Below are positions 1 through 64,000 of a stretch of 64,000 nucleotides of DNA, in pieces. The DNA is from Fibrobacter sp. UWEL. Its GTDB lineage: Bacteria; Fibrobacterota; Fibrobacteria; Fibrobacterales; Fibrobacteraceae. Every line of letters starts with the position of its first letter. The first letter of the stretch is position 1. A model generated the notes under the pieces. That model saw only the letters and a list, made by a program, of their open reading frames with translations. It ran no database searches and had not been told where the DNA came from. The stretch spans positions 1 through 64,000 of the forward strand of contig NZ_FRBE01000018.1 in assembly GCF_900142535.1 (NCBI RefSeq), read 5' to 3'. The position numbers and the translations under genes are program-made.

Positions 1-738
1 TGAGGGTTGTATCGGTAGTTTTTCTGGACATGAAAGTCCCCTTTCCGCCCCGTTTTTAGAAATTGAAAGCGGACATTTTGACCTGAGGAAGGGGGGAATA
101 TCAAGCGCATTTGGGTCACCTAACGCATAATCTTTCAGAAACATATCATTTTTGTGGTGTGTTTCTGCTAATATTATTTTTGGCCTGATTAATTTAAGTA
201 TTTCGTACAATAGGTTTTCCTGCATGGATACAACAGTATTTGCTAGATTTTTATCTTGGGAGGGCTTCTTGCCATCGTATTCTACGGTTTCAACGCAAAA
301 TAAATCTAGCCAGCAAAAAGGAAGAGGCTTATTAGCCTCTATGGGGTCTTCTAAAACCTCTCTACATATTTTTCTGTTGAATTCCCAAAAGCCTTTTCTA
401 TTTTGAGCTCCACCATAAAGTGTGAAGTCGTCATAGCGGCATATCTGACAAATATTCCTGACTTCGTCCTCTTGGGCATTGATAAATTCGTATAGATTGA
501 AGTGTTTGTATAATGGGTTGTTGTTTCCGCAACTATCATACCAAGCTCTTCCATACCATGTAGATGTTTCTTGGCCAAGAATCACTAGCCTGTGGTTGAA
601 ATATTCCTGTGTAATTCTTGGAATCAGTGGAATTGAAAATTTTTCCAATAAATCTTTACCAAGAAGACTACACGTCCTTGTAAAGGTTGAATATGCAAGG
701 TGATTTATTTCTTGTTGAAGTTCATCAAGTTCATTCAT
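1..738 (-). CDS. Unknown protein, C-terminus beyond window edge
   Basis: The frame reads leftwards from ATG (MNELDELQQEI) and leaves the window after 246 residues without a stop, so the C-terminus is missing. Landmarks are RLVILGQETSTWYG at about residue 50, a CQIC motif at 97-100, GFWEFNRKICREVL at about 116 and NLLYEILKLIRPKIILAET at about 175. The early LGQET strand and the later helix followed by RPKIILAET recall alpha/beta proteins related to uracil-DNA glycosylase; that is a weak resemblance, not an assignment. It diverges from the lipoprotein gene to its right, and a cassette-type terminator/promoter block lies between the two starts. No clear ribosome binding site precedes the ATG. 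Confidence 0.72.
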   Translation of the reverse strand, partial: MNELDELQQEINHLAYSTFTRTCSLLGKDLLEKFSIPLIPRITQEYFNHRLVILGQETSTWYGRAWYDSCGNNNPLYKHFNLYEFINAQEDEVRNICQICRYDDFTLYGGAQNRKGFWEFNRKICREVLEDPIEANKPLPFCWLDLFCVETVEYDGKKPSQDKNLANTVVSMQENLLYEILKLIRPKIILAETHHKNDMFLKDYALGDPNALDIPPFLRSKCPLSISKNGAERGLSCPEKLPIQPS

Positions 739-786
739 AATCTGAATATAATATTAAATGAACTGCGAAGTACTTACTTGTGTCAT

Positions 787-826
787 AAAACCCTAGACCC
801 TGGCCTCGTGCGGGGTCTTGTTTTTG
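787..826 (+). terminator. Cassette-boundary terminator hairpin, copy 1
   Basis: AGACCC and GGGTCT pair around an 12-nt loop and are followed by TGTTTTT. The same block, starting AAAACCCTAGACCCTGG, recurs behind the DUF1016 remnant and behind the HigA-like antitoxin. Here no plus-strand gene precedes it within the window, so it looks like a left-over cassette edge. Confidence 0.55.
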
Positions 827-857
827 ACACTAAAGTGTCAAAAATAAAGAGTATTTT
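821..857 (+). promoter_or_regulatory. Palindromic promoter block, copy 1
   Basis: TTTTTGACAC-TAAA-GTGTCAAAAA is a perfect 10-bp inverted repeat. The TTGACA inside it is followed by 22 bases and then TATTTT. Three further blocks in the first 3.5 kb keep the same 22-base distance. The palindrome covers the position where a -35 box would sit, so a bound regulator probably controls this promoter. It drives the lipoprotein gene. Confidence 0.6.
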
Positions 858-894
858 TCCTGGATGGATTAAAAAAGTTCTAAGGAGAAGTATT

Positions 895-1323
895 ATGAAG
901 AAGATTGCCCTTTTAATCGCAATGGCCGCAATATGCGCCTTCGCTGGCTGCAAGAAGGAGATAATTCACAAGCCAGAAGTCCCTCCTAAGCCAAGTTCTG
1001 ATGGGCTGGCGAGTCTTTGGGGCGGTGGTGGCGAAGAAGCCCAGGATTCTATCTATTTTCGAAGGGGGAACGATTATCAATTATTCGTTGTCAATAAATA
1101 CGGATCGATTCATCATTACAAGAGAGTCCGCAAAGGGTATGATACTTATGAATGCGGAATTCCCAATTATGGAAGAAATCCTGGTTCCTGCAAGGTCATT
1201 GATGAGGATGGTGTGATTGTTGATCGGGAATCGTATGAATATGATCGCCGTTCGAATTCAAATCCGTTGGATGTGAAACTCCGTGAGCTATATAAAAAGG
1301 CTAAAGCCGAGTGTCGAGAGTAA
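895..1323 (+). CDS. Small predicted lipoprotein, unknown function
   Basis: The 142-residue product begins MKKIALLIAMAAICAFAGC, a lipoprotein signal peptide with lipobox AFAGC, so lipid attachment at Cys19 is expected. The mature part is basic and polar, with a Pro-rich stretch (PEVPPKPSSDG) and then VNKYGSIHHYKRVRKGYDTYECGIPNYG and SCKVIDEDGVIVDRESYEYDRRS, suggesting a small beta-rich domain with two Cys residues. No family recognised. An upstream in-frame ATG exists but the chosen start has AAGGAGAAG just before it and gives an intact signal peptide. The stop codon overlaps a 28-bp perfect palindrome. Confidence 0.8.
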   Translation: MKKIALLIAMAAICAFAGCKKEIIHKPEVPPKPSSDGLASLWGGGGEEAQDSIYFRRGNDYQLFVVNKYGSIHHYKRVRKGYDTYECGIPNYGRNPGSCKVIDEDGVIVDRESYEYDRRSNSNPLDVKLRELYKKAKAECRE

Positions 1324-1350
1324 TCATTTTGTTGACGTCAACAAAATGAT
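1323..1350. repeat. 28-bp perfect palindrome at lipoprotein stop codon
   Basis: Fourteen bases starting ATCATTTTGTTGAC are followed directly by their exact reverse complement, centred on GACGTC, with no loop. The first A is the last base of the lipoprotein stop codon. It could act as a transcript end (TCTTTTTTATTTC follows 20 bases later) or as an operator; the absence of a loop favours a protein-binding site or recombination product. Confidence 0.75.
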
Positions 1351-1408
1351 ATGCTTGTCGCGTCTTTTTTATTTCGAACAATAAGACTCTCAACACTGGT
1401 GAGAGTTT

Positions 1409-1570
1409 CTAACGATCCTTGGTGTATTTCCTGGCGAGTCTGACGCCTCGCCAGTGGACGAACTTGTCGTGGGCTATCCATATGGGCGCAATGATTGCGT
1501 TCGCCAAAAGTTCCAAAATAAATAATGGAACCAGAAGAATGTAACGCAATATGTCCTTGAGGATGTTCAT
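1409..1570 (-). CDS. Small membrane protein, unknown
   Basis: A 53-residue frame, MNILKDILRYILLVPLFILE followed by LLANAIIAPIWIAHDKF and a basic end (RGVRLARKYTKDR). The hydrophobic middle of about 25 residues fits one or two membrane passes with a positive C-terminus. CAAGG precedes the chosen ATG; a longer frame upstream adds a region with no signal-like character. ACTCTC...GAGAGT just past its stop could terminate it. It runs opposite to its neighbours and shares a divergent control region with the palindromic promoter block at 1617. Toxin-like single-pass peptides look similar, but nothing specific supports that here. Confidence 0.45.
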   Translation of the reverse strand: MNILKDILRYILLVPLFILELLANAIIAPIWIAHDKFVHWRGVRLARKYTKDR

Positions 1571-1616
1571 GCCTTGAATGTAAAAAAATAGAAGATTGTT
1601 GTGTTGGTGTCTGGTT

Positions 1617-1652
1617 TTTTGACAGTAAAGTGTCAAAATCTTTAGTTATATT
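1617..1652 (+). promoter_or_regulatory. Palindromic promoter block, copy 2
   Basis: TTTTGACA-GTAAAG-TGTCAAAA, then 22 bases from TTGACA to TATATT. Predicted transcription start is the G of GTAGTTCATTAATCC at about 1659, the same start sequence as the second copy of the structured RNA near 7047. The terminator hairpin seen in the other copies is replaced here by unrelated sequence. Confidence 0.6.
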
Positions 1653-1658
1653 TACTCC

Positions 1659-1930
1659 GTAGTTCATTAATCCCTGCGACAGTCGACATAGGCTTGCGTA
1701 AGTCCGTACATGCATTCGCGGCAGGGTACATTAACCATCTAGTTGATGTTGTTGGATAGCTGGCAGGAACATGACCTGCTCGAGAATGCGGCCTGGCCGC
1801 ATCAAGTAACGCCGAGGAAGGCCCTCGCCAACAATAAAAGCTGGAACATCTCCAAAACAAAATAAATAGACATAGCCAGAATTGGTTATGGTTAATTCAT
1901 AATTCCGTTGAGAAGGTATTGAACCCTTTT
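1659..1930 (+). ncRNA. Structured leader RNA motif, copy A
   Basis: Untranslated leader between the promoter block and the next gene. A stem CCCTGC (1672-1677) with GCAGGG (1721-1726) encloses conserved GTCGACATAG, a hairpin GGCTT/AAGTCC and conserved TGCATTCGCG. A second hairpin ATAGCC/GGTTAT (1873-1890, loop AGAATT) sits near the coding start. The copy at 7047-7200 keeps the unpaired sequences and changes paired bases together (CCTGC/GCAGG to CCTGT/ACAGG; ATAGCC/GGTTAT to GTAGTC/GGCTAC). About 110 extra bases separate the two parts in this copy. No known riboswitch or ribozyme class is recognised; it may be a cis-regulatory leader or a free RNA. Confidence 0.6.
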
Positions 1931-1941
1931 AAGGAGAAAAA

Positions 1942-2289
1942 ATGAAATTCGCTCCAGCTACAGACCAGTATGACTTGCAGGAATATCTTGCGCTGCCGTT
2001 TGTGTATTTTCACGGAACGTTGCAGAAAAAATTTGAAACAGACTTGTGTCTTGTTCAGGCGGGGATTGTTCCGCCTATGGGAATTAGCGTTGTTGAGGTT
2101 GAAGGTGTTGACGAACCGTGTGTCGCATTTCTTTGGCACTATGAAACGATTAAAGTTGAATGCATTAAAGACGAACGAGGCCGTTATGCATTGTGGAATG
2201 GTTATCGTGGATTGATAGTTGCACAAAGCGACCGAAAGTACATGCATGATGCATTAGACAAGTTCATTGACAAGGTGCTTATTCTATGA
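1942..2289 (+). CDS. Unknown 115-residue protein
   Basis: AAGGAGAAAAA precedes the ATG. The product (MKFAPATDQYDLQEYLALPF...) has no signal peptide or membrane segment and looks like one small globular domain with alternating strands (PPMGISVVEVEGV, CVAFLWHYETIKVECI) and a C-terminal helix. I do not recognise the family. Its stop overlaps the start of the DUF1016 remnant (ATGA), so both are translated from the same message, behind structured RNA copy A. Its place in a cassette next to toxin-antitoxin genes hints at an accessory or addiction role, without direct evidence. Confidence 0.75.
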   Translation: MKFAPATDQYDLQEYLALPFVYFHGTLQKKFETDLCLVQAGIVPPMGISVVEVEGVDEPCVAFLWHYETIKVECIKDERGRYALWNGYRGLIVAQSDRKYMHDALDKFIDKVLIL

Positions 2290-2519
2290 CGAAAGTGGTT
2301 TCTTTTGCTGATGTCATAACAAAAAAAGGTTACAAGGACCTTCCAAAATGTGAGACGCTGTCTCACAAATTGACTTGGAGTCATTATTTTGAAATTTTAA
2401 AGTCTGATTCTGAACCAGAAGATATCGTAAGCCGTTATCAACTCTACTTGCCAAATAGGGATGAACTGCAACGAGAACTAGAGAAACTCTTGGGGGCGGA
2501 AATGGATACTGAATCCTAA
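2286..2519 (+). pseudogene. DUF1016 (YhcG-like) remnant, internally deleted in frame
   Basis: The 77 residues are the two ends of the 186-residue gene at 3662 with the middle removed: VVSFADVITKKGYKDL matches its N-terminus, LTWSHYFEILKSDSE its WSHYAEILKSDSE segment, and EDIVSRYQLYLPNRDELQRE with the following 16 residues is almost identical down to the DNA. Full YhcG-type proteins are near 350 residues, with an N-terminal DUF1016 domain and a PD-(D/E)XK nuclease; neither is complete here. The frame stays open across every deletion, so a short protein may still be made. Start overlaps the preceding stop. Confidence 0.75.
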
Positions 2520-2523
2520 AACC

Positions 2524-2556
2524 CAAGACCCTGGCCTTGTGCGTGGTCTTGTTTGA
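2524..2556 (+). terminator. Cassette-boundary terminator hairpin, copy 2
   Basis: CAAGACC...GGTCTTG followed by TTTGAC, directly behind the stop of the DUF1016 remnant. The U-tract is short, so termination may be partial. Confidence 0.5.
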
Positions 2557-2586
2557 CAGTAAAGTGTCAAAATTATTGATTATATT
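2552..2586 (+). promoter_or_regulatory. Palindromic promoter block, copy 3
   Basis: TTTGACA-GTAAAG-TGTCAAA with TATATT 22 bases after TTGACA. It lies upstream of the toxin-antitoxin pair, from which about 190 bases of leader separate it. Confidence 0.58.
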
Positions 2587-2592
2587 TTGATC

Positions 2593-2705
2593 ATGACAAA
2601 ATGTTTTCGCGACTGCGGTATGGCGTAATTGCCTAAAGAGTTCCGCGACGAGGACGCCTTCCCTTATAAAAATGCTAGGGGCGATTGACCCTAGAATAGA
2701 TTGGT
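2593..2705 (+). other. Possible structured leader before toxin-antitoxin genes
   Basis: Noncoding. GCGG...GGC-GTAATT-GCC...CCGC gives a nested stem at about 2615-2655, and CTAGGG-GCGATTGA-CCCTAG a clean hairpin at 2679-2698. The sequence is not related to structured RNA copies A and B, although the promoter is the same type. It could attenuate read-through into the pair. Confidence 0.35.
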
Positions 2706-2708
2706 CAT

Positions 2709-2764
2709 TTTACATGTATGTGTAAAGTGATGTTCTCTTGACAATTTGTATCCTAATAGATACA
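2709..2764 (+). promoter_or_regulatory. Two operator-like palindromes before toxin gene
   Basis: TTTACA-TGTATG-TGTAAA (2709-2726) and TGTATC-CTAATA-GATACA (2747-2764) have 6-bp arms and 6-base centres. TTGACA at 2738 lies between them. Antitoxins of the HigA type repress their own operon, so these are likely its binding sites; the exact promoter is unclear because the second palindrome ends only 15 bases before the GTG. Confidence 0.5.
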
Positions 2765-2778
2765 TTTAGGAGGTCGCG

Positions 2779-3084
2779 GTGTACACGGTTGAAAAGACAG
2801 AGAAGTTCCTTATGTGGTATCAGTCATTAAAAGACGTTCAAGCGAAGCAAAGAATTTTCTCTCGTCTAGTAAGAATTGAACTTGGAAATTTAGGTGATGT
2901 AAAATCTGTTGGAGAGGGTGTTTTTGAAATTCGAATAGATTGTGGGCCAGGGTATAGAATATACTATGCCATGCGGGGACAAACGGTTATTCTTCTTTTG
3001 TGTGGTGGAGATAAGTCTTCGCAGCAAAGAGATGTTGAAAGTGCTAAACTGATGTGGAAAGGACTTGAAAATGAAAGTAAGTAA
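2779..3084 (+). CDS. RelE/HigB-family toxin
   Basis: This 101-residue protein has the fold signature of the RelE/ParE superfamily, subgroup of HI1419-type 'addiction module killer' proteins: EKFLMWYQSLKDVQAKQRIFSRLVRIELGN, then GEGVFEIRIDCGPGYRIYYAMRG and VILLLCGGDKSSQQRDVESA. The basic and aromatic residues in GPGYRIYY and the GGDKSSQ segment are where family members bind ribosome-associated mRNA. AGGAGG lies five bases before the GTG start. The gene order is toxin first, antitoxin second with a 14-base overlap, as in higBA-type systems. Expected action: mRNA cleavage when the antitoxin is lost. Confidence 0.85.
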   Translation: MYTVEKTEKFLMWYQSLKDVQAKQRIFSRLVRIELGNLGDVKSVGEGVFEIRIDCGPGYRIYYAMRGQTVILLLCGGDKSSQQRDVESAKLMWKGLENESK

Positions 3085-3424
3085 GCTTGATCTGTCTGAA
3101 CTGTTGGATAGTGAAGAGGTGATTGCTGGTGTTTTAAATGATGCCTTGCAGTCGAACGATTCCGCTGTCCTCATGAGAACAATCGGGTATGTTGCGAAGG
3201 CTCGGGGTGTCGCGCAAATTTCTGAAGCGACAGGATTGGGCCGAGAAAGCCTCTACAAGACCCTTAGCGAGAATTCCCATCCTCGTTTTGAGACGATTCT
3301 AAAAATATTGAATGCTCTGAATGTTCAGATGACGATTGTTCCTAAGAAGATTGCTCATAAAAAGCCCCTGGTTGTCGCTGAAACTAAGGCCGCTTATGTT
3401 GCACATCGGCGCTTAAAACCCTAG
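3071..3424 (+). CDS. HigA-like antitoxin (HI1420 type)
   Basis: The 117-residue product has a central helix-turn-helix (GVAQISEATGLGRESLYKTL, then SENSHPRFETILKILNALN) typical of the HI1420-type XRE antitoxins that pair with the toxin in front. ATG was chosen over an upstream TTG because AAAGGA sits seven bases before it. It overlaps the end of the toxin gene, so translation is coupled. It should neutralise the toxin and repress the operon. Its stop codon lies inside the cassette-boundary repeat, so the repeat supplies the last codons (KP and stop). Confidence 0.85.
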   Translation: MKVSKLDLSELLDSEEVIAGVLNDALQSNDSAVLMRTIGYVAKARGVAQISEATGLGRESLYKTLSENSHPRFETILKILNALNVQMTIVPKKIAHKKPLVVAETKAAYVAHRRLKP

Positions 3425-3451
3425 ACCCTGGCTTCGTGCGGGGTCTTGTTT
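3423..3451 (+). terminator. Cassette-boundary terminator hairpin, copy 3
   Basis: AGACCC...GGGTCT followed by TGTTTGAC. The hairpin begins inside the antitoxin stop codon (TAG), so gene end and cassette edge coincide. Confidence 0.55.
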
Positions 3452-3483
3452 GACAGTAAAGTGTCAAAATCTTTAGTTATATT
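3449..3483 (+). promoter_or_regulatory. Palindromic promoter block, copy 4
   Basis: TTTGACA-GTAAAG-TGTCAAA followed by TATATT, again 22 bases after TTGACA. From the palindrome to TATATT it is identical to copy 2 of the block (1618-1652). Confidence 0.6.
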
Positions 3484-3487
3484 TATT

Positions 3488-3661
3488 GTATCAAGATAAT
3501 CCTTCCGGCGGCGTTGCAGGCCTTGGTGCGGGAACCATCGGCTAGCCAGGTGACGAATCTGGTGTCGCAGAACGGGGAGGCGATTAATTCTTGCAGAGGG
3601 CGAAAGACCGAGGGGATACAACCACCTAGTAGCGCTGCGAGACGATTCCCAAGTCATAGAA
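3488..3661 (+). other. GC-rich structured leader before DUF1016 gene
   Basis: Noncoding leader of about 170 bases. CCTTCC near 3503 can pair with GGGGAGG near 3575, enclosing GCC...GGC and the hairpin CCAG-GTGACGAAT-CTGG. Its first bases (GTATCAAGATAATCC) resemble the GTAGTTCATTAATCC start of structured RNA copy A, but the body differs. A short frame here shows no protein-like character. Confidence 0.4.
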
Positions 3662-4222
3662 ATGAAAAAGCAATCAAAGGAGATTGTCTCTTTTGCCAAA
3701 GTAGTTGCTAATAAGAACTATAAGGATCTTGTATCTAGCATTGGCGAGCTGCTTGCAGAAAATCGTAGAAGGGCCTTGCAGACTGTAAACGAAGCCCTGG
3801 TACGAACGTATTGGAATATTGGCCGGCATATTGTAGAGTTCGAACAGAAAGGAAATGTCCGGGCTTCTTACGGCGACCAGCTTCTTGTTCGATTGTCCAA
3901 GGATTTGACGGTGGCCTATGGCAAGGGGTTTAGCAGAAGCAACCTATTTATGATAAGGCAATTTTATGTACGTTTCCCAAAATTCCAGACAGTGTCTGGA
4001 AAATTGAGCTGGAGCCACTACGCCGAGATTTTAAAGTCTGATTCTGAACTTGAAATCGGCTTTTATGCCAAGCAATGTGAACTGGAAAAGAGCAAGAATG
4101 GAATCCAACTTCAAAAGCCTGAAGATATTGTAAGCCGTTACCAACTCTACTTGCCAAATAGGGATGAACTGCAACGAGAGCTAGAGAAACTCTTGGGGGC
4201 GGAAATGGATACTGAATCCTAA
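3662..4222 (+). CDS. DUF1016 N-terminal domain protein lacking nuclease domain
   Basis: Residues 1-150 match the DUF1016/YhcG N-terminal domain: LLAENRRRALQTVNEALVRT, YWNIGRHIVEFEQ, YGDQLLVRLSKDLT, GFSRSNLFMIRQFY and LSWSHYAEILKSDS. The protein then jumps to a short tail (PEDIVSRYQLYLPNRDELQR). Full-length relatives continue for about 170 residues with a PD-(D/E)XK nuclease before a similar tail, so the catalytic part seems deleted in frame, leaving 186 residues. It may be a dominant or accessory form, or a decaying gene. The tail is nearly identical in DNA to that of the remnant at 2286. AAAGGAG lies just inside the coding start; no strong site precedes the ATG. Confidence 0.75.
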   Translation: MKKQSKEIVSFAKVVANKNYKDLVSSIGELLAENRRRALQTVNEALVRTYWNIGRHIVEFEQKGNVRASYGDQLLVRLSKDLTVAYGKGFSRSNLFMIRQFYVRFPKFQTVSGKLSWSHYAEILKSDSELEIGFYAKQCELEKSKNGIQLQKPEDIVSRYQLYLPNRDELQRELEKLLGAEMDTES

Positions 4223-4248
4223 AACCTTGATTAAATTTCCTACAATAT

Positions 4249-4857
4249 ATGACGCAAAAAGACCTCGCTTCTTTAATAACAGAATTTCAAGGCTGCGACC
4301 TCTGCAAATCCTTTGGTCCGTCTATTCTTGAGAATATGTCGTCAAAGAAAGACAATGGTGCAGTCTTTCCGCCTTATGTCCCTTTTCTTGGGGATAGGTT
4401 TAGGGAATGCGGGATTCATTCAACTGATTTCGAGACGCACTATCCGCTGAATTCAGGAAAGAAGGATGTGAATCCTGACTACGGAATGGGTAAGTTTCCA
4501 AAAGAGGAACGGGAGGCTTATTGGGCATTGAACGACGCCCTGGTGGAGCAGGAGCTGATGGTTGTACAGCCTAGAGTTGTATTGAGCTTCCGTGGCCGTA
4601 AGCTGAAAAAGTTGAATGAACTCTCAAAGACGCTAGGCTACAAGCTTTTTGCCATTAACGATCCTGCATGGATTCTTCGTGGCGGCTCGGGAAAACTGAA
4701 ACCCGGCGCCTCATGGCATAACGAATACGATCGCCTGGACGATTCAGTACGAAACCTAATCGATAGCTATATCGGTTATCTGCAAGACCAGTATGTGTGC
4801 AAGGCCGAAGGCGTCAAGGCTTATCTGGCGCATTACTATAATGTGTTTGAAAATTGA
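4249..4857 (+). CDS. Unknown 202-residue protein
   Basis: Begins MTQKDLASLITEFQGCDLCK with a CDLC motif, followed by GAVFPPYVPFLGDRFRECG, a central helix region (KEEREAYWALNDALVEQELM) and VVQPRVVLSFRGRKLKKLNE, then INDPAWILRGG. The order (CxxC, 'PFLGDRF', helix, 'QPRVVLSF', 'NDPAW') recalls uracil-DNA-glycosylase-like proteins, in which a late strand carries the recognition residues; I cannot confirm it. AATATATG overlaps the start, giving a very short or absent leader and no clear ribosome binding site. It follows the DUF1016 gene by 26 bases and may be read with it. Confidence 0.7.
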   Translation: MTQKDLASLITEFQGCDLCKSFGPSILENMSSKKDNGAVFPPYVPFLGDRFRECGIHSTDFETHYPLNSGKKDVNPDYGMGKFPKEEREAYWALNDALVEQELMVVQPRVVLSFRGRKLKKLNELSKTLGYKLFAINDPAWILRGGSGKLKPGASWHNEYDRLDDSVRNLIDSYIGYLQDQYVCKAEGVKAYLAHYYNVFEN

Positions 4858-4871
4858 AGTTTTTTGCCGTT

Positions 4872-4920
4872 TGGCGGTGTAAATGTGTATATTTATAACG
4901 AAAAAATGGCGGTGTAAATG
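4872..4920 (+). promoter_or_regulatory. fic promoter with repeated operator and mini-ORF
   Basis: TGGCGGTGTAAATG occurs at 4872-4885 and 4907-4920, on both sides of TATATT (4888-4893). The second copy contains ATG GCG GTG TAA directly abutting the fic ATG, i.e. a three-codon reading frame that ends where fic begins. The same 14-mer recurs inside the 3' end of fic (5655-5668 and, less two bases, 5697-5709). Two copies flanking the -10 box suggest autoregulation by the C-terminal winged-helix part of the Fic protein. Confidence 0.5.
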
Positions 4921-5886
4921 CTTTCCGAAAATTTGAAAAAGGCTGCGGCGAATAATCAAGAACTTTTGGCGATGCGTCCTCTTCCAAAGGAGACTCTCAA
5001 GTCTTTGCGAGAGTTTTATCGTGTTGGATTAACGTACTCAAGTAATGCTCTCGAGGGCAATAGCCTTACGGAAACGGAAACGAAGGTCGTGATTGAGGAT
5101 GGTCTGACTGTCAATGGCAAGCCCTTGCGCGATGTTTACGAAGCTGTTGGGCATGCCAAGGCTTATGACCATATTCATGAACTGGCGAAACGCAAGACTC
5201 TTGAAGAATCTGATATTTTGAAGCTTCATCAGCTTTTTTACCAGCAGATTGATCCTGAAAATGCGGGAAAATATCGTTCTGTCCCAGTTTTTATAAGTGG
5301 TAGCCACTATACGGTAACGCAGCATCAAAAGATTGCTGCCGAAATGAAGAAGTTCGTCTCTTGGTTCAATAAAAACGAACAGAAACTTCATCCCGTTGAA
5401 TTCGCAGCCGAGGTCCATAAAAGATTTGTCTTTATTCATCCGTTTGTTGATGGCAATGGCCGCATGGCCCGCTTGTTAATGAATTTGGCCTTGCTTCGCG
5501 GTGAATACACCATTGCGCTGATTCCTGCGATTCGTCGTATAGAATATGTGGGCGCTCTTGAGGCTGCCCATGCTAATGAGAATGTCTTTGTTGATTTTGT
5601 TGCCGATTGTGTTGTTGCGACTCAGATGGACTTGTTGCGACTGCTGAAAAATAGTGGCGGTGTAAATGCTACTGGCGGTAAAAAGCAAAAGAAAAATGGC
5701 GGTGTAAATTTACACGAGAAGATTCTTGCAGAAATTCAAAAGAATCCGGGTGTTAACGCTCCTGCTTTGTCGTCAAAACTTGAATTGGCCCTGCGTACTA
5801 CACAGCGTTATTTGAAGTCTTTGATTGATGATGAAAAAATAGAGTTTAGAGGCGCTCCGAAGAACGGTGGCTATTTCGCAAAATGA
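4918..5886 (+). CDS. Fic family protein (class II) with C-terminal winged helix
   Basis: The Fic core motif HPFVDGNGRMAR starts at His174, so transfer of AMP or a related group to a hydroxyl side chain is expected. The N-terminal helix YSSNALEGNSLT carries the (S/T)xxxE(G/N) inhibitory motif, so the protein is self-restrained as in class II Fic enzymes. Residues 248-322 form a linker with GGVN repeats and a winged helix (NAPALSSKLELALRTTQRYL), probably DNA-binding. GTGTAAATTTACAC, a perfect palindrome, lies inside this 3' part. The stop overlaps the ATG of the nuclease gene. No Shine-Dalgarno sequence is seen; the start is fixed by the frame and the adjoining mini-ORF. Confidence 0.88.
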   Translation: MLSENLKKAAANNQELLAMRPLPKETLKSLREFYRVGLTYSSNALEGNSLTETETKVVIEDGLTVNGKPLRDVYEAVGHAKAYDHIHELAKRKTLEESDILKLHQLFYQQIDPENAGKYRSVPVFISGSHYTVTQHQKIAAEMKKFVSWFNKNEQKLHPVEFAAEVHKRFVFIHPFVDGNGRMARLLMNLALLRGEYTIALIPAIRRIEYVGALEAAHANENVFVDFVADCVVATQMDLLRLLKNSGGVNATGGKKQKKNGGVNLHEKILAEIQKNPGVNAPALSSKLELALRTTQRYLKSLIDDEKIEFRGAPKNGGYFAK

Positions 5887-7010
5887 ATAAATCCGTAGTA
5901 GATAGTTTCTTTGCCCGGTTGCGGGCAATCAGGGAAAAGTACCGACCCCTGGAGGAAAATGTTGAAAACACTTTCAACATCTTCAATGTTCTTGGATTGT
6001 ACAATCGCGAGCTGAAACATTCTGCGTTCATTGCGGAATTGCTCAATCCCTGCGGAACCCACAAGATGGGTAATAGGTTCTTGCGCCTGTTCTATAAGCG
6101 GATTGGGGTTGAGTACGATGGGCTGGTTTCCGTGTTGACGGAATTCCCTTTTCAGGATGGCCGAATCGATATCTATGTCAAGGCGATTGATGATCCGAGT
6201 AAGTCGCTGATTATTGAAAACAAGATTGAGGCCGAAGATCAGGATAGGCAGCTTTGGCGTTACCATCAGTTTGATCCCGAGGCTAAATTGCTTTACCTGA
6301 CTTTGAATGGCAAGTGCGCGTCTGCGGCAAGTTTGTTCGAGTTGACGCCCGCGGATTATCTGCCCGTGGGCTATGATTCTCTGATTGTGTCATGGCTTGA
6401 GGATTGCCTGGAAATTGTCGGGGACATTCCGGTGCTCCGGGAAATTATCAAACAGTATTTGAATTTGGTGAAACAGCTGACGGGGAAAACCTTGATGCAG
6501 GAAGAAAAGATGGATATTGCGAAGCTTGTTTGTGAAAATGATGAATACCTTGGGCTGTTCTTTCACCTGATGAACAATCAGAATACTATTTATCAGAAGC
6601 TTATGGATCGCCTGTGGGATGAAATCCTTGCCGCTGCAGAGGCTGTGGGCTTTAAGGCCTCCAAAGATCGGCCCTTGCAACAGATTTATGCCCTGATTAC
6701 TTTGGAGATGGATTCTGAATACACGGTAGTTTTGGCCCCGCAGAAGGAAAACTTCCAGGATTTGATTTTCGGCATTCATTGTAAGGGGAAGAAGGATGAC
6801 ATTCCCGTGGAAAAGCGGAATGAAATTCGTGAGAAGTTCGCGAAGTCCATTATGGTCCCCATGCAGGAAGCGACTCCAATCGTGCATAACTATTGGACTC
6901 CTTACAAGCATTGGTCTACGGCCCAATACGAAAAAGTCCTGAATGGAACCTTCAGGAATGATCTGGTGGAATTGCTGAAAAAGCTCAAGGCTTTGATTGA
7001 ATCGGTTTGA
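5883..7010 (+). CDS. PD-(D/E)XK nuclease family protein (PDDEXK_4-like)
   Basis: Residues 45-60 (ELKHSAFIAELLNPCGTHKM) and GRIDIYVKAIDDPSKSLIIE followed by NKIEAEDQDRQLWRYHQF show the D-x(n)-ExK core of the PD-(D/E)XK fold, here Asp in 'GRIDIYV' and E-N-K in 'IIENKI', with the Q-x3-Y helix motif following. Members are uncharacterised or defence-associated nucleases; 375 residues is usual. The second half (from about 200) is helical and then beta-rich, with no assignable domain. Start and the fic stop share ATGA, so the two products are made together. Together they could form a two-gene defence or stress module, which is inference. Confidence 0.8.
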   Translation: MNKSVVDSFFARLRAIREKYRPLEENVENTFNIFNVLGLYNRELKHSAFIAELLNPCGTHKMGNRFLRLFYKRIGVEYDGLVSVLTEFPFQDGRIDIYVKAIDDPSKSLIIENKIEAEDQDRQLWRYHQFDPEAKLLYLTLNGKCASAASLFELTPADYLPVGYDSLIVSWLEDCLEIVGDIPVLREIIKQYLNLVKQLTGKTLMQEEKMDIAKLVCENDEYLGLFFHLMNNQNTIYQKLMDRLWDEILAAAEAVGFKASKDRPLQQIYALITLEMDSEYTVVLAPQKENFQDLIFGIHCKGKKDDIPVEKRNEIREKFAKSIMVPMQEATPIVHNYWTPYKHWSTAQYEKVLNGTFRNDLVELLKKLKALIESV

Positions 7011-7011
7011 T

Positions 7012-7040
7012 TTGACATCTCTCCCGGAATTGCGTATATT
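7012..7040 (+). promoter_or_regulatory. Promoter of structured RNA copy B
   Basis: TTGACA and TATATT with a 17-base spacer, a textbook sigma-70 arrangement without the palindrome seen in the other cassette promoters. It lies directly behind the nuclease stop codon. Predicted start is GTAATTCATTAATCC at about 7047. Confidence 0.75.
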
Positions 7041-7046
7041 TATTCT

Positions 7047-7200
7047 GTAATTCATTAATCCCTGTGACCGTCGACATAGACTTGTAAAAGTCCGTACGTG
7101 CATTCGCGACAGGTTCCCACCAGCAACAACAGCTGGAACATTCCAAATAGAACAAAATGGATGTAGTCGAGAAATTGGCTACGTGTTTAACGTTAATGAC
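7047..7200 (+). ncRNA. Structured leader RNA motif, copy B
   Basis: Compact form of the motif at 1659. CCTGT (7061-7065) pairs with ACAGG (7109-7113); within it GACTT-GTAA-AAGTC makes a perfect hairpin, and GTCGACATAG and TGCATTCGCG are retained unpaired. After the shared block AGCTGGAACAT, hairpin GTAGTC/GGCTAC (7163-7182) sits ahead of the ribosome binding site of the next gene. Compensatory changes against copy A support both stems. Two copies are enough to suspect a real RNA family, not to prove it. Confidence 0.62.
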
Positions 7201-7215
7201 TGAAAGGGGACAAAA

Positions 7216-7395
7216 ATGCGAATCCTAGACAAAGACTATTACAAAAGACTCTATGCAGAGCCCGTCCTTGGAACAATTCTTCGTACTCCGCCACCGGATT
7301 TTACTGAACTAGACAAAATCTGCGAGGAGTTTGAGAAAAGTGTAGAAGAAATGCATGTTAGAGAAGGTTTCCTTCCTAAAAAGGAGAGGAAATGA
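7216..7395 (+). CDS. 59-residue protein, candidate antitoxin of GNAT gene
   Basis: GGGGACAAAA precedes the ATG. The product MRILDKDYYKRLYAEPVLGT... is acidic in its centre (FTELDKICEEFEKSVEEMHV, predicted amphipathic helix) and ends in KKERK. The stop overlaps the ATG of the GNAT gene (ATGA). A short helical protein coupled to an acetyltransferase-fold protein resembles type II toxin-antitoxin pairs of the TacT/AtaT class, but those antitoxins carry a ribbon-helix-helix DNA-binding part that I do not see. Function is therefore a hypothesis from context. Confidence 0.65.
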   Translation: MRILDKDYYKRLYAEPVLGTILRTPPPDFTELDKICEEFEKSVEEMHVREGFLPKKERK

Positions 7396-7994
7396 TTGCA
7401 TCTATCGAAGTTTTCGATACCCTGAAATACTCTGTAGAGCACCTCTTTGACAACGAAATAAATAGTTTGCTTGTTGAAAAATTTGAAACATCTCCGAATG
7501 CTAGGGGGCTGGAAATTTATCTAAGGCATTGCGCAGTTTCTGATGAAGTAGAACATCTCAGCAGAACGTACTTGATAAAGGATCGTGTAACAGAAGAACT
7601 CGCTGGTTATTTTTCCTTGAGGACTGGTTTAATCACGAGACCTGTTTCTGGATCTTCTTTTGATTCTGTTCCTGCAATTGAACTCTCAAATTTTGCTATG
7701 GATTGTAACTACAAAGCTCGGCATACGGGAGAAATGCAACATCTTGGCGCTTATGTATTCAAATATTTTGTTGTTCCAACGGTTAAAGCCGTTGCTGAAT
7801 TGATAGGTGTTAATTCATTATACATATATGCATTGCCTAGTGGGCGATTGATGGAACATTATGAAAAGATGGGCTTCCTGCGTCTGCCTCCTGACGAGGA
7901 AATGTTTGTTCACAATCATGTAAAGCCTAAATATGACAATGGTTGCGTTTTTATGTATCAAGTTTTATCTCTTAAGAACCGTTGCTATTCGTAA
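7392..7994 (+). CDS. GNAT-fold protein, possible acetyltransferase toxin
   Basis: The 200-residue product contains an N-terminal strand/helix part, then LAGYFSLRTGLI, VPAIELSNFAMDCNYKA, GAYVFKYFVVPTVKAVAELI and NSLYIYALPSGRLMEHYEKM followed by GFLRLP. This order (beta4, helix 3, beta5 'LYIYAL', 'Y-x-K-x-GF') is the acyl-CoA-binding GNAT core as in RimI-like and TacT/AtaT-like enzymes. The Q/R-x-x-G-x-G/A loop is not canonical (RHTGEMQHLGAYV). Translation is coupled to the preceding 59-residue gene. It may acetylate a charged tRNA (toxin) or be an ordinary acetyltransferase with an unusual partner. Confidence 0.7.
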   Translation: MIASIEVFDTLKYSVEHLFDNEINSLLVEKFETSPNARGLEIYLRHCAVSDEVEHLSRTYLIKDRVTEELAGYFSLRTGLITRPVSGSSFDSVPAIELSNFAMDCNYKARHTGEMQHLGAYVFKYFVVPTVKAVAELIGVNSLYIYALPSGRLMEHYEKMGFLRLPPDEEMFVHNHVKPKYDNGCVFMYQVLSLKNRCYS

Positions 7995-8218
7995 TAGCCT
8001 TAATAGAAGACTGCGAAGCTTAAACAGCTTTGTTATAATTTTTTTTACGATGCTATTGTATAACATCTGTATGATGGATGTTGTATTTCTTTTTGACGCC
8101 GTCTTTTGTACGAAAAAAATGTCATTGACATTTGTCTGAAATATTATTCTTTTTGGCCCGACTTTGTACAACGTAGTACGAGTTGACCACATACTTTACG
8201 ATCCGTTAGGAGGATCCC
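7995..8218. other. Intergenic region with palindromes
   Basis: No gene seen. AAGCT-TAAAC-AGCTT at 8018-8034 followed by an AT-rich run may terminate the GNAT operon. AACATC...GATGTT forms a hairpin near 8061-8084. AAATGTCA-T-TGACATTT (8117-8133) is a perfect 17-bp palindrome and looks like an operator for the genes to the right. Confidence 0.5.
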
Positions 8219-8293
8219 GTGAAAAATTTTACTGCCATGGCGCAGAGCGTAGCTGCTCTGCGTAATGTCTCGACTTATGCCAAAAGGCGTTGA
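8219..8293 (+). CDS. Possible 24-residue leader peptide
   Basis: TAGGAGGATCCC precedes GTG, the best ribosome binding site in the neighbourhood, and the frame reads MKNFTAMAQSVAALRNVSTY followed by AKRR and a stop. A strong hairpin (CGCAGAGC...GCTCTGCG, 8241-8262) lies within it. It sits upstream of the lipoprotein gene and could be a regulatory peptide or chance frame. Confidence 0.35.
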   Translation: MKNFTAMAQSVAALRNVSTYAKRR

Positions 8294-8369
8294 AAAAAGA
8301 ATTGGTTGTTTTGCTCGATTAGTTTATACACAAACTCACTTAAGGATTCATCAATTAAAAAAGGAGATT

Positions 8370-9425
8370 ATGATGAAAAAATCCTTTATGTTCATTCTCG
8401 GCGCTGCAGCACTCTTTACTGCATGTAGCGAAAGTTCCACTGCAGAATCCATTGCTAACGCATCCAACGATGCTGCTGACAAGGCTTCTCATGAAGTTGC
8501 TCAGGTTGAAGAACTGAAACTCCCGATTTTCTTCTTCGGCGAAAATGGTGAACGTCTCACCATTGATGCTGCAAGTGGTAAAAAGGTTGCCAAGGTTATG
8601 AACCGCGAAAAGCTGGTTGTTGCTGATGCGGAAGCTTTTGATGATCTTTTGGATTCTTATGCTCAGCGACTGAAGAGCGACAAGGCTTACTATGAATCCA
8701 TTGAAAAGCCCGGTGACTATGCTTGTACTGCAGAATACTTGGCTGCGACTGCTGATTACGAATCCGTAAGCACTGAAGCTGGCGAAGTTCTCCTGGATGA
8801 CAAGGTCTTGTTTAACGACTGCGTCTATGCCGGTGATTCCAAGGCTCTCAAGAAAACCTATACTGATGCATCCGAAATTGATTCCGTTTCCTACTATACC
8901 ATGGGAAAATACCGTGTAGTTGGCCGTTCTCGTATTATGGATTTGACCAACCCGGGTTATTCAAGGTGGCGTAATGGCTTCTTTCAAACTTGGGCATTGA
9001 GTTATGTGAGCTACATGGGCCACATGATTTATTACCCTGTGCCTGCAACGTCTGTTAAGACCGTGGGTCGTCTTGTAAGGAGGTGTGGATATAACACCTT
9101 TAACTACAATACTCGAAAGTATGATATTGTAAGCTGCGATGCTGGCTTTAATAGCTCCTGGATCGGTTACGGTGTAGACCATGTAGATAATCGTGTTGAT
9201 GGTGAAGAAGGTACTGAAGATGTTGGAATGAAATATAAGTTGAATGGCTCTTCTAACAATACCGGTATGGCAGCCGCTGCCAAGCATGTCGTGACTTATG
9301 GATCTAATGTCCTTGTTACGTTCTCTGCATTTAATATTCCTACCCAGACCATGGCAAAGGATGTGATTAAGAAGTATGTTGAACCTGTAGAGAACGAACC
9401 GTATCTTGAAGAAATCGAATACTAG
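8370..9425 (+). CDS. Predicted lipoprotein, 351 residues, unknown function
   Basis: The start is one of two adjacent ATG codons after AAAGGAG; it opens MMKKSFMFILGAAALFTACS, a lipoprotein signal with lipobox LFTAC. The mature N-terminus is Ser/Ala-rich and helical. The rest mixes acidic segments (DAEAFDDLLDSYAQ) with a Tyr/Trp-rich domain (YSRWRNGFFQTWALSYVSYM, GYNTFNYNTRKYDIVSCD) containing several Cys residues that could pair. It is a surface or periplasmic protein of unknown role, probably Fibrobacter-specific. The operon ends at a strong terminator shared with the gene on the other strand. Confidence 0.8.
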   Translation: MMKKSFMFILGAAALFTACSESSTAESIANASNDAADKASHEVAQVEELKLPIFFFGENGERLTIDAASGKKVAKVMNREKLVVADAEAFDDLLDSYAQRLKSDKAYYESIEKPGDYACTAEYLAATADYESVSTEAGEVLLDDKVLFNDCVYAGDSKALKKTYTDASEIDSVSYYTMGKYRVVGRSRIMDLTNPGYSRWRNGFFQTWALSYVSYMGHMIYYPVPATSVKTVGRLVRRCGYNTFNYNTRKYDIVSCDAGFNSSWIGYGVDHVDNRVDGEEGTEDVGMKYKLNGSSNNTGMAAAAKHVVTYGSNVLVTFSAFNIPTQTMAKDVIKKYVEPVENEPYLEEIEY

Positions 9426-9448
9426 TTTTCCTCCAACTCGATAACAAA

Positions 9449-9480
9449 AGAGTCTCCTTCGAAAGAAGGAGACTTTTTGT
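9449..9480. terminator. Bidirectional terminator
   Basis: AGTCTCCTTC-GAAA-GAAGGAGACT with T-rich flanks on both sides ends the lipoprotein gene and the convergent deacetylase gene. Confidence 0.85.
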
Positions 9481-9487
9481 TTTGAAA

Positions 9488-10711
9488 TTACTTCCCGAAA
9501 ACTTTAATAACGTGAACGTCTCTGTTTTGCTTTAGATGCTTTCCGTTCAGGTCGTATATTTTATTACTGGCTTGTGTATTCTCGCGGGGTTGTTTATTTT
9601 GCCTCGGGGTGCCAAGGCCTAGAGTGGATGCCTTGCGGATGGTGGCGCTGAGGGCGGTGAATTCAAGGGTGTAATTGCCTTGGGCGTCGGGGGCGATTTC
9701 CTTGCCGCCTTGCACCAGGACGATGTTGTCGTTTGTGGTGAAGCCTGCTTCTTTCAGGAAGTCGTCGGTGAGCTTGACTTTCAGGGGGATGCTTTTGGGC
9801 ATGTGCTGGTGGGGGAGTTCCCAGCTGACTTTGTAGCCTTCGCCGTCCTTGATTGCTTCGGCTTTGTCCAGGGTGAAGTGGGCTCTGTGATAGGCGCCTA
9901 CGGTGCTGAAGGGGGCGGTCCACAGGTTGTTTTCGAGGGCGCGCTTGAAGGCGCTCTTGATGTCCGCGGGGGTGATGCTCATGCCGCCTTCGTCGGAGAC
10001 ACCGTGATTCAGGAGGACTAGCCAGGAGCCGCCTTTGACTTGCACTTCCCAGGGGTTGGCTGCGCCGAAGTCGCCGATGTATGCGGCGGTGTCCAGGGCG
10101 CTCAAAAGTTCTGCGGTGGCGGTTTCGGAGGAGTTCCAAACGCGGGAGGCCATGCCCAGCCACTTGGGTTCCGTATCCCAGTCGTTACGGCCATGCCAGC
10201 CACAGTCGCGGTTGATGAATTGACGCTTGTCGATTTCGGCGGAGACTTTTTCGTTGTTGTTGCAGTAGGGGGTGGCTACTGCGGTGACGTTTACTTCGGC
10301 GCCATTGTCTGCCATGACTTTTTCAATCTGGTCGGCAAAGTCAGTGATTTCTGTTTTCAGCTTGTCGTCGCTCTGGTCGGGGAGCTGCAAGTGTCCATCG
10401 GTGTGGTTGCCGATTTCGTTACCCATCTTGGCGAGTTTTGCAAAGCCTGCGCCTGTTGCCGTGAGGCGGTTGCCGCCCATGTTGGAAAGGAAGAAGGTGA
10501 CCCTGACGTCGGTCAGTTCTTCCAGAATGGGGGTGAGGTTCTTGATCTGGTCGTCCATGGCGTCGTCGAAGGTAAAGCTTGCGGCGCCTACGTGACCGTT
10601 CCAGGGAACGGTGGTGAAAGGAGTTGTTGCCATAGCGTTCCCCGCCAAACCAAAGGTGAATGCGCAAATAGTTGCACCAAACAATGTTTTTGAAATATTC
10701 CTAAAATCCAT
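9488..10711 (-). CDS. Secreted polysaccharide deacetylase (NodB domain, CE4 type)
   Basis: A 407-residue product with signal peptide ending in ...GLAGNAMA. The NodB domain shows motif 1 SFTFDDAMDD (catalytic base and metal Asp) and motif 2 GNEIGNHTDGH (the H-x3-H metal pair), then YCNNNEKVSAEIDK and NRDCGWHGR. It should remove acetyl groups from a polysaccharide such as acetylated xylan, chitin-like material or peptidoglycan. After about residue 300 comes a small beta domain, and the last residues (KIYDLNGKHLKQNRDVHVIK) resemble the tails of the hemicellulases, implying the same export or attachment route. The start was placed before the signal peptide; longer upstream frame has no protein character. 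Confidence 0.85.
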   Translation of the reverse strand: MDFRNISKTLFGATICAFTFGLAGNAMATTPFTTVPWNGHVGAASFTFDDAMDDQIKNLTPILEELTDVRVTFFLSNMGGNRLTATGAGFAKLAKMGNEIGNHTDGHLQLPDQSDDKLKTEITDFADQIEKVMADNGAEVNVTAVATPYCNNNEKVSAEIDKRQFINRDCGWHGRNDWDTEPKWLGMASRVWNSSETATAELLSALDTAAYIGDFGAANPWEVQVKGGSWLVLLNHGVSDEGGMSITPADIKSAFKRALENNLWTAPFSTVGAYHRAHFTLDKAEAIKDGEGYKVSWELPHQHMPKSIPLKVKLTDDFLKEAGFTTNDNIVLVQGGKEIAPDAQGNYTLEFTALSATIRKASTLGLGTPRQNKQPRENTQASNKIYDLNGKHLKQNRDVHVIKVFGK

Positions 10712-10751
10712 ATGTGAATAATAGCATTTGATTTTATCTATCTTTACGCAC

Positions 10752-10934
10752 ATGAATAACTCTGTTGATAATAAGTCTGAATTAGAAGCAGAGAAGGCTA
10801 AGAATACCTCCTCTGATCGTGTTAAGAGAATGCGTGGCTGGCTGGGTATTAAGAGCGCCGTGGAAACCCATAACCTTGGTGGCGGCGGGGAGCCCCTTAT
10901 CGAAGTGGATGCCCCCAACGGCTGGAACCGCTAA
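10752..10934 (+). CDS. Unknown 60-residue protein
   Basis: Hydrophilic product MNNSVDNKSELEAEKAKNTS then SDRVKRMRGWLGIKSAVETHNLGGGGEPLIEVDAPNGWNR. No ribosome binding site is evident, so the start is uncertain. The charged N-terminus and Gly-rich C-terminus suggest a flexible small protein. It is divergent from the deacetylase and convergent with the WYL regulator gene. Could be a chance frame. Confidence 0.4.
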   Translation: MNNSVDNKSELEAEKAKNTSSDRVKRMRGWLGIKSAVETHNLGGGGEPLIEVDAPNGWNR

Positions 10935-10958
10935 GACTTAATCGGCTTTGTTTCTCGT

Positions 10959-11966
10959 TTAATTTTTGGTGCGGTGCCTGTTGGCCAGGTCCAGGGCCTG
11001 GTCACGAATTTCGTCTCGCAGCCAGTCGGGTTCCAGAATTTCGATGTCGTTGACGCTGTGGCGCATGATCCACATGAGTAACTGGGTGCCGTTGCACACT
11101 CGCATGGACATGTAGAGTTTGCCCTTCTTCACCTCGAAGGATGAGGAATGGTGGAAATCGTCATCCTCCACGAATTTTCGTTTGCTCAGGGGGAAGGAGA
11201 CTCGGATGTCGATGGGCTCGTCGTCATCGTCGAACAAGTCCAGGTCGGATACTTTCTTCTGAAGCTTGTCCCAGGTTTCCTGGGAAATGGTAAAAGTTTT
11301 CCTGCTCTTTGCTACGTCCAGGATGCGGTTCAGCTTGATGGCGTATATGGCCAGGGGATCGCCGTGTCTGCGGCATGCCACGTAAACGGAGCTCTGGTAT
11401 ACCACAATGGCCAGGGGGAGCCTTTCGGATTCTTTGCCCTTCTGGTCGTAGGTGGTGGTGATCATGTGGCCTGTGCGGATGGCGTCCAGGATAACCTTCA
11501 GCTTTTCGCTGGCGGTGTCGTCCATTTCCACAGTCTTGCCCATATACAGGACCTTGGAGCTGATGTCCTTGAAAATGGACTTTTCTTTTTCCTGCTGGGC
11601 AACGGGCAAGTTGTCGAAGGTGCGCTGGGTCAGTTCCTCGATCAGGTCGCCGGTACCGGGATAAATGTGGGAGACGCATCGCAGGAATACGAACTTCAGG
11701 ATTAGCTCGTTAAAGTCGGGAATGTCGAACTTGTTGAATACCACAAGCCCCAGGCGGTAAGTTTTTCGGGGCGCCTTTCCCTCGCAAATGACCACGGACC
11801 CGGGCATGTCCGTAAGGGCCTTCAGGTCTCTTTCCACATTGCGCCGCTGGTCCTTTGGCAAGTTTAGGGCGGCCATGAGCTGGCTCACGGAATAGCTGGT
11901 TTTAGGGTGCTGCACCATCTGGATCAGCAGGCTGATAATGCGGTCGCTTTTGCTTAAGTCTTCCAT
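10959..11966 (-). CDS. WYL-domain transcriptional regulator
   Basis: 335 residues. An N-terminal winged helix (SDRIISLLIQMVQHPKTSYS, VSQLMAALNL, RRNVERDLKALTDM) is followed by a WYL domain centred on ITTTYDQKGKESERLPLAIV and VYQSSVYVACRRHGDPLAIYAIKLNRI, then a WCX-like C-terminal part ending in HSVNDIEILEPDWLRDEIRD. WYL proteins sense nucleic acid or nucleotide ligands and often control defence or DNA-damage genes. It is divergent from the two-gene operon at 12074 with only about 100 bases between, so that operon is its likely target. AGGGGCTAAA precedes the chosen ATG. Confidence 0.85.
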   Translation of the reverse strand: MEDLSKSDRIISLLIQMVQHPKTSYSVSQLMAALNLPKDQRRNVERDLKALTDMPGSVVICEGKAPRKTYRLGLVVFNKFDIPDFNELILKFVFLRCVSHIYPGTGDLIEELTQRTFDNLPVAQQEKEKSIFKDISSKVLYMGKTVEMDDTASEKLKVILDAIRTGHMITTTYDQKGKESERLPLAIVVYQSSVYVACRRHGDPLAIYAIKLNRILDVAKSRKTFTISQETWDKLQKKVSDLDLFDDDDEPIDIRVSFPLSKRKFVEDDDFHHSSSFEVKKGKLYMSMRVCNGTQLLMWIMRHSVNDIEILEPDWLRDEIRDQALDLANRHRTKN

Positions 11967-12073
11967 TTTAGCCCCTTTTTCGCCTGAAAAACAACGCGAC
12001 AAACTGTGTCGCATAGCTAATCTACATTATGCTCCGCAAAAGGGAAATCCCCCTTGGCAAAAAAGGAGTAGTC

Positions 12074-12439
12074 ATGAAGCTAAAAGCCGTGGTAAATATG
12101 ATGCCCATCGAGTTCATGCGTCTTCAGGACGAAAACCCTCGAGAGAAGTACCTGTATAACGAAGATGGGGATTGCCGCACCTACGTGAAGATTGGCGGAA
12201 TCAGCACCGACCGTGTTGCGCCCCAACTTTTGACGAGCCCCCGCCCGGCCACCTACGTGATCGAGCTGAAGGAAGGCCTGGGTTTCGTGCGATATCGAAT
12301 GGATTTGGACGTGCGCTTCGGATGGAGCTTCTTCCATATCCTGGCCATCTCCGAAGACCCCTGCGACTACGACAAAGCCTTCGGCAAGCTACACAATATT
12401 ATGCTCCGCTACATGTATCAACAAGGATTCATATCATGA
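12074..12439 (+). CDS. Unknown 121-residue protein of WYL-linked operon
   Basis: AAAAGGAGTAGTC precedes the ATG. The product (MKLKAVVNMMPIEFMRLQDE...) lacks signal peptide or membrane spans. It looks alpha/beta, with PATYVIELKEGLGFVRYRMD and FGWSFFHILAIS and a C-terminal helix (DYDKAFGKLHNIMLRYMYQQ). Family unknown. The stop overlaps the next start (ATGA), giving translational coupling. Regulation by the divergent WYL protein is likely. Confidence 0.75.
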   Translation: MKLKAVVNMMPIEFMRLQDENPREKYLYNEDGDCRTYVKIGGISTDRVAPQLLTSPRPATYVIELKEGLGFVRYRMDLDVRFGWSFFHILAISEDPCDYDKAFGKLHNIMLRYMYQQGFIS

Positions 12440-13179
12440 GAATGTTTCAGCTTTTGAAGGATAGTGATCCCTCCCGCAGCAACGGGACGGAGATCGTTGT
12501 GTCTATGAATAAGCCCGAAGGTGATTCGCCCTTCCGCGGGATTGAAACGTTGGGCTGCCGCGGGGAAGGTACGTCGGGGAACCGCGGGATTGAAACGTCG
12601 GGCCGATTTCAGGTGACTGTCTTTAGCAGGTTGTTTAAGACGGAGTCCGCTGAAAAATGCCTGGAAGTTCTGGAGCGTGCGTGCTCTGACGGGAATACAG
12701 TATCCCTGGATTATAATGATGTTGCGTCCCTGGCAGGAATGTACGGCCATATGGTCTATGAACGCCTGGTGTTCCGCGACACGTCCAGTGGCCCTCAAGT
12801 TGATTGCTCCGATGCTCAGGTTTGCCGCGGGTCGTCCAGTCACCTTTCGGGGAGTTACGCTCCGGCGGGCCGCGCCGCGGGTGATGAACATCGGGTTAGC
12901 CGCACCTCGGGTGATGGCGCTCTGGTTAGCCGCGCCCGTCAGGATGTGGATGGCTGGTTGCAGCAGTTGCCTCGGGTGGAGTCCTGCATTATCGTGGTGG
13001 AACACGGTGGGGATTTACTGCTCCGCCAGTTCAGTGAAATCATGGACCGCATCAATGAGGTCATCTGTCCAGATGACTTTGACACCGCGGAAAATATCAT
13101 CTGTATGGACTTGAAGGGAGATGTCCCTCCGGGCACCCAGCAAGTCCACCTCTGGTATGTAGAGAAGGAGGATGTCTAG
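12436..13179 (+). CDS. Unknown protein with in-frame tandem repeats
   Basis: 247 residues. Two segments look like expansions inside an otherwise ordinary domain: three 8-residue repeats (FRGIETLG, CRGEGTSG, NRGIETSG, residues 34-57) and two 10-residue repeats (RAAGDEHRVS, RTSGDGALVS, residues 146-165). Between them QVTVFSRLFKTESAEKCLEV and ASLAGMYGHMVYERLVFRD are normal. The C-terminal part (VESCIIVVEHGGDLLLRQFS, MDRINEVICPDD, NIICMDLKGDVPPGTQQVHL) is a clean alpha/beta domain that faintly recalls the FtsZ/tubulin C-terminal domain; I would not name it on this basis. The start is fixed by ATGA overlap with the preceding gene. Confidence 0.72.
   Translation: MRMFQLLKDSDPSRSNGTEIVVSMNKPEGDSPFRGIETLGCRGEGTSGNRGIETSGRFQVTVFSRLFKTESAEKCLEVLERACSDGNTVSLDYNDVASLAGMYGHMVYERLVFRDTSSGPQVDCSDAQVCRGSSSHLSGSYAPAGRAAGDEHRVSRTSGDGALVSRARQDVDGWLQQLPRVESCIIVVEHGGDLLLRQFSEIMDRINEVICPDDFDTAENIICMDLKGDVPPGTQQVHLWYVEKEDV
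12534..12605 (+). repeat. Three in-frame 24-bp tandem repeats
   Basis: Units start at 12534, 12558 and 12582. The first and third begin with CCGCGGGATTGAAACGT and differ from each other at two or three bases; the middle one is diverged. A related ACGTCGGGC recurs just behind the gene at about 13190. Copy number could vary by slippage without breaking the frame. Confidence 0.8.
12871..12930 (+). repeat. Two in-frame 30-bp tandem repeats
   Basis: Two 30-base units, both of the form CGC(G/A)CC..CGGGTGATG...GGTTAGC, encoding related decapeptides. A partial third unit (CGCGCCCG) follows. Confidence 0.7.
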
Positions 13180-13260
13180 CGGGTCGTTGAACGTCGGGCA
13201 GGCTGGGCAATGTCGGGTCGGCGGAATTAGGTCGTTGTAAAATGTCCGTTTTCGCAAAAT

Positions 13261-13596
13261 GCTAGTGCAAATCGGGATTAATCCTCGGATCTGCACTAGC
13301 ATTTTTAGTTTGTCTGAGGTGTTTTGGCGGGTGGTGCGCCTGAACGCTAGTACGAAAAAGCTGAAAATGCCAGATTCGCACTAGCGTGCGCTGCTGTGAG
13401 GTGGCCGCTGGGCGAAAATACTAGTGCAAAAATACGGGAATGTCGATTTTCGTACTAGTCCGTAAAGCCTCGCTCATGATGCACTAGTGCAAAAATGCGG
13501 AAAATGTCGGATTCGTACTAGTATTTGCCACCACAGGGCTTCCGTCAGACGAAAATACTAGTACGAATTCCTGAAAAACGCCGGATTTGCACTAGC
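13261..13596. repeat. Array of five 40-bp palindromic units
   Basis: Units of exactly 40 bp start at 13261, 13346, 13420, 13483 and 13557. Each begins RCTAGTRCRAA and ends GYACTAGY, and four of five share a core close to GAAAATGYCGGATT. The arms are inverted repeats; in the first unit pairing extends outward to 14 bp (AAAATGCTAGTGCA). Spacers are 45, 34, 23 and 34 bases, i.e. they differ by multiples of 11. It lies between the WYL-linked operon and a terminator. It is neither CRISPR (spacers too short and not separated by direct repeats of one orientation) nor any repeat I can name. Confidence 0.85.
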
Positions 13597-13635
13597 TTTC
13601 CGCCGATTTACGCTTTTTTACCCGCGATTGCGCTG

Positions 13636-13697
13636 CCCGCTGCACCCCACTTGCGATCCGCCCGCTTCACCCCGCTTGCGATCCGCCCGCTGCACCT
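13636..13697 (+). repeat. GC-rich short tandem repeat
   Basis: CCCGCT(G/T)CACCCC(A/G)CTTGCGATCCG is repeated about two and a half times with a 25-base period. It lies between the palindromic array and the terminator. No coding frame is convincing. Confidence 0.65.
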
Positions 13698-13734
13698 TCT
13701 CAAAAACAAGGCGCTGCCCGCGCCCGCGTAAAGC

Positions 13735-13770
13735 AATAGCCTGCGAGAATAATCCCGCAGGCTGTTGTTT
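13735..13770 (+). terminator. Terminator-like hairpin
   Basis: CAATAGCCTGCGAG and CCCGCAGGCTGTTG pair around a short loop and TTTT follows, closing the transcript that runs through the palindromic array. Confidence 0.7.
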
Positions 13771-13780
13771 TAAGGAGATG

Positions 13781-13908
13781 ATGTTATATAGAGAGAGGCT
13801 ATCGCACCGCTTTCGCGATACGCAAGGTAATGTCGTCGAGCTGTTAGTGGAATCCTCCTACAGACCCCGTGTATTAGCCAGGTAATAACCTCGACAAAGA
13901 ATATAGCC
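13781..13908 (+). other. Small ORF or structured RNA, undecided
   Basis: AAGGAG sits three bases before an ATG that opens a 34-codon frame (MLYRERLSHRFRDTQGNVVE...), too close for a good ribosome binding site. The same bases fold as RNA: GGCTAT (13797-13802) pairs with ATAGCC (13903-13908), GTCGAG (13835) with CTCGAC (13890), and ATCGC/GCGAT plus TATTA/TAATA form inner hairpins. A terminator follows at 14007. I slightly favour the RNA reading. A leftward frame across this stretch has no start signal and is ignored. Confidence 0.35.
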
Positions 13909-14006
13909 ATTTTGAAATTGCCAAAGTAGTGTTTCCCCGAAAAAACTTTGTTTTTCAAAAATTCGTTGATTATTGTCACGGTTTTTCCTCTCTTCCATTT
14001 TAGAAT

Positions 14007-14026
14007 AGGCTCCTGAGGGAGCCTTT
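14007..14026 (+). terminator. Terminator-like hairpin
   Basis: AGGCTCC-TGAG-GGAGCCT followed by TTTGTG, ending the small unit at 13781 and preceding the rod-like RNA. Confidence 0.65.
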
Positions 14027-14059
14027 GTGCTATCTGCAACTTCCTGGTGTATATTCTTG

Positions 14060-14262
14060 ATAAGACTTTTTTGGTAACGCCAAGAAGGATGCCGCCCACG
14101 AGTCGATGGGGCTGTGGGGCATAAAGGCTGAAGCAGGCGATGCTAGAGTTGACCATGTTTTTTTGGTGTCATGGTCAACCGCAGTTAGGTTTGGACTGTG
14201 TTTGGGCTAGCGTCAGCGGGTACTTCTGTTGAGCCGGGCATCCTTCTTGGTGTTTCTTTTTC
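14060..14262 (+). ncRNA. Rod-like structured RNA, 6S-like candidate
   Basis: Bases 14076-14093 (ending CCAAGAAGGATGCC) pair with 14237-14254 to make an 18-bp closing stem, followed by TTCTTTTTC. Inside, GATGCTAG pairs with CTAGCGTC (14139-14146 / 14207-14214) and GTTGACCATG with CATGGTCAAC (14148-14157 / 14170-14179). About 27 unpaired bases on the 3' side make an asymmetric bulge. Length (about 180 nt), long closing stem, central bubble and apical stem fit the 6S RNA (RNA polymerase-binding) plan, but I see no diagnostic 6S sequence. TATATT at 14050 gives a plausible promoter. Confidence 0.5.
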
Positions 14263-14295
14263 CCGCGAATTCTCGCCAGATTTGGAGGCGTCCCG

Positions 14296-14310
14296 TTGAC
14301 AAGTTGTCCA
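14296..14310. promoter_or_regulatory. Hemicellulase operator, GH141-like gene
   Basis: TTGACA-AGT-TGTCCA, centred within a longer near-perfect palindrome (TCCCG...CGGGA, 14291-14315). The element ends 101 bases before the start codon. Five more enzyme genes carry the same 6-3-6 palindrome at a similar distance. Confidence 0.7.
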
Positions 14311-14411
14311 CGGGATGTTTTTTTGCGCTATTTCATTTGCTCCTGCCGAAACATATCTTTACTCATGTTGGTTTGTTCGGCCAGTGGTGTGGCCGGAAAT
14401 TGTGAGGAAAT

Positions 14412-17036
14412 ATGGTTTTTAAGAGTATGGTCAATAAGGCTGCATTGTGCGCTGCCTTTGGCTTGGCAAGCCTCTCTCAGGCTGCTGTTCAGGCAACCTT
14501 CTATGTAGCTCCCGATGGTAGCGATGCTGCCAAGGGAACCAAGGACGCTCCCTTCAAGACAATTACAGCAGCCCAGAAGGCTGTTCGTGCCATTAACGGC
14601 ACCATGACCGGCGACATCGAGGTGATCCTTCGCGAAGGTACCTACCAGCTGGCAAATACCATCAATTTTGACGAAAAGGACGGCGGTCAGAACGGCCATT
14701 ACGTGCGCTATAAGGCTGCCGATGGCGAAAAGCCCCTGATTACTGGCGGTATGCCCATTACGGGCTGGACCATTCACGACGAAGCTAATAACATCTGGAA
14801 GGCAGAAGGCGTAGAAGGCCGTTTCCGCCAGCTGTATGTGAACAACAAGAAGGCCGTTCGCGCTTGCTACCCCAATATGGCAAGTGAAATTGACCATGAT
14901 TTCAAGCGCCTCACTAAGGTGGACTCCGCGGGCCGTGCCTTTGATGTTTCTACCGACGATGTGAAGATGATTAAGGATGCGGACAATGTGGAAATCCACT
15001 TGATGATCGCCTGGTCCGAAAACATCCTCCGTCTGGAAAAGATCCAGAATAATGGCGGCACTTCCAAGCTGATCCCCAAGGATCCTGAACGTACCAAGCT
15101 GTTCCATCGTGCTTATCCCATGCTGGGTACCGCTTTCATGAGTAACCCGCCCAAGCAGCAGGCTTACTATCTGGAAAACTCCTACGACTTTATTGACGCT
15201 CCGGGTGAATGGTTCCTGGACGAAAAGGAACATGTCCTTTATTATAAGGCCCGCGAAGGCGAAAACATGGGAACCGCCAACGTCGTGGCACCCCGTATCA
15301 ACACTCTGTTCAACGTTCTGGGCAAGGACACCAAGAATAAGGTGGGCTACATGGCTTTCGAAGGCTTGTACTTCGGCCACACCAACTACCTGCGCCCCAG
15401 CGACGAAGGCTTCCTGGATTTGCAGGCCGCCAACTTCAACGTGGATGTGCTTTCTGACCCCGAACGTGGTGGCCTTGGCACCTTGAACAGTAACAAGTAT
15501 TTGCTGTGGCGTCCGGATGCTGCGTTCCGTGTTGAAAATGCCCATCACTTCAAGGTGCAGGGGAACGTTTTCTCCCAGCTGGCTGCAACTGGTCTTGACT
15601 TTGTCTCCGGTACTAACGACGATATGATTCAGGGCAATGCCTTCTTTAATATCGGTGCTGCCGGTATCATGATCGGTAAGTTCGCTCAGGACTCCACTAC
15701 CGAAATTCACGAAGCTTACAACCCCAGCGACAAGGAAGAAATCAGCACTCGCGATACCATCAAGAATAACCTGGTCAACAACGTGACTACAGAACACCAG
15801 GGCGCTGTAGGTATTGGTGCCGGTCTTCCGCGCTATATCGAGATTGTCCATAACGAAGTTTCCTATACCAACTATTCTGGTATTTCCATTGGTTTTGGCT
15901 GGACAAAGAAGGAGACGGCCATGACCAATAACCATGTGAACTGGAATGAAATCCACCATATCGCCCGCTTGCTCTGCGATGCAGGCCCGATTTACACCCT
16001 GTCCAACCAGGGTACCGGTAGTGAAATCCAGTATAACTACATCCACGATAACACCACCTCCAAGTGGGCTGACTACTGGAATGTGCCTATTTATCTGGAT
16101 GAAGGTTCCAGCGGCTTTACCGTCAAGGAAAACGTGTTCAAGAATGCCGCAGGTGGCGTAGGCCAGAACCAGGCTGGTACCAACACGATTAACCAGTCCA
16201 GCGATTACTGGAATCAGAATACTGCAGACAATGCAGGTATCGAAAAGGACTTCAAGAAAATCAAGGAAATTACCGAAATCCCGCTGCCGGACTTCTCCAA
16301 CACGGTTCCTCAGGCTCCCTTTAACGGCGTGGTACACTCCATTCCGGGTACCCTCCAGCTGGAAGACTACGATGAAGGTGGCCAGAGCGTTTCCTTTAGC
16401 GATAAGGACTTCGTCAACGAAGGCAACGTCTATCGTGAAGATGGCGTGGATGTGGTTGGCCTGGGCTGCGCCGATACCTTGAATACCGTAGATTGCCAGG
16501 GTTATGCAATTGGCTATACCAATCCGGGCGAATGGCTGGAATACACCGTAAACGTCATTCTGGAAAGTGAATATGTGTTCCGCGCCAATGTGGCCAGCGG
16601 TCTTGATGTGGCAAGCTTCCGCCTCTATATGGATGGTGAAGCCATTACCGACACCATCGCTATCCCTCAGGGCGAAGACTGGGTGACCTACGGCTATGTG
16701 GAAGGCAAGACTGCCAAGCTGCCTAAGGGCGAACACGTTCTCCGTGTGGCAATCACCGGTACTTACGGCAATCTGGACTGGATTCAGTTCGCCCTTACCG
16801 AAGACGAACTGAATACCGATGGAATCGTCCCGGGTGCTACCCGCTTCCAGCTGGATATGGATGTAGCTAACGTCGGTGCCTACAAGATCTATAACTCTCA
16901 GGGCCGCCTCATGGGTTATGTCAACGCAACATCTTCCCGCGAAGCCCGCGATCTTCTCCGCACGAAGGTCTTGGATTCCGGAATCTACATGGTGAAAACA
17001 CCCTCCGGTTCCTCCTTCCGCGTGAACGTGAAGTAA
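14412..17036 (+). CDS. Secreted beta-helix glycoside hydrolase (GH141-like) with CBM6
   Basis: 874 residues with signal peptide (MVFKSMVNKAALCAAFGLAS, cleavage after ...SQAAVQA). Residues 30-620 form a right-handed parallel beta-helix: TFYVAPDGSDAAKGTKDAPF opening, QAYYLENSYDFIDAPGEWFL, then repeated NNH-type rungs (IEIVHNEVSYTNYSGISIGF, HIARLLCDAGPIYTLSNQG). The AYYLEN..PGEW motif and domain length match GH141, a family with alpha-L-fucosidase and xylanase activities; GH120 is the main alternative. A CBM6-like module (about 640-795: IPGTLQLEDYDEGG, GYTNPGEWLEYTVNV, LDWIQFA) binds polysaccharide. The last 65 residues (YKIYNSQGRLMGYV...GIYMVKT) are the shared surface tail. TGAGGAAAT precedes the ATG. 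Confidence 0.82.
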   Translation: MVFKSMVNKAALCAAFGLASLSQAAVQATFYVAPDGSDAAKGTKDAPFKTITAAQKAVRAINGTMTGDIEVILREGTYQLANTINFDEKDGGQNGHYVRYKAADGEKPLITGGMPITGWTIHDEANNIWKAEGVEGRFRQLYVNNKKAVRACYPNMASEIDHDFKRLTKVDSAGRAFDVSTDDVKMIKDADNVEIHLMIAWSENILRLEKIQNNGGTSKLIPKDPERTKLFHRAYPMLGTAFMSNPPKQQAYYLENSYDFIDAPGEWFLDEKEHVLYYKAREGENMGTANVVAPRINTLFNVLGKDTKNKVGYMAFEGLYFGHTNYLRPSDEGFLDLQAANFNVDVLSDPERGGLGTLNSNKYLLWRPDAAFRVENAHHFKVQGNVFSQLAATGLDFVSGTNDDMIQGNAFFNIGAAGIMIGKFAQDSTTEIHEAYNPSDKEEISTRDTIKNNLVNNVTTEHQGAVGIGAGLPRYIEIVHNEVSYTNYSGISIGFGWTKKETAMTNNHVNWNEIHHIARLLCDAGPIYTLSNQGTGSEIQYNYIHDNTTSKWADYWNVPIYLDEGSSGFTVKENVFKNAAGGVGQNQAGTNTINQSSDYWNQNTADNAGIEKDFKKIKEITEIPLPDFSNTVPQAPFNGVVHSIPGTLQLEDYDEGGQSVSFSDKDFVNEGNVYREDGVDVVGLGCADTLNTVDCQGYAIGYTNPGEWLEYTVNVILESEYVFRANVASGLDVASFRLYMDGEAITDTIAIPQGEDWVTYGYVEGKTAKLPKGEHVLRVAITGTYGNLDWIQFALTEDELNTDGIVPGATRFQLDMDVANVGAYKIYNSQGRLMGYVNATSSREARDLLRTKVLDSGIYMVKTPSGSSFRVNVK

Positions 17037-17061
17037 GATCCCTGCGATTCTGCTTTAGTGT

Positions 17062-17090
17062 TATCCCGAGGTTCTCCCTCGGGATTTTTT
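17062..17090 (+). terminator. Terminator
   Basis: ATCCCGAGG-TTCT-CCCTCGGGAT followed by TTTTT, ending the GH141-like gene. Confidence 0.85.
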
Positions 17091-17172
17091 AATCACTAGA
17101 CCTTGGTTACGTGATGATTATCACGAAGACGCTTTTTTCGGCGTTTTTGGCGCTTTTTAGCGCATATGCCCT

Positions 17173-17187
17173 TTGACAAATTGTCCA
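17173..17187. promoter_or_regulatory. Hemicellulase operator, GH43 gene
   Basis: TTGACA-AAT-TGTCCA ending 82 bases before the GH43 start codon. It differs from the preceding gene's element at one base in the centre. Confidence 0.7.
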
Positions 17188-17269
17188 GAGCAATTCTTTT
17201 ACGGCTATTCACATGGGCGGAAATTGGAGATATTTTTAGAGAGAACTTTTAAAAGGGTTTGGTTTTGTT

Positions 17270-19438
17270 ATGATGAAGAGTTATAAAAAGTGGATTGCAC
17301 CCACTATTTTTGGTGCATTCGGTTTGGGAATTGTCCCTTCCGTTATGGCGGATAATCCCATTATCCAGACATATTATTCTCCGGACCCGGCTCCGGTTGT
17401 ATTCGGCGATACGCTTTGCTCCTATTCCGGTAACGACGAAGGTGGTTCCTTCTTTACCATGCATGGTTGGCGCGTTTCCTGCACCACCGATATGGTGAAC
17501 TGGACCGATATGGGCGAGCTGATCCTGGAAGCAGGCGACTTTAACGGTAGCGCCAAGAAGAATGGCGACTGGGCTGCTCAGGTAATCCGTCGTAAGGATG
17601 CCAGCGGCAAGTACAAGTATTACTACTATGTGACTGTTGAATCTACCAAGGGTGGCCGCGCCATTAACGTGGCTGTTGCCGATACCAAGGAAGGTCCTTT
17701 TAAGGATGCTCTGAACGGCAAGCACTTGGCTGGTCCTAACTGGGACTACATCGACCCTACCGTATGGATTGATGATGATGGCAAGGCTTACCTGTACTGG
17801 GGTAACCCCAAACTCTATTTCTGCCCTCTCAAGGACAACATGATCGAATGCGACGGTGGTGTCCAGCTTACGGACATGGCTAGCTTTAACGGCAAGTATA
17901 CGGAAGGCCCGTGGATCCACAAGCGCGGCAAGAAGTACTACATGATCTATGCTGCTGGCGGCGTTCCCGAATCCATTGACTATTCCTGGAGTGATAAGCC
18001 TACAAGCGGCTGGCAGTATAAGGGAACCATTATGCCTAGCAGCGAACCGGGCTCTGCATTTACGGTACATTCCGGTATTGTGGATTTCCAGGGCCGTAGC
18101 TTCTTCTTCTACCATAACCAGCGCCGCGTTCCCAGTGCTGGTGGCTATTCCCGTACTTCTGCAGTGGAAGAATTTACCTGGGGTGCCGATGGTACCATTC
18201 CTACCATCCGCATGACGGATGATGGTGTAACTAAGCCTATCAAGAATTTGGATCCTTACGAAAAGGTTCAGGCCGAAACCAAGGCTTGGGTGGAAGGCAT
18301 TACTGTGGATAAGGCTGGTGGTTACACCATTATCAAGAATGTTGAAAGCGAAGGCAAGACTGTTTATCTCACCAACATGAATGCGGGTTCCTGGACCAAG
18401 GTCCGTTCCGTGGACATGAGTGATGGTGCCGATAATATCGTGGTTTGCACTAAGGGTGGCTCCGGCGTGATTGAACTTCATTCCGGTTCTGCTACTGGTC
18501 CGCTGATGTCTACCATTAAGGTTCCCGCAAGCGATACCTGGCAGGAAAATTCCTTCGAAGTGACTGGTGCCGATGGCGTTGCAGACTTGTATTTCGTATT
18601 TAAGTCTGGCAACTTCAAGTTTGACTACTGGTACTTCGAAACTTCCGCAACTGCAGTTCCTCAGGAACCGTTCGGTGGCAAGGCTTGGGCAATTCCGGGT
18701 AAGATCGAAGCCGAAGACTTCGACAAGCCGGGTAAGGGCCGCGGTAACAGCTCCTTCCAGGATAGCGATACTGAAAATCATTCCTGCACCGACGAAGGCA
18801 AGGAAGCTGAATGCTCCGAGTACCGTAGCGAAGACGCTCCCGCAGTGGATATCTACAAGAAGAGCGCAACACGCACTGTCGTAGGATACATTACCAATGG
18901 CGAATGGCTGGAATACACTGTGGACGTTGCCAAGGATGGTGACTACACTATGTATGCCGCTGTGGCTTCTGATGGTGGCTCTAGCTTCAAGCTGTCTGTG
19001 GATGGTGAAGACGTTACCGAGGATATTGCGGTTCCCGCTGCAAGAAAGAGTGAAGACGATGCTCAGAACTTTGATTCCTACAGCAAGGTTTCTGCAGATG
19101 TCAAGCTCACCAAGGGTCAGCACATTCTGCGCTTTACCGCAACAGCAGACTGGTTCGATATTGATTACTTCAACTTCGTTGCGAAGGGCGAAGAAGATCC
19201 GTGCCCCATCGGTGCAGAAAGTTGCGGCGATAACAAGGATGCTTTGGTCAAGAACTTCCAGGTGGTGAATGCTGGCGCCTCTTACAATGTATTCGATATG
19301 CAGGGTAAGAAGCTTGGCATGATTCATTCCAACGGTGCAAACTTCTCCGAAGCAATGATCAGCGCTGGCTTCTCCAAGGGTGTTTACATGCTCCGCAATG
19401 TAACCTCCAAGAAGTCCCAGATGGTGAAGGTGAAGTAG
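17270..19438 (+). CDS. Secreted GH43 arabinofuranosidase/xylosidase with two CBM6-like modules
   Basis: 722 residues; signal peptide ends ...GIVPSVMA. The five-bladed GH43 domain (29-325) shows the three catalytic acids: base Asp39 in SPDPAP, Asp162 in YIDPTVWI, general acid Glu212 in YTEGPW. Likely substrates are arabinose or xylose side chains on xylan; the exact specificity cannot be read. A first CBM6-like domain follows (about 330-460, EKVQAETKAWVEGI to FDYWYFETS), then a second (about 475-650, IPGKIEAEDFDKPG, GYITNGEWLEYTVDV, FDIDYFNFV) with an extra Cys-containing loop (SCTDEGKEAECSEY). The tail NVFDMQGKKLGMIH...GVYMLRN is the shared one. A double ATG opens the gene; AAAAGGG lies further upstream. 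Confidence 0.9.
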   Translation: MMKSYKKWIAPTIFGAFGLGIVPSVMADNPIIQTYYSPDPAPVVFGDTLCSYSGNDEGGSFFTMHGWRVSCTTDMVNWTDMGELILEAGDFNGSAKKNGDWAAQVIRRKDASGKYKYYYYVTVESTKGGRAINVAVADTKEGPFKDALNGKHLAGPNWDYIDPTVWIDDDGKAYLYWGNPKLYFCPLKDNMIECDGGVQLTDMASFNGKYTEGPWIHKRGKKYYMIYAAGGVPESIDYSWSDKPTSGWQYKGTIMPSSEPGSAFTVHSGIVDFQGRSFFFYHNQRRVPSAGGYSRTSAVEEFTWGADGTIPTIRMTDDGVTKPIKNLDPYEKVQAETKAWVEGITVDKAGGYTIIKNVESEGKTVYLTNMNAGSWTKVRSVDMSDGADNIVVCTKGGSGVIELHSGSATGPLMSTIKVPASDTWQENSFEVTGADGVADLYFVFKSGNFKFDYWYFETSATAVPQEPFGGKAWAIPGKIEAEDFDKPGKGRGNSSFQDSDTENHSCTDEGKEAECSEYRSEDAPAVDIYKKSATRTVVGYITNGEWLEYTVDVAKDGDYTMYAAVASDGGSSFKLSVDGEDVTEDIAVPAARKSEDDAQNFDSYSKVSADVKLTKGQHILRFTATADWFDIDYFNFVAKGEEDPCPIGAESCGDNKDALVKNFQVVNAGASYNVFDMQGKKLGMIHSNGANFSEAMISAGFSKGVYMLRNVTSKKSQMVKVK

Positions 19439-19467
19439 TAAATACTTTGTTCTAAATACGGAACGTT

Positions 19468-19503
19468 GAGAAAGGCTCTCGCTAAGGCGAGAGCCTTTCT
19501 TGT
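19468..19503 (+). terminator. Terminator
   Basis: AAAGGCTCTCGC-TAAG-GCGAGAGCCTTTCTT behind the GH43 gene. Confidence 0.85.
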
Positions 19504-19533
19504 TCTGATGGGAAATCGTCGCCATTCATTGTT

Positions 19534-19567
19534 TGTCCACGATGGACATATTTGGATAAACTGTCCA
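19534..19567. promoter_or_regulatory. Hemicellulase operators, GH2 gene (two elements)
   Basis: TGTCCA-CGA-TGGACA (19534-19548, half-sites in the opposite order) is followed five bases later by TGGATA-AAC-TGTCCA (19553-19567). The second ends 77 bases before the start codon, as in the other enzyme genes. Only this gene has two elements. Confidence 0.65.
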
Positions 19568-19593
19568 TAGGAGTGTTGAAAAAAGTGTTTTAA

Positions 19594-23544
<3,951 letters not shown>

Positions 23545-23587
23545 CGCAAGCATCAAGCGCTAGTAAAGATTCCACACCCAAATACAA

Positions 23588-23618
23588 GACATCCCGGAAG
23601 CAATTCCGAGATGTTTTT
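23588..23618 (+). terminator. Terminator
   Basis: GACATCCCGGAA-GCAA-TTCCGAGATGT followed by a T-run, behind the GH2 gene. Confidence 0.8.
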
Positions 23619-23628
23619 TTATCGCTCC

Positions 23629-23660
23629 CGTCATCCTGAGCGGAGTCGAAGGATCCAGTG
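23629..23660. repeat. Dispersed GTCATCCTGAGC repeat
   Basis: Compact form: GTCATCCTGAGCGGAGTCGA followed by AGGATCCAG. Seven related copies are scattered between 23 and 57 kb, all intergenic. Confidence 0.75.
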
Positions 23661-23673
23661 ACGTTTTGGTCTT

Positions 23674-23688
23674 TTGACAAAATGTCAA
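23674..23688. promoter_or_regulatory. Hemicellulase operator, GH95 gene
   Basis: TTGACA-AAA-TGTCAA, a fully symmetric version ending 85 bases before the start codon. Confidence 0.68.
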
Positions 23689-23773
23689 TGGGACTTTTTT
23701 TAGGGATGTTGTAAATCAACTCCTACGGGGGTATTTTTGACGATATAAAAGTTGGGTAAAAAAAGAGGTTATT

Positions 23774-26700
23774 ATGATTCTGAGAGATATGATGTTTGGA
23801 TTGGGCATGAGTTTTGCAACTCTGTCCGTTCCTGCATTTGTAGCACCTGCAATGGCTGCTCCCGAAACATCCCACGTTCTGTGGTACAATAGCGATGCTG
23901 GCACCACTTTTACGGATGCACTTCCCATCGGTAACGGTTACATGGGTGGCATGATTTATGGCGGTGCCAGTAAGGACGTGATTGGTCTGAACGAAGGTAC
24001 CGTCTGGAACAGTGGTCCGGGTAGCAACAACAAGAGCGGTTCTGCCGCTAAATTGGCTCAGATTCGTAATGCACTTTTCTCTGGTGACTACAAGACTGCA
24101 GAAGATATGACCGGTAGTTTCGCCACCTACGACGTTGCCGCATTCCAGCCCGTAGGTGACCTGGTCATCAATACAGGTCACACTGCTTCTGACTATCGTC
24201 GCGAATTGGATCTTGAAACAGCTACTGCAAAGACTACTTATACTGCAGGCGGCGTCAAGTATACCCGCGAATATTTTGCAAACTATCCTGACAATGTGAT
24301 GGTGATTCGCCTGACTGCAAGCGAAAACGGTAAGGTCAACTTTAGCGCTGGCCTCACTTCTCCTCATACCAACAAGAGCGTGACTAATTCCGGTAGCAAC
24401 ACTCTCGTCATGAATGGTCAGGTGAATTCCATCAAGTTCCAGACTCGTTTTGTGGTGCAGGCTGACGGCGGTACCGTCAAGGCTGGTAATGGAACGGTGG
24501 ATGTTTCCGGAGCAAATTCCGCAACCATCATCTTGAATATCGGCACCAACTTCAACTCCTTCGATAACGTCTCTGGCGACCCGGCCGCCCGTGCAGAGGC
24601 TGCCATCGCGGCTGCCAGCAAGAAGACTTATGAACAGCTGAAGGAAGCCCACCTGAAGGACTATCAGGAACTGTACAATCGTGTGCGCCTGAACCTGGGT
24701 ACCGCCGCTTCCAACGCTGGCGATATTACCACCAGCCGCGTCAAGGCATTTAACACCACCGACGACCCCTCCTTCGTGGAACTGTACTATCAGTTTGGTC
24801 GTTACCTCATGATTTCCTGCTCCCGTAAGGGTGGCCAGCCCGCAAACCTTCAGGGTATCTGGAATAAGGACACTTCTCCTATGTGGGGTTCCAAGTACAC
24901 CACCAACATCAACCTGGAAATGAACTACTGGATGGTGGAATCTGCCAACCTCCAGGAATGCGGTGTGCCTCTGTTCGACAAGATCAAGGCTCTGGTCTCT
25001 CAGGGTTCCAAGAGTGCCAAGGAAATCTGGGGAACGGACCGCGGCTGGGTTGTACATCATAATACTGACTTGTGGAACCGTACGGGACCTGTGGACGGCT
25101 CCTGGGGTGTGTGGCCTTCTGGTGCAGGTTGGCTCAGCACTCATCTGTGGGAACATTACCTCTACACCGGTGATAAGCAGTTCCTGAAGGACGCTTACGA
25201 AACCATGAAGGGTGCCGCTGAATTCTACCTCACCACTATGGTGGAAGAACCGAAGAGTGGCCACAAGTATTTGGTGACCGCTCCCAGCGATTCTCCGGAA
25301 AATACCCACGGCGGCTACAACGTCTGCTTTGGCCCCACCATGGATATCCAGATTGCCCGCGATGCTTTCAACAACGCTATCGAAGCCTCCAAGATTCTAG
25401 GCGTTGATGAAGACCTGCGTGCAGAATTCGAAACTGCTGTCAAGCGCTTGCCGCCCAATCAGATTGGTAAGTATGGCCAGCTTATGGAATGGTTCGAAGA
25501 CTGGGACGATCCCAAGAGCGAACACCGCCACGTTTCTCACCTTTACGGCCTTTTCCCCAGTGCCCAGATTTCTGTAGACGGCACCAAGGACGAAGCTGAA
25601 GCAGCAAAGACTACCTTGACCCAGCGTGGCGACAATGCTACCGGCTGGTCTCTGGCCTGGAAGATCAACCTGTGGGCTCGTCTTCAGGATGGCGATCACG
25701 CTTACAAGCTGGTGCGCAACCTCCTTACTCCGGACCGTACCTACAACAACCTCTTCGACGCCCATCCGCCTTTCCAGATTGACGGTAACTTTGGCGCAGT
25801 CTCTGGCATTAACGAAATGTTCATCCAGAGCCAGGGCGGAAAGATCCGCGTGCTTCCTGCGCTTCCCTCCAAGTGGTCTAGCGGTAGCGTTTCTGGCTTG
25901 AAGGCTCGCGGCGGCTTGACTGTGGATTCCCTGGCTTGGAACAACGGCAAGCTGACCTATCTGGGCTTGAGTGCCACTAATAAGGATAACCTGACCATTG
26001 AATATAACGGCAACATCGCCAGCACCACTACCATGGCGGGCGGCAAGTACGAATTCGATGGCAACCTGAAGGTGACCAACGAACCCTTCGAAGCGGTGGC
26101 TTTGCCTGCCAAAATTGAAGCCGAAGATTACGTGGCCATGGATGGCGTGGTCATCGAGCCTGATGAATCTGGTGAGCCTAACATCGGCTGGATTGAAGAC
26201 GGCGATTGGTCCGAATACTTCGTGAAGGCTCCTAAGGCTGGCCATTACACCCTGAAGGTTCGTGTTGCTTCCGGTTCCGAGGAAAAGAGCACCATTACCA
26301 TTTCCAACGAAGCGGGGAAGACCTTGGGAACCATTACCGTGGATCCCGAAAAGACCTCCGGATGGAATGACTGGTATGAAGAAGAAACCTCCATCGAACT
26401 TCCCGCTGGTGAACAGACCTTGCGCTTTACCTATAACGGTGAAGGCTTCCTCATGAATGTGGATAACTTCAGTATCGAATCTGGTACGGACGCAATGCCT
26501 GATATTGCCGCACAGCGCATCAACTCTCTGGAAGTGGCCCGCGTGCCCATGTCCCGAGCAAGCGTTGCCCTGATGGTGAAGGCTCCCGCAGGTGAAAGTT
26601 ACACCGTGCGTCTGCTGGATGTAAATGGCCGGCAGGTGGCTGCTTCCCGCGGTATCGGTTCCGCAGGCGCAAACCTGGTGGAATTTGGCGCTACTAGCCG

Positions 26701-26776
26701 ACTTCCGCAAGGCAATTACATCGCTGTGGTTCGTAGCGGTTCCCGCCAGAAAACGCTCCGTCTTTCCGCCTTCTAA
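23774..26776 (+). CDS. Secreted GH95 alpha-L-fucosidase/galactosidase with CBM
   Basis: 1000 residues with a signal peptide ending ...PAMAAPE. The GH95 domain (30-770) opens with [20 protein letters not shown], has the (alpha/alpha)6 barrel, and shows the family's unusual catalytic set: Asn378 and Asn380 in [10 protein letters not shown], general acid Glu509 in DSPENTHGG and Asp670 in [12 protein letters not shown]95 enzymes remove alpha-1,2-linked L-fucose or L-galactose, sugars found on xyloglucan and grass xylans. A CBM6/CBM35-like module (about 775-910, [31 protein letters not shown]) follows, then the surface tail in a more divergent form ([18 protein letters not shown]...NYIAVVRSG). Confidence 0.9.
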
Positions 26777-26928
26777 TAATCATGCCGATGTAAATCGGCA
26801 TCCGCTTGATAAGCTTGGGTTGTTTGTCAGGAAAAACAACATCCCATACAACAAAAAGGTCCCCGCAGCTCGCTGCGGGGATCTTCTTGTTGGTTTTTCT
26901 GAGAGAATCTATGATCTAGAGATCGCCA
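26777..26928. terminator. Two hairpins between convergent enzyme genes
   Basis: ATGCCGAT-GTAA-ATCGGCAT (26782-26801) lies just behind the GH95 gene. GTCCCCGCAGC-TC-GCTGCGGGGATC (26859-26882) with T-rich sequence follows and probably terminates from both sides. Confidence 0.75.
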
Positions 26929-28431
26929 TTACTGCATTTCGAAGGAGTAGAGGAACGGCCAGCCGATAGAAGCGTCACCGTAGTCATGGCCGCCACCCTG
27001 CTTGGTGCAGAGAACAACCTTGGAGCCTTCCTTACAGTTGGAGTATTCCTGGCAACCATCCTTGTTGGTGGTGGGAGAACCGGTACAACCGTTCTTGTCT
27101 GCCCAGAACTTGAAGTTCTTTTCGGCGCCAAGGAAGTTCAGACCGTCGTTGAAGCCACTGTCGCCACCCTGGTAACGGCAAACGTTATCGTTGGTGCCGC
27201 GGAACATGATGATAGGAACTGCACGTACCGGAGCGCAGCTTGCGCTGTTCACGGTGTTCAAGTCCATAGCTGCGGGAGCCACTGCAGTGAAGACGTCAGA
27301 CATGTTACATGCAACGTGGTTGCTCATGCCGCCGCCCATGGAGAAGCCTGCTGCGTAGACGCGCTTGGTGTCGATGCAGGTCAATTCTTCAACCTTCTTG
27401 ATCATTTCACGAGAGAACTTGATGTCATCATCGTAAGAGCAGCAAGGACCAACGTTCCAGCCCGGGCCCATGGTCTTGGTGGTGCCCTGCGGGTACAGAG
27501 AAATGCCGCCCAGTGCATCGGAGTAGGTCTTGTAGCCGGAAGAGTTCATGTGGCTAGCAGACTGACCGCCAATGGGGTGGTAGTCCACAACCAGAGGAAC
27601 CGGCTTGTCGCCCTTGTATGCTGCGGGGACGCGCATAATGAAGGTGCGTTCCTTGCCATCGACGGTCACGCTCATGTTGTGTTCGCCGGATTTATAAGTC
27701 TTGCCTACGCAGCTGACGGTTTCAGGAACCTTGCTGGAGCTAGAGGCAACCTGTGCTGCGCTGGAGCTAGATTCAACCTTCTTGCTAGAGCTAGAAGCGG
27801 GAGTGGGGATAGTGCTGCTGGATGCCGGGTTGAACGGGACATTTGCAACTTCCATAACGACCTTAACGCCGGTTTCGTGTTCTGCAGTTGCCTGGTAAGT
27901 CTTATTGGTGTAGCCAGTCTTAGCAAACTGCAGCATGGGGAGAGCTTCACCTTCCTTCATCAGGGCGCTCATGACCACGCCCTTGTCGGAAAGCACGTAA
28001 TTTTCAATTCTGCTGTTGGAAGTCACGCGGAGAACCATCATCTTCTGAGAGTACTTGCTGAGATCCAACTGAATGTTAGTGGAAATCTGGTCCTGGAAAA
28101 CGACCTTGCCAAGTGCGTCCATCAGGGAAACCTTCAAATCCTTGCCATTTGCGTTGGCAATGTTCAGGAAATTACCTTGCTTCTGGACAGAAACTGCGCC
28201 GGAAGCTGCGACACCGAAGTTTCCGATGGCGTCGGTTTCGTTAGAAAGGCTGAATGCGCCGTCTGCGCCGCTAGTTGTTTCGAATCCGCCGTAGTTGAAG
28301 GTATTGATATTGACATCAGCGATGCCCTTGTTGTCAGTACCTACGACGTTGCCGCTAACACTCCAGCCGAAGGCTGCAGAGGAAAGCATGGCGACTGCGC
28401 TAACTGTTCCCAAAACATGAGGGAATTTCAT
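26929..28431 (-). CDS. Secreted CE1-like esterase (feruloyl or acetylxylan esterase)
   Basis: 500 residues; AAGGAGTGTATTCT precedes the ATG and the signal peptide ends ...SSAAFG. The esterase domain (about 255-500) has the alpha/beta-hydrolase triad: Ser in GFSMGGG, Asp in FRGTNDNVCRY and His in GGGHDYG. It resembles CE1/PHB-depolymerase-like esterases that free ferulate or acetate from xylan. Several Cys pairs (GPCCSYDDD, LTCID, CTGSP) suit an extracellular protein. The N-terminal half holds a carboxypeptidase-regulatory-like beta domain and a segment LKVSLMDALGKVVFQDQIST...LRVTSNSR that resembles the tail of the other enzymes, here placed before a Ser-rich linker (PASSSSKKVESSSSAAQVAS) instead of at the end. 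Confidence 0.85.
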   Translation of the reverse strand: MKFPHVLGTVSAVAMLSSAAFGWSVSGNVVGTDNKGIADVNINTFNYGGFETTSGADGAFSLSNETDAIGNFGVAASGAVSVQKQGNFLNIANANGKDLKVSLMDALGKVVFQDQISTNIQLDLSKYSQKMMVLRVTSNSRIENYVLSDKGVVMSALMKEGEALPMLQFAKTGYTNKTYQATAEHETGVKVVMEVANVPFNPASSSTIPTPASSSSKKVESSSSAAQVASSSSKVPETVSCVGKTYKSGEHNMSVTVDGKERTFIMRVPAAYKGDKPVPLVVDYHPIGGQSASHMNSSGYKTYSDALGGISLYPQGTTKTMGPGWNVGPCCSYDDDIKFSREMIKKVEELTCIDTKRVYAAGFSMGGGMSNHVACNMSDVFTAVAPAAMDLNTVNSASCAPVRAVPIIMFRGTNDNVCRYQGGDSGFNDGLNFLGAEKNFKFWADKNGCTGSPTTNKDGCQEYSNCKEGSKVVLCTKQGGGHDYGDASIGWPFLYSFEMQ

Positions 28432-28666
28432 AGAATACACTCCTTTTTTTGTTGCAATATTTCCAAACATTGAAACATCCTACTCAAAAAATTAATTCCA
28501 AGCTGGAATAATTAGACTAGTGTGAAAAACACTTTCCGTTTGCAAAATACTAACGAGTTTTTGTTTACATACGCGGGATGTTGTAGAAAGTATCCATGGG
28601 CGATCTTGATAAAAGTGGCGAAATTTTGCTAAAAACGCCATTTTATTGCGAGTGTTGTTATGCTTA
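28432..28666. other. Divergent control region of esterase and xylanase
   Basis: No gene seen. ATTCCA-AGC-TGGAAT (28495-28509) has the same 6-3-6 geometry as the hemicellulase operators but other half-sites, and lies 64 bases upstream of the esterase start. The rest is AT-rich. Confidence 0.5.
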
Positions 28667-28681
28667 TGGACATTTTATCCA
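28667..28681. promoter_or_regulatory. Hemicellulase operator, first GH10 gene
   Basis: TGGACA-TTT-TATCCA ending 99 bases before the start. The surrounding 20 bases (TTATGGACATTTTATCCATG) are identical before the second GH10 gene. Confidence 0.72.
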
Positions 28682-28780
28682 TGGAAACTGCTTTTCGGTG
28701 CGAAATATTCCAACCCGTACGAAATAGATTACGTGATGGTTGGAAAAATCAATCCAATAAACAAAAATAAGGATGTGGAT

Positions 28781-30700
28781 ATGAAAAAGATTAAAAAGTC
28801 TGTAGCTGCAGCTCTCGCTCTTGCCGCTGCATGCGCAGTACCGTCTTTCGCTGGCCCGGGTCTCGCCGATGGCGCAGCAAAGTTCGTCGGTAACATTACT
28901 CAGTCTAATACTGCTCCCGGTCCCAACGACACTTACACCAAGTTGTGGAACCAGGCCACTGCAGAAAACGGCTGTAAGTGGGGCTCCATCGAAGGCAGCC
29001 GCGGTAACTATAACTGGGCTGGTTGTGACGCTGCCTATAACTGGGCTAAGAACAATGGTGGCCACTTCAAGTTCCATGCTCTCCTTTGGGGTTCCCAGTA
29101 TCCCAGCTGGCTCGAAAGCTTGAGTGTTGATGATACTAAGAAAGCTGTTGTAGCATGGTTTGATGCTGTTAAGAAGCATTATCCTGATCTGGAAATGATC
29201 GACGTGGCAAACGAAGCTATCCGTACCGGTAACGGCCAGTATCATTCTAACTATACCAAGACCAAGCTTATTCAGGCTTTGGGTGGCGATAATAATGACT
29301 ACGCCTTCCTTACTACCGCTTTCAAGATGGCCCGTGAACGTTGGCCCAAGGCAATCCTGATTTATAACGACTATAATACCATTCAGTGGAATGTGGATCA
29401 GGGTATCGACCTGATCAATACCATCAGAAAGAATGGTGCTCCTATTGATGGTTACGGCCTTCAGGCTCACGACTTGATGAGCCAGGGCGGTGGCGCTAAT
29501 GGTACTGGTGGCGGTGGTGCTTGCCTTGCTTACAGCACCTTTAAGTCTACCATGGAAAAGATCCATAGCAAGACCAACAATTTCCCGATTTTCATCTCTG
29601 AATACGACATTCCCACTACGGATGATGGCATTCAGGAACAGTGCATTAAGGAACAGTTCACCTACTGGTTTGAAGACCCGTATGTAGCCGGCATCACTTT
29701 CTGGGGCTATATCTATGGTCAGACCTGGCTCAACTGTAATAACACTGCAAATGGTTGCTCCGGCCTTATCAAGAACGGTCAGGACCGTAAGGCTATGACC
29801 TGGCTGAGAAACTATCTCGCATCCAACAAGGGTGTAAACACCACCGGCCTCATTGGTGGCGAACCTGTTGAACCGGAACCGCAGACTCCGTATGGTGGCA
29901 AGGTTGCCTCTATTCCGGGTAAGATTGAAGCTGAAAACTTCGACGTTCCGGGCGTAGGCGTTAACGAAGATGGTTCCTCCAATGCTTCTTACAGCGTTGC
30001 AAACGGCGGTAACGGCGACTCTAACTACCGCGATGGCGAATCTCCCAACCTCTACAAGGGTGGCACTGGTGTCGTTATTGGTTACAACAATACCGACAAC
30101 TGGTACGAATACACTGTAGAAGTTGCAAAGGCTGGTGATTACACCATTATCGCTTCTGTAGCATCTCAGGATGGTGGCGAAATGAGCATCTCCATGGACG
30201 GCAAGTCTGTTGGTTCCATTACCGTTCCCAGCACCGGTGACTACAAGACTTTCCAGGATGCTTCTACCAAGGTTACCCTGGCTGCAGGTAAGCACATCAT
30301 GCGTGTTACCGTGACTAAGGAATACTTTGATATCGACTACCTGAACATCGTTGAAGGTTCCGTCGAACCGACCCCGGCATCTTCTGCAAGCGTTGAACCT
30401 GTTCCGGCATCTTCTGCAAGTGTTGAACCGACCCCGGCATCCAGCGCTAGCACGACTCCTGTTGCCGAATCCTCTTCTGGCACTGATGCTATCGGTCAGA
30501 GCCTCCAGCTGGAATTCGATACCCGTCAGGACTTCGATATCTTCGATATGCAGGGCCAGTTCATGGGTCGCCTCAGCGGCTATAGCTTTGACGAAGCCAT
30601 CTTCACTGTCCAGAATGGTAGCGTCAAGTTCGCTAAGGGTGTCTACTACATCCGTAACCGCGGCACCGGCACCATGCTGAACTTCCGCATCGTCAAGTAA
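28781..30700 (+). CDS. Secreted GH10 endo-xylanase with CBM6, first of tandem pair
   Basis: 639 residues with signal peptide (MKKIKKSVAAALALAAACAV, cleavage near PSFA). The GH10 TIM barrel (25-365) carries acid/base Glu145 in DVANEAI and nucleophile Glu274 in FISEYDI, with WGSQYPSWL and YNDYN family motifs. It cleaves beta-1,4-xylan internally. A CBM6 module (about 370-525, SIPGKIEAENFDVPG, GYNNTDNWYEYTVEV, FDIDYLNIV) is followed by a linker of repeated EPTPASSASV units (528-565) and the shared tail (FDIFDMQGQFMGRLSGYSFD...GVYYIRN). F. succinogenes is known for xylanases of exactly this build in a clustered locus. The start is placed at the signal peptide; a longer frame exists upstream. Confidence 0.94.
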   Translation: MKKIKKSVAAALALAAACAVPSFAGPGLADGAAKFVGNITQSNTAPGPNDTYTKLWNQATAENGCKWGSIEGSRGNYNWAGCDAAYNWAKNNGGHFKFHALLWGSQYPSWLESLSVDDTKKAVVAWFDAVKKHYPDLEMIDVANEAIRTGNGQYHSNYTKTKLIQALGGDNNDYAFLTTAFKMARERWPKAILIYNDYNTIQWNVDQGIDLINTIRKNGAPIDGYGLQAHDLMSQGGGANGTGGGGACLAYSTFKSTMEKIHSKTNNFPIFISEYDIPTTDDGIQEQCIKEQFTYWFEDPYVAGITFWGYIYGQTWLNCNNTANGCSGLIKNGQDRKAMTWLRNYLASNKGVNTTGLIGGEPVEPEPQTPYGGKVASIPGKIEAENFDVPGVGVNEDGSSNASYSVANGGNGDSNYRDGESPNLYKGGTGVVIGYNNTDNWYEYTVEVAKAGDYTIIASVASQDGGEMSISMDGKSVGSITVPSTGDYKTFQDASTKVTLAAGKHIMRVTVTKEYFDIDYLNIVEGSVEPTPASSASVEPVPASSASVEPTPASSASTTPVAESSSGTDAIGQSLQLEFDTRQDFDIFDMQGQFMGRLSGYSFDEAIFTVQNGSVKFAKGVYYIRNRGTGTMLNFRIVK

Positions 30701-30734
30701 TCTTGCCGTAGCGCAGCTCTCTCTTAATGGAAAT

Positions 30735-30763
30735 GCCCCCGGATCTATTCCGGGGGTTTTCTT
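30735..30763 (+). terminator. Terminator
   Basis: CCCCCGG-ATCTATT-CCGGGGG followed by TTTTC. It touches the operator of the next gene, so the two xylanase genes are separate transcription units. Confidence 0.85.
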
Positions 30764-30764
30764 A

Positions 30765-30779
30765 TGGACATTTTATCCA
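30765..30779. promoter_or_regulatory. Hemicellulase operator, second GH10 gene
   Basis: TGGACA-TTT-TATCCA ending 89 bases before the start, identical to the element of the first GH10 gene. Confidence 0.72.
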
Positions 30780-30868
30780 TGGAAAGTGAATTTACCCCTG
30801 TTATTATTATTCCAATAGGAAATAGTTTAATGAATGGTGAATATGGGAACAACAAAAGGATTAGGGTT

Positions 30869-32659
30869 ATGAAAAAGTCTCTTACAGCACTCGCTTTCGC
30901 AACTGCATGCGCAGTTCCGTCTTTCGCTGGCCCCGGTTTGGCTGATGGTGCAGCCAAGTTCGTGGGTAACATTACCACAAATGGCCAGGTTCGTTCCGAT
31001 TTCGGTACCTACTGGAACCAGATTACCGCTGAAAATGAATGTAAATGGGCATCTATCGAAGGTTCTCGCGGTAATTATAACTTTACCGGCTGTAAAAACG
31101 CCTATAACTGGGCCAAGAACAATGGTGGACACTTCAAGTTCCACGCTCTGGTCTGGGGTTCCCAGTATCCTAGCTGGCTCGGCAACCTGAGCGAAGCCGA
31201 TACCAAGACCGCTATTACCAACTGGTTTGACGCCGTCCAGAAGCAGTTCCCCGATCTGGAAATGATCGACGTGGTGAACGAAGCTATCCGTACCGGCAAC
31301 AACTCTTATCATTCCGGCTATACCAATACCAAGATTATCCAAGCTCTGGGTGGCGACAACAATGGTGACTACACCTTCGTGACTACCGCCTTTAAGATGG
31401 CTCGTGAACGTTGGCCGGAAGCAATCCTGATTTATAACGACTATAATACTGTCCAGTGGCAGAAGAACGAAGGTATCCAGCTGATCCAGACCATCAAGAA
31501 GAATGGTGCTCCGGTGGATGGCTACGGCCTTCAGGCTCACGACATGATGACCCAGGGTGGTGGTGCAGGTGGTACTGGTGGTAGCGGCGGCTGCTTGAAC
31601 ATTAACACCCTCAAGGGCGTTATTGAAGAAATTTGGACAAAGACCGAAACCCCCATGTTCATTTCTGAATATGACATCGGTACTGACGACGATAATACCC
31701 AGAAGCAGTGCTACTCCGAACAGATTTCCTACTTCATGGAAAATGAACATGTGGCTGGCATTACCCTGTGGGGCTACATCTACGGTTCTACCTGGACTAC
31801 CAACGGTAACTCTGGTATCATCAAGAATGGCAATGACCGTCCCGCAATGACCTGGCTCAAGGAATATCTGTCCAAGAACAAGGGCGTCAATACTACTGGC
31901 CTTGCTGGTGGCGAAGTCCGCGATCCTGAACCTCAGACTCCGTATGGTGGCACTGCAGCTTCCATTCCGGGTAAGATCGAAGCAGAAAACTATGACGTTC
32001 CGGGTTACGGCTCCGGCAATAACTCCTACAGTGTTGCTAGCAGCGGCAATGGTAACTCTGACTACCGTAAGGATACCAGCCCGAACCTCTACAAGGGTGG
32101 TACTGGCGTCGTGATTGGCTACAACAACACTGACAACTGGTACGAATACACCGTCGATGTCAAGGAAACTGGCTCCTATACCATGTATGCAGCTGTTGCT
32201 TCTGCAGGTGGTGGCGCATTTACCCTCTCTATCGATGGTAAGGCTATTACCGAAAGTATCGCAGTTCCCGCAGCAAAGTCCGGTACCGACACTTATGACG
32301 AATACGAAAAGGTTTCCGCTGACGTGAACCTGACCGCTGGTCAGCACATCCTGCGCCTCACTGTGGATAAGCAGTACTTTGATATTGACTACATAACCTT
32401 CGTTGCCAAGGGCGAAAAGGACCCCGAACCTATCGATGGTGATGACGCTATCGGTCAGACGATCCAGCTCGGTGCAGAAGTGAAGGCCGACTACGACGTG
32501 TTCGATATGCAGGGCCAGTTCATGGGCCGCCTCAGCGCCTATAACTTCGGCGAAGCCATCAGCACCGTCCAGAATGGTAACATCAAGTTCGCTAAGGGCG
32601 TCTACTTCGTCCGCAACCGTACCAACGGAAAGATGCAGAACTTCCGCATCGTCAAGTAA
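30869..32659 (+). CDS. Secreted GH10 endo-xylanase with CBM6, second of tandem pair
   Basis: 596 residues, clearly a duplicate of the upstream xylanase: the same signal peptide end (CAVPSFAGPGLADGAAKFVG), GH10 barrel with Glu138 in DVVNEAI and Glu267 in FISEYDI, CBM6 (IPGKIEAENYDVPG, GYNNTDNWYEYTVDV, FDIDYITFV) and tail (YDVFDMQGQFMGRLSAYNFG...GVYFVRN). It lacks the long Pro-Ala-Ser linker, and its loop near residue 235 is GGGAGGTGGSGG. The second half of its CBM6 (AAVASAGGGAFTLSIDGKAI, with AVPAAKSG) is closer to that of the GH43 enzyme than to its own twin, suggesting exchange between modules. Its product spectrum may differ slightly. Confidence 0.94.
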   Translation: MKKSLTALAFATACAVPSFAGPGLADGAAKFVGNITTNGQVRSDFGTYWNQITAENECKWASIEGSRGNYNFTGCKNAYNWAKNNGGHFKFHALVWGSQYPSWLGNLSEADTKTAITNWFDAVQKQFPDLEMIDVVNEAIRTGNNSYHSGYTNTKIIQALGGDNNGDYTFVTTAFKMARERWPEAILIYNDYNTVQWQKNEGIQLIQTIKKNGAPVDGYGLQAHDMMTQGGGAGGTGGSGGCLNINTLKGVIEEIWTKTETPMFISEYDIGTDDDNTQKQCYSEQISYFMENEHVAGITLWGYIYGSTWTTNGNSGIIKNGNDRPAMTWLKEYLSKNKGVNTTGLAGGEVRDPEPQTPYGGTAASIPGKIEAENYDVPGYGSGNNSYSVASSGNGNSDYRKDTSPNLYKGGTGVVIGYNNTDNWYEYTVDVKETGSYTMYAAVASAGGGAFTLSIDGKAITESIAVPAAKSGTDTYDEYEKVSADVNLTAGQHILRLTVDKQYFDIDYITFVAKGEKDPEPIDGDDAIGQTIQLGAEVKADYDVFDMQGQFMGRLSAYNFGEAISTVQNGNIKFAKGVYFVRNRTNGKMQNFRIVK

Positions 32660-32683
32660 AGATCCTAATCCAAAACACCAAAC

Positions 32684-32722
32684 AAAGGGCTCCGTGGCAC
32701 CCGCTGCGGAGTCTTTTTTTTA
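32684..32722 (+). terminator. Terminator
   Basis: GGCTCCG...CGGAGTC with a T-run, closing the hemicellulase block. Confidence 0.8.
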
Positions 32723-32851
32723 TGAGTCCGCAGGCGGTATAGTCCAGAAATATGTCTAAAATGCTATGTGAATTATATGGATTATTATAATTAGTAGAAT
32801 GATAAAGCCCTAAACTACGGACTTTTTTATAAAAAACAGACTTTTTTACCC

Positions 32852-32880
32852 TTGCGGGGCTTGTATTTTTCTTCTAAATT
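32852..32880 (+). promoter_or_regulatory. Promoter of rplM-rpsI
   Basis: TTGCGG and TAAATT separated by 17 bases, 57 bases before the rplM start. Confidence 0.55.
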
Positions 32881-32936
32881 TAGCCCAGCAATTTCACGGA
32901 GCAAGTCGCTCCGGAATAACTTATCAAAGGATTTAC

Positions 32937-33365
32937 ATGAAGACCATTACGGTAAACCCGAAGAACGTCGAACGCAAGTGGAAGCTTGTGGACGCCGCTA
33001 ACAAGCCGATGGGCCGCGTTGCAACTGAAGTTGCTCGTATCCTCATGGGCAAGAACAAGGCCATCTTCTCCCCGAACGTCGACACTGGCGACTTCGTGGT
33101 TGTGATCAATGCAGAAAAGGTTGCAGTTACTGGCAACAAGATGCTGAAGAAGGAATACTTCCACCACACCGGTATGATCTCTGGTGAACGTTGGATCAAC
33201 TTCGCAGACCTCCTTGCTAAGCACCCGACCGCACCGCTCGAAGCAGCTATCTGGGGCATGCTCCCTCACAGCGCTCTCGGTCACAAGATGATCAAGAAAC
33301 TCAAAATCTATGCCGGTGCAGAACATCCGCACGCAGCACAGAAACTCGAAGTCGTAGACTTGTAA
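32937..33365 (+). CDS. rplM: 50S ribosomal protein L13
   Basis: 142 residues, the usual length. Recognised by KWKLVDAANKPMGRVATEVA at the N-terminus, DFVVVINAEKVAVTGNK, EYFHHTGMISG and the conserved WGMLPHSALGHKMIKKLKIY. L13 binds 23S rRNA early in large-subunit assembly. It is followed 21 bases later by rpsI, the standard bacterial pairing, with GGAGG in between. AAAGGA precedes the ATG. Confidence 0.98.
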   Translation: MKTITVNPKNVERKWKLVDAANKPMGRVATEVARILMGKNKAIFSPNVDTGDFVVVINAEKVAVTGNKMLKKEYFHHTGMISGERWINFADLLAKHPTAPLEAAIWGMLPHSALGHKMIKKLKIYAGAEHPHAAQKLEVVDL

Positions 33366-33386
33366 TTTAGAACGGAGGATACCTCT

Positions 33387-33791
33387 ATCGCTACCGCAAA
33401 GAATAAGAAGATCTACCGCGGCACTGGCCGTCGTAAGAACGCTATTGCTGCTGTGATCCTGAAGCCGGGTTCCGGCAAGCGCACTATCAATGGTCGTGAT
33501 TTTAAGGATTACTTCCACTCTGAAGTGCAGAACATGATCGCCAACCTTCCGTTTGCCATCCTCGGCAACGCAGAAGAATGGGACGTCGAAGTTACCGCTC
33601 GTGGCGGTGGCATCGCCGGCCAGATGGGCGCTGTCCGTCTTGGCATTGCACGCGCTCTCGTCGCTAACGACGCAGAAGTCAAGCCCGCCCTCAAGAAGGA
33701 AGGCCTCATGACTCGTGACGCTCGTGCCGTTGAACGTAAGAAGTTCGGCCGTAAGAAGGCTCGTAAGAACTTCCAGTTCTCCAAGCGCTAA
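33387..33791 (+). CDS. rpsI: 30S ribosomal protein S9, apparent ATC start
   Basis: The protein reads (I)ATAKNKKIYRGTGRRKNA onward to GGGIAGQMGAVRLGIARAL and the invariant C-terminus KKARKNFQFSKR, 134 residues, which is normal. The conserved GTGRRK motif lies before the first GTG, so that GTG (33453) cannot be the start. Upstream in frame there is no ATG, GTG or TTG back to the rplM stop. The ribosome binding site CGGAGG is eight bases before ATC, ideal spacing, and the next codons (GCT ACC GCA) look like a normal S9 N-terminus after Met. Either ATC initiates or the base is a sequence error for ATG. Confidence 0.93.
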   Translation: MATAKNKKIYRGTGRRKNAIAAVILKPGSGKRTINGRDFKDYFHSEVQNMIANLPFAILGNAEEWDVEVTARGGGIAGQMGAVRLGIARALVANDAEVKPALKKEGLMTRDARAVERKKFGRKKARKNFQFSKR

Positions 33792-33811
33792 TCGATCATT
33801 CGATTTTCAAG

Positions 33812-33846
33812 GAAAAGCTCTCGCCTCGGCGAGGGCTTTTTCTTTT
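33812..33846 (+). terminator. Terminator
   Basis: AAAAGCTCTCGCC-TC-GGCGAGGGCTTTTTCTTTT behind rpsI. Confidence 0.88.
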
Positions 33847-33869
33847 TTATGCTCCTTTGCGTTAGTTCT

Positions 33870-34043
33870 TTGACCTTTATCCTTTAAACTTTAATCTTTA
33901 TTTGCTAAATTTCCCCCCGCTCGGGCAATTACGCCCTGGCATAATTCAATCACCAGTCTCGTAAGAGCCGCTTCGGTGGTACCAAGGTACTTTGCGGCTT
34001 AATTACAGGCTGGGTAGTAACAACCGAAAAAAGGAATAACATT
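33870..34043 (+). promoter_or_regulatory. rpsB leader, possible autoregulatory hairpin
   Basis: A likely promoter (TTGACC at 33871, AT-rich -10 region) is followed by a leader with AGCCGC (33967) pairing with GCGGCT (33994) around GGTACCAAGGTACC-like inner sequence. S2 represses its own mRNA in several bacteria through such a leader; that this one does is inference. Confidence 0.4.
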
Positions 34044-34778
34044 ATGGCAAATCTGCCTTCCGTTGAAGACCTGCTTGCTGCAGGTTCCCACTTTGGTCAC
34101 CAGACTCAGCGTTGGAATCCGAAGATGAAGCCCTACATCTTGGCTGAAAAGAACGGCATCTACGTTCTTAACCTGTCCAAGACCCGCGACCTCCTCGAAG
34201 TTGCTGCCGCTGCTGCAAAGAAGATCTCCGAATCCGGTAAGACCGTTCTTTTCGTTGGTACCAAGCCGACCGCTCGTCAGTGCGTTCTGGATGCAGCAGC
34301 TGCTTGCAACCAGTTCTCCGTTACCAACCGTTGGTTGGGCGGTATGCTGACCAACTTCCAGACCGTTCGTAAGTCCATCAAGAAGATTGACAAGATCGAC
34401 GCTATGGAACAGGACGGCACTTTCCAGGTCCTCGGTAAGAAGGAAGTCCTGGACAAGACTCGCGAACGCGCCAAGCTCCTCGAAGTGTTCGGTGGCATCC
34501 GCGAAATGGTGAACCTTCCGGGCCTCCTGGTCGTGACCGACCTCGCTCACGAAAAGATCGCCGTTGCTGAAGCACGTCGTCTTCACATTCCTATCATCGG
34601 CATTTGCGATACTAACGTAGACCCGACCCTCGTTGACTACCCGATTCCGGCTAACGACGACGCTGTCAAGTCTCTGAAGCTCATCGTTGACTACATCGCT
34701 GGCAACGTTGCTCCTCGCTCTGTCGAAAAGAAGTCCAAGGAAGAAATCAAGAAGTTTGATAACGGTGAGGACAAGTAA
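34044..34778 (+). CDS. rpsB: 30S ribosomal protein S2
   Basis: 244 residues. Family hallmarks are LLAAGSHFGHQTQRWNPKMK, NGIYVLNLSKT, VLFVGTKPTARQ, NRWLGGMLTNFQTV and DTNVDPTLVDYPIPANDDAV. First gene of a canonical rpsB-tsf-pyrH-frr-uppS-cdsA group linking translation, nucleotide and envelope synthesis. AAGGAATAAC precedes the ATG. The stop is two bases before the tsf start. Confidence 0.98.
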   Translation: MANLPSVEDLLAAGSHFGHQTQRWNPKMKPYILAEKNGIYVLNLSKTRDLLEVAAAAAKKISESGKTVLFVGTKPTARQCVLDAAAACNQFSVTNRWLGGMLTNFQTVRKSIKKIDKIDAMEQDGTFQVLGKKEVLDKTRERAKLLEVFGGIREMVNLPGLLVVTDLAHEKIAVAEARRLHIPIIGICDTNVDPTLVDYPIPANDDAVKSLKLIVDYIAGNVAPRSVEKKSKEEIKKFDNGEDK

Positions 34779-34780
34779 TC

Positions 34781-35677
34781 ATGGCCGCTATTACCGCTTC
34801 TCTCGTAAATGAACTCCGTCAGAAGACTGGCGTTGGCATGATGCAGTGCAAGAAGGCACTGACCGAAACCGACGGTGATCTGGACAAGGCAATCGAACTC
34901 CTCCGTAAGCAGGGTGCTGCTGTTGCTGCAAAGCGCGCAGACAAGGCTGCCAAGGAAGGTCGTATCTACTTGATCGAAACCGCTGATAAGGCTGCTGCAT
35001 TCGAACTCTCCTGCGAAACTGAACCTGTTTCCAACAACGACGACTTCGTCGCTCTCGCAGCTATGGCTGTGAAGGCTGTTGAAACTCAGGCTATCTCTTC
35101 CGTTGAAGACCTGAAGGCTGCTTCTGTTGATGGCAAGAAGATTAACGACGTTCTCCAGGACGTTCTCGTTAAGATTCAGGAAAACATCGACTTCCGCAAG
35201 TATGCAGAAATCAAGAAGTCTGCAAACTCCGTGTTCGGTGTTTACAGCCACATGAAGGGCAAGATCGGTGTGATCACCGAACTCGCTTTCGAAGGCGCTG
35301 CCGACGAAGCTGCTCTCAAGGCTGCTGCTAAGGACATCGCTATGCAGGCCGCTGCTTTCGCTCCGGTTGCACTGAACGATGCTGCAGTTCCTGCTGAAAC
35401 TATCGAAAAGGAACGCGAAATTGCTCGCGCCCAGATCGAAGCTCAGGCTCAGGCAACTGGTAAGCAGACCAAGCCGGAATTCGTTGAACGTCAGCTTGAT
35501 GGCCGCGTTGCTAAGGTCCTCAAGGAAATCGTTCTCGAAGACCAGGAATTCTTCATGTCCGAAAAGAACCCGAAGAAGCTGGCTGTCAAGGACTACCTCC
35601 AGGAAGTCGTTGCTAAGCAGCTCGGTCTCTCTTCTCTGAAGGTCGTGAACTTCATCCGCTTCGAACGCGGTAACTAA
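34781..35677 (+). CDS. tsf: Elongation factor Ts
   Basis: 298 residues. The N-terminal UBA-like part ITASLVNELRQKTGVGMMQC and KKALTETDGDLDKAIELLRK is diagnostic, and the core has the dimerisation and EF-Tu contact segments (FELSCETEPVSNNDDFVALA, IAMQAAAFAPVAL). It recycles EF-Tu by exchanging GDP for GTP. Co-transcribed with rpsB. Confidence 0.98.
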   Translation: MAAITASLVNELRQKTGVGMMQCKKALTETDGDLDKAIELLRKQGAAVAAKRADKAAKEGRIYLIETADKAAAFELSCETEPVSNNDDFVALAAMAVKAVETQAISSVEDLKAASVDGKKINDVLQDVLVKIQENIDFRKYAEIKKSANSVFGVYSHMKGKIGVITELAFEGAADEAALKAAAKDIAMQAAAFAPVALNDAAVPAETIEKEREIARAQIEAQAQATGKQTKPEFVERQLDGRVAKVLKEIVLEDQEFFMSEKNPKKLAVKDYLQEVVAKQLGLSSLKVVNFIRFERGN

Positions 35678-35686
35678 TTCGCTTTT

Positions 35687-35735
35687 GTGTCATCCCGAGC
35701 GAAGCCCGTTAGGGCGGAGTCGAGGGATCTAGCAA
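35687..35735. repeat. Dispersed GTCATCCTGAGC repeat
   Basis: Form with an internal hairpin: GTCATCCCGAGCGAAGCCC, then GGCGGAGTCGAGGGATCTAG. The GCCCGTTAGGGC inside folds back. Confidence 0.72.
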
Positions 35736-35742
35736 TTAGAAA

Positions 35743-35775
35743 ATGGTCGTCCCTTAGGGGGCGGCCGTTTTTTAT
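35743..35775 (+). terminator. Terminator
   Basis: GGTCGTCCC-TTAG-GGGGCGGCC followed by GTTTTTT, between tsf and pyrH. Confidence 0.8.
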
Positions 35776-35824
35776 GCCGTTCTTTTTTCTACATTAGCCT
35801 TGATTAAAACAACTGGAGCTTATT

Positions 35825-36532
35825 ATGGCAAAGTTCAAGCGTGTATTGCTGAAGCTTAGTGGCGAAGCCCTCGCAGGCGAAAAGGGTCACGGCATCGACA
35901 ATGAAATTCTGACCGAGATGGCAAGTGAAATTGCAGACGTCGTTAAGAAGGGCGTGCAGGTCACTCTCGTCATCGGTGGTGGTAACATGATTCGCGGTGT
36001 GTCCGCCTCCGCAGGTGGCATGAACCGCGCCCAGGGTGACGCCATGGGTATGCTGGGTACTGTGATGAATGGACTGGCTATGCAGGACGCCCTCGACAAG
36101 CAGGGCATCGACAGCGTGGTCATGAGCGCTATCCGCATGGAACCCATTTGCGAATTCTTTGACCGCCGCAAGGCTATCAAGCTTCTGAACGCAGGCTCTG
36201 TGATTATCTTCTCCGCAGGTACCGGCAATCCCTTCTTTACCACCGACAGCTGCGCCGCTCTTCGTGCCATCGAAACTGAATGCGATGTGATCATGAAGGT
36301 GACCAAGGTGGATGGCATCTATACTGCCGACCCCATGAAGGATCCGACTGCAACTCGCTTTGATGACATTACCTATAACGACGTGATCGCTCGCGGTCTT
36401 AAGGTGATGGACACCGCCGCTGTGGCTCTGTGCATGGAACACAATATGCCCATTTTCGTGTTCAAGATGGAAAAGGGCTGCTTGACTCAGGCCGCTGTTG
36501 AAGGTAATTTAGGTACACTGGTTCATTGTTAA
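35825..36532 (+). CDS. pyrH: UMP kinase
   Basis: 235 residues of the amino-acid-kinase fold. KRVLLKLSGEALAGEKGHGI, GVQVTLVIGGGNMIRG, GMLGTVMNGLAMQDAL and GTGNPFFTTDSCAALRA are family motifs. It phosphorylates UMP to UDP with ATP, in the cytoplasm, as a hexamer regulated by GTP and UTP. Standard position between tsf and frr, though a terminator separates it from tsf here. Confidence 0.98.
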   Translation: MAKFKRVLLKLSGEALAGEKGHGIDNEILTEMASEIADVVKKGVQVTLVIGGGNMIRGVSASAGGMNRAQGDAMGMLGTVMNGLAMQDALDKQGIDSVVMSAIRMEPICEFFDRRKAIKLLNAGSVIIFSAGTGNPFFTTDSCAALRAIETECDVIMKVTKVDGIYTADPMKDPTATRFDDITYNDVIARGLKVMDTAAVALCMEHNMPIFVFKMEKGCLTQAAVEGNLGTLVHC

Positions 36533-36565
36533 TGAACCCCAAGTTTTAATTGAAAAGGTTTTATT

Positions 36566-37099
36566 ATGGCAGATTATTCTGAAAAGATGGCTAAGGCTGT
36601 TGAAGCTACTGAACGTGAATTCTCCAAGATCCGCGCTGGCCAGGCTTCTCCCGCTATCCTCAACGATATTCGTATTGATTACTACGGCACTCCGACTCCC
36701 ATCTCTCAGGTTGCAAAGGTTTCCGTTCCGGAACCTCGTATGCTCCTGGTCGCTCCTTGGGAAAAGCAGCTGGTTGACCTGATTGAAAAGGCTATCTATG
36801 CCGCTAACATCGGTCTTACCCCCATGAAGGATGGTAACTCCATTCGCGTTAGCCTCCCGATCCTTACTACCGAACGCCGTCAGGAACTGGCTAAGATCGC
36901 TCGTAAGCATGCCGAAGACGGTCGCGTTGCTATCCGCAACATCCGTCGCGACGCTAACGACGCCATCAAGAAGGACAAGGAAATGCCCGAAGACGAAGCT
37001 AAGAAGCAGCAGGACGAAATCCAGAAGGCTACTGACAAGGCTATCGCTCAGATCGACGCACTTCTCGCTGCTAAGGAAGCCGACATTCTTAAGGTTTAA
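36566..37099 (+). CDS. frr: Ribosome recycling factor
   Basis: 177 residues, slightly shorter than the typical 185. MAKAVEATEREFSKIRAGQA, DYYGTPTPISQVAKVSVPEP, GNSIRVSLPILTTERRQEL and the long helices give a certain match. With EF-G it splits post-termination ribosomes. AAAAGG precedes the ATG. Confidence 0.98.
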   Translation: MADYSEKMAKAVEATEREFSKIRAGQASPAILNDIRIDYYGTPTPISQVAKVSVPEPRMLLVAPWEKQLVDLIEKAIYAANIGLTPMKDGNSIRVSLPILTTERRQELAKIARKHAEDGRVAIRNIRRDANDAIKKDKEMPEDEAKKQQDEIQKATDKAIAQIDALLAAKEADILKV

Positions 37100-37139
37100 T
37101 CCTTAGTTTGTTGAAAATTGGGATTCGTAAGGGTAACGC

Positions 37140-37850
37140 GTGGCAAATCAGCTTCGACATGTTGCAATCATCATGGACGGCAATGGCCGCTGGGCCAAGA
37201 GCCGTGGCATGGAACGTTTCTTCGGTCACCGTAAGGGAACCGAGTCTACTATCGATGCCGTAGAAGTGGGTGTGAACCTCAAGCTGGAACATATGACTTT
37301 GTATGTATTCAGCTCTGAAAACTGGGGCCGCCCCTCCAAGGAAGTGGATTACTTGATGAACCTTCTCATTGAGATGGTGGTCAAGGAAATTCCCGACTTG
37401 ATGGAAAAGAATGTGAAGCTTACCGTCATTGGCAACATGAATCGCATTCCTGAAAAGCCTCGCGCAAGCCTTCAGTCTGCAATTGACATTACTGCAAACA
37501 ATACTGGCATGCAGTTGAACCTGGCAATCTCCTATGGTGGTCGTCAGGAAATCGTCACTGCTGTCAAGTCTATTGCCGCCCAGGTTGCCGCTGGCACCAT
37601 CAAGGTGGACGACATCGACGATGACTTGTTTGCTAAAAACCTCTATCTGAAGGGTGCTCCCGATCCGGATCTCATTATCCGCACCGGTGGCGAATTCAGA
37701 CTTTCCAACTACCTTCTTTGGCAGGCTGCCTACAGCGAGTTCTATGTGACGGACACCCTGTGGCCTGACTTCACCAAGGAAGAATTTATGAAGGCGGTGG
37801 AGTTCTTCAATACTCGCGAACGCCGCTTTGGGAAGGTTCTCCATGAGTAA
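37140..37850 (+). CDS. uppS: Undecaprenyl diphosphate synthase
   Basis: 236 residues starting at GTG with TAAGGG upstream. HVAIIMDGNGRWAKSRGMER contains the catalytic Asp, and LDLIIRTGGEFRLSNYLLWQ-type sequence (here PDLIIRTGGEFRLSN) and YSEFYVTDTLWPDF are the C-terminal family motifs. It makes the C55 lipid carrier for cell-wall and surface polysaccharide synthesis by cis-prenyl condensation. It overlaps cdsA by eight bases. Confidence 0.97.
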   Translation: MANQLRHVAIIMDGNGRWAKSRGMERFFGHRKGTESTIDAVEVGVNLKLEHMTLYVFSSENWGRPSKEVDYLMNLLIEMVVKEIPDLMEKNVKLTVIGNMNRIPEKPRASLQSAIDITANNTGMQLNLAISYGGRQEIVTAVKSIAAQVAAGTIKVDDIDDDLFAKNLYLKGAPDPDLIIRTGGEFRLSNYLLWQAAYSEFYVTDTLWPDFTKEEFMKAVEFFNTRERRFGKVLHE

Positions 37851-38727
37851 TTTGGTTCAGCGTATTATTACCGCTCTTGTCGCAATTCCCCTGGTCTTTT
37901 TCCTCCTGTGGTTTAGCGACTATTCCCGTGTGGGTCTGATGTGCTTCCTTGCTGGTGTTGGCGCCTGGGAATGGGCCGGCATGACTCGCAAGATGTACCA
38001 GGGCCCGGACATGAGAGTGTTCTCTTTCGTTGCCTCCCTGGCATTGACCTTGGCATGGGCTCTTTCCAAGGGTGGTTTCTTCGGCATTGCAAATCCTGTT
38101 CCCTGCGTCGTGGGGATGACTAGCCTTGTGATTTTGGCAGGCTACATTGCAGTGGCCTACAGCAAGGTGGAAATCGAAAAGCTTTTCCCCTGGCTGGTCA
38201 TGCATATCTCCGCTCCTCTGTACGTTGGTCTCTGGGGCGGCATGAACGTCCTCATGATGGGTAACGGCAAGGGTCTGGAACATTGCTACGGCTTTATTCT
38301 GGTCATGACTTCCATGTGGATCTGCGATACGGTGGCATACTTCTTCGGAAAGTTTGTTGCTGGTAAAGGTCCTTTCGGTCGTCACCTCTTTGCACCCAGC
38401 ATTAGCCCCAAGAAGACTTGGGAAGGTTCCGTTGCAGGTACTGCAGCTACCATCGCCTGGGTTGCCTACTGGACCAACTGCAGCGCCGCCCTGTCTGCTT
38501 TCAATGTGAATATGGACTGGGTCAAGGGCATTGTCCTGGGCCTCCTGATTGCAATTGCTGGTCAGGCTGGCGACTTACTCATGAGCGCCCTCAAGCGCTG
38601 GAGCAATACCAAGGATTCCGGTAACCTGTTCGTAGGTCACGGCGGCGTTTTGGACCGTTGCGATTCCTTCTTGCTGGCAGCCCCCATGCTGTGGCTCCTG
38701 CTGGACTTCATGAAGAATTTCGCCTAA
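37843..38727 (+). CDS. cdsA: Phosphatidate cytidylyltransferase
   Basis: 294 residues with about eight membrane segments. The C-terminal signature is complete: ICDTVAYFFGKFVAGKGPFG, SPKKTWEGSVAG and MSALKRWSNTKDSGNLFVGH with GGVLDRCDS. It forms CDP-diacylglycerol, the precursor of all membrane phospholipids. GGAAGGTTCTCC before the internal ATG, within the end of uppS, decides the start. Confidence 0.97.
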   Translation: MSNLVQRIITALVAIPLVFFLLWFSDYSRVGLMCFLAGVGAWEWAGMTRKMYQGPDMRVFSFVASLALTLAWALSKGGFFGIANPVPCVVGMTSLVILAGYIAVAYSKVEIEKLFPWLVMHISAPLYVGLWGGMNVLMMGNGKGLEHCYGFILVMTSMWICDTVAYFFGKFVAGKGPFGRHLFAPSISPKKTWEGSVAGTAATIAWVAYWTNCSAALSAFNVNMDWVKGIVLGLLIAIAGQAGDLLMSALKRWSNTKDSGNLFVGHGGVLDRCDSFLLAAPMLWLLLDFMKNFA

Positions 38728-38756
38728 TATTTTTGCATCGCTAGATGAATACGAAA

Positions 38757-38787
38757 AGGACCTGCTTTACGGCAGGTCTTTTTTCTT
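38757..38787. terminator. Bidirectional terminator
   Basis: GACCTGC-TTTAC-GGCAGGTC with T-run on the plus side and A-run on the other, between convergent cdsA and tatC. Confidence 0.82.
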
Positions 38788-39486
38788 GAACTTTCTTGCG
38801 GCAAATAATCCCGCTTCGAAGAGCATGTATGTTGGCGTTCCTAAAACTAACTGGCTGATGACATCCGGCGGGGTCAAAAGAGCGGCTAGGATCAGAATCC
38901 CAATGACCACGTAGGGTCGGCCGTGGCTCACGGTTTCATAGCTGACTATATCCGAGCGAATCAGGGCGTAGGTGACCAGGGGAAACTGGAACATGCATCC
39001 GAAGGCTAGCGCCAGCCACAGGGCCAGATTCACCACGTTGGAAACGCCAAAGAGGGGGAGGAGGTTTTCGCTCTGGAAACTCATGCCGAATTGCACGATC
39101 AGGGGAAAACAGATACCCAGACAGAATACCACGCCAGCGATAAAAAGACCGCTGGTCATCCAGACCATGGATCGGATGAATTTCTTCTCGTGATCGTAAA
39201 GGGCGGGCAGCACGAACTGCCAGATGTTTCTTGCAATGCAGGGGGAACAGATGGCCAAGTCCAGGATGGCTGCAATCTTTACCTGCAGCAGGAATACTTC
39301 CATGGGGGAGAAGTAGTGCAGTGCGCCACCACTTTGGGAAATCATCTGCTGGGAGAACCAGTCCAGAACATAGGGGGCGGCGAAAAACAGGGGGATAATG
39401 CCTATGGCTAGGACCGCGAGGGACCGCAACAACGCCTTGCGCAGTGCCTCCAGGTGGGATACGAAAGAGGATTCGTCCATTGCCAT
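38767..39486 (-). CDS. tatC: Sec-independent translocase subunit TatC
   Basis: About 239 residues with six predicted membrane spans. The N-terminal SFVSHLEALRKALLRSLAVL is the cytoplasmic signal-recognition segment of TatC, followed by the periplasmic loop FSPMEVFLLQVKIAAILDLA and FIRSMVWMTSGLFIAGVVF. It binds twin-arginine signal peptides and, with TatA, exports folded proteins. Two ATG codons six bases apart (39486, 39480) are possible starts; a TTG further up would overlap tatA. It follows tatA by 22 bases. Its stop lies within the terminator stem. Confidence 0.93.
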   Translation of the reverse strand: MAMDESSFVSHLEALRKALLRSLAVLAIGIIPLFFAAPYVLDWFSQQMISQSGGALHYFSPMEVFLLQVKIAAILDLAICSPCIARNIWQFVLPALYDHEKKFIRSMVWMTSGLFIAGVVFCLGICFPLIVQFGMSFQSENLLPLFGVSNVVNLALWLALAFGCMFQFPLVTYALIRSDIVSYETVSHGRPYVVIGILILAALLTPPDVISQLVLGTPTYMLFEAGLFAARKFKKKDLP

Positions 39487-39508
39487 AGCGGGTGGAGACG
39501 CAGAATGA

Positions 39509-39730
39509 TTACTTGTCTTCGGCTTTAACTTCGGATTTTGCTTCAGCTTCGCCAACTTCTTCCACAGTCTTCTGCAGGTCGGCGGCCTCTTCCTTCAGGG
39601 CTTCCTTCGCCTTTTTGTATTCGTGCTGGGCCTTGCCTAGGGAACGCGCCAATTCAGGAATGCGCTTGCCGCCAAAGACCAGCAAGACAACTACGAGAAT
39701 CAGGATGATTTCAGGAATTCCAAGAGACAT
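39509..39730 (-). CDS. tatA: Twin-arginine translocase subunit TatA
   Basis: 73 residues: one N-terminal membrane helix ([14 protein letters not shown]), the hinge [16 protein letters not shown], an amphipathic helix and an acidic tail. The protein oligomerises to form the Tat pore. No separate tatB is seen, so this may be the only TatA/B-type protein of the operon. GGAGG precedes the ATG. The tatA-tatC pair interrupts the usual cdsA-dxr neighbourhood. Confidence 0.93.
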
Positions 39731-39812
39731 AAGACCTCCGATTGTTCAACGCAGAAATTAGTTAATTCATTTTCTTTTTTCTATATTCAGTTGTGAAAAA
39801 TAGAGGTTTACG

Positions 39813-40823
39813 ATGAATATTCTTCTTACGGGTGGTGCAGGTTACATTGGCAGCCACACCATTATTGAATTGGATAAGGCCGGCCACTCTGTGGTCGTTG
39901 TGGACAATCTGGTGAACTCCAGCGAGGAATCCCTTCGCCGCGTGTCTCAGATTATCGGTAAGCCGGTGCCCTTCGTAAAGGCTGATGTTCGCTCCGCAGT
40001 TGCCATGAACGATGTGTTCAAGGAATTTGACATTGATGCGGTCATTCATTTCGCAGGCCTCAAGGCTGTGGGTGAATCTGTGGCTAAGCCTCTGGAATAT
40101 TACGAGAACAACATGAACGCCACTTTCGTTCTGTTGGATGTGATGCGCAAGCACAACTGCAAGAACATCATTTTCTCCTCCTCTGCAACAGTTTATGGCG
40201 ACCCGGCCATCATTCCCATTACGGAAGAATGCCCCAAGGGTAACTGCACCAATCCTTATGGTAAGACCAAGTCCATGCTGGAAGAAGTCATGATGGACCT
40301 GCAGAAGTCCGACCCGGAATGGAACGTGGTTCTGCTTCGCTACTTCAACCCCATTGGCGCTCACCAGAGTGGCCTCATTGGCGAAAATCCCAATGGCATT
40401 CCCAACAACCTGATGCCTTACATTACTCAGACGGCTGTGGGCCGCCGTGCAGAACTGGGCGTTTTCGGTAACGACTACGATACCCCCGATGGCACTGGTG
40501 TTCGCGACTACATTCACGTTTGTGATTTGGCCAATGGCCATGTGTGCGCCCTGCAGGCTATTGAACGCAAGTGTGGTCTTGCGATTTACAATCTGGGTAC
40601 CGGTCACGGATACTCCGTGCTGGATGTGGTGAAGGCTTTCGAAAAGGCTAATGGCGTCAAGGTGCCTTACAGCATTAAGCCTCGTCGTGCTGGCGACATC
40701 GCTACCTGCTACTGCAATCCTGCAAAGGCCAAGGCTGAACTTGGTTGGGAAGCGAAGTTCGGTATCGAGGAAATGTGCCGCGACTCCTGGAACTTCCAGA
40801 AGAATAACCCCGAAGGATATTAA
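39813..40823 (+). CDS. galE: UDP-glucose 4-epimerase
   Basis: 336 residues of the extended short-chain dehydrogenase family. NAD-binding LLTGGAGYIGSHTIIELDKA, SSSATVYGDP, the catalytic YGKTK and NLMPYITQTAVGRRAELGVF with GNDYDTPDGTGVRDYIHV are textbook. It interconverts UDP-glucose and UDP-galactose, supplying galactose for surface polysaccharides and taking up galactose released by enzymes such as the GH2. Divergent from tatA. Confidence 0.97.
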   Translation: MNILLTGGAGYIGSHTIIELDKAGHSVVVVDNLVNSSEESLRRVSQIIGKPVPFVKADVRSAVAMNDVFKEFDIDAVIHFAGLKAVGESVAKPLEYYENNMNATFVLLDVMRKHNCKNIIFSSSATVYGDPAIIPITEECPKGNCTNPYGKTKSMLEEVMMDLQKSDPEWNVVLLRYFNPIGAHQSGLIGENPNGIPNNLMPYITQTAVGRRAELGVFGNDYDTPDGTGVRDYIHVCDLANGHVCALQAIERKCGLAIYNLGTGHGYSVLDVVKAFEKANGVKVPYSIKPRRAGDIATCYCNPAKAKAELGWEAKFGIEEMCRDSWNFQKNNPEGY

Positions 40824-40965
40824 CAATTATGAATTACAAGTTATGAATTACGAACTCGTAACTCATAACTCGAGCCTCACACGATTGTCATCCTGAGCGA
40901 AACGTAGTGAAGTCAAAAGCCTGCCCTGAGCTTGTCGAAGGGGATCTAAAAAAAGGATTTATAAA
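40824..40965. repeat. Simple repeats and dispersed repeat before dxr
   Basis: TTATGAATTACAAGTTATG and AACTCGTAACTCATAACTCG are short degenerate repeats. A GTCATCCTGAGCG...GTCGAAGGGGATCTA copy (about 40887-40948) follows and ends 18 bases before the dxr start; AAAGGA behind it serves as ribosome binding site. Confidence 0.7.
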
Positions 40966-42111
40966 ATGAAAAATGTCGTTCTTCTCGGTGCTACTGGTTC
41001 CATCGGAACTTCCACAGTAGATGTTTGCCTTCAGCATTCTGACCTGTTCAAGGTCTATGCGGTGGCCGCAAATTCCAGCGTTGAAAAGACTGCGGAAATT
41101 GTCCGCAAGTTCCACGTTGAACGCGTATGCATGTTCAAGCCCGAAGCCGCCAAGGAACTGAGCGCACTCCTGAACATGCCGGTGCTCTCCGGTATGGAAG
41201 GCCTCTGCGAATTGGCTGCCGATCCCAAGGCCGATATCATCATTAACGCCTTGATGGGTGCCGTGGGCTGCCTGCCCACCATTACCGCTATTGAACACGG
41301 TAAGCATGTGGCTCTCGCCAACAAGGAAACCATGGTCATGGCTGGCCCCGTCATTTGGGACAAGCTGGCTGAAAATCCCAAGGCTTTCATCACTCCCATT
41401 GACTCTGAACACAGCGCTATTTTCCAGTGCCTGGCAGACCGCCCCAACAAGGAAGTGGAATGTCTGGAAATCACCGCTTCCGGTGGCCCTTTCCGCACTT
41501 GGGACATTGAACGTTTTGAAAACATCACCGTGGCCGACGCCCTCAATCACCCGGTGTGGAGCATGGGTCGTAAGATCACCATTGACTCCGCTTCCATGAT
41601 GAACAAGGGCCTGGAAGTTCTGGAAGCTCACTTCCTGTTCCATATTCCTTACGAACAGATCAAGGTTGTGGTTCACCCCCAGTCTATGGTCCATTCCCTG
41701 GTGCAGTTCCGTGATGGTTCCTTGATGGCTCAGCTGGGTGCTCCCGATATGCGCATTCCTATCCAGGTGGCTCTCACTTGGCCGGAACGTTTGCCGCTGG
41801 AAACCAAGCGTCTTGATTTGCCCACTCTCGGTCAGTTGACCTTCTTTGAACCGGACTTCAACAAGTTCCGCTGCCTGGCTCTCGCCTTTGAAGCTGGCCG
41901 TCGCGGTGGTGTCGTACCCGCCATGATGAACGCTGCCAACGAAGTCCTGGTGGATCGTTTCCTGGATGGCAAGCTGAAGTTTACCGACATTCCCCGTCAT
42001 GTGGAAACCATCATCAACAACGCTCCCAACATTACTGGCCGCCTTTCTTTGGATCAGGTTCTGGAAGCTGACGCCGAAGCTCGCCGCCTGACGCTGGATC
42101 TTATCAAGTAG
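40966..42111 (+). CDS. dxr: 1-deoxy-D-xylulose 5-phosphate reductoisomerase
   Basis: 381 residues. VVLLGATGSIGTSTVDVCLQ binds NADPH; LANKETMVMAG, PIDSEHSAIFQCL, EITASGGPFRTW and HPVWSMGRKITIDSASMMNK form the metal and substrate site. First committed step of the MEP isoprenoid pathway, upstream of UppS. In many bacteria dxr sits between cdsA and rseP; here tatAC and galE lie before it and a GH9 gene behind it. Confidence 0.98.
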   Translation: MKNVVLLGATGSIGTSTVDVCLQHSDLFKVYAVAANSSVEKTAEIVRKFHVERVCMFKPEAAKELSALLNMPVLSGMEGLCELAADPKADIIINALMGAVGCLPTITAIEHGKHVALANKETMVMAGPVIWDKLAENPKAFITPIDSEHSAIFQCLADRPNKEVECLEITASGGPFRTWDIERFENITVADALNHPVWSMGRKITIDSASMMNKGLEVLEAHFLFHIPYEQIKVVVHPQSMVHSLVQFRDGSLMAQLGAPDMRIPIQVALTWPERLPLETKRLDLPTLGQLTFFEPDFNKFRCLALAFEAGRRGGVVPAMMNAANEVLVDRFLDGKLKFTDIPRHVETIINNAPNITGRLSLDQVLEADAEARRLTLDLIK

Positions 42112-42117
42112 CTGTCC

Positions 42118-42207
42118 AACTAAGGACCCCGAGCTTGCCGAGGGGCCGAGCCCAAAAGCGAAGCCGCAAAAAAACGACGCTCTCGATTAAAATCGGGGCG
42201 TCTTTTT
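42118..42207 (+). terminator. Hairpins behind dxr
   Basis: CCCCGAGCTTGCCGAGGGG is a small fold-back resembling part of the dispersed repeat. GACGCTCTCGAT-TAAA-ATCGGGGCGTC with TTTTTC (42176-42207) is the terminator. Confidence 0.78.
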
Positions 42208-42314
42208 CTTTATTCCCCCTATCTGGATTTGACCTAGAGCACATTTCGGGAACACTTGTTACACTTGTAAACACTCCAGAGGGCGAATTTGTTTGGAAAA
42301 TGGGAAAAAAGGGG

Positions 42315-42345
42315 TATATTTAGGGACGAAAAGTTTTAAGGAGAT
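42315..42345 (+). promoter_or_regulatory. Promoter and ribosome binding site of GH9 gene
   Basis: TATATT at 42315 with TTTGGA 17 bases upstream; AAGGAG at 42338. GTTACA-CTT-GTAAAC (42258-42272) is a near-palindrome of 6-3-6 form upstream, unlike the hemicellulase operator in sequence. Confidence 0.55.
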
Positions 42346-42348
42346 GTT

Positions 42349-44175
42349 ATGTTCAGTAAATTCGGTCTCAAGCAGTTTGCCCCGCTGGCAATTTCTGCCC
42401 TGGCAATGGCCTCAAGTGCATTTGGCGCCACCGCCTACATTAACCAGATTGGTTATCGTGCCAATGACGCCAAGGAATTCACTCTTGCCGATGGTAACGG
42501 CACTGTAGAAATCGTAGATGCAACTGGCACTACCGTCTTGACTGCAACACCTTCTGCAGCCTCCTATTGGGATGGCAGCGAACAGAACGTGTCCCTGGTG
42601 GATTTCTCTGCAGTAACGACTCCGGGTACCTATTCCATCAAGATGGGTGGTCAGGAAGTTCGCAAGGACTTGAAGATTACGGATAATACTTTCGAAGAAG
42701 TGACGAAGGCTGCTCTTAAGTGGTTCTACTATCAGCGTGCCTCCATGGCTCTGGAAGAAACTTATGCGGGTCAGTGGAAGCGTGCCGCAGGCCATACCAA
42801 CAGCACCATCCAGAAGCATTCTTCTGCAGGTAACGGTTCCATCCAGTCTTCCAAGGGCTGGTACGATGCCGGTGACTATGGTCGCTATATCGTGAACTCC
42901 GGTATTACTACCTATACTCTGCTTTCTCTGTTCGAACACTATCCGGACTATTTCAAGACTTTCAAGTGGAACATCCCCGCAGATGGTACTCTCCCGGATC
43001 TTTTGGCAGAAATCAAGTGGAATCTGGACTGGATGCTCACTATGCAGGATACTGACGGTGGCGTATTCCACAAGATGACTGCTCTGGGCTTCCCCGGCGA
43101 TATTATGCCCGCTAAGGATACGGACCCCATTTATGTCATCGGTAAGGGAACCGCTGCATCTCTGGATTTCGCAGGTGTGATGGCTACCGCTTCCCGCGTG
43201 TACAAGGCATACGATGCCAACTTTGCCGCCCAGTGTCTGGCTGCTGCAAAGAGCGCATACGCATGGGGTACTCAGAACTCTAACGTTCGTTTCTCCAACC
43301 CCAGCGATGTGGCAACGGGTGAATACGGCGACAATTCCTTTGGCGATGAAAAGCTTTTCGCAGGTACTGAACTGTACTTGGCAACCAATGACGCCTCCTA
43401 CAAGCAGAATGTTTCCGAAGCAGGCGTTCCCAACTGGGGCGATGTTTCCGGACTTGCTCTCTATGGTGCAGCAACTTACGGTGCTGATGCCAATAGCCAG
43501 CAGTTCCTCATCAAGAAGGCAGACGAATTCGTGGCCCGCGCTAATACGGGTTTCGGCGTCGTGATGGCTGCTGAAGATTATGTCTGGGGTTCCAACTCCG
43601 TAGCTGCAAACCAGGGCATTTGGCTCCTTCACGCTTACTACATCACCGGCGAAAAGAAGTATTATGATGCCGCCCGTAAGGCTTTGGACTATCTGCTGGG
43701 CAAGAACCCTCTGAACATGTCCTTCATGACCGGCTTTGGCACCAAGTCTCCTAAGAAGCCTCATCATCGTCCCAGTACCGCTGACGGCGTTTCCGCACCG
43801 GTTCCCGGCATGTTGGTAGGTGGCCCCCAGAACGATGACAACTCCGACGTTGGTGGAGAAACCTGGCAGTGTAAGGACTACACCAAGCCCCAGCCGGCTC
43901 TGTCCTACGTTGATGATCGTTGCAGCTATGCCTCCAACGAAGTGGCTATTAACTGGAATGCTCCGCTGTCTTACCTGGCTGGCGCAATTGAAGCCTTGAA
44001 TAACGACCAGAAGCCTTCCTTCGCCGTGGCAGCCATTGGTTCTAACGCCATTAAGCCTGTCGTATCTGCCAATCGTCCCTCTTCCGAAAGCGTGCGCCTC
44101 CGCTTTGCAGACCAGAAGGTCTTCCTGGAAAAGAACGGCAAGCGTTACGACCTGAAGGGTATGCAGATAAAGTAA
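42349..44175 (+). CDS. Secreted GH9 endoglucanase
   Basis: 608 residues with signal peptide (ending ASSAFGA). An N-terminal Ig-like CelD_N domain (AYINQIGYRANDAKEFTLAD) precedes the (alpha/alpha)6 GH9 barrel. Asp173 and Asp176 in GWYDAGDYGRY hold the nucleophilic water, and Glu531 in YASNEVAINWNAPL is the general acid; HHRPSTADG is the substrate-cleft motif. It cleaves beta-1,4-glucan, the main substrate of Fibrobacter. No separate binding module is present; the end (KVFLEKNGKRYDLKGMQIK) is a shortened version of the tail on the hemicellulases. It lies alone among housekeeping genes, not in the hemicellulase block. Confidence 0.93.
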   Translation: MFSKFGLKQFAPLAISALAMASSAFGATAYINQIGYRANDAKEFTLADGNGTVEIVDATGTTVLTATPSAASYWDGSEQNVSLVDFSAVTTPGTYSIKMGGQEVRKDLKITDNTFEEVTKAALKWFYYQRASMALEETYAGQWKRAAGHTNSTIQKHSSAGNGSIQSSKGWYDAGDYGRYIVNSGITTYTLLSLFEHYPDYFKTFKWNIPADGTLPDLLAEIKWNLDWMLTMQDTDGGVFHKMTALGFPGDIMPAKDTDPIYVIGKGTAASLDFAGVMATASRVYKAYDANFAAQCLAAAKSAYAWGTQNSNVRFSNPSDVATGEYGDNSFGDEKLFAGTELYLATNDASYKQNVSEAGVPNWGDVSGLALYGAATYGADANSQQFLIKKADEFVARANTGFGVVMAAEDYVWGSNSVAANQGIWLLHAYYITGEKKYYDAARKALDYLLGKNPLNMSFMTGFGTKSPKKPHHRPSTADGVSAPVPGMLVGGPQNDDNSDVGGETWQCKDYTKPQPALSYVDDRCSYASNEVAINWNAPLSYLAGAIEALNNDQKPSFAVAAIGSNAIKPVVSANRPSSESVRLRFADQKVFLEKNGKRYDLKGMQIK

Positions 44176-44183
44176 TATTTCAA

Positions 44184-44226
44184 ACGTCATCCTGAAGCCA
44201 CGAAGCGGCTGAAGGATCCAGAGACG
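44184..44226. repeat. Dispersed GTCATCCTGAGC repeat, divergent
   Basis: GTCATCCTGAAGCCACGAAG then CGGCTGAAGGATCCAGAGACG. The GAAGCC...CGGCT part has been replaced by another fold-back. Confidence 0.65.
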
Positions 44227-44258
44227 TTCTTTACTGCAGTTCAAAAAAATACAAGCTT

Positions 44259-44290
44259 TTAGGCGGTCCTTCGGGGGCCGCCTTTTTGCC
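44259..44290 (+). terminator. Terminator
   Basis: AGGCGGTCC-TTCG-GGGGCCGCCT followed by TTTTG, between the GH9 gene and rseP. Confidence 0.85.
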
Positions 44291-44321
44291 TTTTGCGGGG
44301 TCTTTTTCTATTTTAGCGCCG

Positions 44322-45701
44322 ATGGAACATATCCTTGATAACGTTTTGATGTTTGTGCTGGGCCTTATCGGTCTCAGCTTTTTGGTGACGATCCACGAAC
44401 TGGGCCATTTCCTGGTGGCTAAGTGGAACAACGTGAAAGTGAACACCTTTAGTGTGGGCTTCGGGAAGAAACTCCTCAAGTATAAGAAGGGCGAGACGGA
44501 ATACTGCATCTCTGCCATTCCCTTTGGTGGCTATGTGGCCATGGCAGGTGAGAATCCCGATTCCTTCAAGGATGGCCATGCTCCTGGTGAACGAGACTTT
44601 ACCGGAAAGTCTGTTGGCGCTCGTGCTGCCATCGCCTTTGCAGGTCCCTTCATCAATATTGTGTTTGCTTTTGTCCTCCTGATGATCCTCTATATGGTGG
44701 GCGTTCAGGAGCCGGTGAATAAGGAACTGATCATTGGCTTTGTGGGGAAGAATTCTCCTGCGGCAACTGCTGGTATTCAGCCTGGCGATACGATTACCGC
44801 TATCAACGGAAAGCCTACTCAAGGTTGGGATGATTTCCGCGAACAGATTGGCGTGAGCCTAGGTGCCAACGTGGAACTTGAAGTCCATCGTGGTGGTGAC
44901 GCCTTGATAATGACGGTTATTCCCGAAGAACTGGTGATTCCTGCAAAGGATTCTACGGAATCAGAAACCAAGATGGGAATTGGCGATGTGGGTGTTTATC
45001 CCCAGAATCGCGTTGTGGTTCGTGACGCTCCCTTTGCTGGCTCCGCTGCAGAAAAGGCTGGCATCAAGGCCTTGGATACCCTCTTTGAAATTAATGGACA
45101 GCACATTGGTCGCTATGAAGATGTGGTTCGCATTATCGACGGTTCCAAGGGCGAAGAAGTGAAGGTCACCGTCATTCGTGCGGGTGATACGCTCACTCTT
45201 CCCATGAAGGCAATCTACAACGAAGAAACCAAGCGCTATATGGTGGGCATCCCTCTGGGTTACGTTCTCTTCAGGGAAACAAAGCTGGTTCGCCGCGGTC
45301 CTATCGAAGCTCTTGAAAAAACTTGCGCTACAAGCCTCAAGATGACCACCAGTATCTTCCGTTATTTTGGCCGCCTCTTCAAGGGCCAGGTGAAGGTGGA
45401 CGCTTTCTCCGGTCCAGTCTCTATTGTGGCTGTGATGGGTAACGTATGGATGAGTGGTTTCCAGGAATTCCTTATGTTGCTTGCCCTCATTAGCATTAAC
45501 CTGGGCGTCATGAACTTGCTCCCGCTGGCCATTACCGATGGCGGCCTTCTCATGTTCCTGGGTATTGAAAAGCTCCGCGGTAAGCCTCTTTCTACAAAGA
45601 CTCAAACCATCATTCAGAATGTGGCCGCAGCCTTCTTCATCAGCTTCTTCGTGTTCATCACCATTCTTGATCTCGGCAAGCTGAGCCTGTTCCTGAAGTG
45701 A
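44322..45701 (+). CDS. rseP: RseP-family site-2 protease
   Basis: 459 residues, membrane-embedded. TIHELGHFLVAKWNNVKVNT contains the zinc-binding HExxH, and NLLPLAITDGGLLMF the C-terminal zinc ligand motif. Two PDZ domains lie between (about 120-190 and 220-300, e.g. NSPAATAGIQPGDTITAING, SAAEKAGIKALDTLFEINGQ). It cleaves membrane-spanning anti-sigma factors or signal-peptide remnants. A longer frame begins upstream, but the chosen ATG opens directly into the first membrane helix. No good Shine-Dalgarno sequence is seen. Confidence 0.95.
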   Translation: MEHILDNVLMFVLGLIGLSFLVTIHELGHFLVAKWNNVKVNTFSVGFGKKLLKYKKGETEYCISAIPFGGYVAMAGENPDSFKDGHAPGERDFTGKSVGARAAIAFAGPFINIVFAFVLLMILYMVGVQEPVNKELIIGFVGKNSPAATAGIQPGDTITAINGKPTQGWDDFREQIGVSLGANVELEVHRGGDALIMTVIPEELVIPAKDSTESETKMGIGDVGVYPQNRVVVRDAPFAGSAAEKAGIKALDTLFEINGQHIGRYEDVVRIIDGSKGEEVKVTVIRAGDTLTLPMKAIYNEETKRYMVGIPLGYVLFRETKLVRRGPIEALEKTCATSLKMTTSIFRYFGRLFKGQVKVDAFSGPVSIVAVMGNVWMSGFQEFLMLLALISINLGVMNLLPLAITDGGLLMFLGIEKLRGKPLSTKTQTIIQNVAAAFFISFFVFITILDLGKLSLFLK

Positions 45702-45713
45702 CGCGCCAAACGC

Positions 45714-45754
45714 GTGTCATCCTGAGCGGAACGTAGTGGAGTCGAAGGATCTAT
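45714..45754. repeat. Dispersed repeat supplying a ribosome binding site
   Basis: GTCATCCTGAGCGGAACGTA then GTGGAGTCGAAGGATCTAT. The GAAGGA near its end is 7 bases before the transporter ATG, so the repeat itself provides the Shine-Dalgarno sequence. Confidence 0.75.
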
Positions 45755-46678
45755 ATGAAGGTTATCGCAAATTTCTTTAGTCGTTTTATGGCAATCATCG
45801 TCCTGGTGGTTGCCGCCCTTGCTTTGTTTGTTCCTGCAACAGGAATGTGGATCCAACTGAAGGCTGTAAACTACCTCTTGATGGTTGTCATGTTCGGCAT
45901 GGGCCTCACCATGAAACTTTCCGACTTCAAGGTGGTCTTCGTTCACCCCAAGGAAGTCATCGTAGGATGCGTCGCACAGTTCACCATCATGCCCCTGCTG
46001 GCTTTTGCCCTAGGTAAAGTCTTTGGCTTGGAAACAGGCCTTCTGGCGGGCGTCATTCTGGTAGGTACATGCCCGGGCGGAACTTCCAGCAATGTCATCA
46101 CTTACATGAGCCGCGGAAACGTTGCCCTCTCCGTGGGAATGACCAGCGTGAATACCTTGCTTTCGCCCCTGCTCACTCCCGCAATCACCTATCTTCTTTT
46201 GCGCACTTCCGTCAATGTGGATGTATGGGCCATGTGCCTCTCCATCATTCAGGTGGTCATCATTCCCATTGCGTTAGGCTTTGTGGTGAACCGTTTTGCT
46301 GGCCGCTATGTGGCCCGCGCCCTGGACTTGCTGCCGGTAGTTTCCGTAATCGCCATCTGCTTGATCGTCTCTACTGTTGTCGCTCACAATTCCGCAAAGA
46401 TTATGACTACAGGCGCCATCGTTTTTGTGGTGGTGATTCTCCACAATCTGATGGGTTACGGCTGCGGTTTTGCCGTGGGCAAAATCTTCAAGATGGATCT
46501 TGCAAAGACCAAGGCCCTTACGGTGGAAATCGGCATGCAGAATTCCGGCTTGGCTACTTCCCTTGCCAACGCCAGTTTCCCGAACCTCGCCATGGCAACA
46601 GTTTCCGGCGCCATCTTCTCTGTATGGCACAATATCTCCGGCGCCATCCTTGCCAATATTCTGCGCTCTCGCGAATAG
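45755..46678 (+). CDS. Bile acid:sodium symporter (BASS) family transporter
   Basis: 307 residues, nine to ten membrane helices. VGTCPGGTSSNVITYMSRGN is the crossover-helix motif of the BASS family and VEIGMQNSGLATSLANASFP its second sodium/substrate motif. Bacterial members carry pantoate, pyruvate, keto acids or similar anions with sodium; the substrate here is unknown. The start is fixed by GAAGGATCTAT from the dispersed repeat. Stands alone between rseP and purD. Confidence 0.92.
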   Translation: MKVIANFFSRFMAIIVLVVAALALFVPATGMWIQLKAVNYLLMVVMFGMGLTMKLSDFKVVFVHPKEVIVGCVAQFTIMPLLAFALGKVFGLETGLLAGVILVGTCPGGTSSNVITYMSRGNVALSVGMTSVNTLLSPLLTPAITYLLLRTSVNVDVWAMCLSIIQVVIIPIALGFVVNRFAGRYVARALDLLPVVSVIAICLIVSTVVAHNSAKIMTTGAIVFVVVILHNLMGYGCGFAVGKIFKMDLAKTKALTVEIGMQNSGLATSLANASFPNLAMATVSGAIFSVWHNISGAILANILRSRE

Positions 46679-46769
46679 GCAACATAGCCTCTCAAGAATG
46701 CGCTTTGAAAAACGAAGGACGGGAAATTTCTGCCCTTTATTTTTCTATTTTGTTCCTCGTAAATTATAT

Positions 46770-46818
46770 GTGGTTTTCCTAACCACTAGCCACTAACCAC
46801 TAACCACTAAGGTCTAGT
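46770..46818. repeat. Short simple repeat before purD
   Basis: CTAACCACTAGCCACTAACC then ACTAACCACTAAGG, about four units of a 7-base motif (ACTAACC), ending 10 bases before the purD ATG. TAAGGT at its end is a weak ribosome binding site. Confidence 0.8.
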
Positions 46819-48102
46819 ATGAACATTCTCGTAGTCGGTAGCGGCGGTCGTGAACACGCCATCGCCCTCGCTGTTAAGAAGTCCCCCATGTGCGACACTC
46901 TCATTTGCGCACCGGGCAACCCTGGCATGGCAAACCTGGGCAAGTGCATCCCCGTAGATGTAGCTGACCCCAAGGCTATCGCAGACCTGGCTGTGGCAAA
47001 CAATATTGATCTCGCCATCATCGGACCGGAAATTCCTCTGGTTGCTGGTGTAGTAGACGAATTCCGCGCTCGCGGTCTCCGTGCTTTCGGCCCCACCGCC
47101 GGTGCAGCTGCTCTGGAAGGCTCCAAGGCTTTCAGTAAGGACATCATGAAGAAGTACAATGTCCCCACTGCAGCATTCGAAACTTTCACTGATCTCGCTT
47201 CTGCAAAGAAGTTCCTGGCTGAACATCCCGCTCCCATCGTGGTGAAGGCTTCCGGCCTTGCTGCAGGTAAGGGTGCCATCGTCTGCCTCACCGACAAGGA
47301 AGCTGACGACGCTGTTGAAGAAATGCTTGGCGAAAAGGCCGTGTTCGGCGAATCCGGCAAGACTGTGGTGATCGAAGAATTCATGGACGGCGAAGAAGCC
47401 TCCATCTTCGTTGTCTGCGACGGTAAGGATTACGTGATTCTCTCTTCCGCTCAGGACCACAAGCGCGTCTTCGACGACGACAAGGGCCCCAACACTGGTG
47501 GAATGGGCGCCTACTCTCCGGCACCGGTTGTTACCGATGCACTCTTGGACGAAGTGAAGAAGACTATTATCGAACCTACCCTCAAGGGTATGGCTGCCGA
47601 AGGCAAACCCTACACTGGCGTGCTCTACGTGGGCATCATGGTGACCTCTAAGGGTCCCAAGGTTGTGGAATACAACTGCCGCTTGGGTGACCCCGAATGC
47701 CAGATTGTTCTGCCTCTCTACGATGGCGACGTTCTTGCATTGTTCGATGCTGCTGAAAAGGGCGAACTGGCAAAGCTGGGCGCTCCCAAGGCTCCTAAGG
47801 GTTCCGCTGCAATCGTGGTCCTCGCAAGTGCTGGCTATCCGGGCTCCTACGAAAAGGGCAAGGTGGTTACCGGTATCGAAGAAGCCGAAAAGAACGGCGC
47901 ACAGGTTCTCCACGCAGGTACCAAGATGGCTGACGGCAAGCTGGTCACCAACGGCGGCCGCGTGTTCGGCGTTGTCGGTCACGGCGCAACTCTGCAGGAC
48001 GCTCTGAACGTTGCTTACGAAGCCTGCGAAAAGGTTCAGTTCGAAGGCAAGTTCTACCGCAAGGACATTGGTAAGAAGGGCCTTGCCCGTTTGGCTAAGT
48101 AA
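46819..48102 (+). CDS. purD: Phosphoribosylamine-glycine ligase
   Basis: 427 residues of the ATP-grasp fold. ILVVGSGGREHAIALAVKKS, IGPEIPLVAGVVDEF, VVKASGLAAGKGAIVC, GPNTGGMGAYSPAP and EYNCRLGDPECQ are conserved. Joins glycine to phosphoribosylamine in step two of purine synthesis. Followed after 10 bases by purE, so the two form an operon. Confidence 0.98.
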   Translation: MNILVVGSGGREHAIALAVKKSPMCDTLICAPGNPGMANLGKCIPVDVADPKAIADLAVANNIDLAIIGPEIPLVAGVVDEFRARGLRAFGPTAGAAALEGSKAFSKDIMKKYNVPTAAFETFTDLASAKKFLAEHPAPIVVKASGLAAGKGAIVCLTDKEADDAVEEMLGEKAVFGESGKTVVIEEFMDGEEASIFVVCDGKDYVILSSAQDHKRVFDDDKGPNTGGMGAYSPAPVVTDALLDEVKKTIIEPTLKGMAAEGKPYTGVLYVGIMVTSKGPKVVEYNCRLGDPECQIVLPLYDGDVLALFDAAEKGELAKLGAPKAPKGSAAIVVLASAGYPGSYEKGKVVTGIEEAEKNGAQVLHAGTKMADGKLVTNGGRVFGVVGHGATLQDALNVAYEACEKVQFEGKFYRKDIGKKGLARLAK

Positions 48103-48112
48103 TAGAGGTTTT

Positions 48113-48589
48113 ATGTTTAACTATACTGAAAATGCAAAGGTCGGTATCGTTGCCGGTAGCAAGTCCGACCAGGATGTTGTAGACAAGATCACCGCTGTTC
48201 TCGACAGCTTCGGCATCAAGTGGGAATTGAACATTCTCTCTGCACATCGCACTCCCAACGCTACTGCAAAGTACGCCAAGGAAGCTGCCGACCGTGGCCT
48301 CCAGGTCATCATCGGTGTTGCTGGTCTCGCTGCCGCTCTTCCGGGCGTGCTGGCTGCACACACCATCCTTCCGGTGATCGGTCTGCCCTGCGCTGGCGGT
48401 CCCCTGAACGGTGTGGACGCTCTTCACTCCATCGTCCAGATGCCCGGTGGCATTCCTGTTGCAACTGTGGGTATCGGTAACGGCAAGAACGCCGGCTACC
48501 TGGCTGCCCACATCGTTGCCCTCTCTGATTCTGAAGTCAAGGCCAAGCTGGTGGAATACCGCAAGGGCCTGGGCGACATTGAAGGCTAG
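48113..48589 (+). CDS. purE: N5-carboxyaminoimidazole ribonucleotide mutase
   Basis: 158 residues. KVGIVAGSKSDQDVVDKITA, NILSAHRTPNATAKYAKEAA, GLAAALPGVLAAHTILPVIG and GGIPVATVGIGN match the class I PurE pattern, which moves the carboxyl group of N5-CAIR to make CAIR and works with PurK. TAGAGGTTTT precedes the ATG; a longer frame starts inside purD and is rejected. Confidence 0.96.
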   Translation: MFNYTENAKVGIVAGSKSDQDVVDKITAVLDSFGIKWELNILSAHRTPNATAKYAKEAADRGLQVIIGVAGLAAALPGVLAAHTILPVIGLPCAGGPLNGVDALHSIVQMPGGIPVATVGIGNGKNAGYLAAHIVALSDSEVKAKLVEYRKGLGDIEG

Positions 48590-48613
48590 TGGCACTACGT
48601 GGGGGAAAGGCAA

Positions 48614-49429
48614 GTGACGTCTAGCTGGAATATTTCCTTTATTAGGAACATCGCATCTGTTGCGGTGTTCCTTTTTGCGGTCCTTGCTCTTTTCTCAAGT
48701 TCGTCTTATGCTGGTGAACCGAAGGACTTGCCCGAGGTGAACGCTCCCTGGATGAAAGGGGAAAAACTTACGTTCAGTTTGGGCTGGGGCCCTATTACGG
48801 CTGGCACTGCGACCCTGCAGGTGAAACCCACCAAGGATGGTAAGACCGAATTCTATACTTTGGCTCACGATGAGGGTACTCTTAAGAAATTGTATCCCGT
48901 TTCAGACACCATCTATACCCGCGTCCGAAACAAGGGCTTGATGACCGAAGTGTTCCGAAAAACACTGAACGAAGGCAGCTATCATAATAAGTCTGTGATT
49001 CGATTTGACCGCAAGGGCGAAAAGGCCTGGCTTTCCGATACCGTCTATACCGATGACAAAGTTCGTAAGGTCAAACGTTCCGCTGATACGGTGGTTACCA
49101 TCCAGGGGATGGAGCATAGCATTATGTCCGCCTTCTATCTGGTCCGCACACTTCCTCTGGAAGATGGCAAAACTTCCAAGTTTTCCGCCGTCAGCGGTAA
49201 GAAACGCTATGAATTGAAGGTGATTGTCCATGGCCGCGAGACCCTCAAGACCAAACTTGGGGAGTTCAAGACCGTAAAAGTGGAACCCGTTCTGGATGGA
49301 GACGGCATTTTCGTGTCCAAAGGCCGCATTTTCATCTGGCTTACCGACGATGATCGCCGAATTCCAGTGCTGATGGAGTGCGAAATAGCCTTAGGCTCCA
49401 TCAAGGCGAAACTTTTGAAGATGGAATAA
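48614..49429 (+). CDS. DUF3108 family exported protein
   Basis: 271 residues with an N-terminal hydrophobic signal (FIRNIASVAVFLFAVLALFS). The body (GEKLTFSLGWGPITAGTATL, TRVRNKGLMTEVFRKTLNEG, EDGKTSKFSAVSGKKRYELK, WLTDDDRRIPVLMECEIALG) matches DUF3108, periplasmic proteins of unknown role that adopt a lipocalin- or LolA-like beta form. GGGGAAAGG lies before GTG at the chosen position; another GTG five codons upstream is possible. Starts 24 bases after purE but is functionally unrelated. Confidence 0.88.
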   Translation: MTSSWNISFIRNIASVAVFLFAVLALFSSSSYAGEPKDLPEVNAPWMKGEKLTFSLGWGPITAGTATLQVKPTKDGKTEFYTLAHDEGTLKKLYPVSDTIYTRVRNKGLMTEVFRKTLNEGSYHNKSVIRFDRKGEKAWLSDTVYTDDKVRKVKRSADTVVTIQGMEHSIMSAFYLVRTLPLEDGKTSKFSAVSGKKRYELKVIVHGRETLKTKLGEFKTVKVEPVLDGDGIFVSKGRIFIWLTDDDRRIPVLMECEIALGSIKAKLLKME

Positions 49430-49533
49430 CCTTCAAATTCCTTTTTTTAACCAACTTTTACAAACAGAATTTTGCATATAGGCTGTTAAAAAATTATATT
49501 CCAAAGGCGATTTTGTATAATCAGAGGCTTTTA

Positions 49534-50499
49534 ATGCTTAGAAAACTTTTATTGACCGCTTGCCTTACTCTAGGTCTGTCTGCTTTTGCGTCCACCTCCT
49601 GGGCTCAGGACGATGACGACGAATTCGTTTCTGCTCCGGCTGCATCCGCTGATGACGACGATGATGGCTTTGTTTCTGCTTCGACTGCAAAAAGGTCTCG
49701 TGCTTCTGTGGACGAAGATGATGAAGAAGAGGCTGATGGTGGCAACATGGACATCAGCGCCTCCCAGAGAAAGGAATTGGCTGCTCGTAAGAAGTTTGAA
49801 GAAGAACAGCGTCAGGACGAATATGCAAACTCCCTGCGTCGTCGTGACTGGCTCCGTAACCGTCTGATTTTCCAGATTGGTATGGGCTCTCGCTACGCCT
49901 TCATGGGTGAAACCGGTATGGGCATGAGCTTTGGTATCGGTGCAGAATATATCCTCCCGTTCCATCTGGCTCTTTATGGTTCCTTCGGCCTCCTGCCTAA
50001 GGGTACCGACAGTGAATTTGACGACTGGAAGCTGGAAGGTGGTACCGGTTGGAAGGCTGGTATTAACTACTACCTCTTCCCCAAGAACCCCCTCCATCTG
50101 GGTCTGTCCGTTTCCTACGGTACGGTTTATTTCGACCATGACATCATTCCGGTGGATGGCGTCCGTCCTATCATTTCCGTCGAAGGTGTTCAGGGCGATA
50201 TCTTGATTACCTACCTTACCAACGAATGGTACTACCTGCAGTTCTCTATCGGTATGTACTATGCTCCGGAACTGACCAAGGATAGAAAGGAAAATGTTAG
50301 CTTCCGTATGGAATCCAACTCCGAATATAAGAACGAAAACGAAATTGAATACATTTCTCGTGTCGTGAACAAGAAGGGCATGAACAAGCAGGGCATCGTA
50401 TTCGGTATCGCCATCGGTTATGCATTCCCGGAATTCTTCCCGGATGATACCGAAAAGCGTCGTCGTCAGCGTGAAAAGGAACGTGCTCGCGGCCGTTAA
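49534..50499 (+). CDS. Outer-membrane beta-barrel protein with acidic linker
   Basis: 321 residues; signal peptide ends ...STSWAQ. A low-complexity acidic region (DDDDEFVSAPAASADDDDDG, EDDEEEADGG) and a charged helix (SQRKELAARKKFEEEQRQDE) precede a barrel-like domain with alternating aromatic strands (IFQIGMGSRYAFMGETGMGM, YYLQFSIGMYYAPEL, GIVFGIAIGYAFPEFFPDD) and a basic C-terminus (RRRQREKERARGR). The acidic stretch may bind calcium or the cell wall. Function unknown. AGAGG precedes the ATG; the longer frame overlaps the previous gene. Confidence 0.8.
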   Translation: MLRKLLLTACLTLGLSAFASTSWAQDDDDEFVSAPAASADDDDDGFVSASTAKRSRASVDEDDEEEADGGNMDISASQRKELAARKKFEEEQRQDEYANSLRRRDWLRNRLIFQIGMGSRYAFMGETGMGMSFGIGAEYILPFHLALYGSFGLLPKGTDSEFDDWKLEGGTGWKAGINYYLFPKNPLHLGLSVSYGTVYFDHDIIPVDGVRPIISVEGVQGDILITYLTNEWYYLQFSIGMYYAPELTKDRKENVSFRMESNSEYKNENEIEYISRVVNKKGMNKQGIVFGIAIGYAFPEFFPDDTEKRRRQREKERARGR

Positions 50500-50522
50500 T
50501 TCAAACGCTTAAAAATAGACCT

Positions 50523-50557
50523 TAAAAAAAGACCACCGATGGTGGTCTTTTTTTGTT
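50523..50557 (+). terminator. Terminator
   Basis: AAAAAAAGACCACC-GAT-GGTGGTCTTTTTTTG, symmetric and likely active from both sides, between the barrel gene and the tRNA. Confidence 0.88.
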
Positions 50558-50575
50558 TCGTACAAAACGGGAGTA

Positions 50576-50647
50576 TACCCATGTCCGGAATCGAACCGGA
50601 ATAACTCCCTTCGGAGGGGAGGACACTATCCATTGTGATACACGGGC
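50576..50647 (-). tRNA. tRNA-Arg(CCG)
   Basis: On the minus strand GCCCGTG pairs with CATGGGT (G-U pairs at the outer end and at one inner position), the anticodon stem CTCCC/GGGAG encloses loop CTCCGAA (anticodon CCG, codon CGG), and the T arm is TCCGG-TTCGATT-CCGGA. The D stem is short (CAC/GTG). The CCA end is not encoded. 72 nt. Confidence 0.92.
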
Positions 50648-50746
50648 TCAAACTGATCCGTGCAAGCACGGTTAGTCGATTTCGGTACGGGCAATATAGA
50701 AAAAAGCGGACCAGCAGGTCCGCCTTTCTAAATCTAAAGGTTGTTC

Positions 50747-52060
50747 TTAGAGCAAGCGAACCGTCAGTTCGTGGGGCTCTGCATCGATGACCAGTGCCTG
50801 GCGGAATGTTCCCACTTCGCCGTCGCCTTCCAGTACCTTCACGATGTCGTCGGTATCCAGGGAGTTGCCTTCGGTGCGTCCGTAGAAATGGTATTCGCTT
50901 TCTTCTGCAACTTCGTCCAGAATGACAGTGACAGTCTTACCGATCATTTCTTCGGCATGCTGGGCAGCCAGTTCTTCCTGGAATTCCGTGATGGCGTCCA
51001 GACGGGCGCGTGCGTCGCTTTCGTCCACGGGAGCAAGCTTCTTCATTGCCATGACCGGAGTGCCTTCTTCGGGGCTGAAAACGAAACCACCCAGGTGTTC
51101 GAACTTGATTTCCTGGAGCAGGTCCATCAGGTCTTCGAAGTCCTCGTGGGTCTCGCCGGGGAAGCCCACCAGCACGGTGGTACGCAGTGTAACTGTGGGG
51201 AGCTTTGCGCGGATCTTACGGAGAATGTCCCGAAGTTCCTGACGGGTGTACTTGCGGAGCATGTTCTTCAACACACTGTCGCTGCTATGCTGGATGGGCA
51301 TGTCAATGTACTTCACCAGTCGAGGTTCCTTTGCCATCAAGTCCAACAGTTCATCATCGATGAATGCGGGGTACCAGTATAGCATGCGGATCCATGGAAT
51401 GTTGGTTTCTGCAAGGATTGCCTTCAGCAGGTTGGTGAGCGTCTCGCTCTTATTCTTCTTTTCGCGGCCGAAGTAGGTTGTGTCCTGGGCGATGAGGGTC
51501 AGTTCCTTAATGCCCTGGGCTTCCAGTTCCTTGGCTTCCTTCACCAGGTCTTCGATAGCGACGGATTTCTGGAGACCGCGAATATTAGGGATGGCGCAGT
51601 AGGCGCAGCGGCGGTTGCAGCCTTCCGCAATTTTCAGGTAGGCGTGGTGGGGGAGTCCGCCCAAGTTCAATCGGGGCAGCTTGTCCGGATTGCAACCTGT
51701 GGGCTGGTCTATTCCCATCTTTGCGAGAAGTTCGCCGGGCTTGTAGGTTCCTACCCAGTAATCCACTTCGGGAATTTCCTTTTCCAGATCTTCGCCGTAG
51801 CGCTTGCTAAGGCAGCCAGAGACGATAAGCTTCTGCTTGGCCTTCTTGCCCTTTACGTGGGTAAGGATGGCGTTGATGGATTCTTCCTTGGCGGCTTCGA
51901 TAAAACCGCAGGTGTTCACCAGGATGTAGTCGGCCTTGGAGGCGGTTTCGGTGGTGACGAAGCCGGCGTTCAGCATTTCTCCAACTTGACGTTCTGCATC
52001 AACCTGGTTCTTGGAGCAACCCAGGTGAACAACGAAAATTTTGGGCTTTCTTGTAGGCAT
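50747..52060 (-). CDS. rimO: Ribosomal protein S12 methylthiotransferase
   Basis: 437 residues. N-terminal UPF0004 domain (KIFVVHLGCSKNQVDAERQV, NTCGFIEAAKEESI, VSGCLSKRY), the radical-SAM cluster motif CNRRCAYC in LKIAEGCNRRCAYCAIPNIR, and a C-terminal TRAM domain. The HLGCSKNQVD and GFIEAAKEES motifs point to RimO rather than MiaB. It methylthiolates an Asp of S12, using two iron-sulfur clusters. Confidence 0.96.
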   Translation of the reverse strand: MPTRKPKIFVVHLGCSKNQVDAERQVGEMLNAGFVTTETASKADYILVNTCGFIEAAKEESINAILTHVKGKKAKQKLIVSGCLSKRYGEDLEKEIPEVDYWVGTYKPGELLAKMGIDQPTGCNPDKLPRLNLGGLPHHAYLKIAEGCNRRCAYCAIPNIRGLQKSVAIEDLVKEAKELEAQGIKELTLIAQDTTYFGREKKNKSETLTNLLKAILAETNIPWIRMLYWYPAFIDDELLDLMAKEPRLVKYIDMPIQHSSDSVLKNMLRKYTRQELRDILRKIRAKLPTVTLRTTVLVGFPGETHEDFEDLMDLLQEIKFEHLGGFVFSPEEGTPVMAMKKLAPVDESDARARLDAITEFQEELAAQHAEEMIGKTVTVILDEVAEESEYHFYGRTEGNSLDTDDIVKVLEGDGEVGTFRQALVIDAEPHELTVRLL

Positions 52061-52147
52061 ACTTTCAAATATAGCAATTGATTATCTAGCTTTAAATACT
52101 GAAATTACTAGTCGAAAAAACGTGCGTGCTTAATCCGCCGGATAAAA

Positions 52148-52194
52148 AACAAGCTCCGTTCGAAAGAACGGAGCTGTTTCTATTTCTAGCAAGT
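52148..52194. terminator. Terminator
   Basis: AGCTCCGTTC-GAAA-GAACGGAGCT with flanking A and T runs, behind the SPOR lipoprotein gene. Confidence 0.85.
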
Positions 52195-52202
52195 AACTTC
52201 TG

Positions 52203-53048
52203 TTATTCCCAGTCGTCAAAGTCTTCCGGTTCGGAAGAGGCGGGTGCTGCTGCGGGAGCCGGAGCTGCGGGTGCTGCAGGTGCTGCTGCGGGAGCGGGCT
52301 CAGGTGCCGGAGCCGGTGCGGGTGCAGGTTCAGGTGCCGGAGCGGGTGCGGGAGCCGGTGCAGGCTCAGGTGCCGGGGCAGGAGCAGGTGCGGGTGCCGG
52401 CTTAGAAGGAGCCGGTGCCGGTTCTTCTTCCTCGTCATCTTCCCAAGTCTGAGAATTGGAGTAGGATTCGCCTGCGTCGGGGTTGGGGTTACCGACTGTG
52501 TCATTCTTGGTCTTGTCAACCCACCATGCAAAGTTCAGCGGAGACAGAGCCTGCTTGCCATAGTTCTGGGCGTCGGCGCTGTTGGCGAAGTAGCCCACGC
52601 GAATACGGTAGTAAGTACCTTCCAGTTCACCCGGATTTTCAACTTCGACGATGTAGGCCTTTACACCATTTTCTGCAAGCTTCTTTACAATGTCGTTTGC
52701 AACCTTCTTGGAGGCCTGGATGCTGACCTGAATGACGTATTCGCCAGAGGACAGGGGAGCGGCGCCGCCCACAGCGGGAGCTACCTTGGCCGGAGCTTCA
52801 TCCTTAGTTGCGGAAAGGGACTGGAGGGGGACCAGCTGAGGTTCGTCGCCCTGTGCCTGTGCTGCGGGAGCCGCTGCGGGCTTTGCTGCTGCAGGTGCCG
52901 GAGCCTTTTCGACTGCCTTGGGGGCGGCGGGGGCTACCTTGGCAGGTTCCATCTGGGGTACCAGATCCTGTTCTTCATCGTTACAGCCGACCATCAGTGA
53001 ACAGGCGAGAGTCACAGCGCCCAAAGAAATAGCAGATAACCTTTTCAT
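52203..53048 (-). CDS. SPOR-domain lipoprotein with Pro-Ala repeats
   Basis: 281 residues. MKRLSAISLGAVTLACSLMV then GCNDEE is a lipoprotein signal with lipobox LMVGC. After an Ala/Pro-rich stretch a SPOR domain (about 105-180: GEYVIQVSIQASKKVANDIV, KKLAENGVKAYIVEVENPGE, YYRIRVGYFANSADAQNYGK) should bind denuded peptidoglycan at the division septum. The C-terminal 70 residues are PAPAPAPEPAPA repeats ending in an acidic EPEDFDDWE, probably an extended wall-spanning or disordered spacer. Such outer-membrane lipoproteins help cell constriction or envelope anchoring. Confidence 0.88.
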   Translation of the reverse strand: MKRLSAISLGAVTLACSLMVGCNDEEQDLVPQMEPAKVAPAAPKAVEKAPAPAAAKPAAAPAAQAQGDEPQLVPLQSLSATKDEAPAKVAPAVGGAAPLSSGEYVIQVSIQASKKVANDIVKKLAENGVKAYIVEVENPGELEGTYYRIRVGYFANSADAQNYGKQALSPLNFAWWVDKTKNDTVGNPNPDAGESYSNSQTWEDDEEEEPAPAPSKPAPAPAPAPAPEPAPAPAPAPAPEPAPAPAPAPEPAPAAAPAAPAAPAPAAAPASSEPEDFDDWE

Positions 53049-53165
53049 CCAATCTCCATTTGTGTTAAATCTATAGAACTAACGCCCCTAATTATGTAAA
53101 GAAATATACATAAGTCTTTGATATTCCGCAAGTTATTGGAAATAAAATGCGTTTTTTTTGCACCC

Positions 53166-53194
53166 TTGACGGATTTTGCATTTATAGGTATATT
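53166..53194 (+). promoter_or_regulatory. Promoter of rpsU
   Basis: TTGACG, 17 bases, TATATT, then the S21 gene 43 bases downstream with AAAGGA as ribosome binding site. Confidence 0.75.
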
Positions 53195-53237
53195 TGGCTA
53201 TCCAATTTTGAATTTTTAACTTAACCAAAGGATTATC

Positions 53238-53447
53238 GTGATCGGCGTTATTGTTAAGTCCAACGAACCTTTCGAACGCGCTCTCAAGCGTTTCACCAAG
53301 TCTTGCGAAAAGAACGGCATCATTTCCGATGTCAAGAAGCGTCAGCGCTTCGAAAAGCCTTCTGAAGAAAAGAAGCGCATCGAAACTGCTGCTCGTCGCA
53401 AGCGCCTGAAGGAAATCGCTGACCAGAACCGCAAGCGTCTCTACTAA
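53238..53447 (+). CDS. rpsU: 30S ribosomal protein S21
   Basis: 69 residues starting at GTG. IGVIVKSNEPFERALKRFTK, SCEKNGIISDVKKRQRFEKP and the basic RRKRLKEIADQNRKRLY end fit S21, which sits near the mRNA exit and anti-Shine-Dalgarno region. Monocistronic behind its own promoter. Confidence 0.95.
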   Translation: MIGVIVKSNEPFERALKRFTKSCEKNGIISDVKKRQRFEKPSEEKKRIETAARRKRLKEIADQNRKRLY

Positions 53448-53647
53448 TTTCGCTGCCTGAGTTGTCAGGTGCCCGAAATAGTATTGCTCGCCAGAATGAA
53501 TTAGCCTACGCGTAGCTACTCATTCTAAAACAAGCGAAACTTTCTACTTTGTGAGTCGCTGACCAATGGTCGGTGGCTCATTAGGTGTTTATACTGCTTT
53601 TGTCATCCCCGGCTTGACCGGGGATCTAGCGTAAAAAAGGAAATGAT
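53448..53647. other. Intergenic region with hairpin and dispersed repeat
   Basis: TTCG...TGCCTGA-GTTG-TCAGGTGC...CGAA (about 53451-53477) may end rpsU. A short GTCATCCCCGGCTTGACCGG then GGATCTAG copy of the dispersed repeat lies at 53600-53628; CCCCGG-CTTGA-CCGGGG folds. No gene seen. Confidence 0.6.
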
Positions 53648-54118
53648 ATGGCAAGTGCATTGCTCACCCGTATTCTCGATGACGTCAAGGCCTCTATGAA
53701 GGCTCATGACTCCGAAACTCTTAGCGTTCTCCGTACCCTTCATTCCGACATCAAGAACGAAGCAATGAAGAACGGTGCAACTCCGGCTCAGATTACCGAC
53801 AGCATTACCGACGAAATGTGCGTCGACGTGCTGGCAAAGAGCGTGAAGCAGAAGCAGGAAGCCATCGAAATCCTCAAGAAGGGTGGCTTCGAAGATAAGA
53901 TCCCGGCCGAAGAAGCTGTCATCGCCATCTACAAGAAGTACATGCCTGCCGAAATGACCGAAGAAGAAGTGAAGGCTCTCATCGCCGAAATCAAGGCCGC
54001 TACCGGCGCCTCTTCTCCCAAGGACATGGGCAAGATCATGAAGGAACTTCAGCCCAAGGTCAAGGGCCGCTTCGATGGTAAGAAGGTCAGCGCCCTCGTC
54101 CAGGAAGCATTGAAGTAA
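53648..54118 (+). CDS. GatB/YqeY domain protein
   Basis: 156 residues: LLTRILDDVKASMKAHDSET, LSVLRTLHSDIKNEAMKNG, LAKSVKQKQEAIEILKKGGF, EEAVIAIYKKYMPAEMTEEE and DMGKIMKELQPKVKGRFDGK. This is the YqeY family, related to the tRNA-binding end of GatB; its job is unknown, often linked to tRNA amidation. The gene often follows rpsU in bacteria, as it does here. AAAGGAAATG precedes the ATG. Confidence 0.92.
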   Translation: MASALLTRILDDVKASMKAHDSETLSVLRTLHSDIKNEAMKNGATPAQITDSITDEMCVDVLAKSVKQKQEAIEILKKGGFEDKIPAEEAVIAIYKKYMPAEMTEEEVKALIAEIKAATGASSPKDMGKIMKELQPKVKGRFDGKKVSALVQEALK

Positions 54119-54127
54119 TCCCTCCCT

Positions 54128-54172
54128 CGTGTCATCCTGAGCGAAGCCGAAGGCGGAGTCGAAGGATCTAGC
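54128..54172. repeat. Dispersed GTCATCCTGAGC repeat
   Basis: GTCATCCTGAGCGAAGCCGA then AGGCGGAGTCGAAGGATCTAGC, ending 12 bases before the next start codon. Confidence 0.75.
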
Positions 54173-54183
54173 ATAAATACTAG

Positions 54184-55716
54184 ATGGAACAAATTCAGCA
54201 AAGTAAGATTCAAGAATTGGAGCTGCTCTACAAGATCAGCTCCATTTTGAACCAGAGTCTGGACTTCGAAAATGTGGCTCATCCCATTCTCGAAGTGCTA
54301 GAGTCTACCATGGGTGTGCAGCATGCCACCCTTACTTTGTATAATCGCCACACCGGCGAAATCTCCATTGAAATTGCCGAAGGTCTTTCCAGCCGCCAGG
54401 CCCGCAAGGGCCGATACAAGGTGGGTGAAGGCATCACTGGCCGAGTCGTCGAGACGGGTAAGCCTGTGATTATTCCTTCCGTAGGTAAGGACCCCAACTT
54501 CCTGGACCGCACTGGCCGTGGTAAGGACGAGAATCGAGCCTTCCTTTGCGTTCCCGTGATTATGGAACATGAGGTTATTGGCGCCTTGAGTGCCGACGTT
54601 CAGGATCCTATTGAATCACAACTTCCCGAGAAACTGCGCCTGCTGGAAATTATCGCCCAGATGCTTGCGGCAGCTGTGAAATTGCGTCGTCAAGCCCGCG
54701 AAGAAAACGAAATCCTGAAGGCGGAAAATGAACGTCTGACTATGGAACTGAAGGACCGTTTCCAGCCGGACAATATTATTGGCCGCTCCAGCGAAATGCA
54801 ACGTGTCTACGCCCAGATCGACCAGGTTTCCAAGAACCCTCTTCCGGTTTTGATCGTGGGGGAGGTGGGTACCGGTAAGGGCCTTGTGGCAGAAGCCATT
54901 CATTATCGTTCTGATCGCAATACTCATCCTTACATTCGCGTCCACTGTGCCTCCATGCCAGAATCTGTGCTGGACCGCGAACTCTTCGGTAGCGAGCGCG
55001 GTGCCTTGGTGGGTGTGCTTACGGAAACCCCGGGCCGTGTGGAACAGGCCGATGGTGGAACGCTCTTCCTGGATGAAGTTGCGGAACTTTCTCCCAACCT
55101 TCAGGTTAAACTCTTGCGCTTGCTGCAGGATGGCGAAATGGAACGTGTGGGTGCTCGCTTCTCTAAGAAAGTGAACGTCCGCGTCATTGCCGCAACCACC
55201 AAGAATCTTCAGCAGATGGTGGCCGACGGCACTTTCCGTTCAGACCTTTATTACCAGCTCCACATTTCGCCCATCTACGTTCCCGCATTGCATAACCGCA
55301 AGACGGATATCGTGCTGTTGGCAGACCACTTTGTGGAGCATTACTGCCGCATTGTGGGCAAGAACGTGCGCCGCTTGGCCCGCACGACTATCAACATGCT
55401 CATGAGTTACCCGTGGCCCGGTAACGTCCGTGAGCTGGAAAACGCCATTGAACGTGCAGTTCTCGTGACCGACGAAGACGTCATTTACCCGCATCATTTC
55501 CCTACCACGCTGCAGACCGCAGAAACTTCCGGTACCCAGGTGTCCGGCAACCTGAAACTGATGGTGGAAGCTTACGAACGGGACATCATCTGCGACGCCC
55601 TCAAGAGTTCCAAGGGCAAGATGGCCGCAGCCGCCCGCAGCCTCTCCACAACGCCCCGTATTCTTACATACAAAATAAAACAGCTAGGAATTGACCTAGC
55701 TGCATTTACCCGATAA
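54184..55716 (+). CDS. NtrC/NifA-like GAF-AAA+ regulator without GAFTGA loop
   Basis: 510 residues. A GAF sensor (about 20-165: LDFENVAHPILEVLESTMGV, YKVGEGITGRVVETGKPVII) and a coiled linker lead to an AAA+ domain (about 195-430) with Walker A GEVGTGKG and Walker B GGTLFLDEV, then a Fis-type helix-turn-helix (GKMAAAARSLSTTPRILTYK). The sigma-54 contact loop, GAFTGA in active relatives, reads GALVGV (273-278), and FRSDLYYRL reads FRSDLYYQL, losing one of the arginines used for ATP turnover. It is therefore unlikely to activate sigma-54 polymerase and may act as a sigma-70 regulator or repressor. No ribosome binding site is evident. Its last 15 codons are duplicated at 57098. Confidence 0.9.
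   Translation: MEQIQQSKIQELELLYKISSILNQSLDFENVAHPILEVLESTMGVQHATLTLYNRHTGEISIEIAEGLSSRQARKGRYKVGEGITGRVVETGKPVIIPSVGKDPNFLDRTGRGKDENRAFLCVPVIMEHEVIGALSADVQDPIESQLPEKLRLLEIIAQMLAAAVKLRRQAREENEILKAENERLTMELKDRFQPDNIIGRSSEMQRVYAQIDQVSKNPLPVLIVGEVGTGKGLVAEAIHYRSDRNTHPYIRVHCASMPESVLDRELFGSERGALVGVLTETPGRVEQADGGTLFLDEVAELSPNLQVKLLRLLQDGEMERVGARFSKKVNVRVIAATTKNLQQMVADGTFRSDLYYQLHISPIYVPALHNRKTDIVLLADHFVEHYCRIVGKNVRRLARTTINMLMSYPWPGNVRELENAIERAVLVTDEDVIYPHHFPTTLQTAETSGTQVSGNLKLMVEAYERDIICDALKSSKGKMAAAARSLSTTPRILTYKIKQLGIDLAAFTR
55672..55716. repeat. 45-bp direct repeat, left copy
   Basis: Exactly the last 14 codons and stop of the regulator gene. The identical 45 bases occur at 57098-57142, beyond the ATPase gene. 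It contains CAGCTAGG-AATTGA-CCTAGCTG, which folds into a hairpin. Confidence 0.92.
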
Positions 55717-55745
55717 TCCTTTCGCGCGTTATTTCCGCACCCTCG

Positions 55746-57035
55746 TCATCTCATATACTCTTCATTTAGCAGGAATTCCTCAATTCCGATGTAGAAAATT
55801 CCTCGCTCGTCGTGCCAAGGAATGATGTTGTCCTTGACCACCACGATTTTTTTGAAGGATTCGTTAATCTTATTCAACGAGTTTATTTCTTGTAGCCTTT
55901 TTTCCTCGTCGGCGACGGATAATGCGGACTGGATGTAGAAGCGATTGTTGCCCTTGTTGGCCACAAAATCTACTTCTAGCTGGATTCGCTTTTTCTCTCC
56001 TTTTTCAGTCTTTACGAATTCCACGATTCCAACATCTACGTCAAAACCGCGGAACAGTAGTTCGTTGTAGATGACGTTTTCCATGATGTGGTTTTCTTCT
56101 GTTTGCCGGAAGTTCAGTCGTGCATTTCGAAGCCCCACGTCGGCGTAGTAGTACTTGTAAAGGCTCCCGATATACTTGCGGCCCTTGACATCGTAACGCT
56201 TGGCTTTTTTCAATAGGAAGGATTCTTCAAAAAAAACAAGATAGTTGTCAATGGTTGTTGAATTTATTTGCAATTTCCTGTTGCTGGCAAAAGTGTTTGA
56301 AATTTTCAGTGGATTTGTCAGGGAACCCACGGATGATGAAACTGTGTCAAGTAAATCGTCTAGTACACTTTTGTCTGCTCGAATCCGGTTTCTTTCCAGA
56401 ACGTCCTTGATGTATGTCTGGTCGATAAGGTCCTTGAGGTATTTGCTTTTGGACTCGTGATTTTTTAAAGACATTGCGTAGGGCATGCCACCGTAGGTGT
56501 AGTAGTCTCTCCAGGCGTTTCGCTTGTCTTCGCCGTAGTTGTCATAGAATTCCTTGAATGATAACGGCTGTAAATGGATTTCATCACCGCGCCCACGAAA
56601 TTCGGTCAATACTTCCGACGAAAGCATCCTGGAATTGCTGCCGGTAACATAGATGTCAACGTTCTTTAGTTTTTGTAAACCGAGAAGGACATCTACGAAA
56701 GTGATACGCTCGTCGGTATCGGGTAGGTGGGGATTCCGTATGGTGCGAACCTTCTGGATTTCGTCAAGAAAGACGAAGTATTCTTTATCGGGATCGGTGA
56801 TTTTGCCTCGGATGTACTGGCTCAGTTCCAGTGGGTTACGGAATTTTGCGTTGATGTCGTCATCCAGGGCGAGGCTCACTATTTGTTCAGGATTAACGCC
56901 GGTTGAAAGCAGTTGGCTGCGATACAGTTCAAATAGAAGGTAGGATTTACCGACGCGTCTTAAACCGGTAATGACCTTGATTTGACCATTTCCCCTTCTT
57001 TCCAAGAGCATTTTAATGTATTTAGAACGAATCAT
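55746..57035 (-). CDS. AAA ATPase with DUF4143 domain
   Basis: 429 residues. The N-terminal ATPase has Walker A GLRRVGKSYLL and Walker B YFVFLDEIQKV, with the sensor TGSNSRMLSSEVLTEFRGRG; the C-terminal half (LLFRGFDVDVGIVEFV, KRIQLEVDFVANKGNNRFYI, QSALSVADEEKRLQEI) is the DUF4143 nuclease-like domain with an ExD/QxK-type core. Such AAA_14/DUF4143 proteins occur in many copies in anaerobes and their role is unknown. The gene lies alone, opposite to its neighbours, between the two 45-bp direct repeats, which suggests arrival as a unit. AGAAGGGGAAATGG is inside the coding start; no good site precedes the ATG. Confidence 0.92.
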   Translation of the reverse strand: MIRSKYIKMLLERRGNGQIKVITGLRRVGKSYLLFELYRSQLLSTGVNPEQIVSLALDDDINAKFRNPLELSQYIRGKITDPDKEYFVFLDEIQKVRTIRNPHLPDTDERITFVDVLLGLQKLKNVDIYVTGSNSRMLSSEVLTEFRGRGDEIHLQPLSFKEFYDNYGEDKRNAWRDYYTYGGMPYAMSLKNHESKSKYLKDLIDQTYIKDVLERNRIRADKSVLDDLLDTVSSSVGSLTNPLKISNTFASNRKLQINSTTIDNYLVFFEESFLLKKAKRYDVKGRKYIGSLYKYYYADVGLRNARLNFRQTEENHIMENVIYNELLFRGFDVDVGIVEFVKTEKGEKKRIQLEVDFVANKGNNRFYIQSALSVADEEKRLQEINSLNKINESFKKIVVVKDNIIPWHDERGIFYIGIEEFLLNEEYMR

Positions 57036-57249
57036 TGTGTATAATATACATTTTTTCTTCGCTATTTGATGGAATATTAATACGGAAGGCGCTTAAAAAA
57101 ATAAAACAGCTAGGAATTGACCTAGCTGCATTTACCCGATAAGCCTTCTGAGCAAGCCCGCTTAAGTTCCCTGAGCACGCTCATGTTAAGTTCCCTGAGC
57201 GAAGTCGAAGGGTGCTTCGGCAGGCTCAGCAACCTTAGCATCAGCAGTT
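57036..57249. repeat. Right 45-bp repeat and dispersed repeats
   Basis: The right copy of the direct repeat (57098-57142) is followed by TTCCCTGAGCACGCTCATG, CCCTGAGCGAAGTCGAAGGG and GCTTCGGCAGGCTCAGC (57170-57236), a compound dispersed-repeat relative. No gene seen. Confidence 0.8.
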
Positions 57250-57879
57250 CTAATTGTAGGTAGCTGTAAATCTTACGGAGACGCCGAAAGAAGATTCCGT
57301 TGCATCGCCAAGATTCGTTTCTCGCCCGTATAGAATGGCGGCTGTTGCACCGATGCCCCAGTTTTCACTGACCCACCATTCCTTACCGCCGGCTAACTGG
57401 AGAGCGAAGCCACTGCGAGAATAATCGTCCGGACTGCTTTGAACGTTGGCCTGGAAGGTTGCAATGTCATCGCATACGCGGAATTGACCGATACCGATGG
57501 AGGCGGATGCGAAATAGTTGCCAGGGAAATAGTATGTTGCGCCGATGCCGAGGATGGAAAGGTTTGCCTTAAAATCCTCGAATTCGTCGTCCTCGTTAAA
57601 GTCTTCAAGATCGTAGATTGTGGATGTGGGGGTGTTGCCTGCCAAAGTCATGTGTAGAGCAAGATTGTTTGTTAAGGAAAACCCGATTTTTACATCAATG
57701 TCTGTTGCTAGTCCCGATTGACTGGTTGTTCTGTCGTCATGATCATCAAGGACAAAATCAATGCTCTGGAAACCCATGCCCATGGCAAGGCTCAAATAGA
57801 AACCGTCATGAGTCTGGGGCTGTGATGTGGCGAAAGTTGAAACCGCTGCAAAGGAGCAGATGACGAGTGCTTTTTTCAT
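57250..57879 (-). CDS. Outer-membrane beta-barrel protein, opacity-like
   Basis: 209 residues with signal peptide (MKKALVICSFAAVSTFATS). Alternating strands typical of an eight-stranded barrel: DGFYLSLAMGMGFQSIDFVL, DIDVKIGFSLTNNLALHMTL, SILGIGATYYFPGNYFASAS, WWVSENWGIGATAAILYGRE and the C-terminal FGVSVRFTATYN. Similar small barrels act as structural or adhesive surface proteins; no specific role can be read. TAGGAGAATTAT precedes the ATG. Confidence 0.85.
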   Translation of the reverse strand: MKKALVICSFAAVSTFATSQPQTHDGFYLSLAMGMGFQSIDFVLDDHDDRTTSQSGLATDIDVKIGFSLTNNLALHMTLAGNTPTSTIYDLEDFNEDDEFEDFKANLSILGIGATYYFPGNYFASASIGIGQFRVCDDIATFQANVQSSPDDYSRSGFALQLAGGKEWWVSENWGIGATAAILYGRETNLGDATESSFGVSVRFTATYN

Positions 57880-58129
57880 ATAATTCTCCTAACGTGATTA
57901 TTCAATCACAATTAAAGGTAGTTAACGAAAAGTAAATGTAGACAACGTTATAAACCCTTTCAATAAAAAATTGTTTTTTTTGTAAACTTTTCTAAACGTA
58001 TTTTCAGAATACTCTCTCTCTTATCTCATAACTCATATCTCATATTTCGTATCTCGTCTAGAAATTCTATCTTTCCCGCCGTAAAAGTAAACCCCTAACC
58101 CCTAGACCCTAGTCTCTAGACCCTAAACT
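57880..58129. repeat. Intergenic with simple repeats before tyrS
   Basis: TCTCATAACTCATATCTCAT then ATTTCGTATCTCG (58023-58057) and CCCCTAACCCCTAGACCCTA then GTCTCTAGACCCTAAACT (58091-58129), which runs right up to the tyrS ATG. No Shine-Dalgarno sequence is left in that space. An AT-rich stretch near 57960 is probably the promoter region of the barrel gene. Confidence 0.8.
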
Positions 58130-59347
58130 ATGCAATTCCGTCCTGTTAAAGAACAGCTTGATATTTTGATGCGCGGCGTGATCGACATTGTCCCGCAGGA
58201 AGAACTTGAAAAGAAACTCCAGAAGTCTTACGAAACTGGCGTTCCTCTCCGCATTAAGATGGGTGTGGACCCCACTGCACCGGACGTACATTTTGGCCAT
58301 ACCGTAGTGATGCGCAAGCTCCGTCAGTTCCAGGACCTGGGCCATACCGTGGTTCTCATCGTCGGTGACTACACCGCCCAGATTGGTGACCCCAGCGGCC
58401 GTAACAAGGCTCGCCCTCGTCTTACTCACGAACAGGTTCTGGAAAACGCCAAGGAATATCAGGAACAGTTCTACAAGGTGGTGCGCCGCGATCAGGTGGA
58501 AATCCATTACAACGGCGAATGGTTCTCCAAGCTGGACTTTAGTAAGGTTACCGAACTCATGGGCCAGTTCACTGTGGCTCAGATGCTGGAACGCGAAGAC
58601 TTCCACAACCGCTATACTGCAAATACCCCCATCAGCCTTCACGAATTCATGTACCCCATGATGCAGGGCTACGATTCCGTCGCCATCAATTCCGACGTGG
58701 AACTGGGCGGCACCGACCAGAAGTTCAACGTGCTCCGTGGCCGTGACCTGCAGCTCTTCGAAGGCATGGAACCCCAGATTGGCCTCTTCATGCCCATCCT
58801 TCTGGGTACCGACGGCAAGGTCAAGATGTCTAAGTCCATCGGTAACTACGTGGGCCTCAATGAACCCGCCGATGTCATGTACCACAAGATCTACAGCCTG
58901 GCAGATAGCATCGTTGAAAACTGGTTTGAACTGCTGACCGAAATCCCCATGGACGAAATCAAGCAGATGATGGCAGACGTTGCTTCCGGCAAGATGAATC
59001 CCAACGAAGCAAAGCATCGCCTGGCTATGGACATTGTGACCCAGTACTATGGTGCTGAAGCTGCAGAAGCTGCTGCTGCTCACGAAAAGGAAGTCCACAG
59101 CGGTAATGCAATCCCCAGCGACGCTGCAGAATGCTCCGTTGCTGCCGGTTCTTACGGCGCTCTCGATCTGCTCGTTGAAGTGAAGGCTTTTGCATCCAAG
59201 GGTGAAGCTCGTCGCATGGTCCAGAACGGTGGTGTGAAGGTCGGTGGCGAAAAGCTGGCTGATCCTCAGGCTCAGATTGAAATCAAGGGCAACGACCAGC
59301 TGGTTATCCAGGTGGGTAAGCGCAAGTTCTACAAGGTGAACTTCTAA
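58130..59347 (+). CDS. tyrS: Tyrosyl-tRNA synthetase
   Basis: 405 residues. Class I motifs HFGH (DVHFGHTVVMRKLRQF) and KMSKS (VKMSKSIGNYVG), the tyrosine pocket (LIVGDYTAQIGDPSG) and a C-terminal S4 RNA-binding domain (FASKGEARRMVQNGGVKVGG). It belongs to the shorter TyrZ-like subgroup that uses PTAPDVHFGH. The ATG directly follows simple repeats with no ribosome binding site. Confidence 0.97.
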   Translation: MQFRPVKEQLDILMRGVIDIVPQEELEKKLQKSYETGVPLRIKMGVDPTAPDVHFGHTVVMRKLRQFQDLGHTVVLIVGDYTAQIGDPSGRNKARPRLTHEQVLENAKEYQEQFYKVVRRDQVEIHYNGEWFSKLDFSKVTELMGQFTVAQMLEREDFHNRYTANTPISLHEFMYPMMQGYDSVAINSDVELGGTDQKFNVLRGRDLQLFEGMEPQIGLFMPILLGTDGKVKMSKSIGNYVGLNEPADVMYHKIYSLADSIVENWFELLTEIPMDEIKQMMADVASGKMNPNEAKHRLAMDIVTQYYGAEAAEAAAAHEKEVHSGNAIPSDAAECSVAAGSYGALDLLVEVKAFASKGEARRMVQNGGVKVGGEKLADPQAQIEIKGNDQLVIQVGKRKFYKVNF

Positions 59348-59374
59348 GGTTTACCAAGGTTCTTTAAGTTCAGT

Positions 59375-60331
59375 ATGGCTCAAGATATCCTTATTCTCGG
59401 TCTCAATCCCGCCTGGCAGCGCTTGTTCTTCCTGGACAAGTTTGAGCTGGGCGAGGTCCACCGCATTTCCAAAGTCGAAGAATACGCTTCGGGCAAGGGT
59501 ATTAACTGCGGACGTGTGCTTCAGATGCTGGGTGGTTCGCCCCTCCTGATGCATTTCCTTGGGTCCGAACATGGCTCCCGCATCTTTGACGAACTGTCTG
59601 CCTGCGGAATCCAGCAGGCTCCTGTCTGGATTAAGGAACCTACCCGCATTTGCACGACTATCGTAAGTGCAGGTGAATCCACTGAACTGATTGAACCCTC
59701 TCCCGTTCTCACCGAAAATGAAAACGGAGATTTCCTTCAGACCCTTAACGATTACTGGGGTTCTACCCAGTATGTGGCTCTTTGCGGTACGTTCCCCAAG
59801 GGCTTCAATGTGGAGCAGATTAACTCTCTGGACTTCACGGGCAAGAAGGTCTTTGTTGATGCTGTTACGGAAATCGATGCCTGGCTGGAAAAGGGCGTGG
59901 AACTTCTGAAGATCAACATGGACGAGTACTGCACCATCCTGGACCGTCTAGGAATTCCTCAGGTCATGTCCAGTCCCCAGTTCTGGAAGATGTCCGCTAC
60001 TGCAGTGCTGGAACGCTTGCCTATCAAGAACCTGGTGGTTACCGACGAGGAATCTCCGGTTCGTGCATTCCGCCTTCAGGAAGGCGCCTTCCAGGGTGTC
60101 CAGATCCAGCCGCCTACCATTCAGGTCAAGAATGCCGTGGGTGCAGGTGACTCCTTCTTTGCTGGTTGGCTTCAGGCCGACAGCCAGGGCATGTCCTTTG
60201 AAGAATGCCTGGTAAAGGCTACTGCTGTGGCTGTAGCTCGTTGCGAGGCGGACCGTCCCTGGAATCTTAAGCTGGAACGCGTGGCAGAACTGGAAGCTTC
60301 CCTTGCCGAAGCTGTAGAAAAGCTGGAATAA
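59375..60331 (+). CDS. PfkB-family sugar kinase, 1-phosphofructokinase type
   Basis: 318 residues. ILILGLNPAWQRLFFLDKFE and YASGKGINCGRVLQMLGGSP at the N-terminus and NAVGAGDSFFAGWLQ at the C-terminus (anion hole and catalytic Asp) define the FruK/LacC branch of PfkB kinases. The NxGKGxNxA sugar-binding motif reads SGKGINCGRV. The substrate may be fructose 1-phosphate or tagatose 6-phosphate, but no PTS genes are nearby. Separated by three bases from mqnB. Confidence 0.88.
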   Translation: MAQDILILGLNPAWQRLFFLDKFELGEVHRISKVEEYASGKGINCGRVLQMLGGSPLLMHFLGSEHGSRIFDELSACGIQQAPVWIKEPTRICTTIVSAGESTELIEPSPVLTENENGDFLQTLNDYWGSTQYVALCGTFPKGFNVEQINSLDFTGKKVFVDAVTEIDAWLEKGVELLKINMDEYCTILDRLGIPQVMSSPQFWKMSATAVLERLPIKNLVVTDEESPVRAFRLQEGAFQGVQIQPPTIQVKNAVGAGDSFFAGWLQADSQGMSFEECLVKATAVAVARCEADRPWNLKLERVAELEASLAEAVEKLE

Positions 60332-60334
60332 GCC

Positions 60335-61015
60335 ATGAATTCTCCGGAGCTCCAGAACGTTCCCCTGTTCGCCTTTGCAACGGCGATGGAATTTTCAAAG
60401 GTGTTTCCAGAGGATTCTTCCAAGGCTGAATCTCAAAATCAGTTGATCCCCCTAAGCGGTCCTTTCCAGGGCTGCTTTGCTTGTATTCTGGGCGTGGGCA
60501 TCCTTGATTTCTCCGCAGGTCTTGCAAGCTTGTTATTTAATTGTAAACAAACTAATTTCAAGATATCTGCGGTCATCAGTCTAGGGATTTGCGGCGCATA
60601 TCCTGATCGCGGTCTGTCCCTGCTTGACGTCGTAAACGTTTCAAGCGACAGGGTCGGTGACTTGGGATGTGAAGAACAGGATGGCTCTCATACTCTTTGG
60701 GACAAGTCCATTCTCGGCGGGAATTGCTGTCAAGCTCCTGCTGTCATCCAGAAAATGTTAGTCGCACTTCCTCAGGTCGTTGGCGCTACCGTCAACTGTT
60801 GCACCGGGACCGCAACTACCGCCGTAGAGCGGGTCAAGAACATGGGGTGCGACGTGGAGTCTATGGAAGGTGCCGCCTGCTTTGCCATCTGCCAAAAGTT
60901 TAACATCCCCGCTTTCCAGATTCGTGCGGTCAGCAACATCGCTTCCACGCGGGACAAGTCCCAATGGAAAATCGAGGAAGCTCTGGAAAAACTCCACAAA
61001 TGCATTTGCGGTTAA
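60335..61015 (+). CDS. mqnB: Futalosine hydrolase
   Basis: 226 residues of the nucleoside phosphorylase fold: LGVGILDFSAGLASLLF, AVISLGICGAYPDRGLSLLD, VNCCTGTATTAVERVKNMGC, DVESMEGAACFAICQKFNIP and FQIRAVSNIAS. The MEGAA motif and the nearby mqnD identify it as MqnB, which splits futalosine to dehypoxanthine futalosine in menaquinone synthesis. MTA/SAH nucleosidase is the alternative. AAGCC precedes the ATG, translated closely behind the kinase. Confidence 0.9.
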   Translation: MNSPELQNVPLFAFATAMEFSKVFPEDSSKAESQNQLIPLSGPFQGCFACILGVGILDFSAGLASLLFNCKQTNFKISAVISLGICGAYPDRGLSLLDVVNVSSDRVGDLGCEEQDGSHTLWDKSILGGNCCQAPAVIQKMLVALPQVVGATVNCCTGTATTAVERVKNMGCDVESMEGAACFAICQKFNIPAFQIRAVSNIASTRDKSQWKIEEALEKLHKCICG

Positions 61016-61194
61016 CGGGTTAGAGATTAGAGACTAGAGTATCGTAGGAGAAGAACATTACCTAATGCATAAAAAAGACGAGACATCCTTATATCTCCCC
61101 ACACTTGCATCCCGCAGCCCTAACCCCTAGAACCTAGCCCCTAAAACCCTTTCATCCTTCAAACTCATAACTCGTCACTCATAACTCATAATTT
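61016..61194. repeat. Intergenic with simple repeats before mqnD
   Basis: GGTTAGAGATTAGAGACTAG (61018), CCTAACCCCTAGAACCTAGC then CCCTAAAACCC (61122) and AAACTCATAACTCGTCACTC then ATAACTCATAATTT (61160-61194). These are the same motif families as before dxr and tyrS. No Shine-Dalgarno sequence precedes the mqnD ATG. Confidence 0.8.
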
Positions 61195-62016
61195 ATGAAA
61201 ACTCTGTCTCTCGGTATCTCCACTTGTCCTAACGACACTTTTATATACGAAGCCTTGATTGAGGGCTTGGAAAACTCTCCCTTCCAGTGGGATGTGCATT
61301 TTGCCGACGTCCAGACTTTGAACGAGATGGTTCGTCGTGGCGAATTGGACGTAGCGAAAGTAAGCGCCCAGGTTTATCCCAAGGTAGATCAAGAATACAA
61401 GTGCCTGGGATGTGGCGGGGCCATTGGCTATGGCTGTGGCCCTTTGTTCCTTTCCGCTGTCTCGGATCAGTACAATCCTGAACTGCCCGTGGTTCTCCCC
61501 GGCGCGGAAACTACCGCGGCACTACTGTACCGTTTCTGGCATTCCAGGACCCAGGCGTGTTCTAAGGGAATTGAGCCGATGGCTAACCTCAATGTGAAGT
61601 TCGCCCTGTTTGACCAGGTGTATCGCTCCCTTCTATCGAAAGAAGCTTCCCAGGGCGTGGTGATTCATGAGCACCGTTTTACCTGGAAGCAGGATGGTCT
61701 CCACTTGCTTCAGGACCTGGGCGCCTTCTGGGAACAGGAAACTGGAACGCCCATTCCTCTGGGAATTGCAGTTGCTCGTAAAAGCCTGGGGGAGGAAACC
61801 ATCTCCCTGGTGGAAGCGGAAATCCGGAAAAGTCTGGCGGTCGCCCGCAGTCGAAAAGATCCCGTAACGCCCTTTATTGATGAAAAAGCTCAAATTTCAA
61901 GTAGGGAAGTGATGGTTTCCCACATTAATATGTTCGTCAACGACTTTTCCGAGAACGTTGGGGAGCGCGGATGGGCTGCCCTAGAGAACCTCTGGCGGTT
62001 AGTTCGGTGTGTATAA
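61195..62016 (+). CDS. mqnD: 1,4-dihydroxy-6-naphthoate synthase
   Basis: 273 residues. LSLGISTCPNDTFIYEALIE is the unmistakable MqnD opening, followed by HFADVQTLNEMVRRGELDVA, KVSAQVYPKV, GCGGAIGYGCGPLF and VVIHEHRFTWKQDGLHLLQD with the catalytic His. The periplasmic-binding-protein-like fold converts cyclic dehypoxanthine futalosine to dihydroxynaphthoate. Together with mqnB it shows that menaquinone is made by the futalosine route. Confidence 0.95.
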   Translation: MKTLSLGISTCPNDTFIYEALIEGLENSPFQWDVHFADVQTLNEMVRRGELDVAKVSAQVYPKVDQEYKCLGCGGAIGYGCGPLFLSAVSDQYNPELPVVLPGAETTAALLYRFWHSRTQACSKGIEPMANLNVKFALFDQVYRSLLSKEASQGVVIHEHRFTWKQDGLHLLQDLGAFWEQETGTPIPLGIAVARKSLGEETISLVEAEIRKSLAVARSRKDPVTPFIDEKAQISSREVMVSHINMFVNDFSENVGERGWAALENLWRLVRCV

Positions 62017-62139
62017 CGCGTTGAATGGCAAGATTTTAGTGTAATATTATGGAAATATTGCGTAAATTTTAAAAAACAGCGAATTTTTGGCAAAAACTTT
62101 ATTTATTTTCCATTCTGCATCTTTTATTGGAGCTTGCTT

Positions 62140-62340
62140 ATGAGTTTAGTGAATGATCTCGAACAGGAAGTCGAAAACTTCAAGCGCGAGTACGAAAAGT
62201 TCGAACGCGGCAATAAGTCCGCTGGAACTCGTGCTCGTAAGGTCCTGCAGGACATCAAGAAGACCTGCCAGGAAATTCGTGTGTCTATTCAAGGAGTGAA
62301 GAAGGAAGACGGTAAGTCCGGTCCTGAAGCCGAGGACTAA
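62140..62340 (+). CDS. Histone H1-like (Hc1-type) DNA-binding protein
   Basis: 66 residues: MSLVNDLEQEVENFKREYEK then FERGNKSAGTRARKVLQDIK and KTCQEIRVSIQGVKKE. The NKSAGTRARKVLQDIKK segment matches the Hc1-type histone-like family of Chlamydia and Bacteroidetes (NKAAGTRARK...). The expected role is nucleoid compaction. The C-terminus here is acidic (PEAED) rather than Lys-rich. TTGGAG precedes the ATG; a TTG two codons upstream is the only alternative. Confidence 0.85.
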   Translation: MSLVNDLEQEVENFKREYEKFERGNKSAGTRARKVLQDIKKTCQEIRVSIQGVKKEDGKSGPEAED

Positions 62341-62343
62341 CCT

Positions 62344-62373
62344 GAAAAGCCTGTAAAACCGGCTTGTTTTAAA
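62344..62373 (+). terminator. Terminator
   Basis: AAGCC-TGTAAAACC-GGCTT followed by GTTTT behind the histone-like gene. Confidence 0.7.
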
Positions 62374-62413
62374 CGATTTTTACCTAAAATTTGCCAAATT
62401 TTGCGAAAAACGT

Positions 62414-62442
62414 TTGACTAAAGGCCGTTTTGAAGGTATATT
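62414..62442 (+). promoter_or_regulatory. Promoter of beta-helix/OmpA gene
   Basis: TTGACT, 17 bases, TATATT; the start codon lies 85 bases downstream. Confidence 0.75.
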
Positions 62443-62526
62443 CCCATTTGGAATTTACGTTTGCCCCTACGGGCAAACTGTAAGCGTATGAATTTAAGTG
62501 TTCTATGATTGGAGAAACGTAGCAGT

Positions 62527-64000
62527 ATGACCCTAAAGAAACTGGTCCTAATGACGGCCGGGGCAATGCTTCTTACCGGAACCGCCATGGCAAAGAATAT
62601 CAACGTGCCTGGTGATTACAGCAAGATTGCAGATGCTCTCGGTAACGCTGACGCTGGAGATACCATCCTCGTAAAGCGCGGTACTTATAACGAAAACATC
62701 ACCCTGATCATGGGTGTTGTGCTCAAGGGCGAAGACCCGAAGAACACCATCATTGATGGTGGCCGTCGCGGTCCGACCGTCATGGGTACTTCGGGCGCCG
62801 AAATGTCCCACTTCACCGTAAGAAACGGTCTTGAAGGTATCCTTTGCGAAAACGCAGCTCCCTACATTCATGACTGCTACGTGCTGGACAACCATGCAAC
62901 TGGCGTAGGCGCATTCATTTCTCTGCCTCACCTCCGCAATAACGTGGTATACGGCAACCGCTGGTCCGGTATTCTGGCCTGGGGTGCTAAGTCCCTCGAT
63001 GCTTATATCGAACAGAACGTTGTGCTCCGCAATGGCTACTCTGGCCTTGCTCTGAAGGGACCGACCAACGTGGTCGCCCGTAACAACATCTTCATGGAAA
63101 ACCACTACTACGGTGTGTTTGCTGACCCGGCTGCCGGTCAGACGAAGGTGGAATACAACAACATCTACAAGAACTACTATCCGTTCAACCAGTTCATCAA
63201 GGTGAACCGTACGAACGTTTCCCTCGATCCGAAATTCAAGAACGCCTCTCTCTCCAACCCGGACTTCTTCTGCCAGTCCACCTCTCCGATGCTCAAGCGC
63301 GGTAAGGGTAAGCTGGACATTGGTCTGACTACCGCAGGTCTGGTGAAGGAAGAAGAAGCTGTTGAAGAAACCCGTAATCCGGATACCGATGGCGATGGCC
63401 TTTGCGATCCTTGGGTTTCCGAAGAAGGCGTTTCCGATAAGTACGCTTCCGTTTGCACCGGCCTCGACAACTGCCCCGAAGAAGCTGAAGACTTCGACGG
63501 CTTCCAGGACGACGATGGCTGCCCGGATCCGGACAATGACCGTGATGGTCTTTGCGATCCTTGGGTAGAAGCAAAGGGTATGCTCTCTAACTTCGCTCAC
63601 ATTTGTAAGGGTGTTGACCTCTGCCCCGAACAGGCAGAAACCCTGAATGACTACAAGGACGACGATGGTTGCCCGGATGAAGTTCCGCAGCCGCCTAAGA
63701 AGGTATTCGTTCTTGAAGGTGTGAACTTCGAATCTGGTAAGGCTACCATTACTCCGGACTCCTACATCTCCCTGATGAAGGTTGTGGACATTATGGAAAC
63801 CTTCACCGAAGCTACCTTCCAGATTGTCGGTCATACCGATAACGTTGGTAACAAGGATAAGAACAAGCAGCTTTCCGCAGACCGCGCTGCAGCCGTTAAG
63901 AACTTCCTCGTTGAGAAGGGCATTAACGAAAGCCGTATGGTAACTGATGGTATGGGTGACACTAAGCCGGTCGCCTCCAACAAGACCCCGGAAGGTCGTG
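62527..64000 (+). CDS. OmpA-family protein with N-terminal beta-helix, 3' end outside window
   Basis: At least 491 residues; the stop lies beyond the window. Signal peptide MTLKKLVLMTAGAMLLTGTA then MAK. Residues 23-250 form a right-handed parallel beta-helix (INVPGDYSKIADALGNADAG, LKGEDPKNTIIDGG, NNIFMENHYYGVFADPAAGQ). Residues 283-390 are two Asp-rich calcium-binding type-3 repeats (DTDGDGLCDPW, DNDRDGLCDPW) with paired Cys. An OmpA domain starts near 397 (LEGVNFESGKATITPDSYIS, FQIVGHTDNVGNKDKNKQLS) and should hold peptidoglycan, so the helix faces outward and may bind plant polysaccharide. GGAGAAACG precedes the ATG. Confidence 0.92.
   Translation, partial: MTLKKLVLMTAGAMLLTGTAMAKNINVPGDYSKIADALGNADAGDTILVKRGTYNENITLIMGVVLKGEDPKNTIIDGGRRGPTVMGTSGAEMSHFTVRNGLEGILCENAAPYIHDCYVLDNHATGVGAFISLPHLRNNVVYGNRWSGILAWGAKSLDAYIEQNVVLRNGYSGLALKGPTNVVARNNIFMENHYYGVFADPAAGQTKVEYNNIYKNYYPFNQFIKVNRTNVSLDPKFKNASLSNPDFFCQSTSPMLKRGKGKLDIGLTTAGLVKEEEAVEETRNPDTDGDGLCDPWVSEEGVSDKYASVCTGLDNCPEEAEDFDGFQDDDGCPDPDNDRDGLCDPWVEAKGMLSNFAHICKGVDLCPEQAETLNDYKDDDGCPDEVPQPPKKVFVLEGVNFESGKATITPDSYISLMKVVDIMETFTEATFQIVGHTDNVGNKDKNKQLSADRAAAVKNFLVEKGINESRMVTDGMGDTKPVASNKTPEGR

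Follow-up and report, generated by a model that had tools for sequence, protein, structure and literature searches.

Among described systems of hemicellulase control, the closest counterpart to the one considered here is XydS/XydR of Clostridium cellulolyticum. There, essentially all hemicellulases that contain a CBM6, encoded by one cluster plus a distant gene, are under the transcriptional control of XydR, an AraC-type response regulator whose partner is a membrane histidine kinase. XydR binds at distances of 237-599 bp upstream, no consensus has been defined for it, and it is not autoregulated (PMC3572039). Other polysaccharide-degradation regulons are governed by dedicated HTCS and ECF-sigma/anti-sigma systems, in a review of hemicellulase control that mentions neither Fibrobacter nor XRE proteins (PMC10766802). 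The genome paper of Fibrobacter succinogenes S85 described the control of cellulase genes as an unanswered question, with few regulators near those genes (PMC3079729). RNA-seq of the same strain identified co-expression clusters (15-17) that are enriched for CBM6, GH10, GH43, GH141, GH95, GH30, GH27 and CE6 and that rise at slow growth, many cellulases being constitutive (PMC6204037). In the literature searched, no regulator of Fibrobacter hemicellulases was found, nor any function, DNA site or target for a member of the TIGR02147/DUF4423 family.

This report gives an assessment of a 64-kb stretch of DNA (the window; positions 1-64000 of contig 18 in a genome of 3.53 Mb and 62 contigs), whose closest named relatives, by genome contig comparison, are Fibrobacter MAGs from horse faeces. 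Members of Fibrobacter are gut bacteria that digest fibre. A sequence-only reading of the window had claimed that one 15-bp operator precedes six hemicellulase genes and is most simply explained by one trans-acting regulator. Following the site across the genome, genus and class, we consider it probable that the 15-mer is bound by a dimeric activator of a Fibrobacter hemicellulase regulon, the activator being most likely a TIGR02147/DUF4423 protein with positive autoregulation. The promoter geometry, the case for activation and the regulator candidate are new.

Sites and targets in the window, genome and genus

The motif TKGAYA-N3-TRTCMA occurs strictly at the six claimed positions (Table 1) and nowhere else in the window, as against a mean of 0.09 and a maximum of 2 in 100 dinucleotide shuffles; relaxation by one mismatch adds a single match, at 15991, within a coding region. 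All six downstream products contain CBM6 and resemble the CBM6 hemicellulases that have been listed for F. succinogenes S85 (PMC3079729). Measured to the signal-peptide ATGs, which are the gene starts in Table 1, the gaps are 101, 82, 77, 85, 99 and 89 bases, which agrees with the range of 77-101 given before, but the gap is a by-product, and what is rigid is a spacing of 43 bp to a TAnnTTT element. The 15-mer is absent, as had been observed, before the GH9 gene (42349) and before the minus-strand esterase gene, the site closest to the esterase start being 196 bp off and assigned to a GH10 gene. Terminator-like hairpins, several of them weak, do lie 3' of genes at 17063, 19484, 23595, 26856, 30735 and 32684, in line with the separate terminators proposed, in a scan that found 28 such hairpins compared with 18.9 in shuffles. 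The inverted-order copy beside the GH2 operator was likewise found (Table 1), with a similar everted copy upstream of one relative (L028); in two MAGs, relatives of the GH2 gene have paired sites roughly 200 bp apart (L030:16038 and 16249; L041:16055 and 16247), reminiscent of the additional everted copy here.

Table 1. Operators, promoter elements and genes in the window, and the candidate regulator gene on contig 7
Feature	Position	Strand	Remark
Operator of GH141-like gene, TTGACAAGTTGTCCA (palindromic, 15 bp)	14296-14310	+	Flanks widen symmetry to 14292-14314
TATCTTT, TAnnTTT core promoter element of GH141-like gene	14354-14360	+	Exactly 43 bp past operator
GH141-like beta-helix enzyme with CBM6	14412-17036	+	
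Operator of GH43 gene, TTGACAAATTGTCCA	17173-17187	+	
TATTTTT promoter element of GH43 gene	17231-17237	+	Offset 43
GH43 enzyme with two CBM6	17270-19438	+	
Everted copy beside GH2 operator, TGTCCA-CGA-TGGACA	19534-19548	+	
Operator of GH2 gene, TGGATAAACTGTCCA	19553-19567	+	
TATCTTT promoter element of GH2 gene	19611-19617	+	Offset 43
GH2 (beta-galactosidase-like) enzyme with CBM6	19645-23544	+	
Operator of GH95 gene, TTGACAAAATGTCAA	23674-23688	+	
TATTTTT promoter element of GH95 gene	23732-23738	+	Offset 43
GH95 (alpha-fucosidase-type) enzyme with CBM6	23774-26776	+	
Operator of first GH10 gene, TGGACATTTTATCCA	28667-28681	+	
TAGATTA promoter element of first GH10 gene	28725-28731	+	Offset 43, one mismatch
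First GH10 xylanase with CBM6	28781-30700	+	
Operator of second GH10 gene, TGGACATTTTATCCA	30765-30779	+	
TAGTTTA promoter element of second GH10 gene	30823-30829	+	Offset 43, one mismatch
Second GH10 xylanase with CBM6	30869-32659	+	
TIGR02147/DUF4423 protein, 287 aa	Contig 7, 62106-62966	-	Adjoins second hemicellulase cluster

A scan of the whole genome, which had been suggested as a check, located the strict 15-mer in 21 places, as opposed to one for the reversed control. Strict sites are not equally frequent before unrelated genes: 16 of the 21 stand 50-131 bp before genes for secreted hemicellulases, carbohydrate-esterase-like proteins or one regulator, and the other five, which lie within ORFs (on contigs 4, 15, 38 and 40, and at 106178 on contig 11), were treated as chance matches. 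A second hemicellulase cluster, on contig 7, has strict sites upstream of GH43, SASA/CE6, GH30 and GH43 genes as well as the regulator gene; contig 10 has one upstream of a SASA-CBM6 gene, and contigs 2, 9, 11 and 23 have them upstream of esterase-like genes. A site on contig 11 (24513) that looked like an orphan between convergent genes is not one, an esterase-like lipoprotein gene beginning 131 bp downstream. The joint control claimed for xylan backbone and side-chain enzymes would follow from the sites before their genes; the set is, however, wider than had been claimed, also taking in GH27, GH30, GH5, CE6/SASA and alpha/beta-hydrolase esterases. About 17 of the 26 CBM6 genes tested have an upstream composite of 15-mer and promoter element (up to two mismatches), mostly 54-124 bp from the start codon, and about a third have none.

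Across the genus, the 15-mer is present in 3-26 places per genome versus 0-5 for the control, each of the 61 genomes exceeding its control, in a few cases by a narrow margin (5 versus 3 in G051, 8 versus 5 in G015). The composite 15-mer+N43+TAnnTTT occurs 21 times in this genome (0-1 mismatch; control, 0) and 4-23 times per genome in almost all genus genomes. Since the definition of the 15-mer derives from the finding itself, conservation inside it is partly imposed; no such constraint applies to the element at offset 43, to the symmetry of the flanks or to the sites of the regulator itself. The same dyad-symmetric site stands, above chance, before several unlinked units whose products have a common function, as is seen in transcription-factor regulons, and these data support the earlier operator interpretation, with the 15-mer as a real and conserved regulon signal.

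Several other features of the window were noted. A gene for a WYL-domain protein (10959-12014) adjoins the hemicellulase cluster and is divergent from that for a 335-aa protein (12172-13179) with no Pfam or NCBIfam match; neither is preceded by the operator. The region just upstream of the GH141-like operator (14070-14262) may encode a strongly structured RNA (-88 kcal/mol, z -5.9) that an 18-nt inverted repeat closes and a T-rich tail follows; this putative RNA matched no Rfam family and, among 40 other genus genomes, just one 27-bp fragment. Short direct and inverted repeats with the core CTAGTGCAAA / TTCGTACTAG cluster in a long intergenic stretch at 13254-13600. Adjoining genes at 3662-7010, with DUF1016_N, Fic plus winged HTH, and PDDEXK nuclease domains, are possibly a mobile or defence island.

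Promoter geometry

In 62 non-redundant sites from the genus, oriented by their genes, the strongest signal outside the 15-mer is a TAnnTTT that starts exactly 43 bp past its end (complete in 50, TA in 60 and TA..TT in 59). The positions from +25 to +28 after the 15-mer are also rich in T, and the symmetry of the palindrome continues into its flanks (pyrimidine at -2, purine at +2), giving a 19-bp form, Y-N-TKGAYA-N3-TRTCMA-N-R. TAnnTTT is, moreover, the top strand-biased pattern before 269 other Fibrobacter genes that have no site (104 forward, 58 reverse), where TAnnTTTG occurs 30 times forward versus seven in reverse and TATAAT is not enriched (five forward, 11 reverse). Because it leads the strand-biased patterns before unrelated genes, TAnnTTT(G) is probably a general core promoter of Fibrobacter; TAnnTTTG resembles the -7 box of the Bacteroidetes. 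Reading TTGACA as a sigma-70 -35 element was rejected: a correctly spaced TATAAT is absent, TGGACA or TGGATA takes the place of TTGACA at many sites, and the core element lies 43 bp further downstream. The arrangement also differs from that of an ECF-sigma regulon, the common element being an upstream dyad and the core the general TAnnTTTG.

If TAnnTTT begins at -11 or -12, the centre of the palindrome falls near -62, and a centre near -61.5 is the classic position for a class I activator. The sites thus combine a fixed distance to the core promoter with a class I-type position relative to the predicted transcription start, and the near-invariance of the 43 bp suggests that the bound protein probably contacts RNA polymerase.

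The candidate regulator and competing readings

The gene that follows site C7:63056 by 89-90 bp encodes a 287-aa TIGR02147/DUF4423 protein (Table 1), and no other regulator gene adjoins a strict site in this genome. The protein scores 195 bits for TIGR02147 (cut-off, 50) and has an above-cut-off match to PF14394 (DUF4423) at 62166-62648 of contig 7, one of 22 such matches in the genome. Orthologues with at least 80% identity are encoded by 60 of the 61 genus genomes, the next paralogues being at 48% or less, and the HTH stretch MGDKLGLDSSYLYRVLQK is invariant across the listed genus regulator set. In a structure model with a mean pLDDT of 47, the usable part (residues 8-102; pLDDT about 67-82) is a helix-turn-helix domain, which in the PDB is matched best by HigA, GraA and P22 c2 (Z up to 8.2, with an rmsd of 3.1 over 81 residues), other XRE proteins matching as well; at the level of fold, and within a model of low overall confidence, the N-terminal domain has the five-helix arrangement of the XRE HTH superfamily. 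A sequence search against the PDB gave no match. A hybrid histidine kinase (L019:8244-10763) was rejected as the owner of site C7:63056, which lies 90 bp before the divergent TIGR02147 gene; neither protein is of the HTCS type, the kinase having CHASE, HisKA, HATPase and receiver domains without a DNA-binding domain, and the candidate having no kinase domain.

The regulator's own upstream region contains the 15-mer (0-1 mismatch), 55-102 bp from the start, in all 59 readable loci (30 of 30 in a first set, 29 of 29 in a second), including those of homologues of 53-79% identity from other genera. Of the 20 paralogues sampled from this genome, none has a 15-mer within one mismatch upstream, each showing at least two mismatches. 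Regulator, sites and CBM6 genes also occur together. In 120 genomes of the class, the excess of composite sites over control averages 11.2 (minimum, 1) with the regulator and 0.6 without it; outside the genus but within the order, carriers have 51 matches versus 3 in the control, and non-carriers 16 versus 15. Two genomes of the genus, G084 (99% complete) and G041, lack both the regulator and any composite site and have just two and one CBM6 matches, compared with 30-37 in G003, G004 and G029, and CBM6 counts are 14-37 with the regulator and 0-3 in the tested near-complete genomes without it. Three genomes, G080, G089 and G109, have 5-9 excess sites and no regulator; being 65-78% complete, they are possibly missing the relevant sequence. 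This pattern supports a regulon whose regulator, sites and CBM6 genes have been gained and lost together, though it is confounded by shared ancestry and whole-regulon loss and by itself cannot separate binding from co-inheritance.

With a specific candidate and sites conserved across the genus, the single trans-acting regulator has gained support as the simplest reading, and the TIGR02147/DUF4423 protein is likely that regulator. The alternative that survives best, although it is unlikely, is that the 15-mer is a true regulon operator for a different protein, the TIGR02147 gene being merely one target, e.g. a downstream regulator in a cascade. The link between protein and site comes from position and phylogeny, and the genome encodes about 21 further TIGR02147 family members and other regulators, such as the WYL-domain protein of the window; a different factor could govern both the enzymes and the TIGR02147 gene. 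Yet a site at the regulator's own promoter in every readable locus, distant homologues included, is typical of autoregulation, and a strict site adjoins the gene of no other regulator here. In addition, in several genomes, the closest paralogue type (L187, L190-L193, L195, L197, L205 and L209) has related but distinct palindromes, TTGCAATTTTTGCAA, TTGACATTTTTTCAA and TTGTAATTTTTTCAA, located about 82-84 bp before the start and followed after 42-43 bp by TATTTTA or TATCTTA. It is as though this type recognized a sister site of the same geometry, which would be expected if each member reads its own site.

In the preferred reading, the 287-aa TIGR02147/DUF4423 protein would bind the 15-mer (19 bp with flanks) as a dimer through its XRE-like helix-turn-helix domain and switch on the hemicellulase genes by contacting RNA polymerase, in class I-like fashion, from about 62 bp upstream of the predicted transcription start. 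Its gene and that of an adjacent lipoprotein would form a two-gene unit which, carrying its own site, would be positively autoregulated. We infer activation over repression from the spacing. That the same protein is instead a repressor, released when hemicellulose is available, seems improbable: many XRE proteins (HigA, P22 c2) do act as repressors, commonly of their own genes too, but repressor sites usually overlap the core promoter and vary in position, whereas here the rigid 43 bp puts the centre near -62, off the core, in nearly every target. Far less credible is the notion that the common sequence is an accident of the duplication of CBM6 enzymes along with their upstream regions. Around the operator, the promoters of the two GH10 genes are almost the same, so these two sites are not independent; the flanks of the 62 genus sites, however, cannot be aligned apart from the 15-mer and TAnnTTT, and the targets include unrelated folds (GH10, GH43, GH95, GH2, esterases) and the regulator gene. 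Finally, it is most improbable that the palindrome works as RNA, forming a leader hairpin that serves as terminator or attenuator. Despite the terminator-like inverted repeat at 14292-14314 and the T-run after it, a palindrome 43 bp upstream of the core element should be absent from the transcript; the other window sites have no GC stem with a T tail, and the conserved centre is AT-rich.

The lipoprotein partner, the wider family and known systems

A homologous lipoprotein gene lies directly 3' of the regulator gene in all 60 loci. Its product evolves much faster (mostly 33-45% identity, versus at least 80% for the regulator) and contains carboxypeptidase-regulatory-like repeats, with a weak, below-cut-off match to CBM4/9 in one orthologue; it is possibly carbohydrate-binding. 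A lipoprotein-like gene is also directly 3' of, and often overlaps, 19 of the 20 other TIGR02147/DUF4423 genes in this genome (L219-L238; 14 recognized by script pattern and five by eye from the Cys lipobox), which suggests that regulators paired with lipoproteins form a large family. It may tentatively be proposed that in each of the Fibrobacter pairs (approximately 20 here) the regulator recognizes a 15-bp palindrome specific to it, at about -62, and activates a gene set of its own, the lipoprotein supplying or tuning an outside signal. The same composite signal was convincing before only two of 20 paralogues, and the family-wide version is kept as a hypothesis. Another TIGR02147 gene (L176) has TTGAAAAAATTTCAA, N43 and TACTTTT about 60 bp upstream (contig 6, 15410-15474).

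As to the inducing signal, Fibrobacter cuts xylan but is unable to use the sugars, xylose among them (PMC3079729), so that the usual sugar-sensing catabolic regulator is not expected and the signal may reflect the rate of growth, or a cue from a surface polysaccharide, rather than a pentose. The family make-up of S85 clusters 15-17 is close to that of the site-bearing set described here. The DNA site is now defined, and with it come a genus-wide promoter model, a list of targets and one candidate protein, along with a first proposed function for the uncharacterized TIGR02147/DUF4423 family, which is strongly expanded here. Were the family-wide proposal true, TIGR02147-lipoprotein pairs would serve for sensing and switching, and that of the hemicellulase regulon would be the first of them to be mapped.

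Set against known systems, the Fibrobacter regulon is like XydS/XydR in that one regulator would act, at the level of transcription, on CBM6-containing hemicellulases in a cluster and at a distance, with the regulator gene adjoining a cluster (PMC3572039). It differs in that a separate palindromic site, at a fixed distance from the promoter, precedes most of the genes and in that the candidate is an XRE-like DUF4423 protein with a site of its own. With the HTCS and ECF-sigma/anti-sigma systems (PMC10766802), it shares dedicated control of a polysaccharide-degradation regulon and possibly a surface signal; unlike them, it implicates no membrane sensor kinase or sigma factor. The candidate has the predicted HTH fold of XRE regulators such as HigA, P22 c2 and PlcR/PrgX-like proteins and would share their short palindromic operator and autoregulation, but is set apart by its long C-terminal domain, probable activator geometry and constant lipoprotein neighbour. 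It belongs to TIGR02147 (Fsuc_second) / DUF4423 (PF14394), a family of which one member may now be assigned a DNA site together with a regulon and a partner in its operon.
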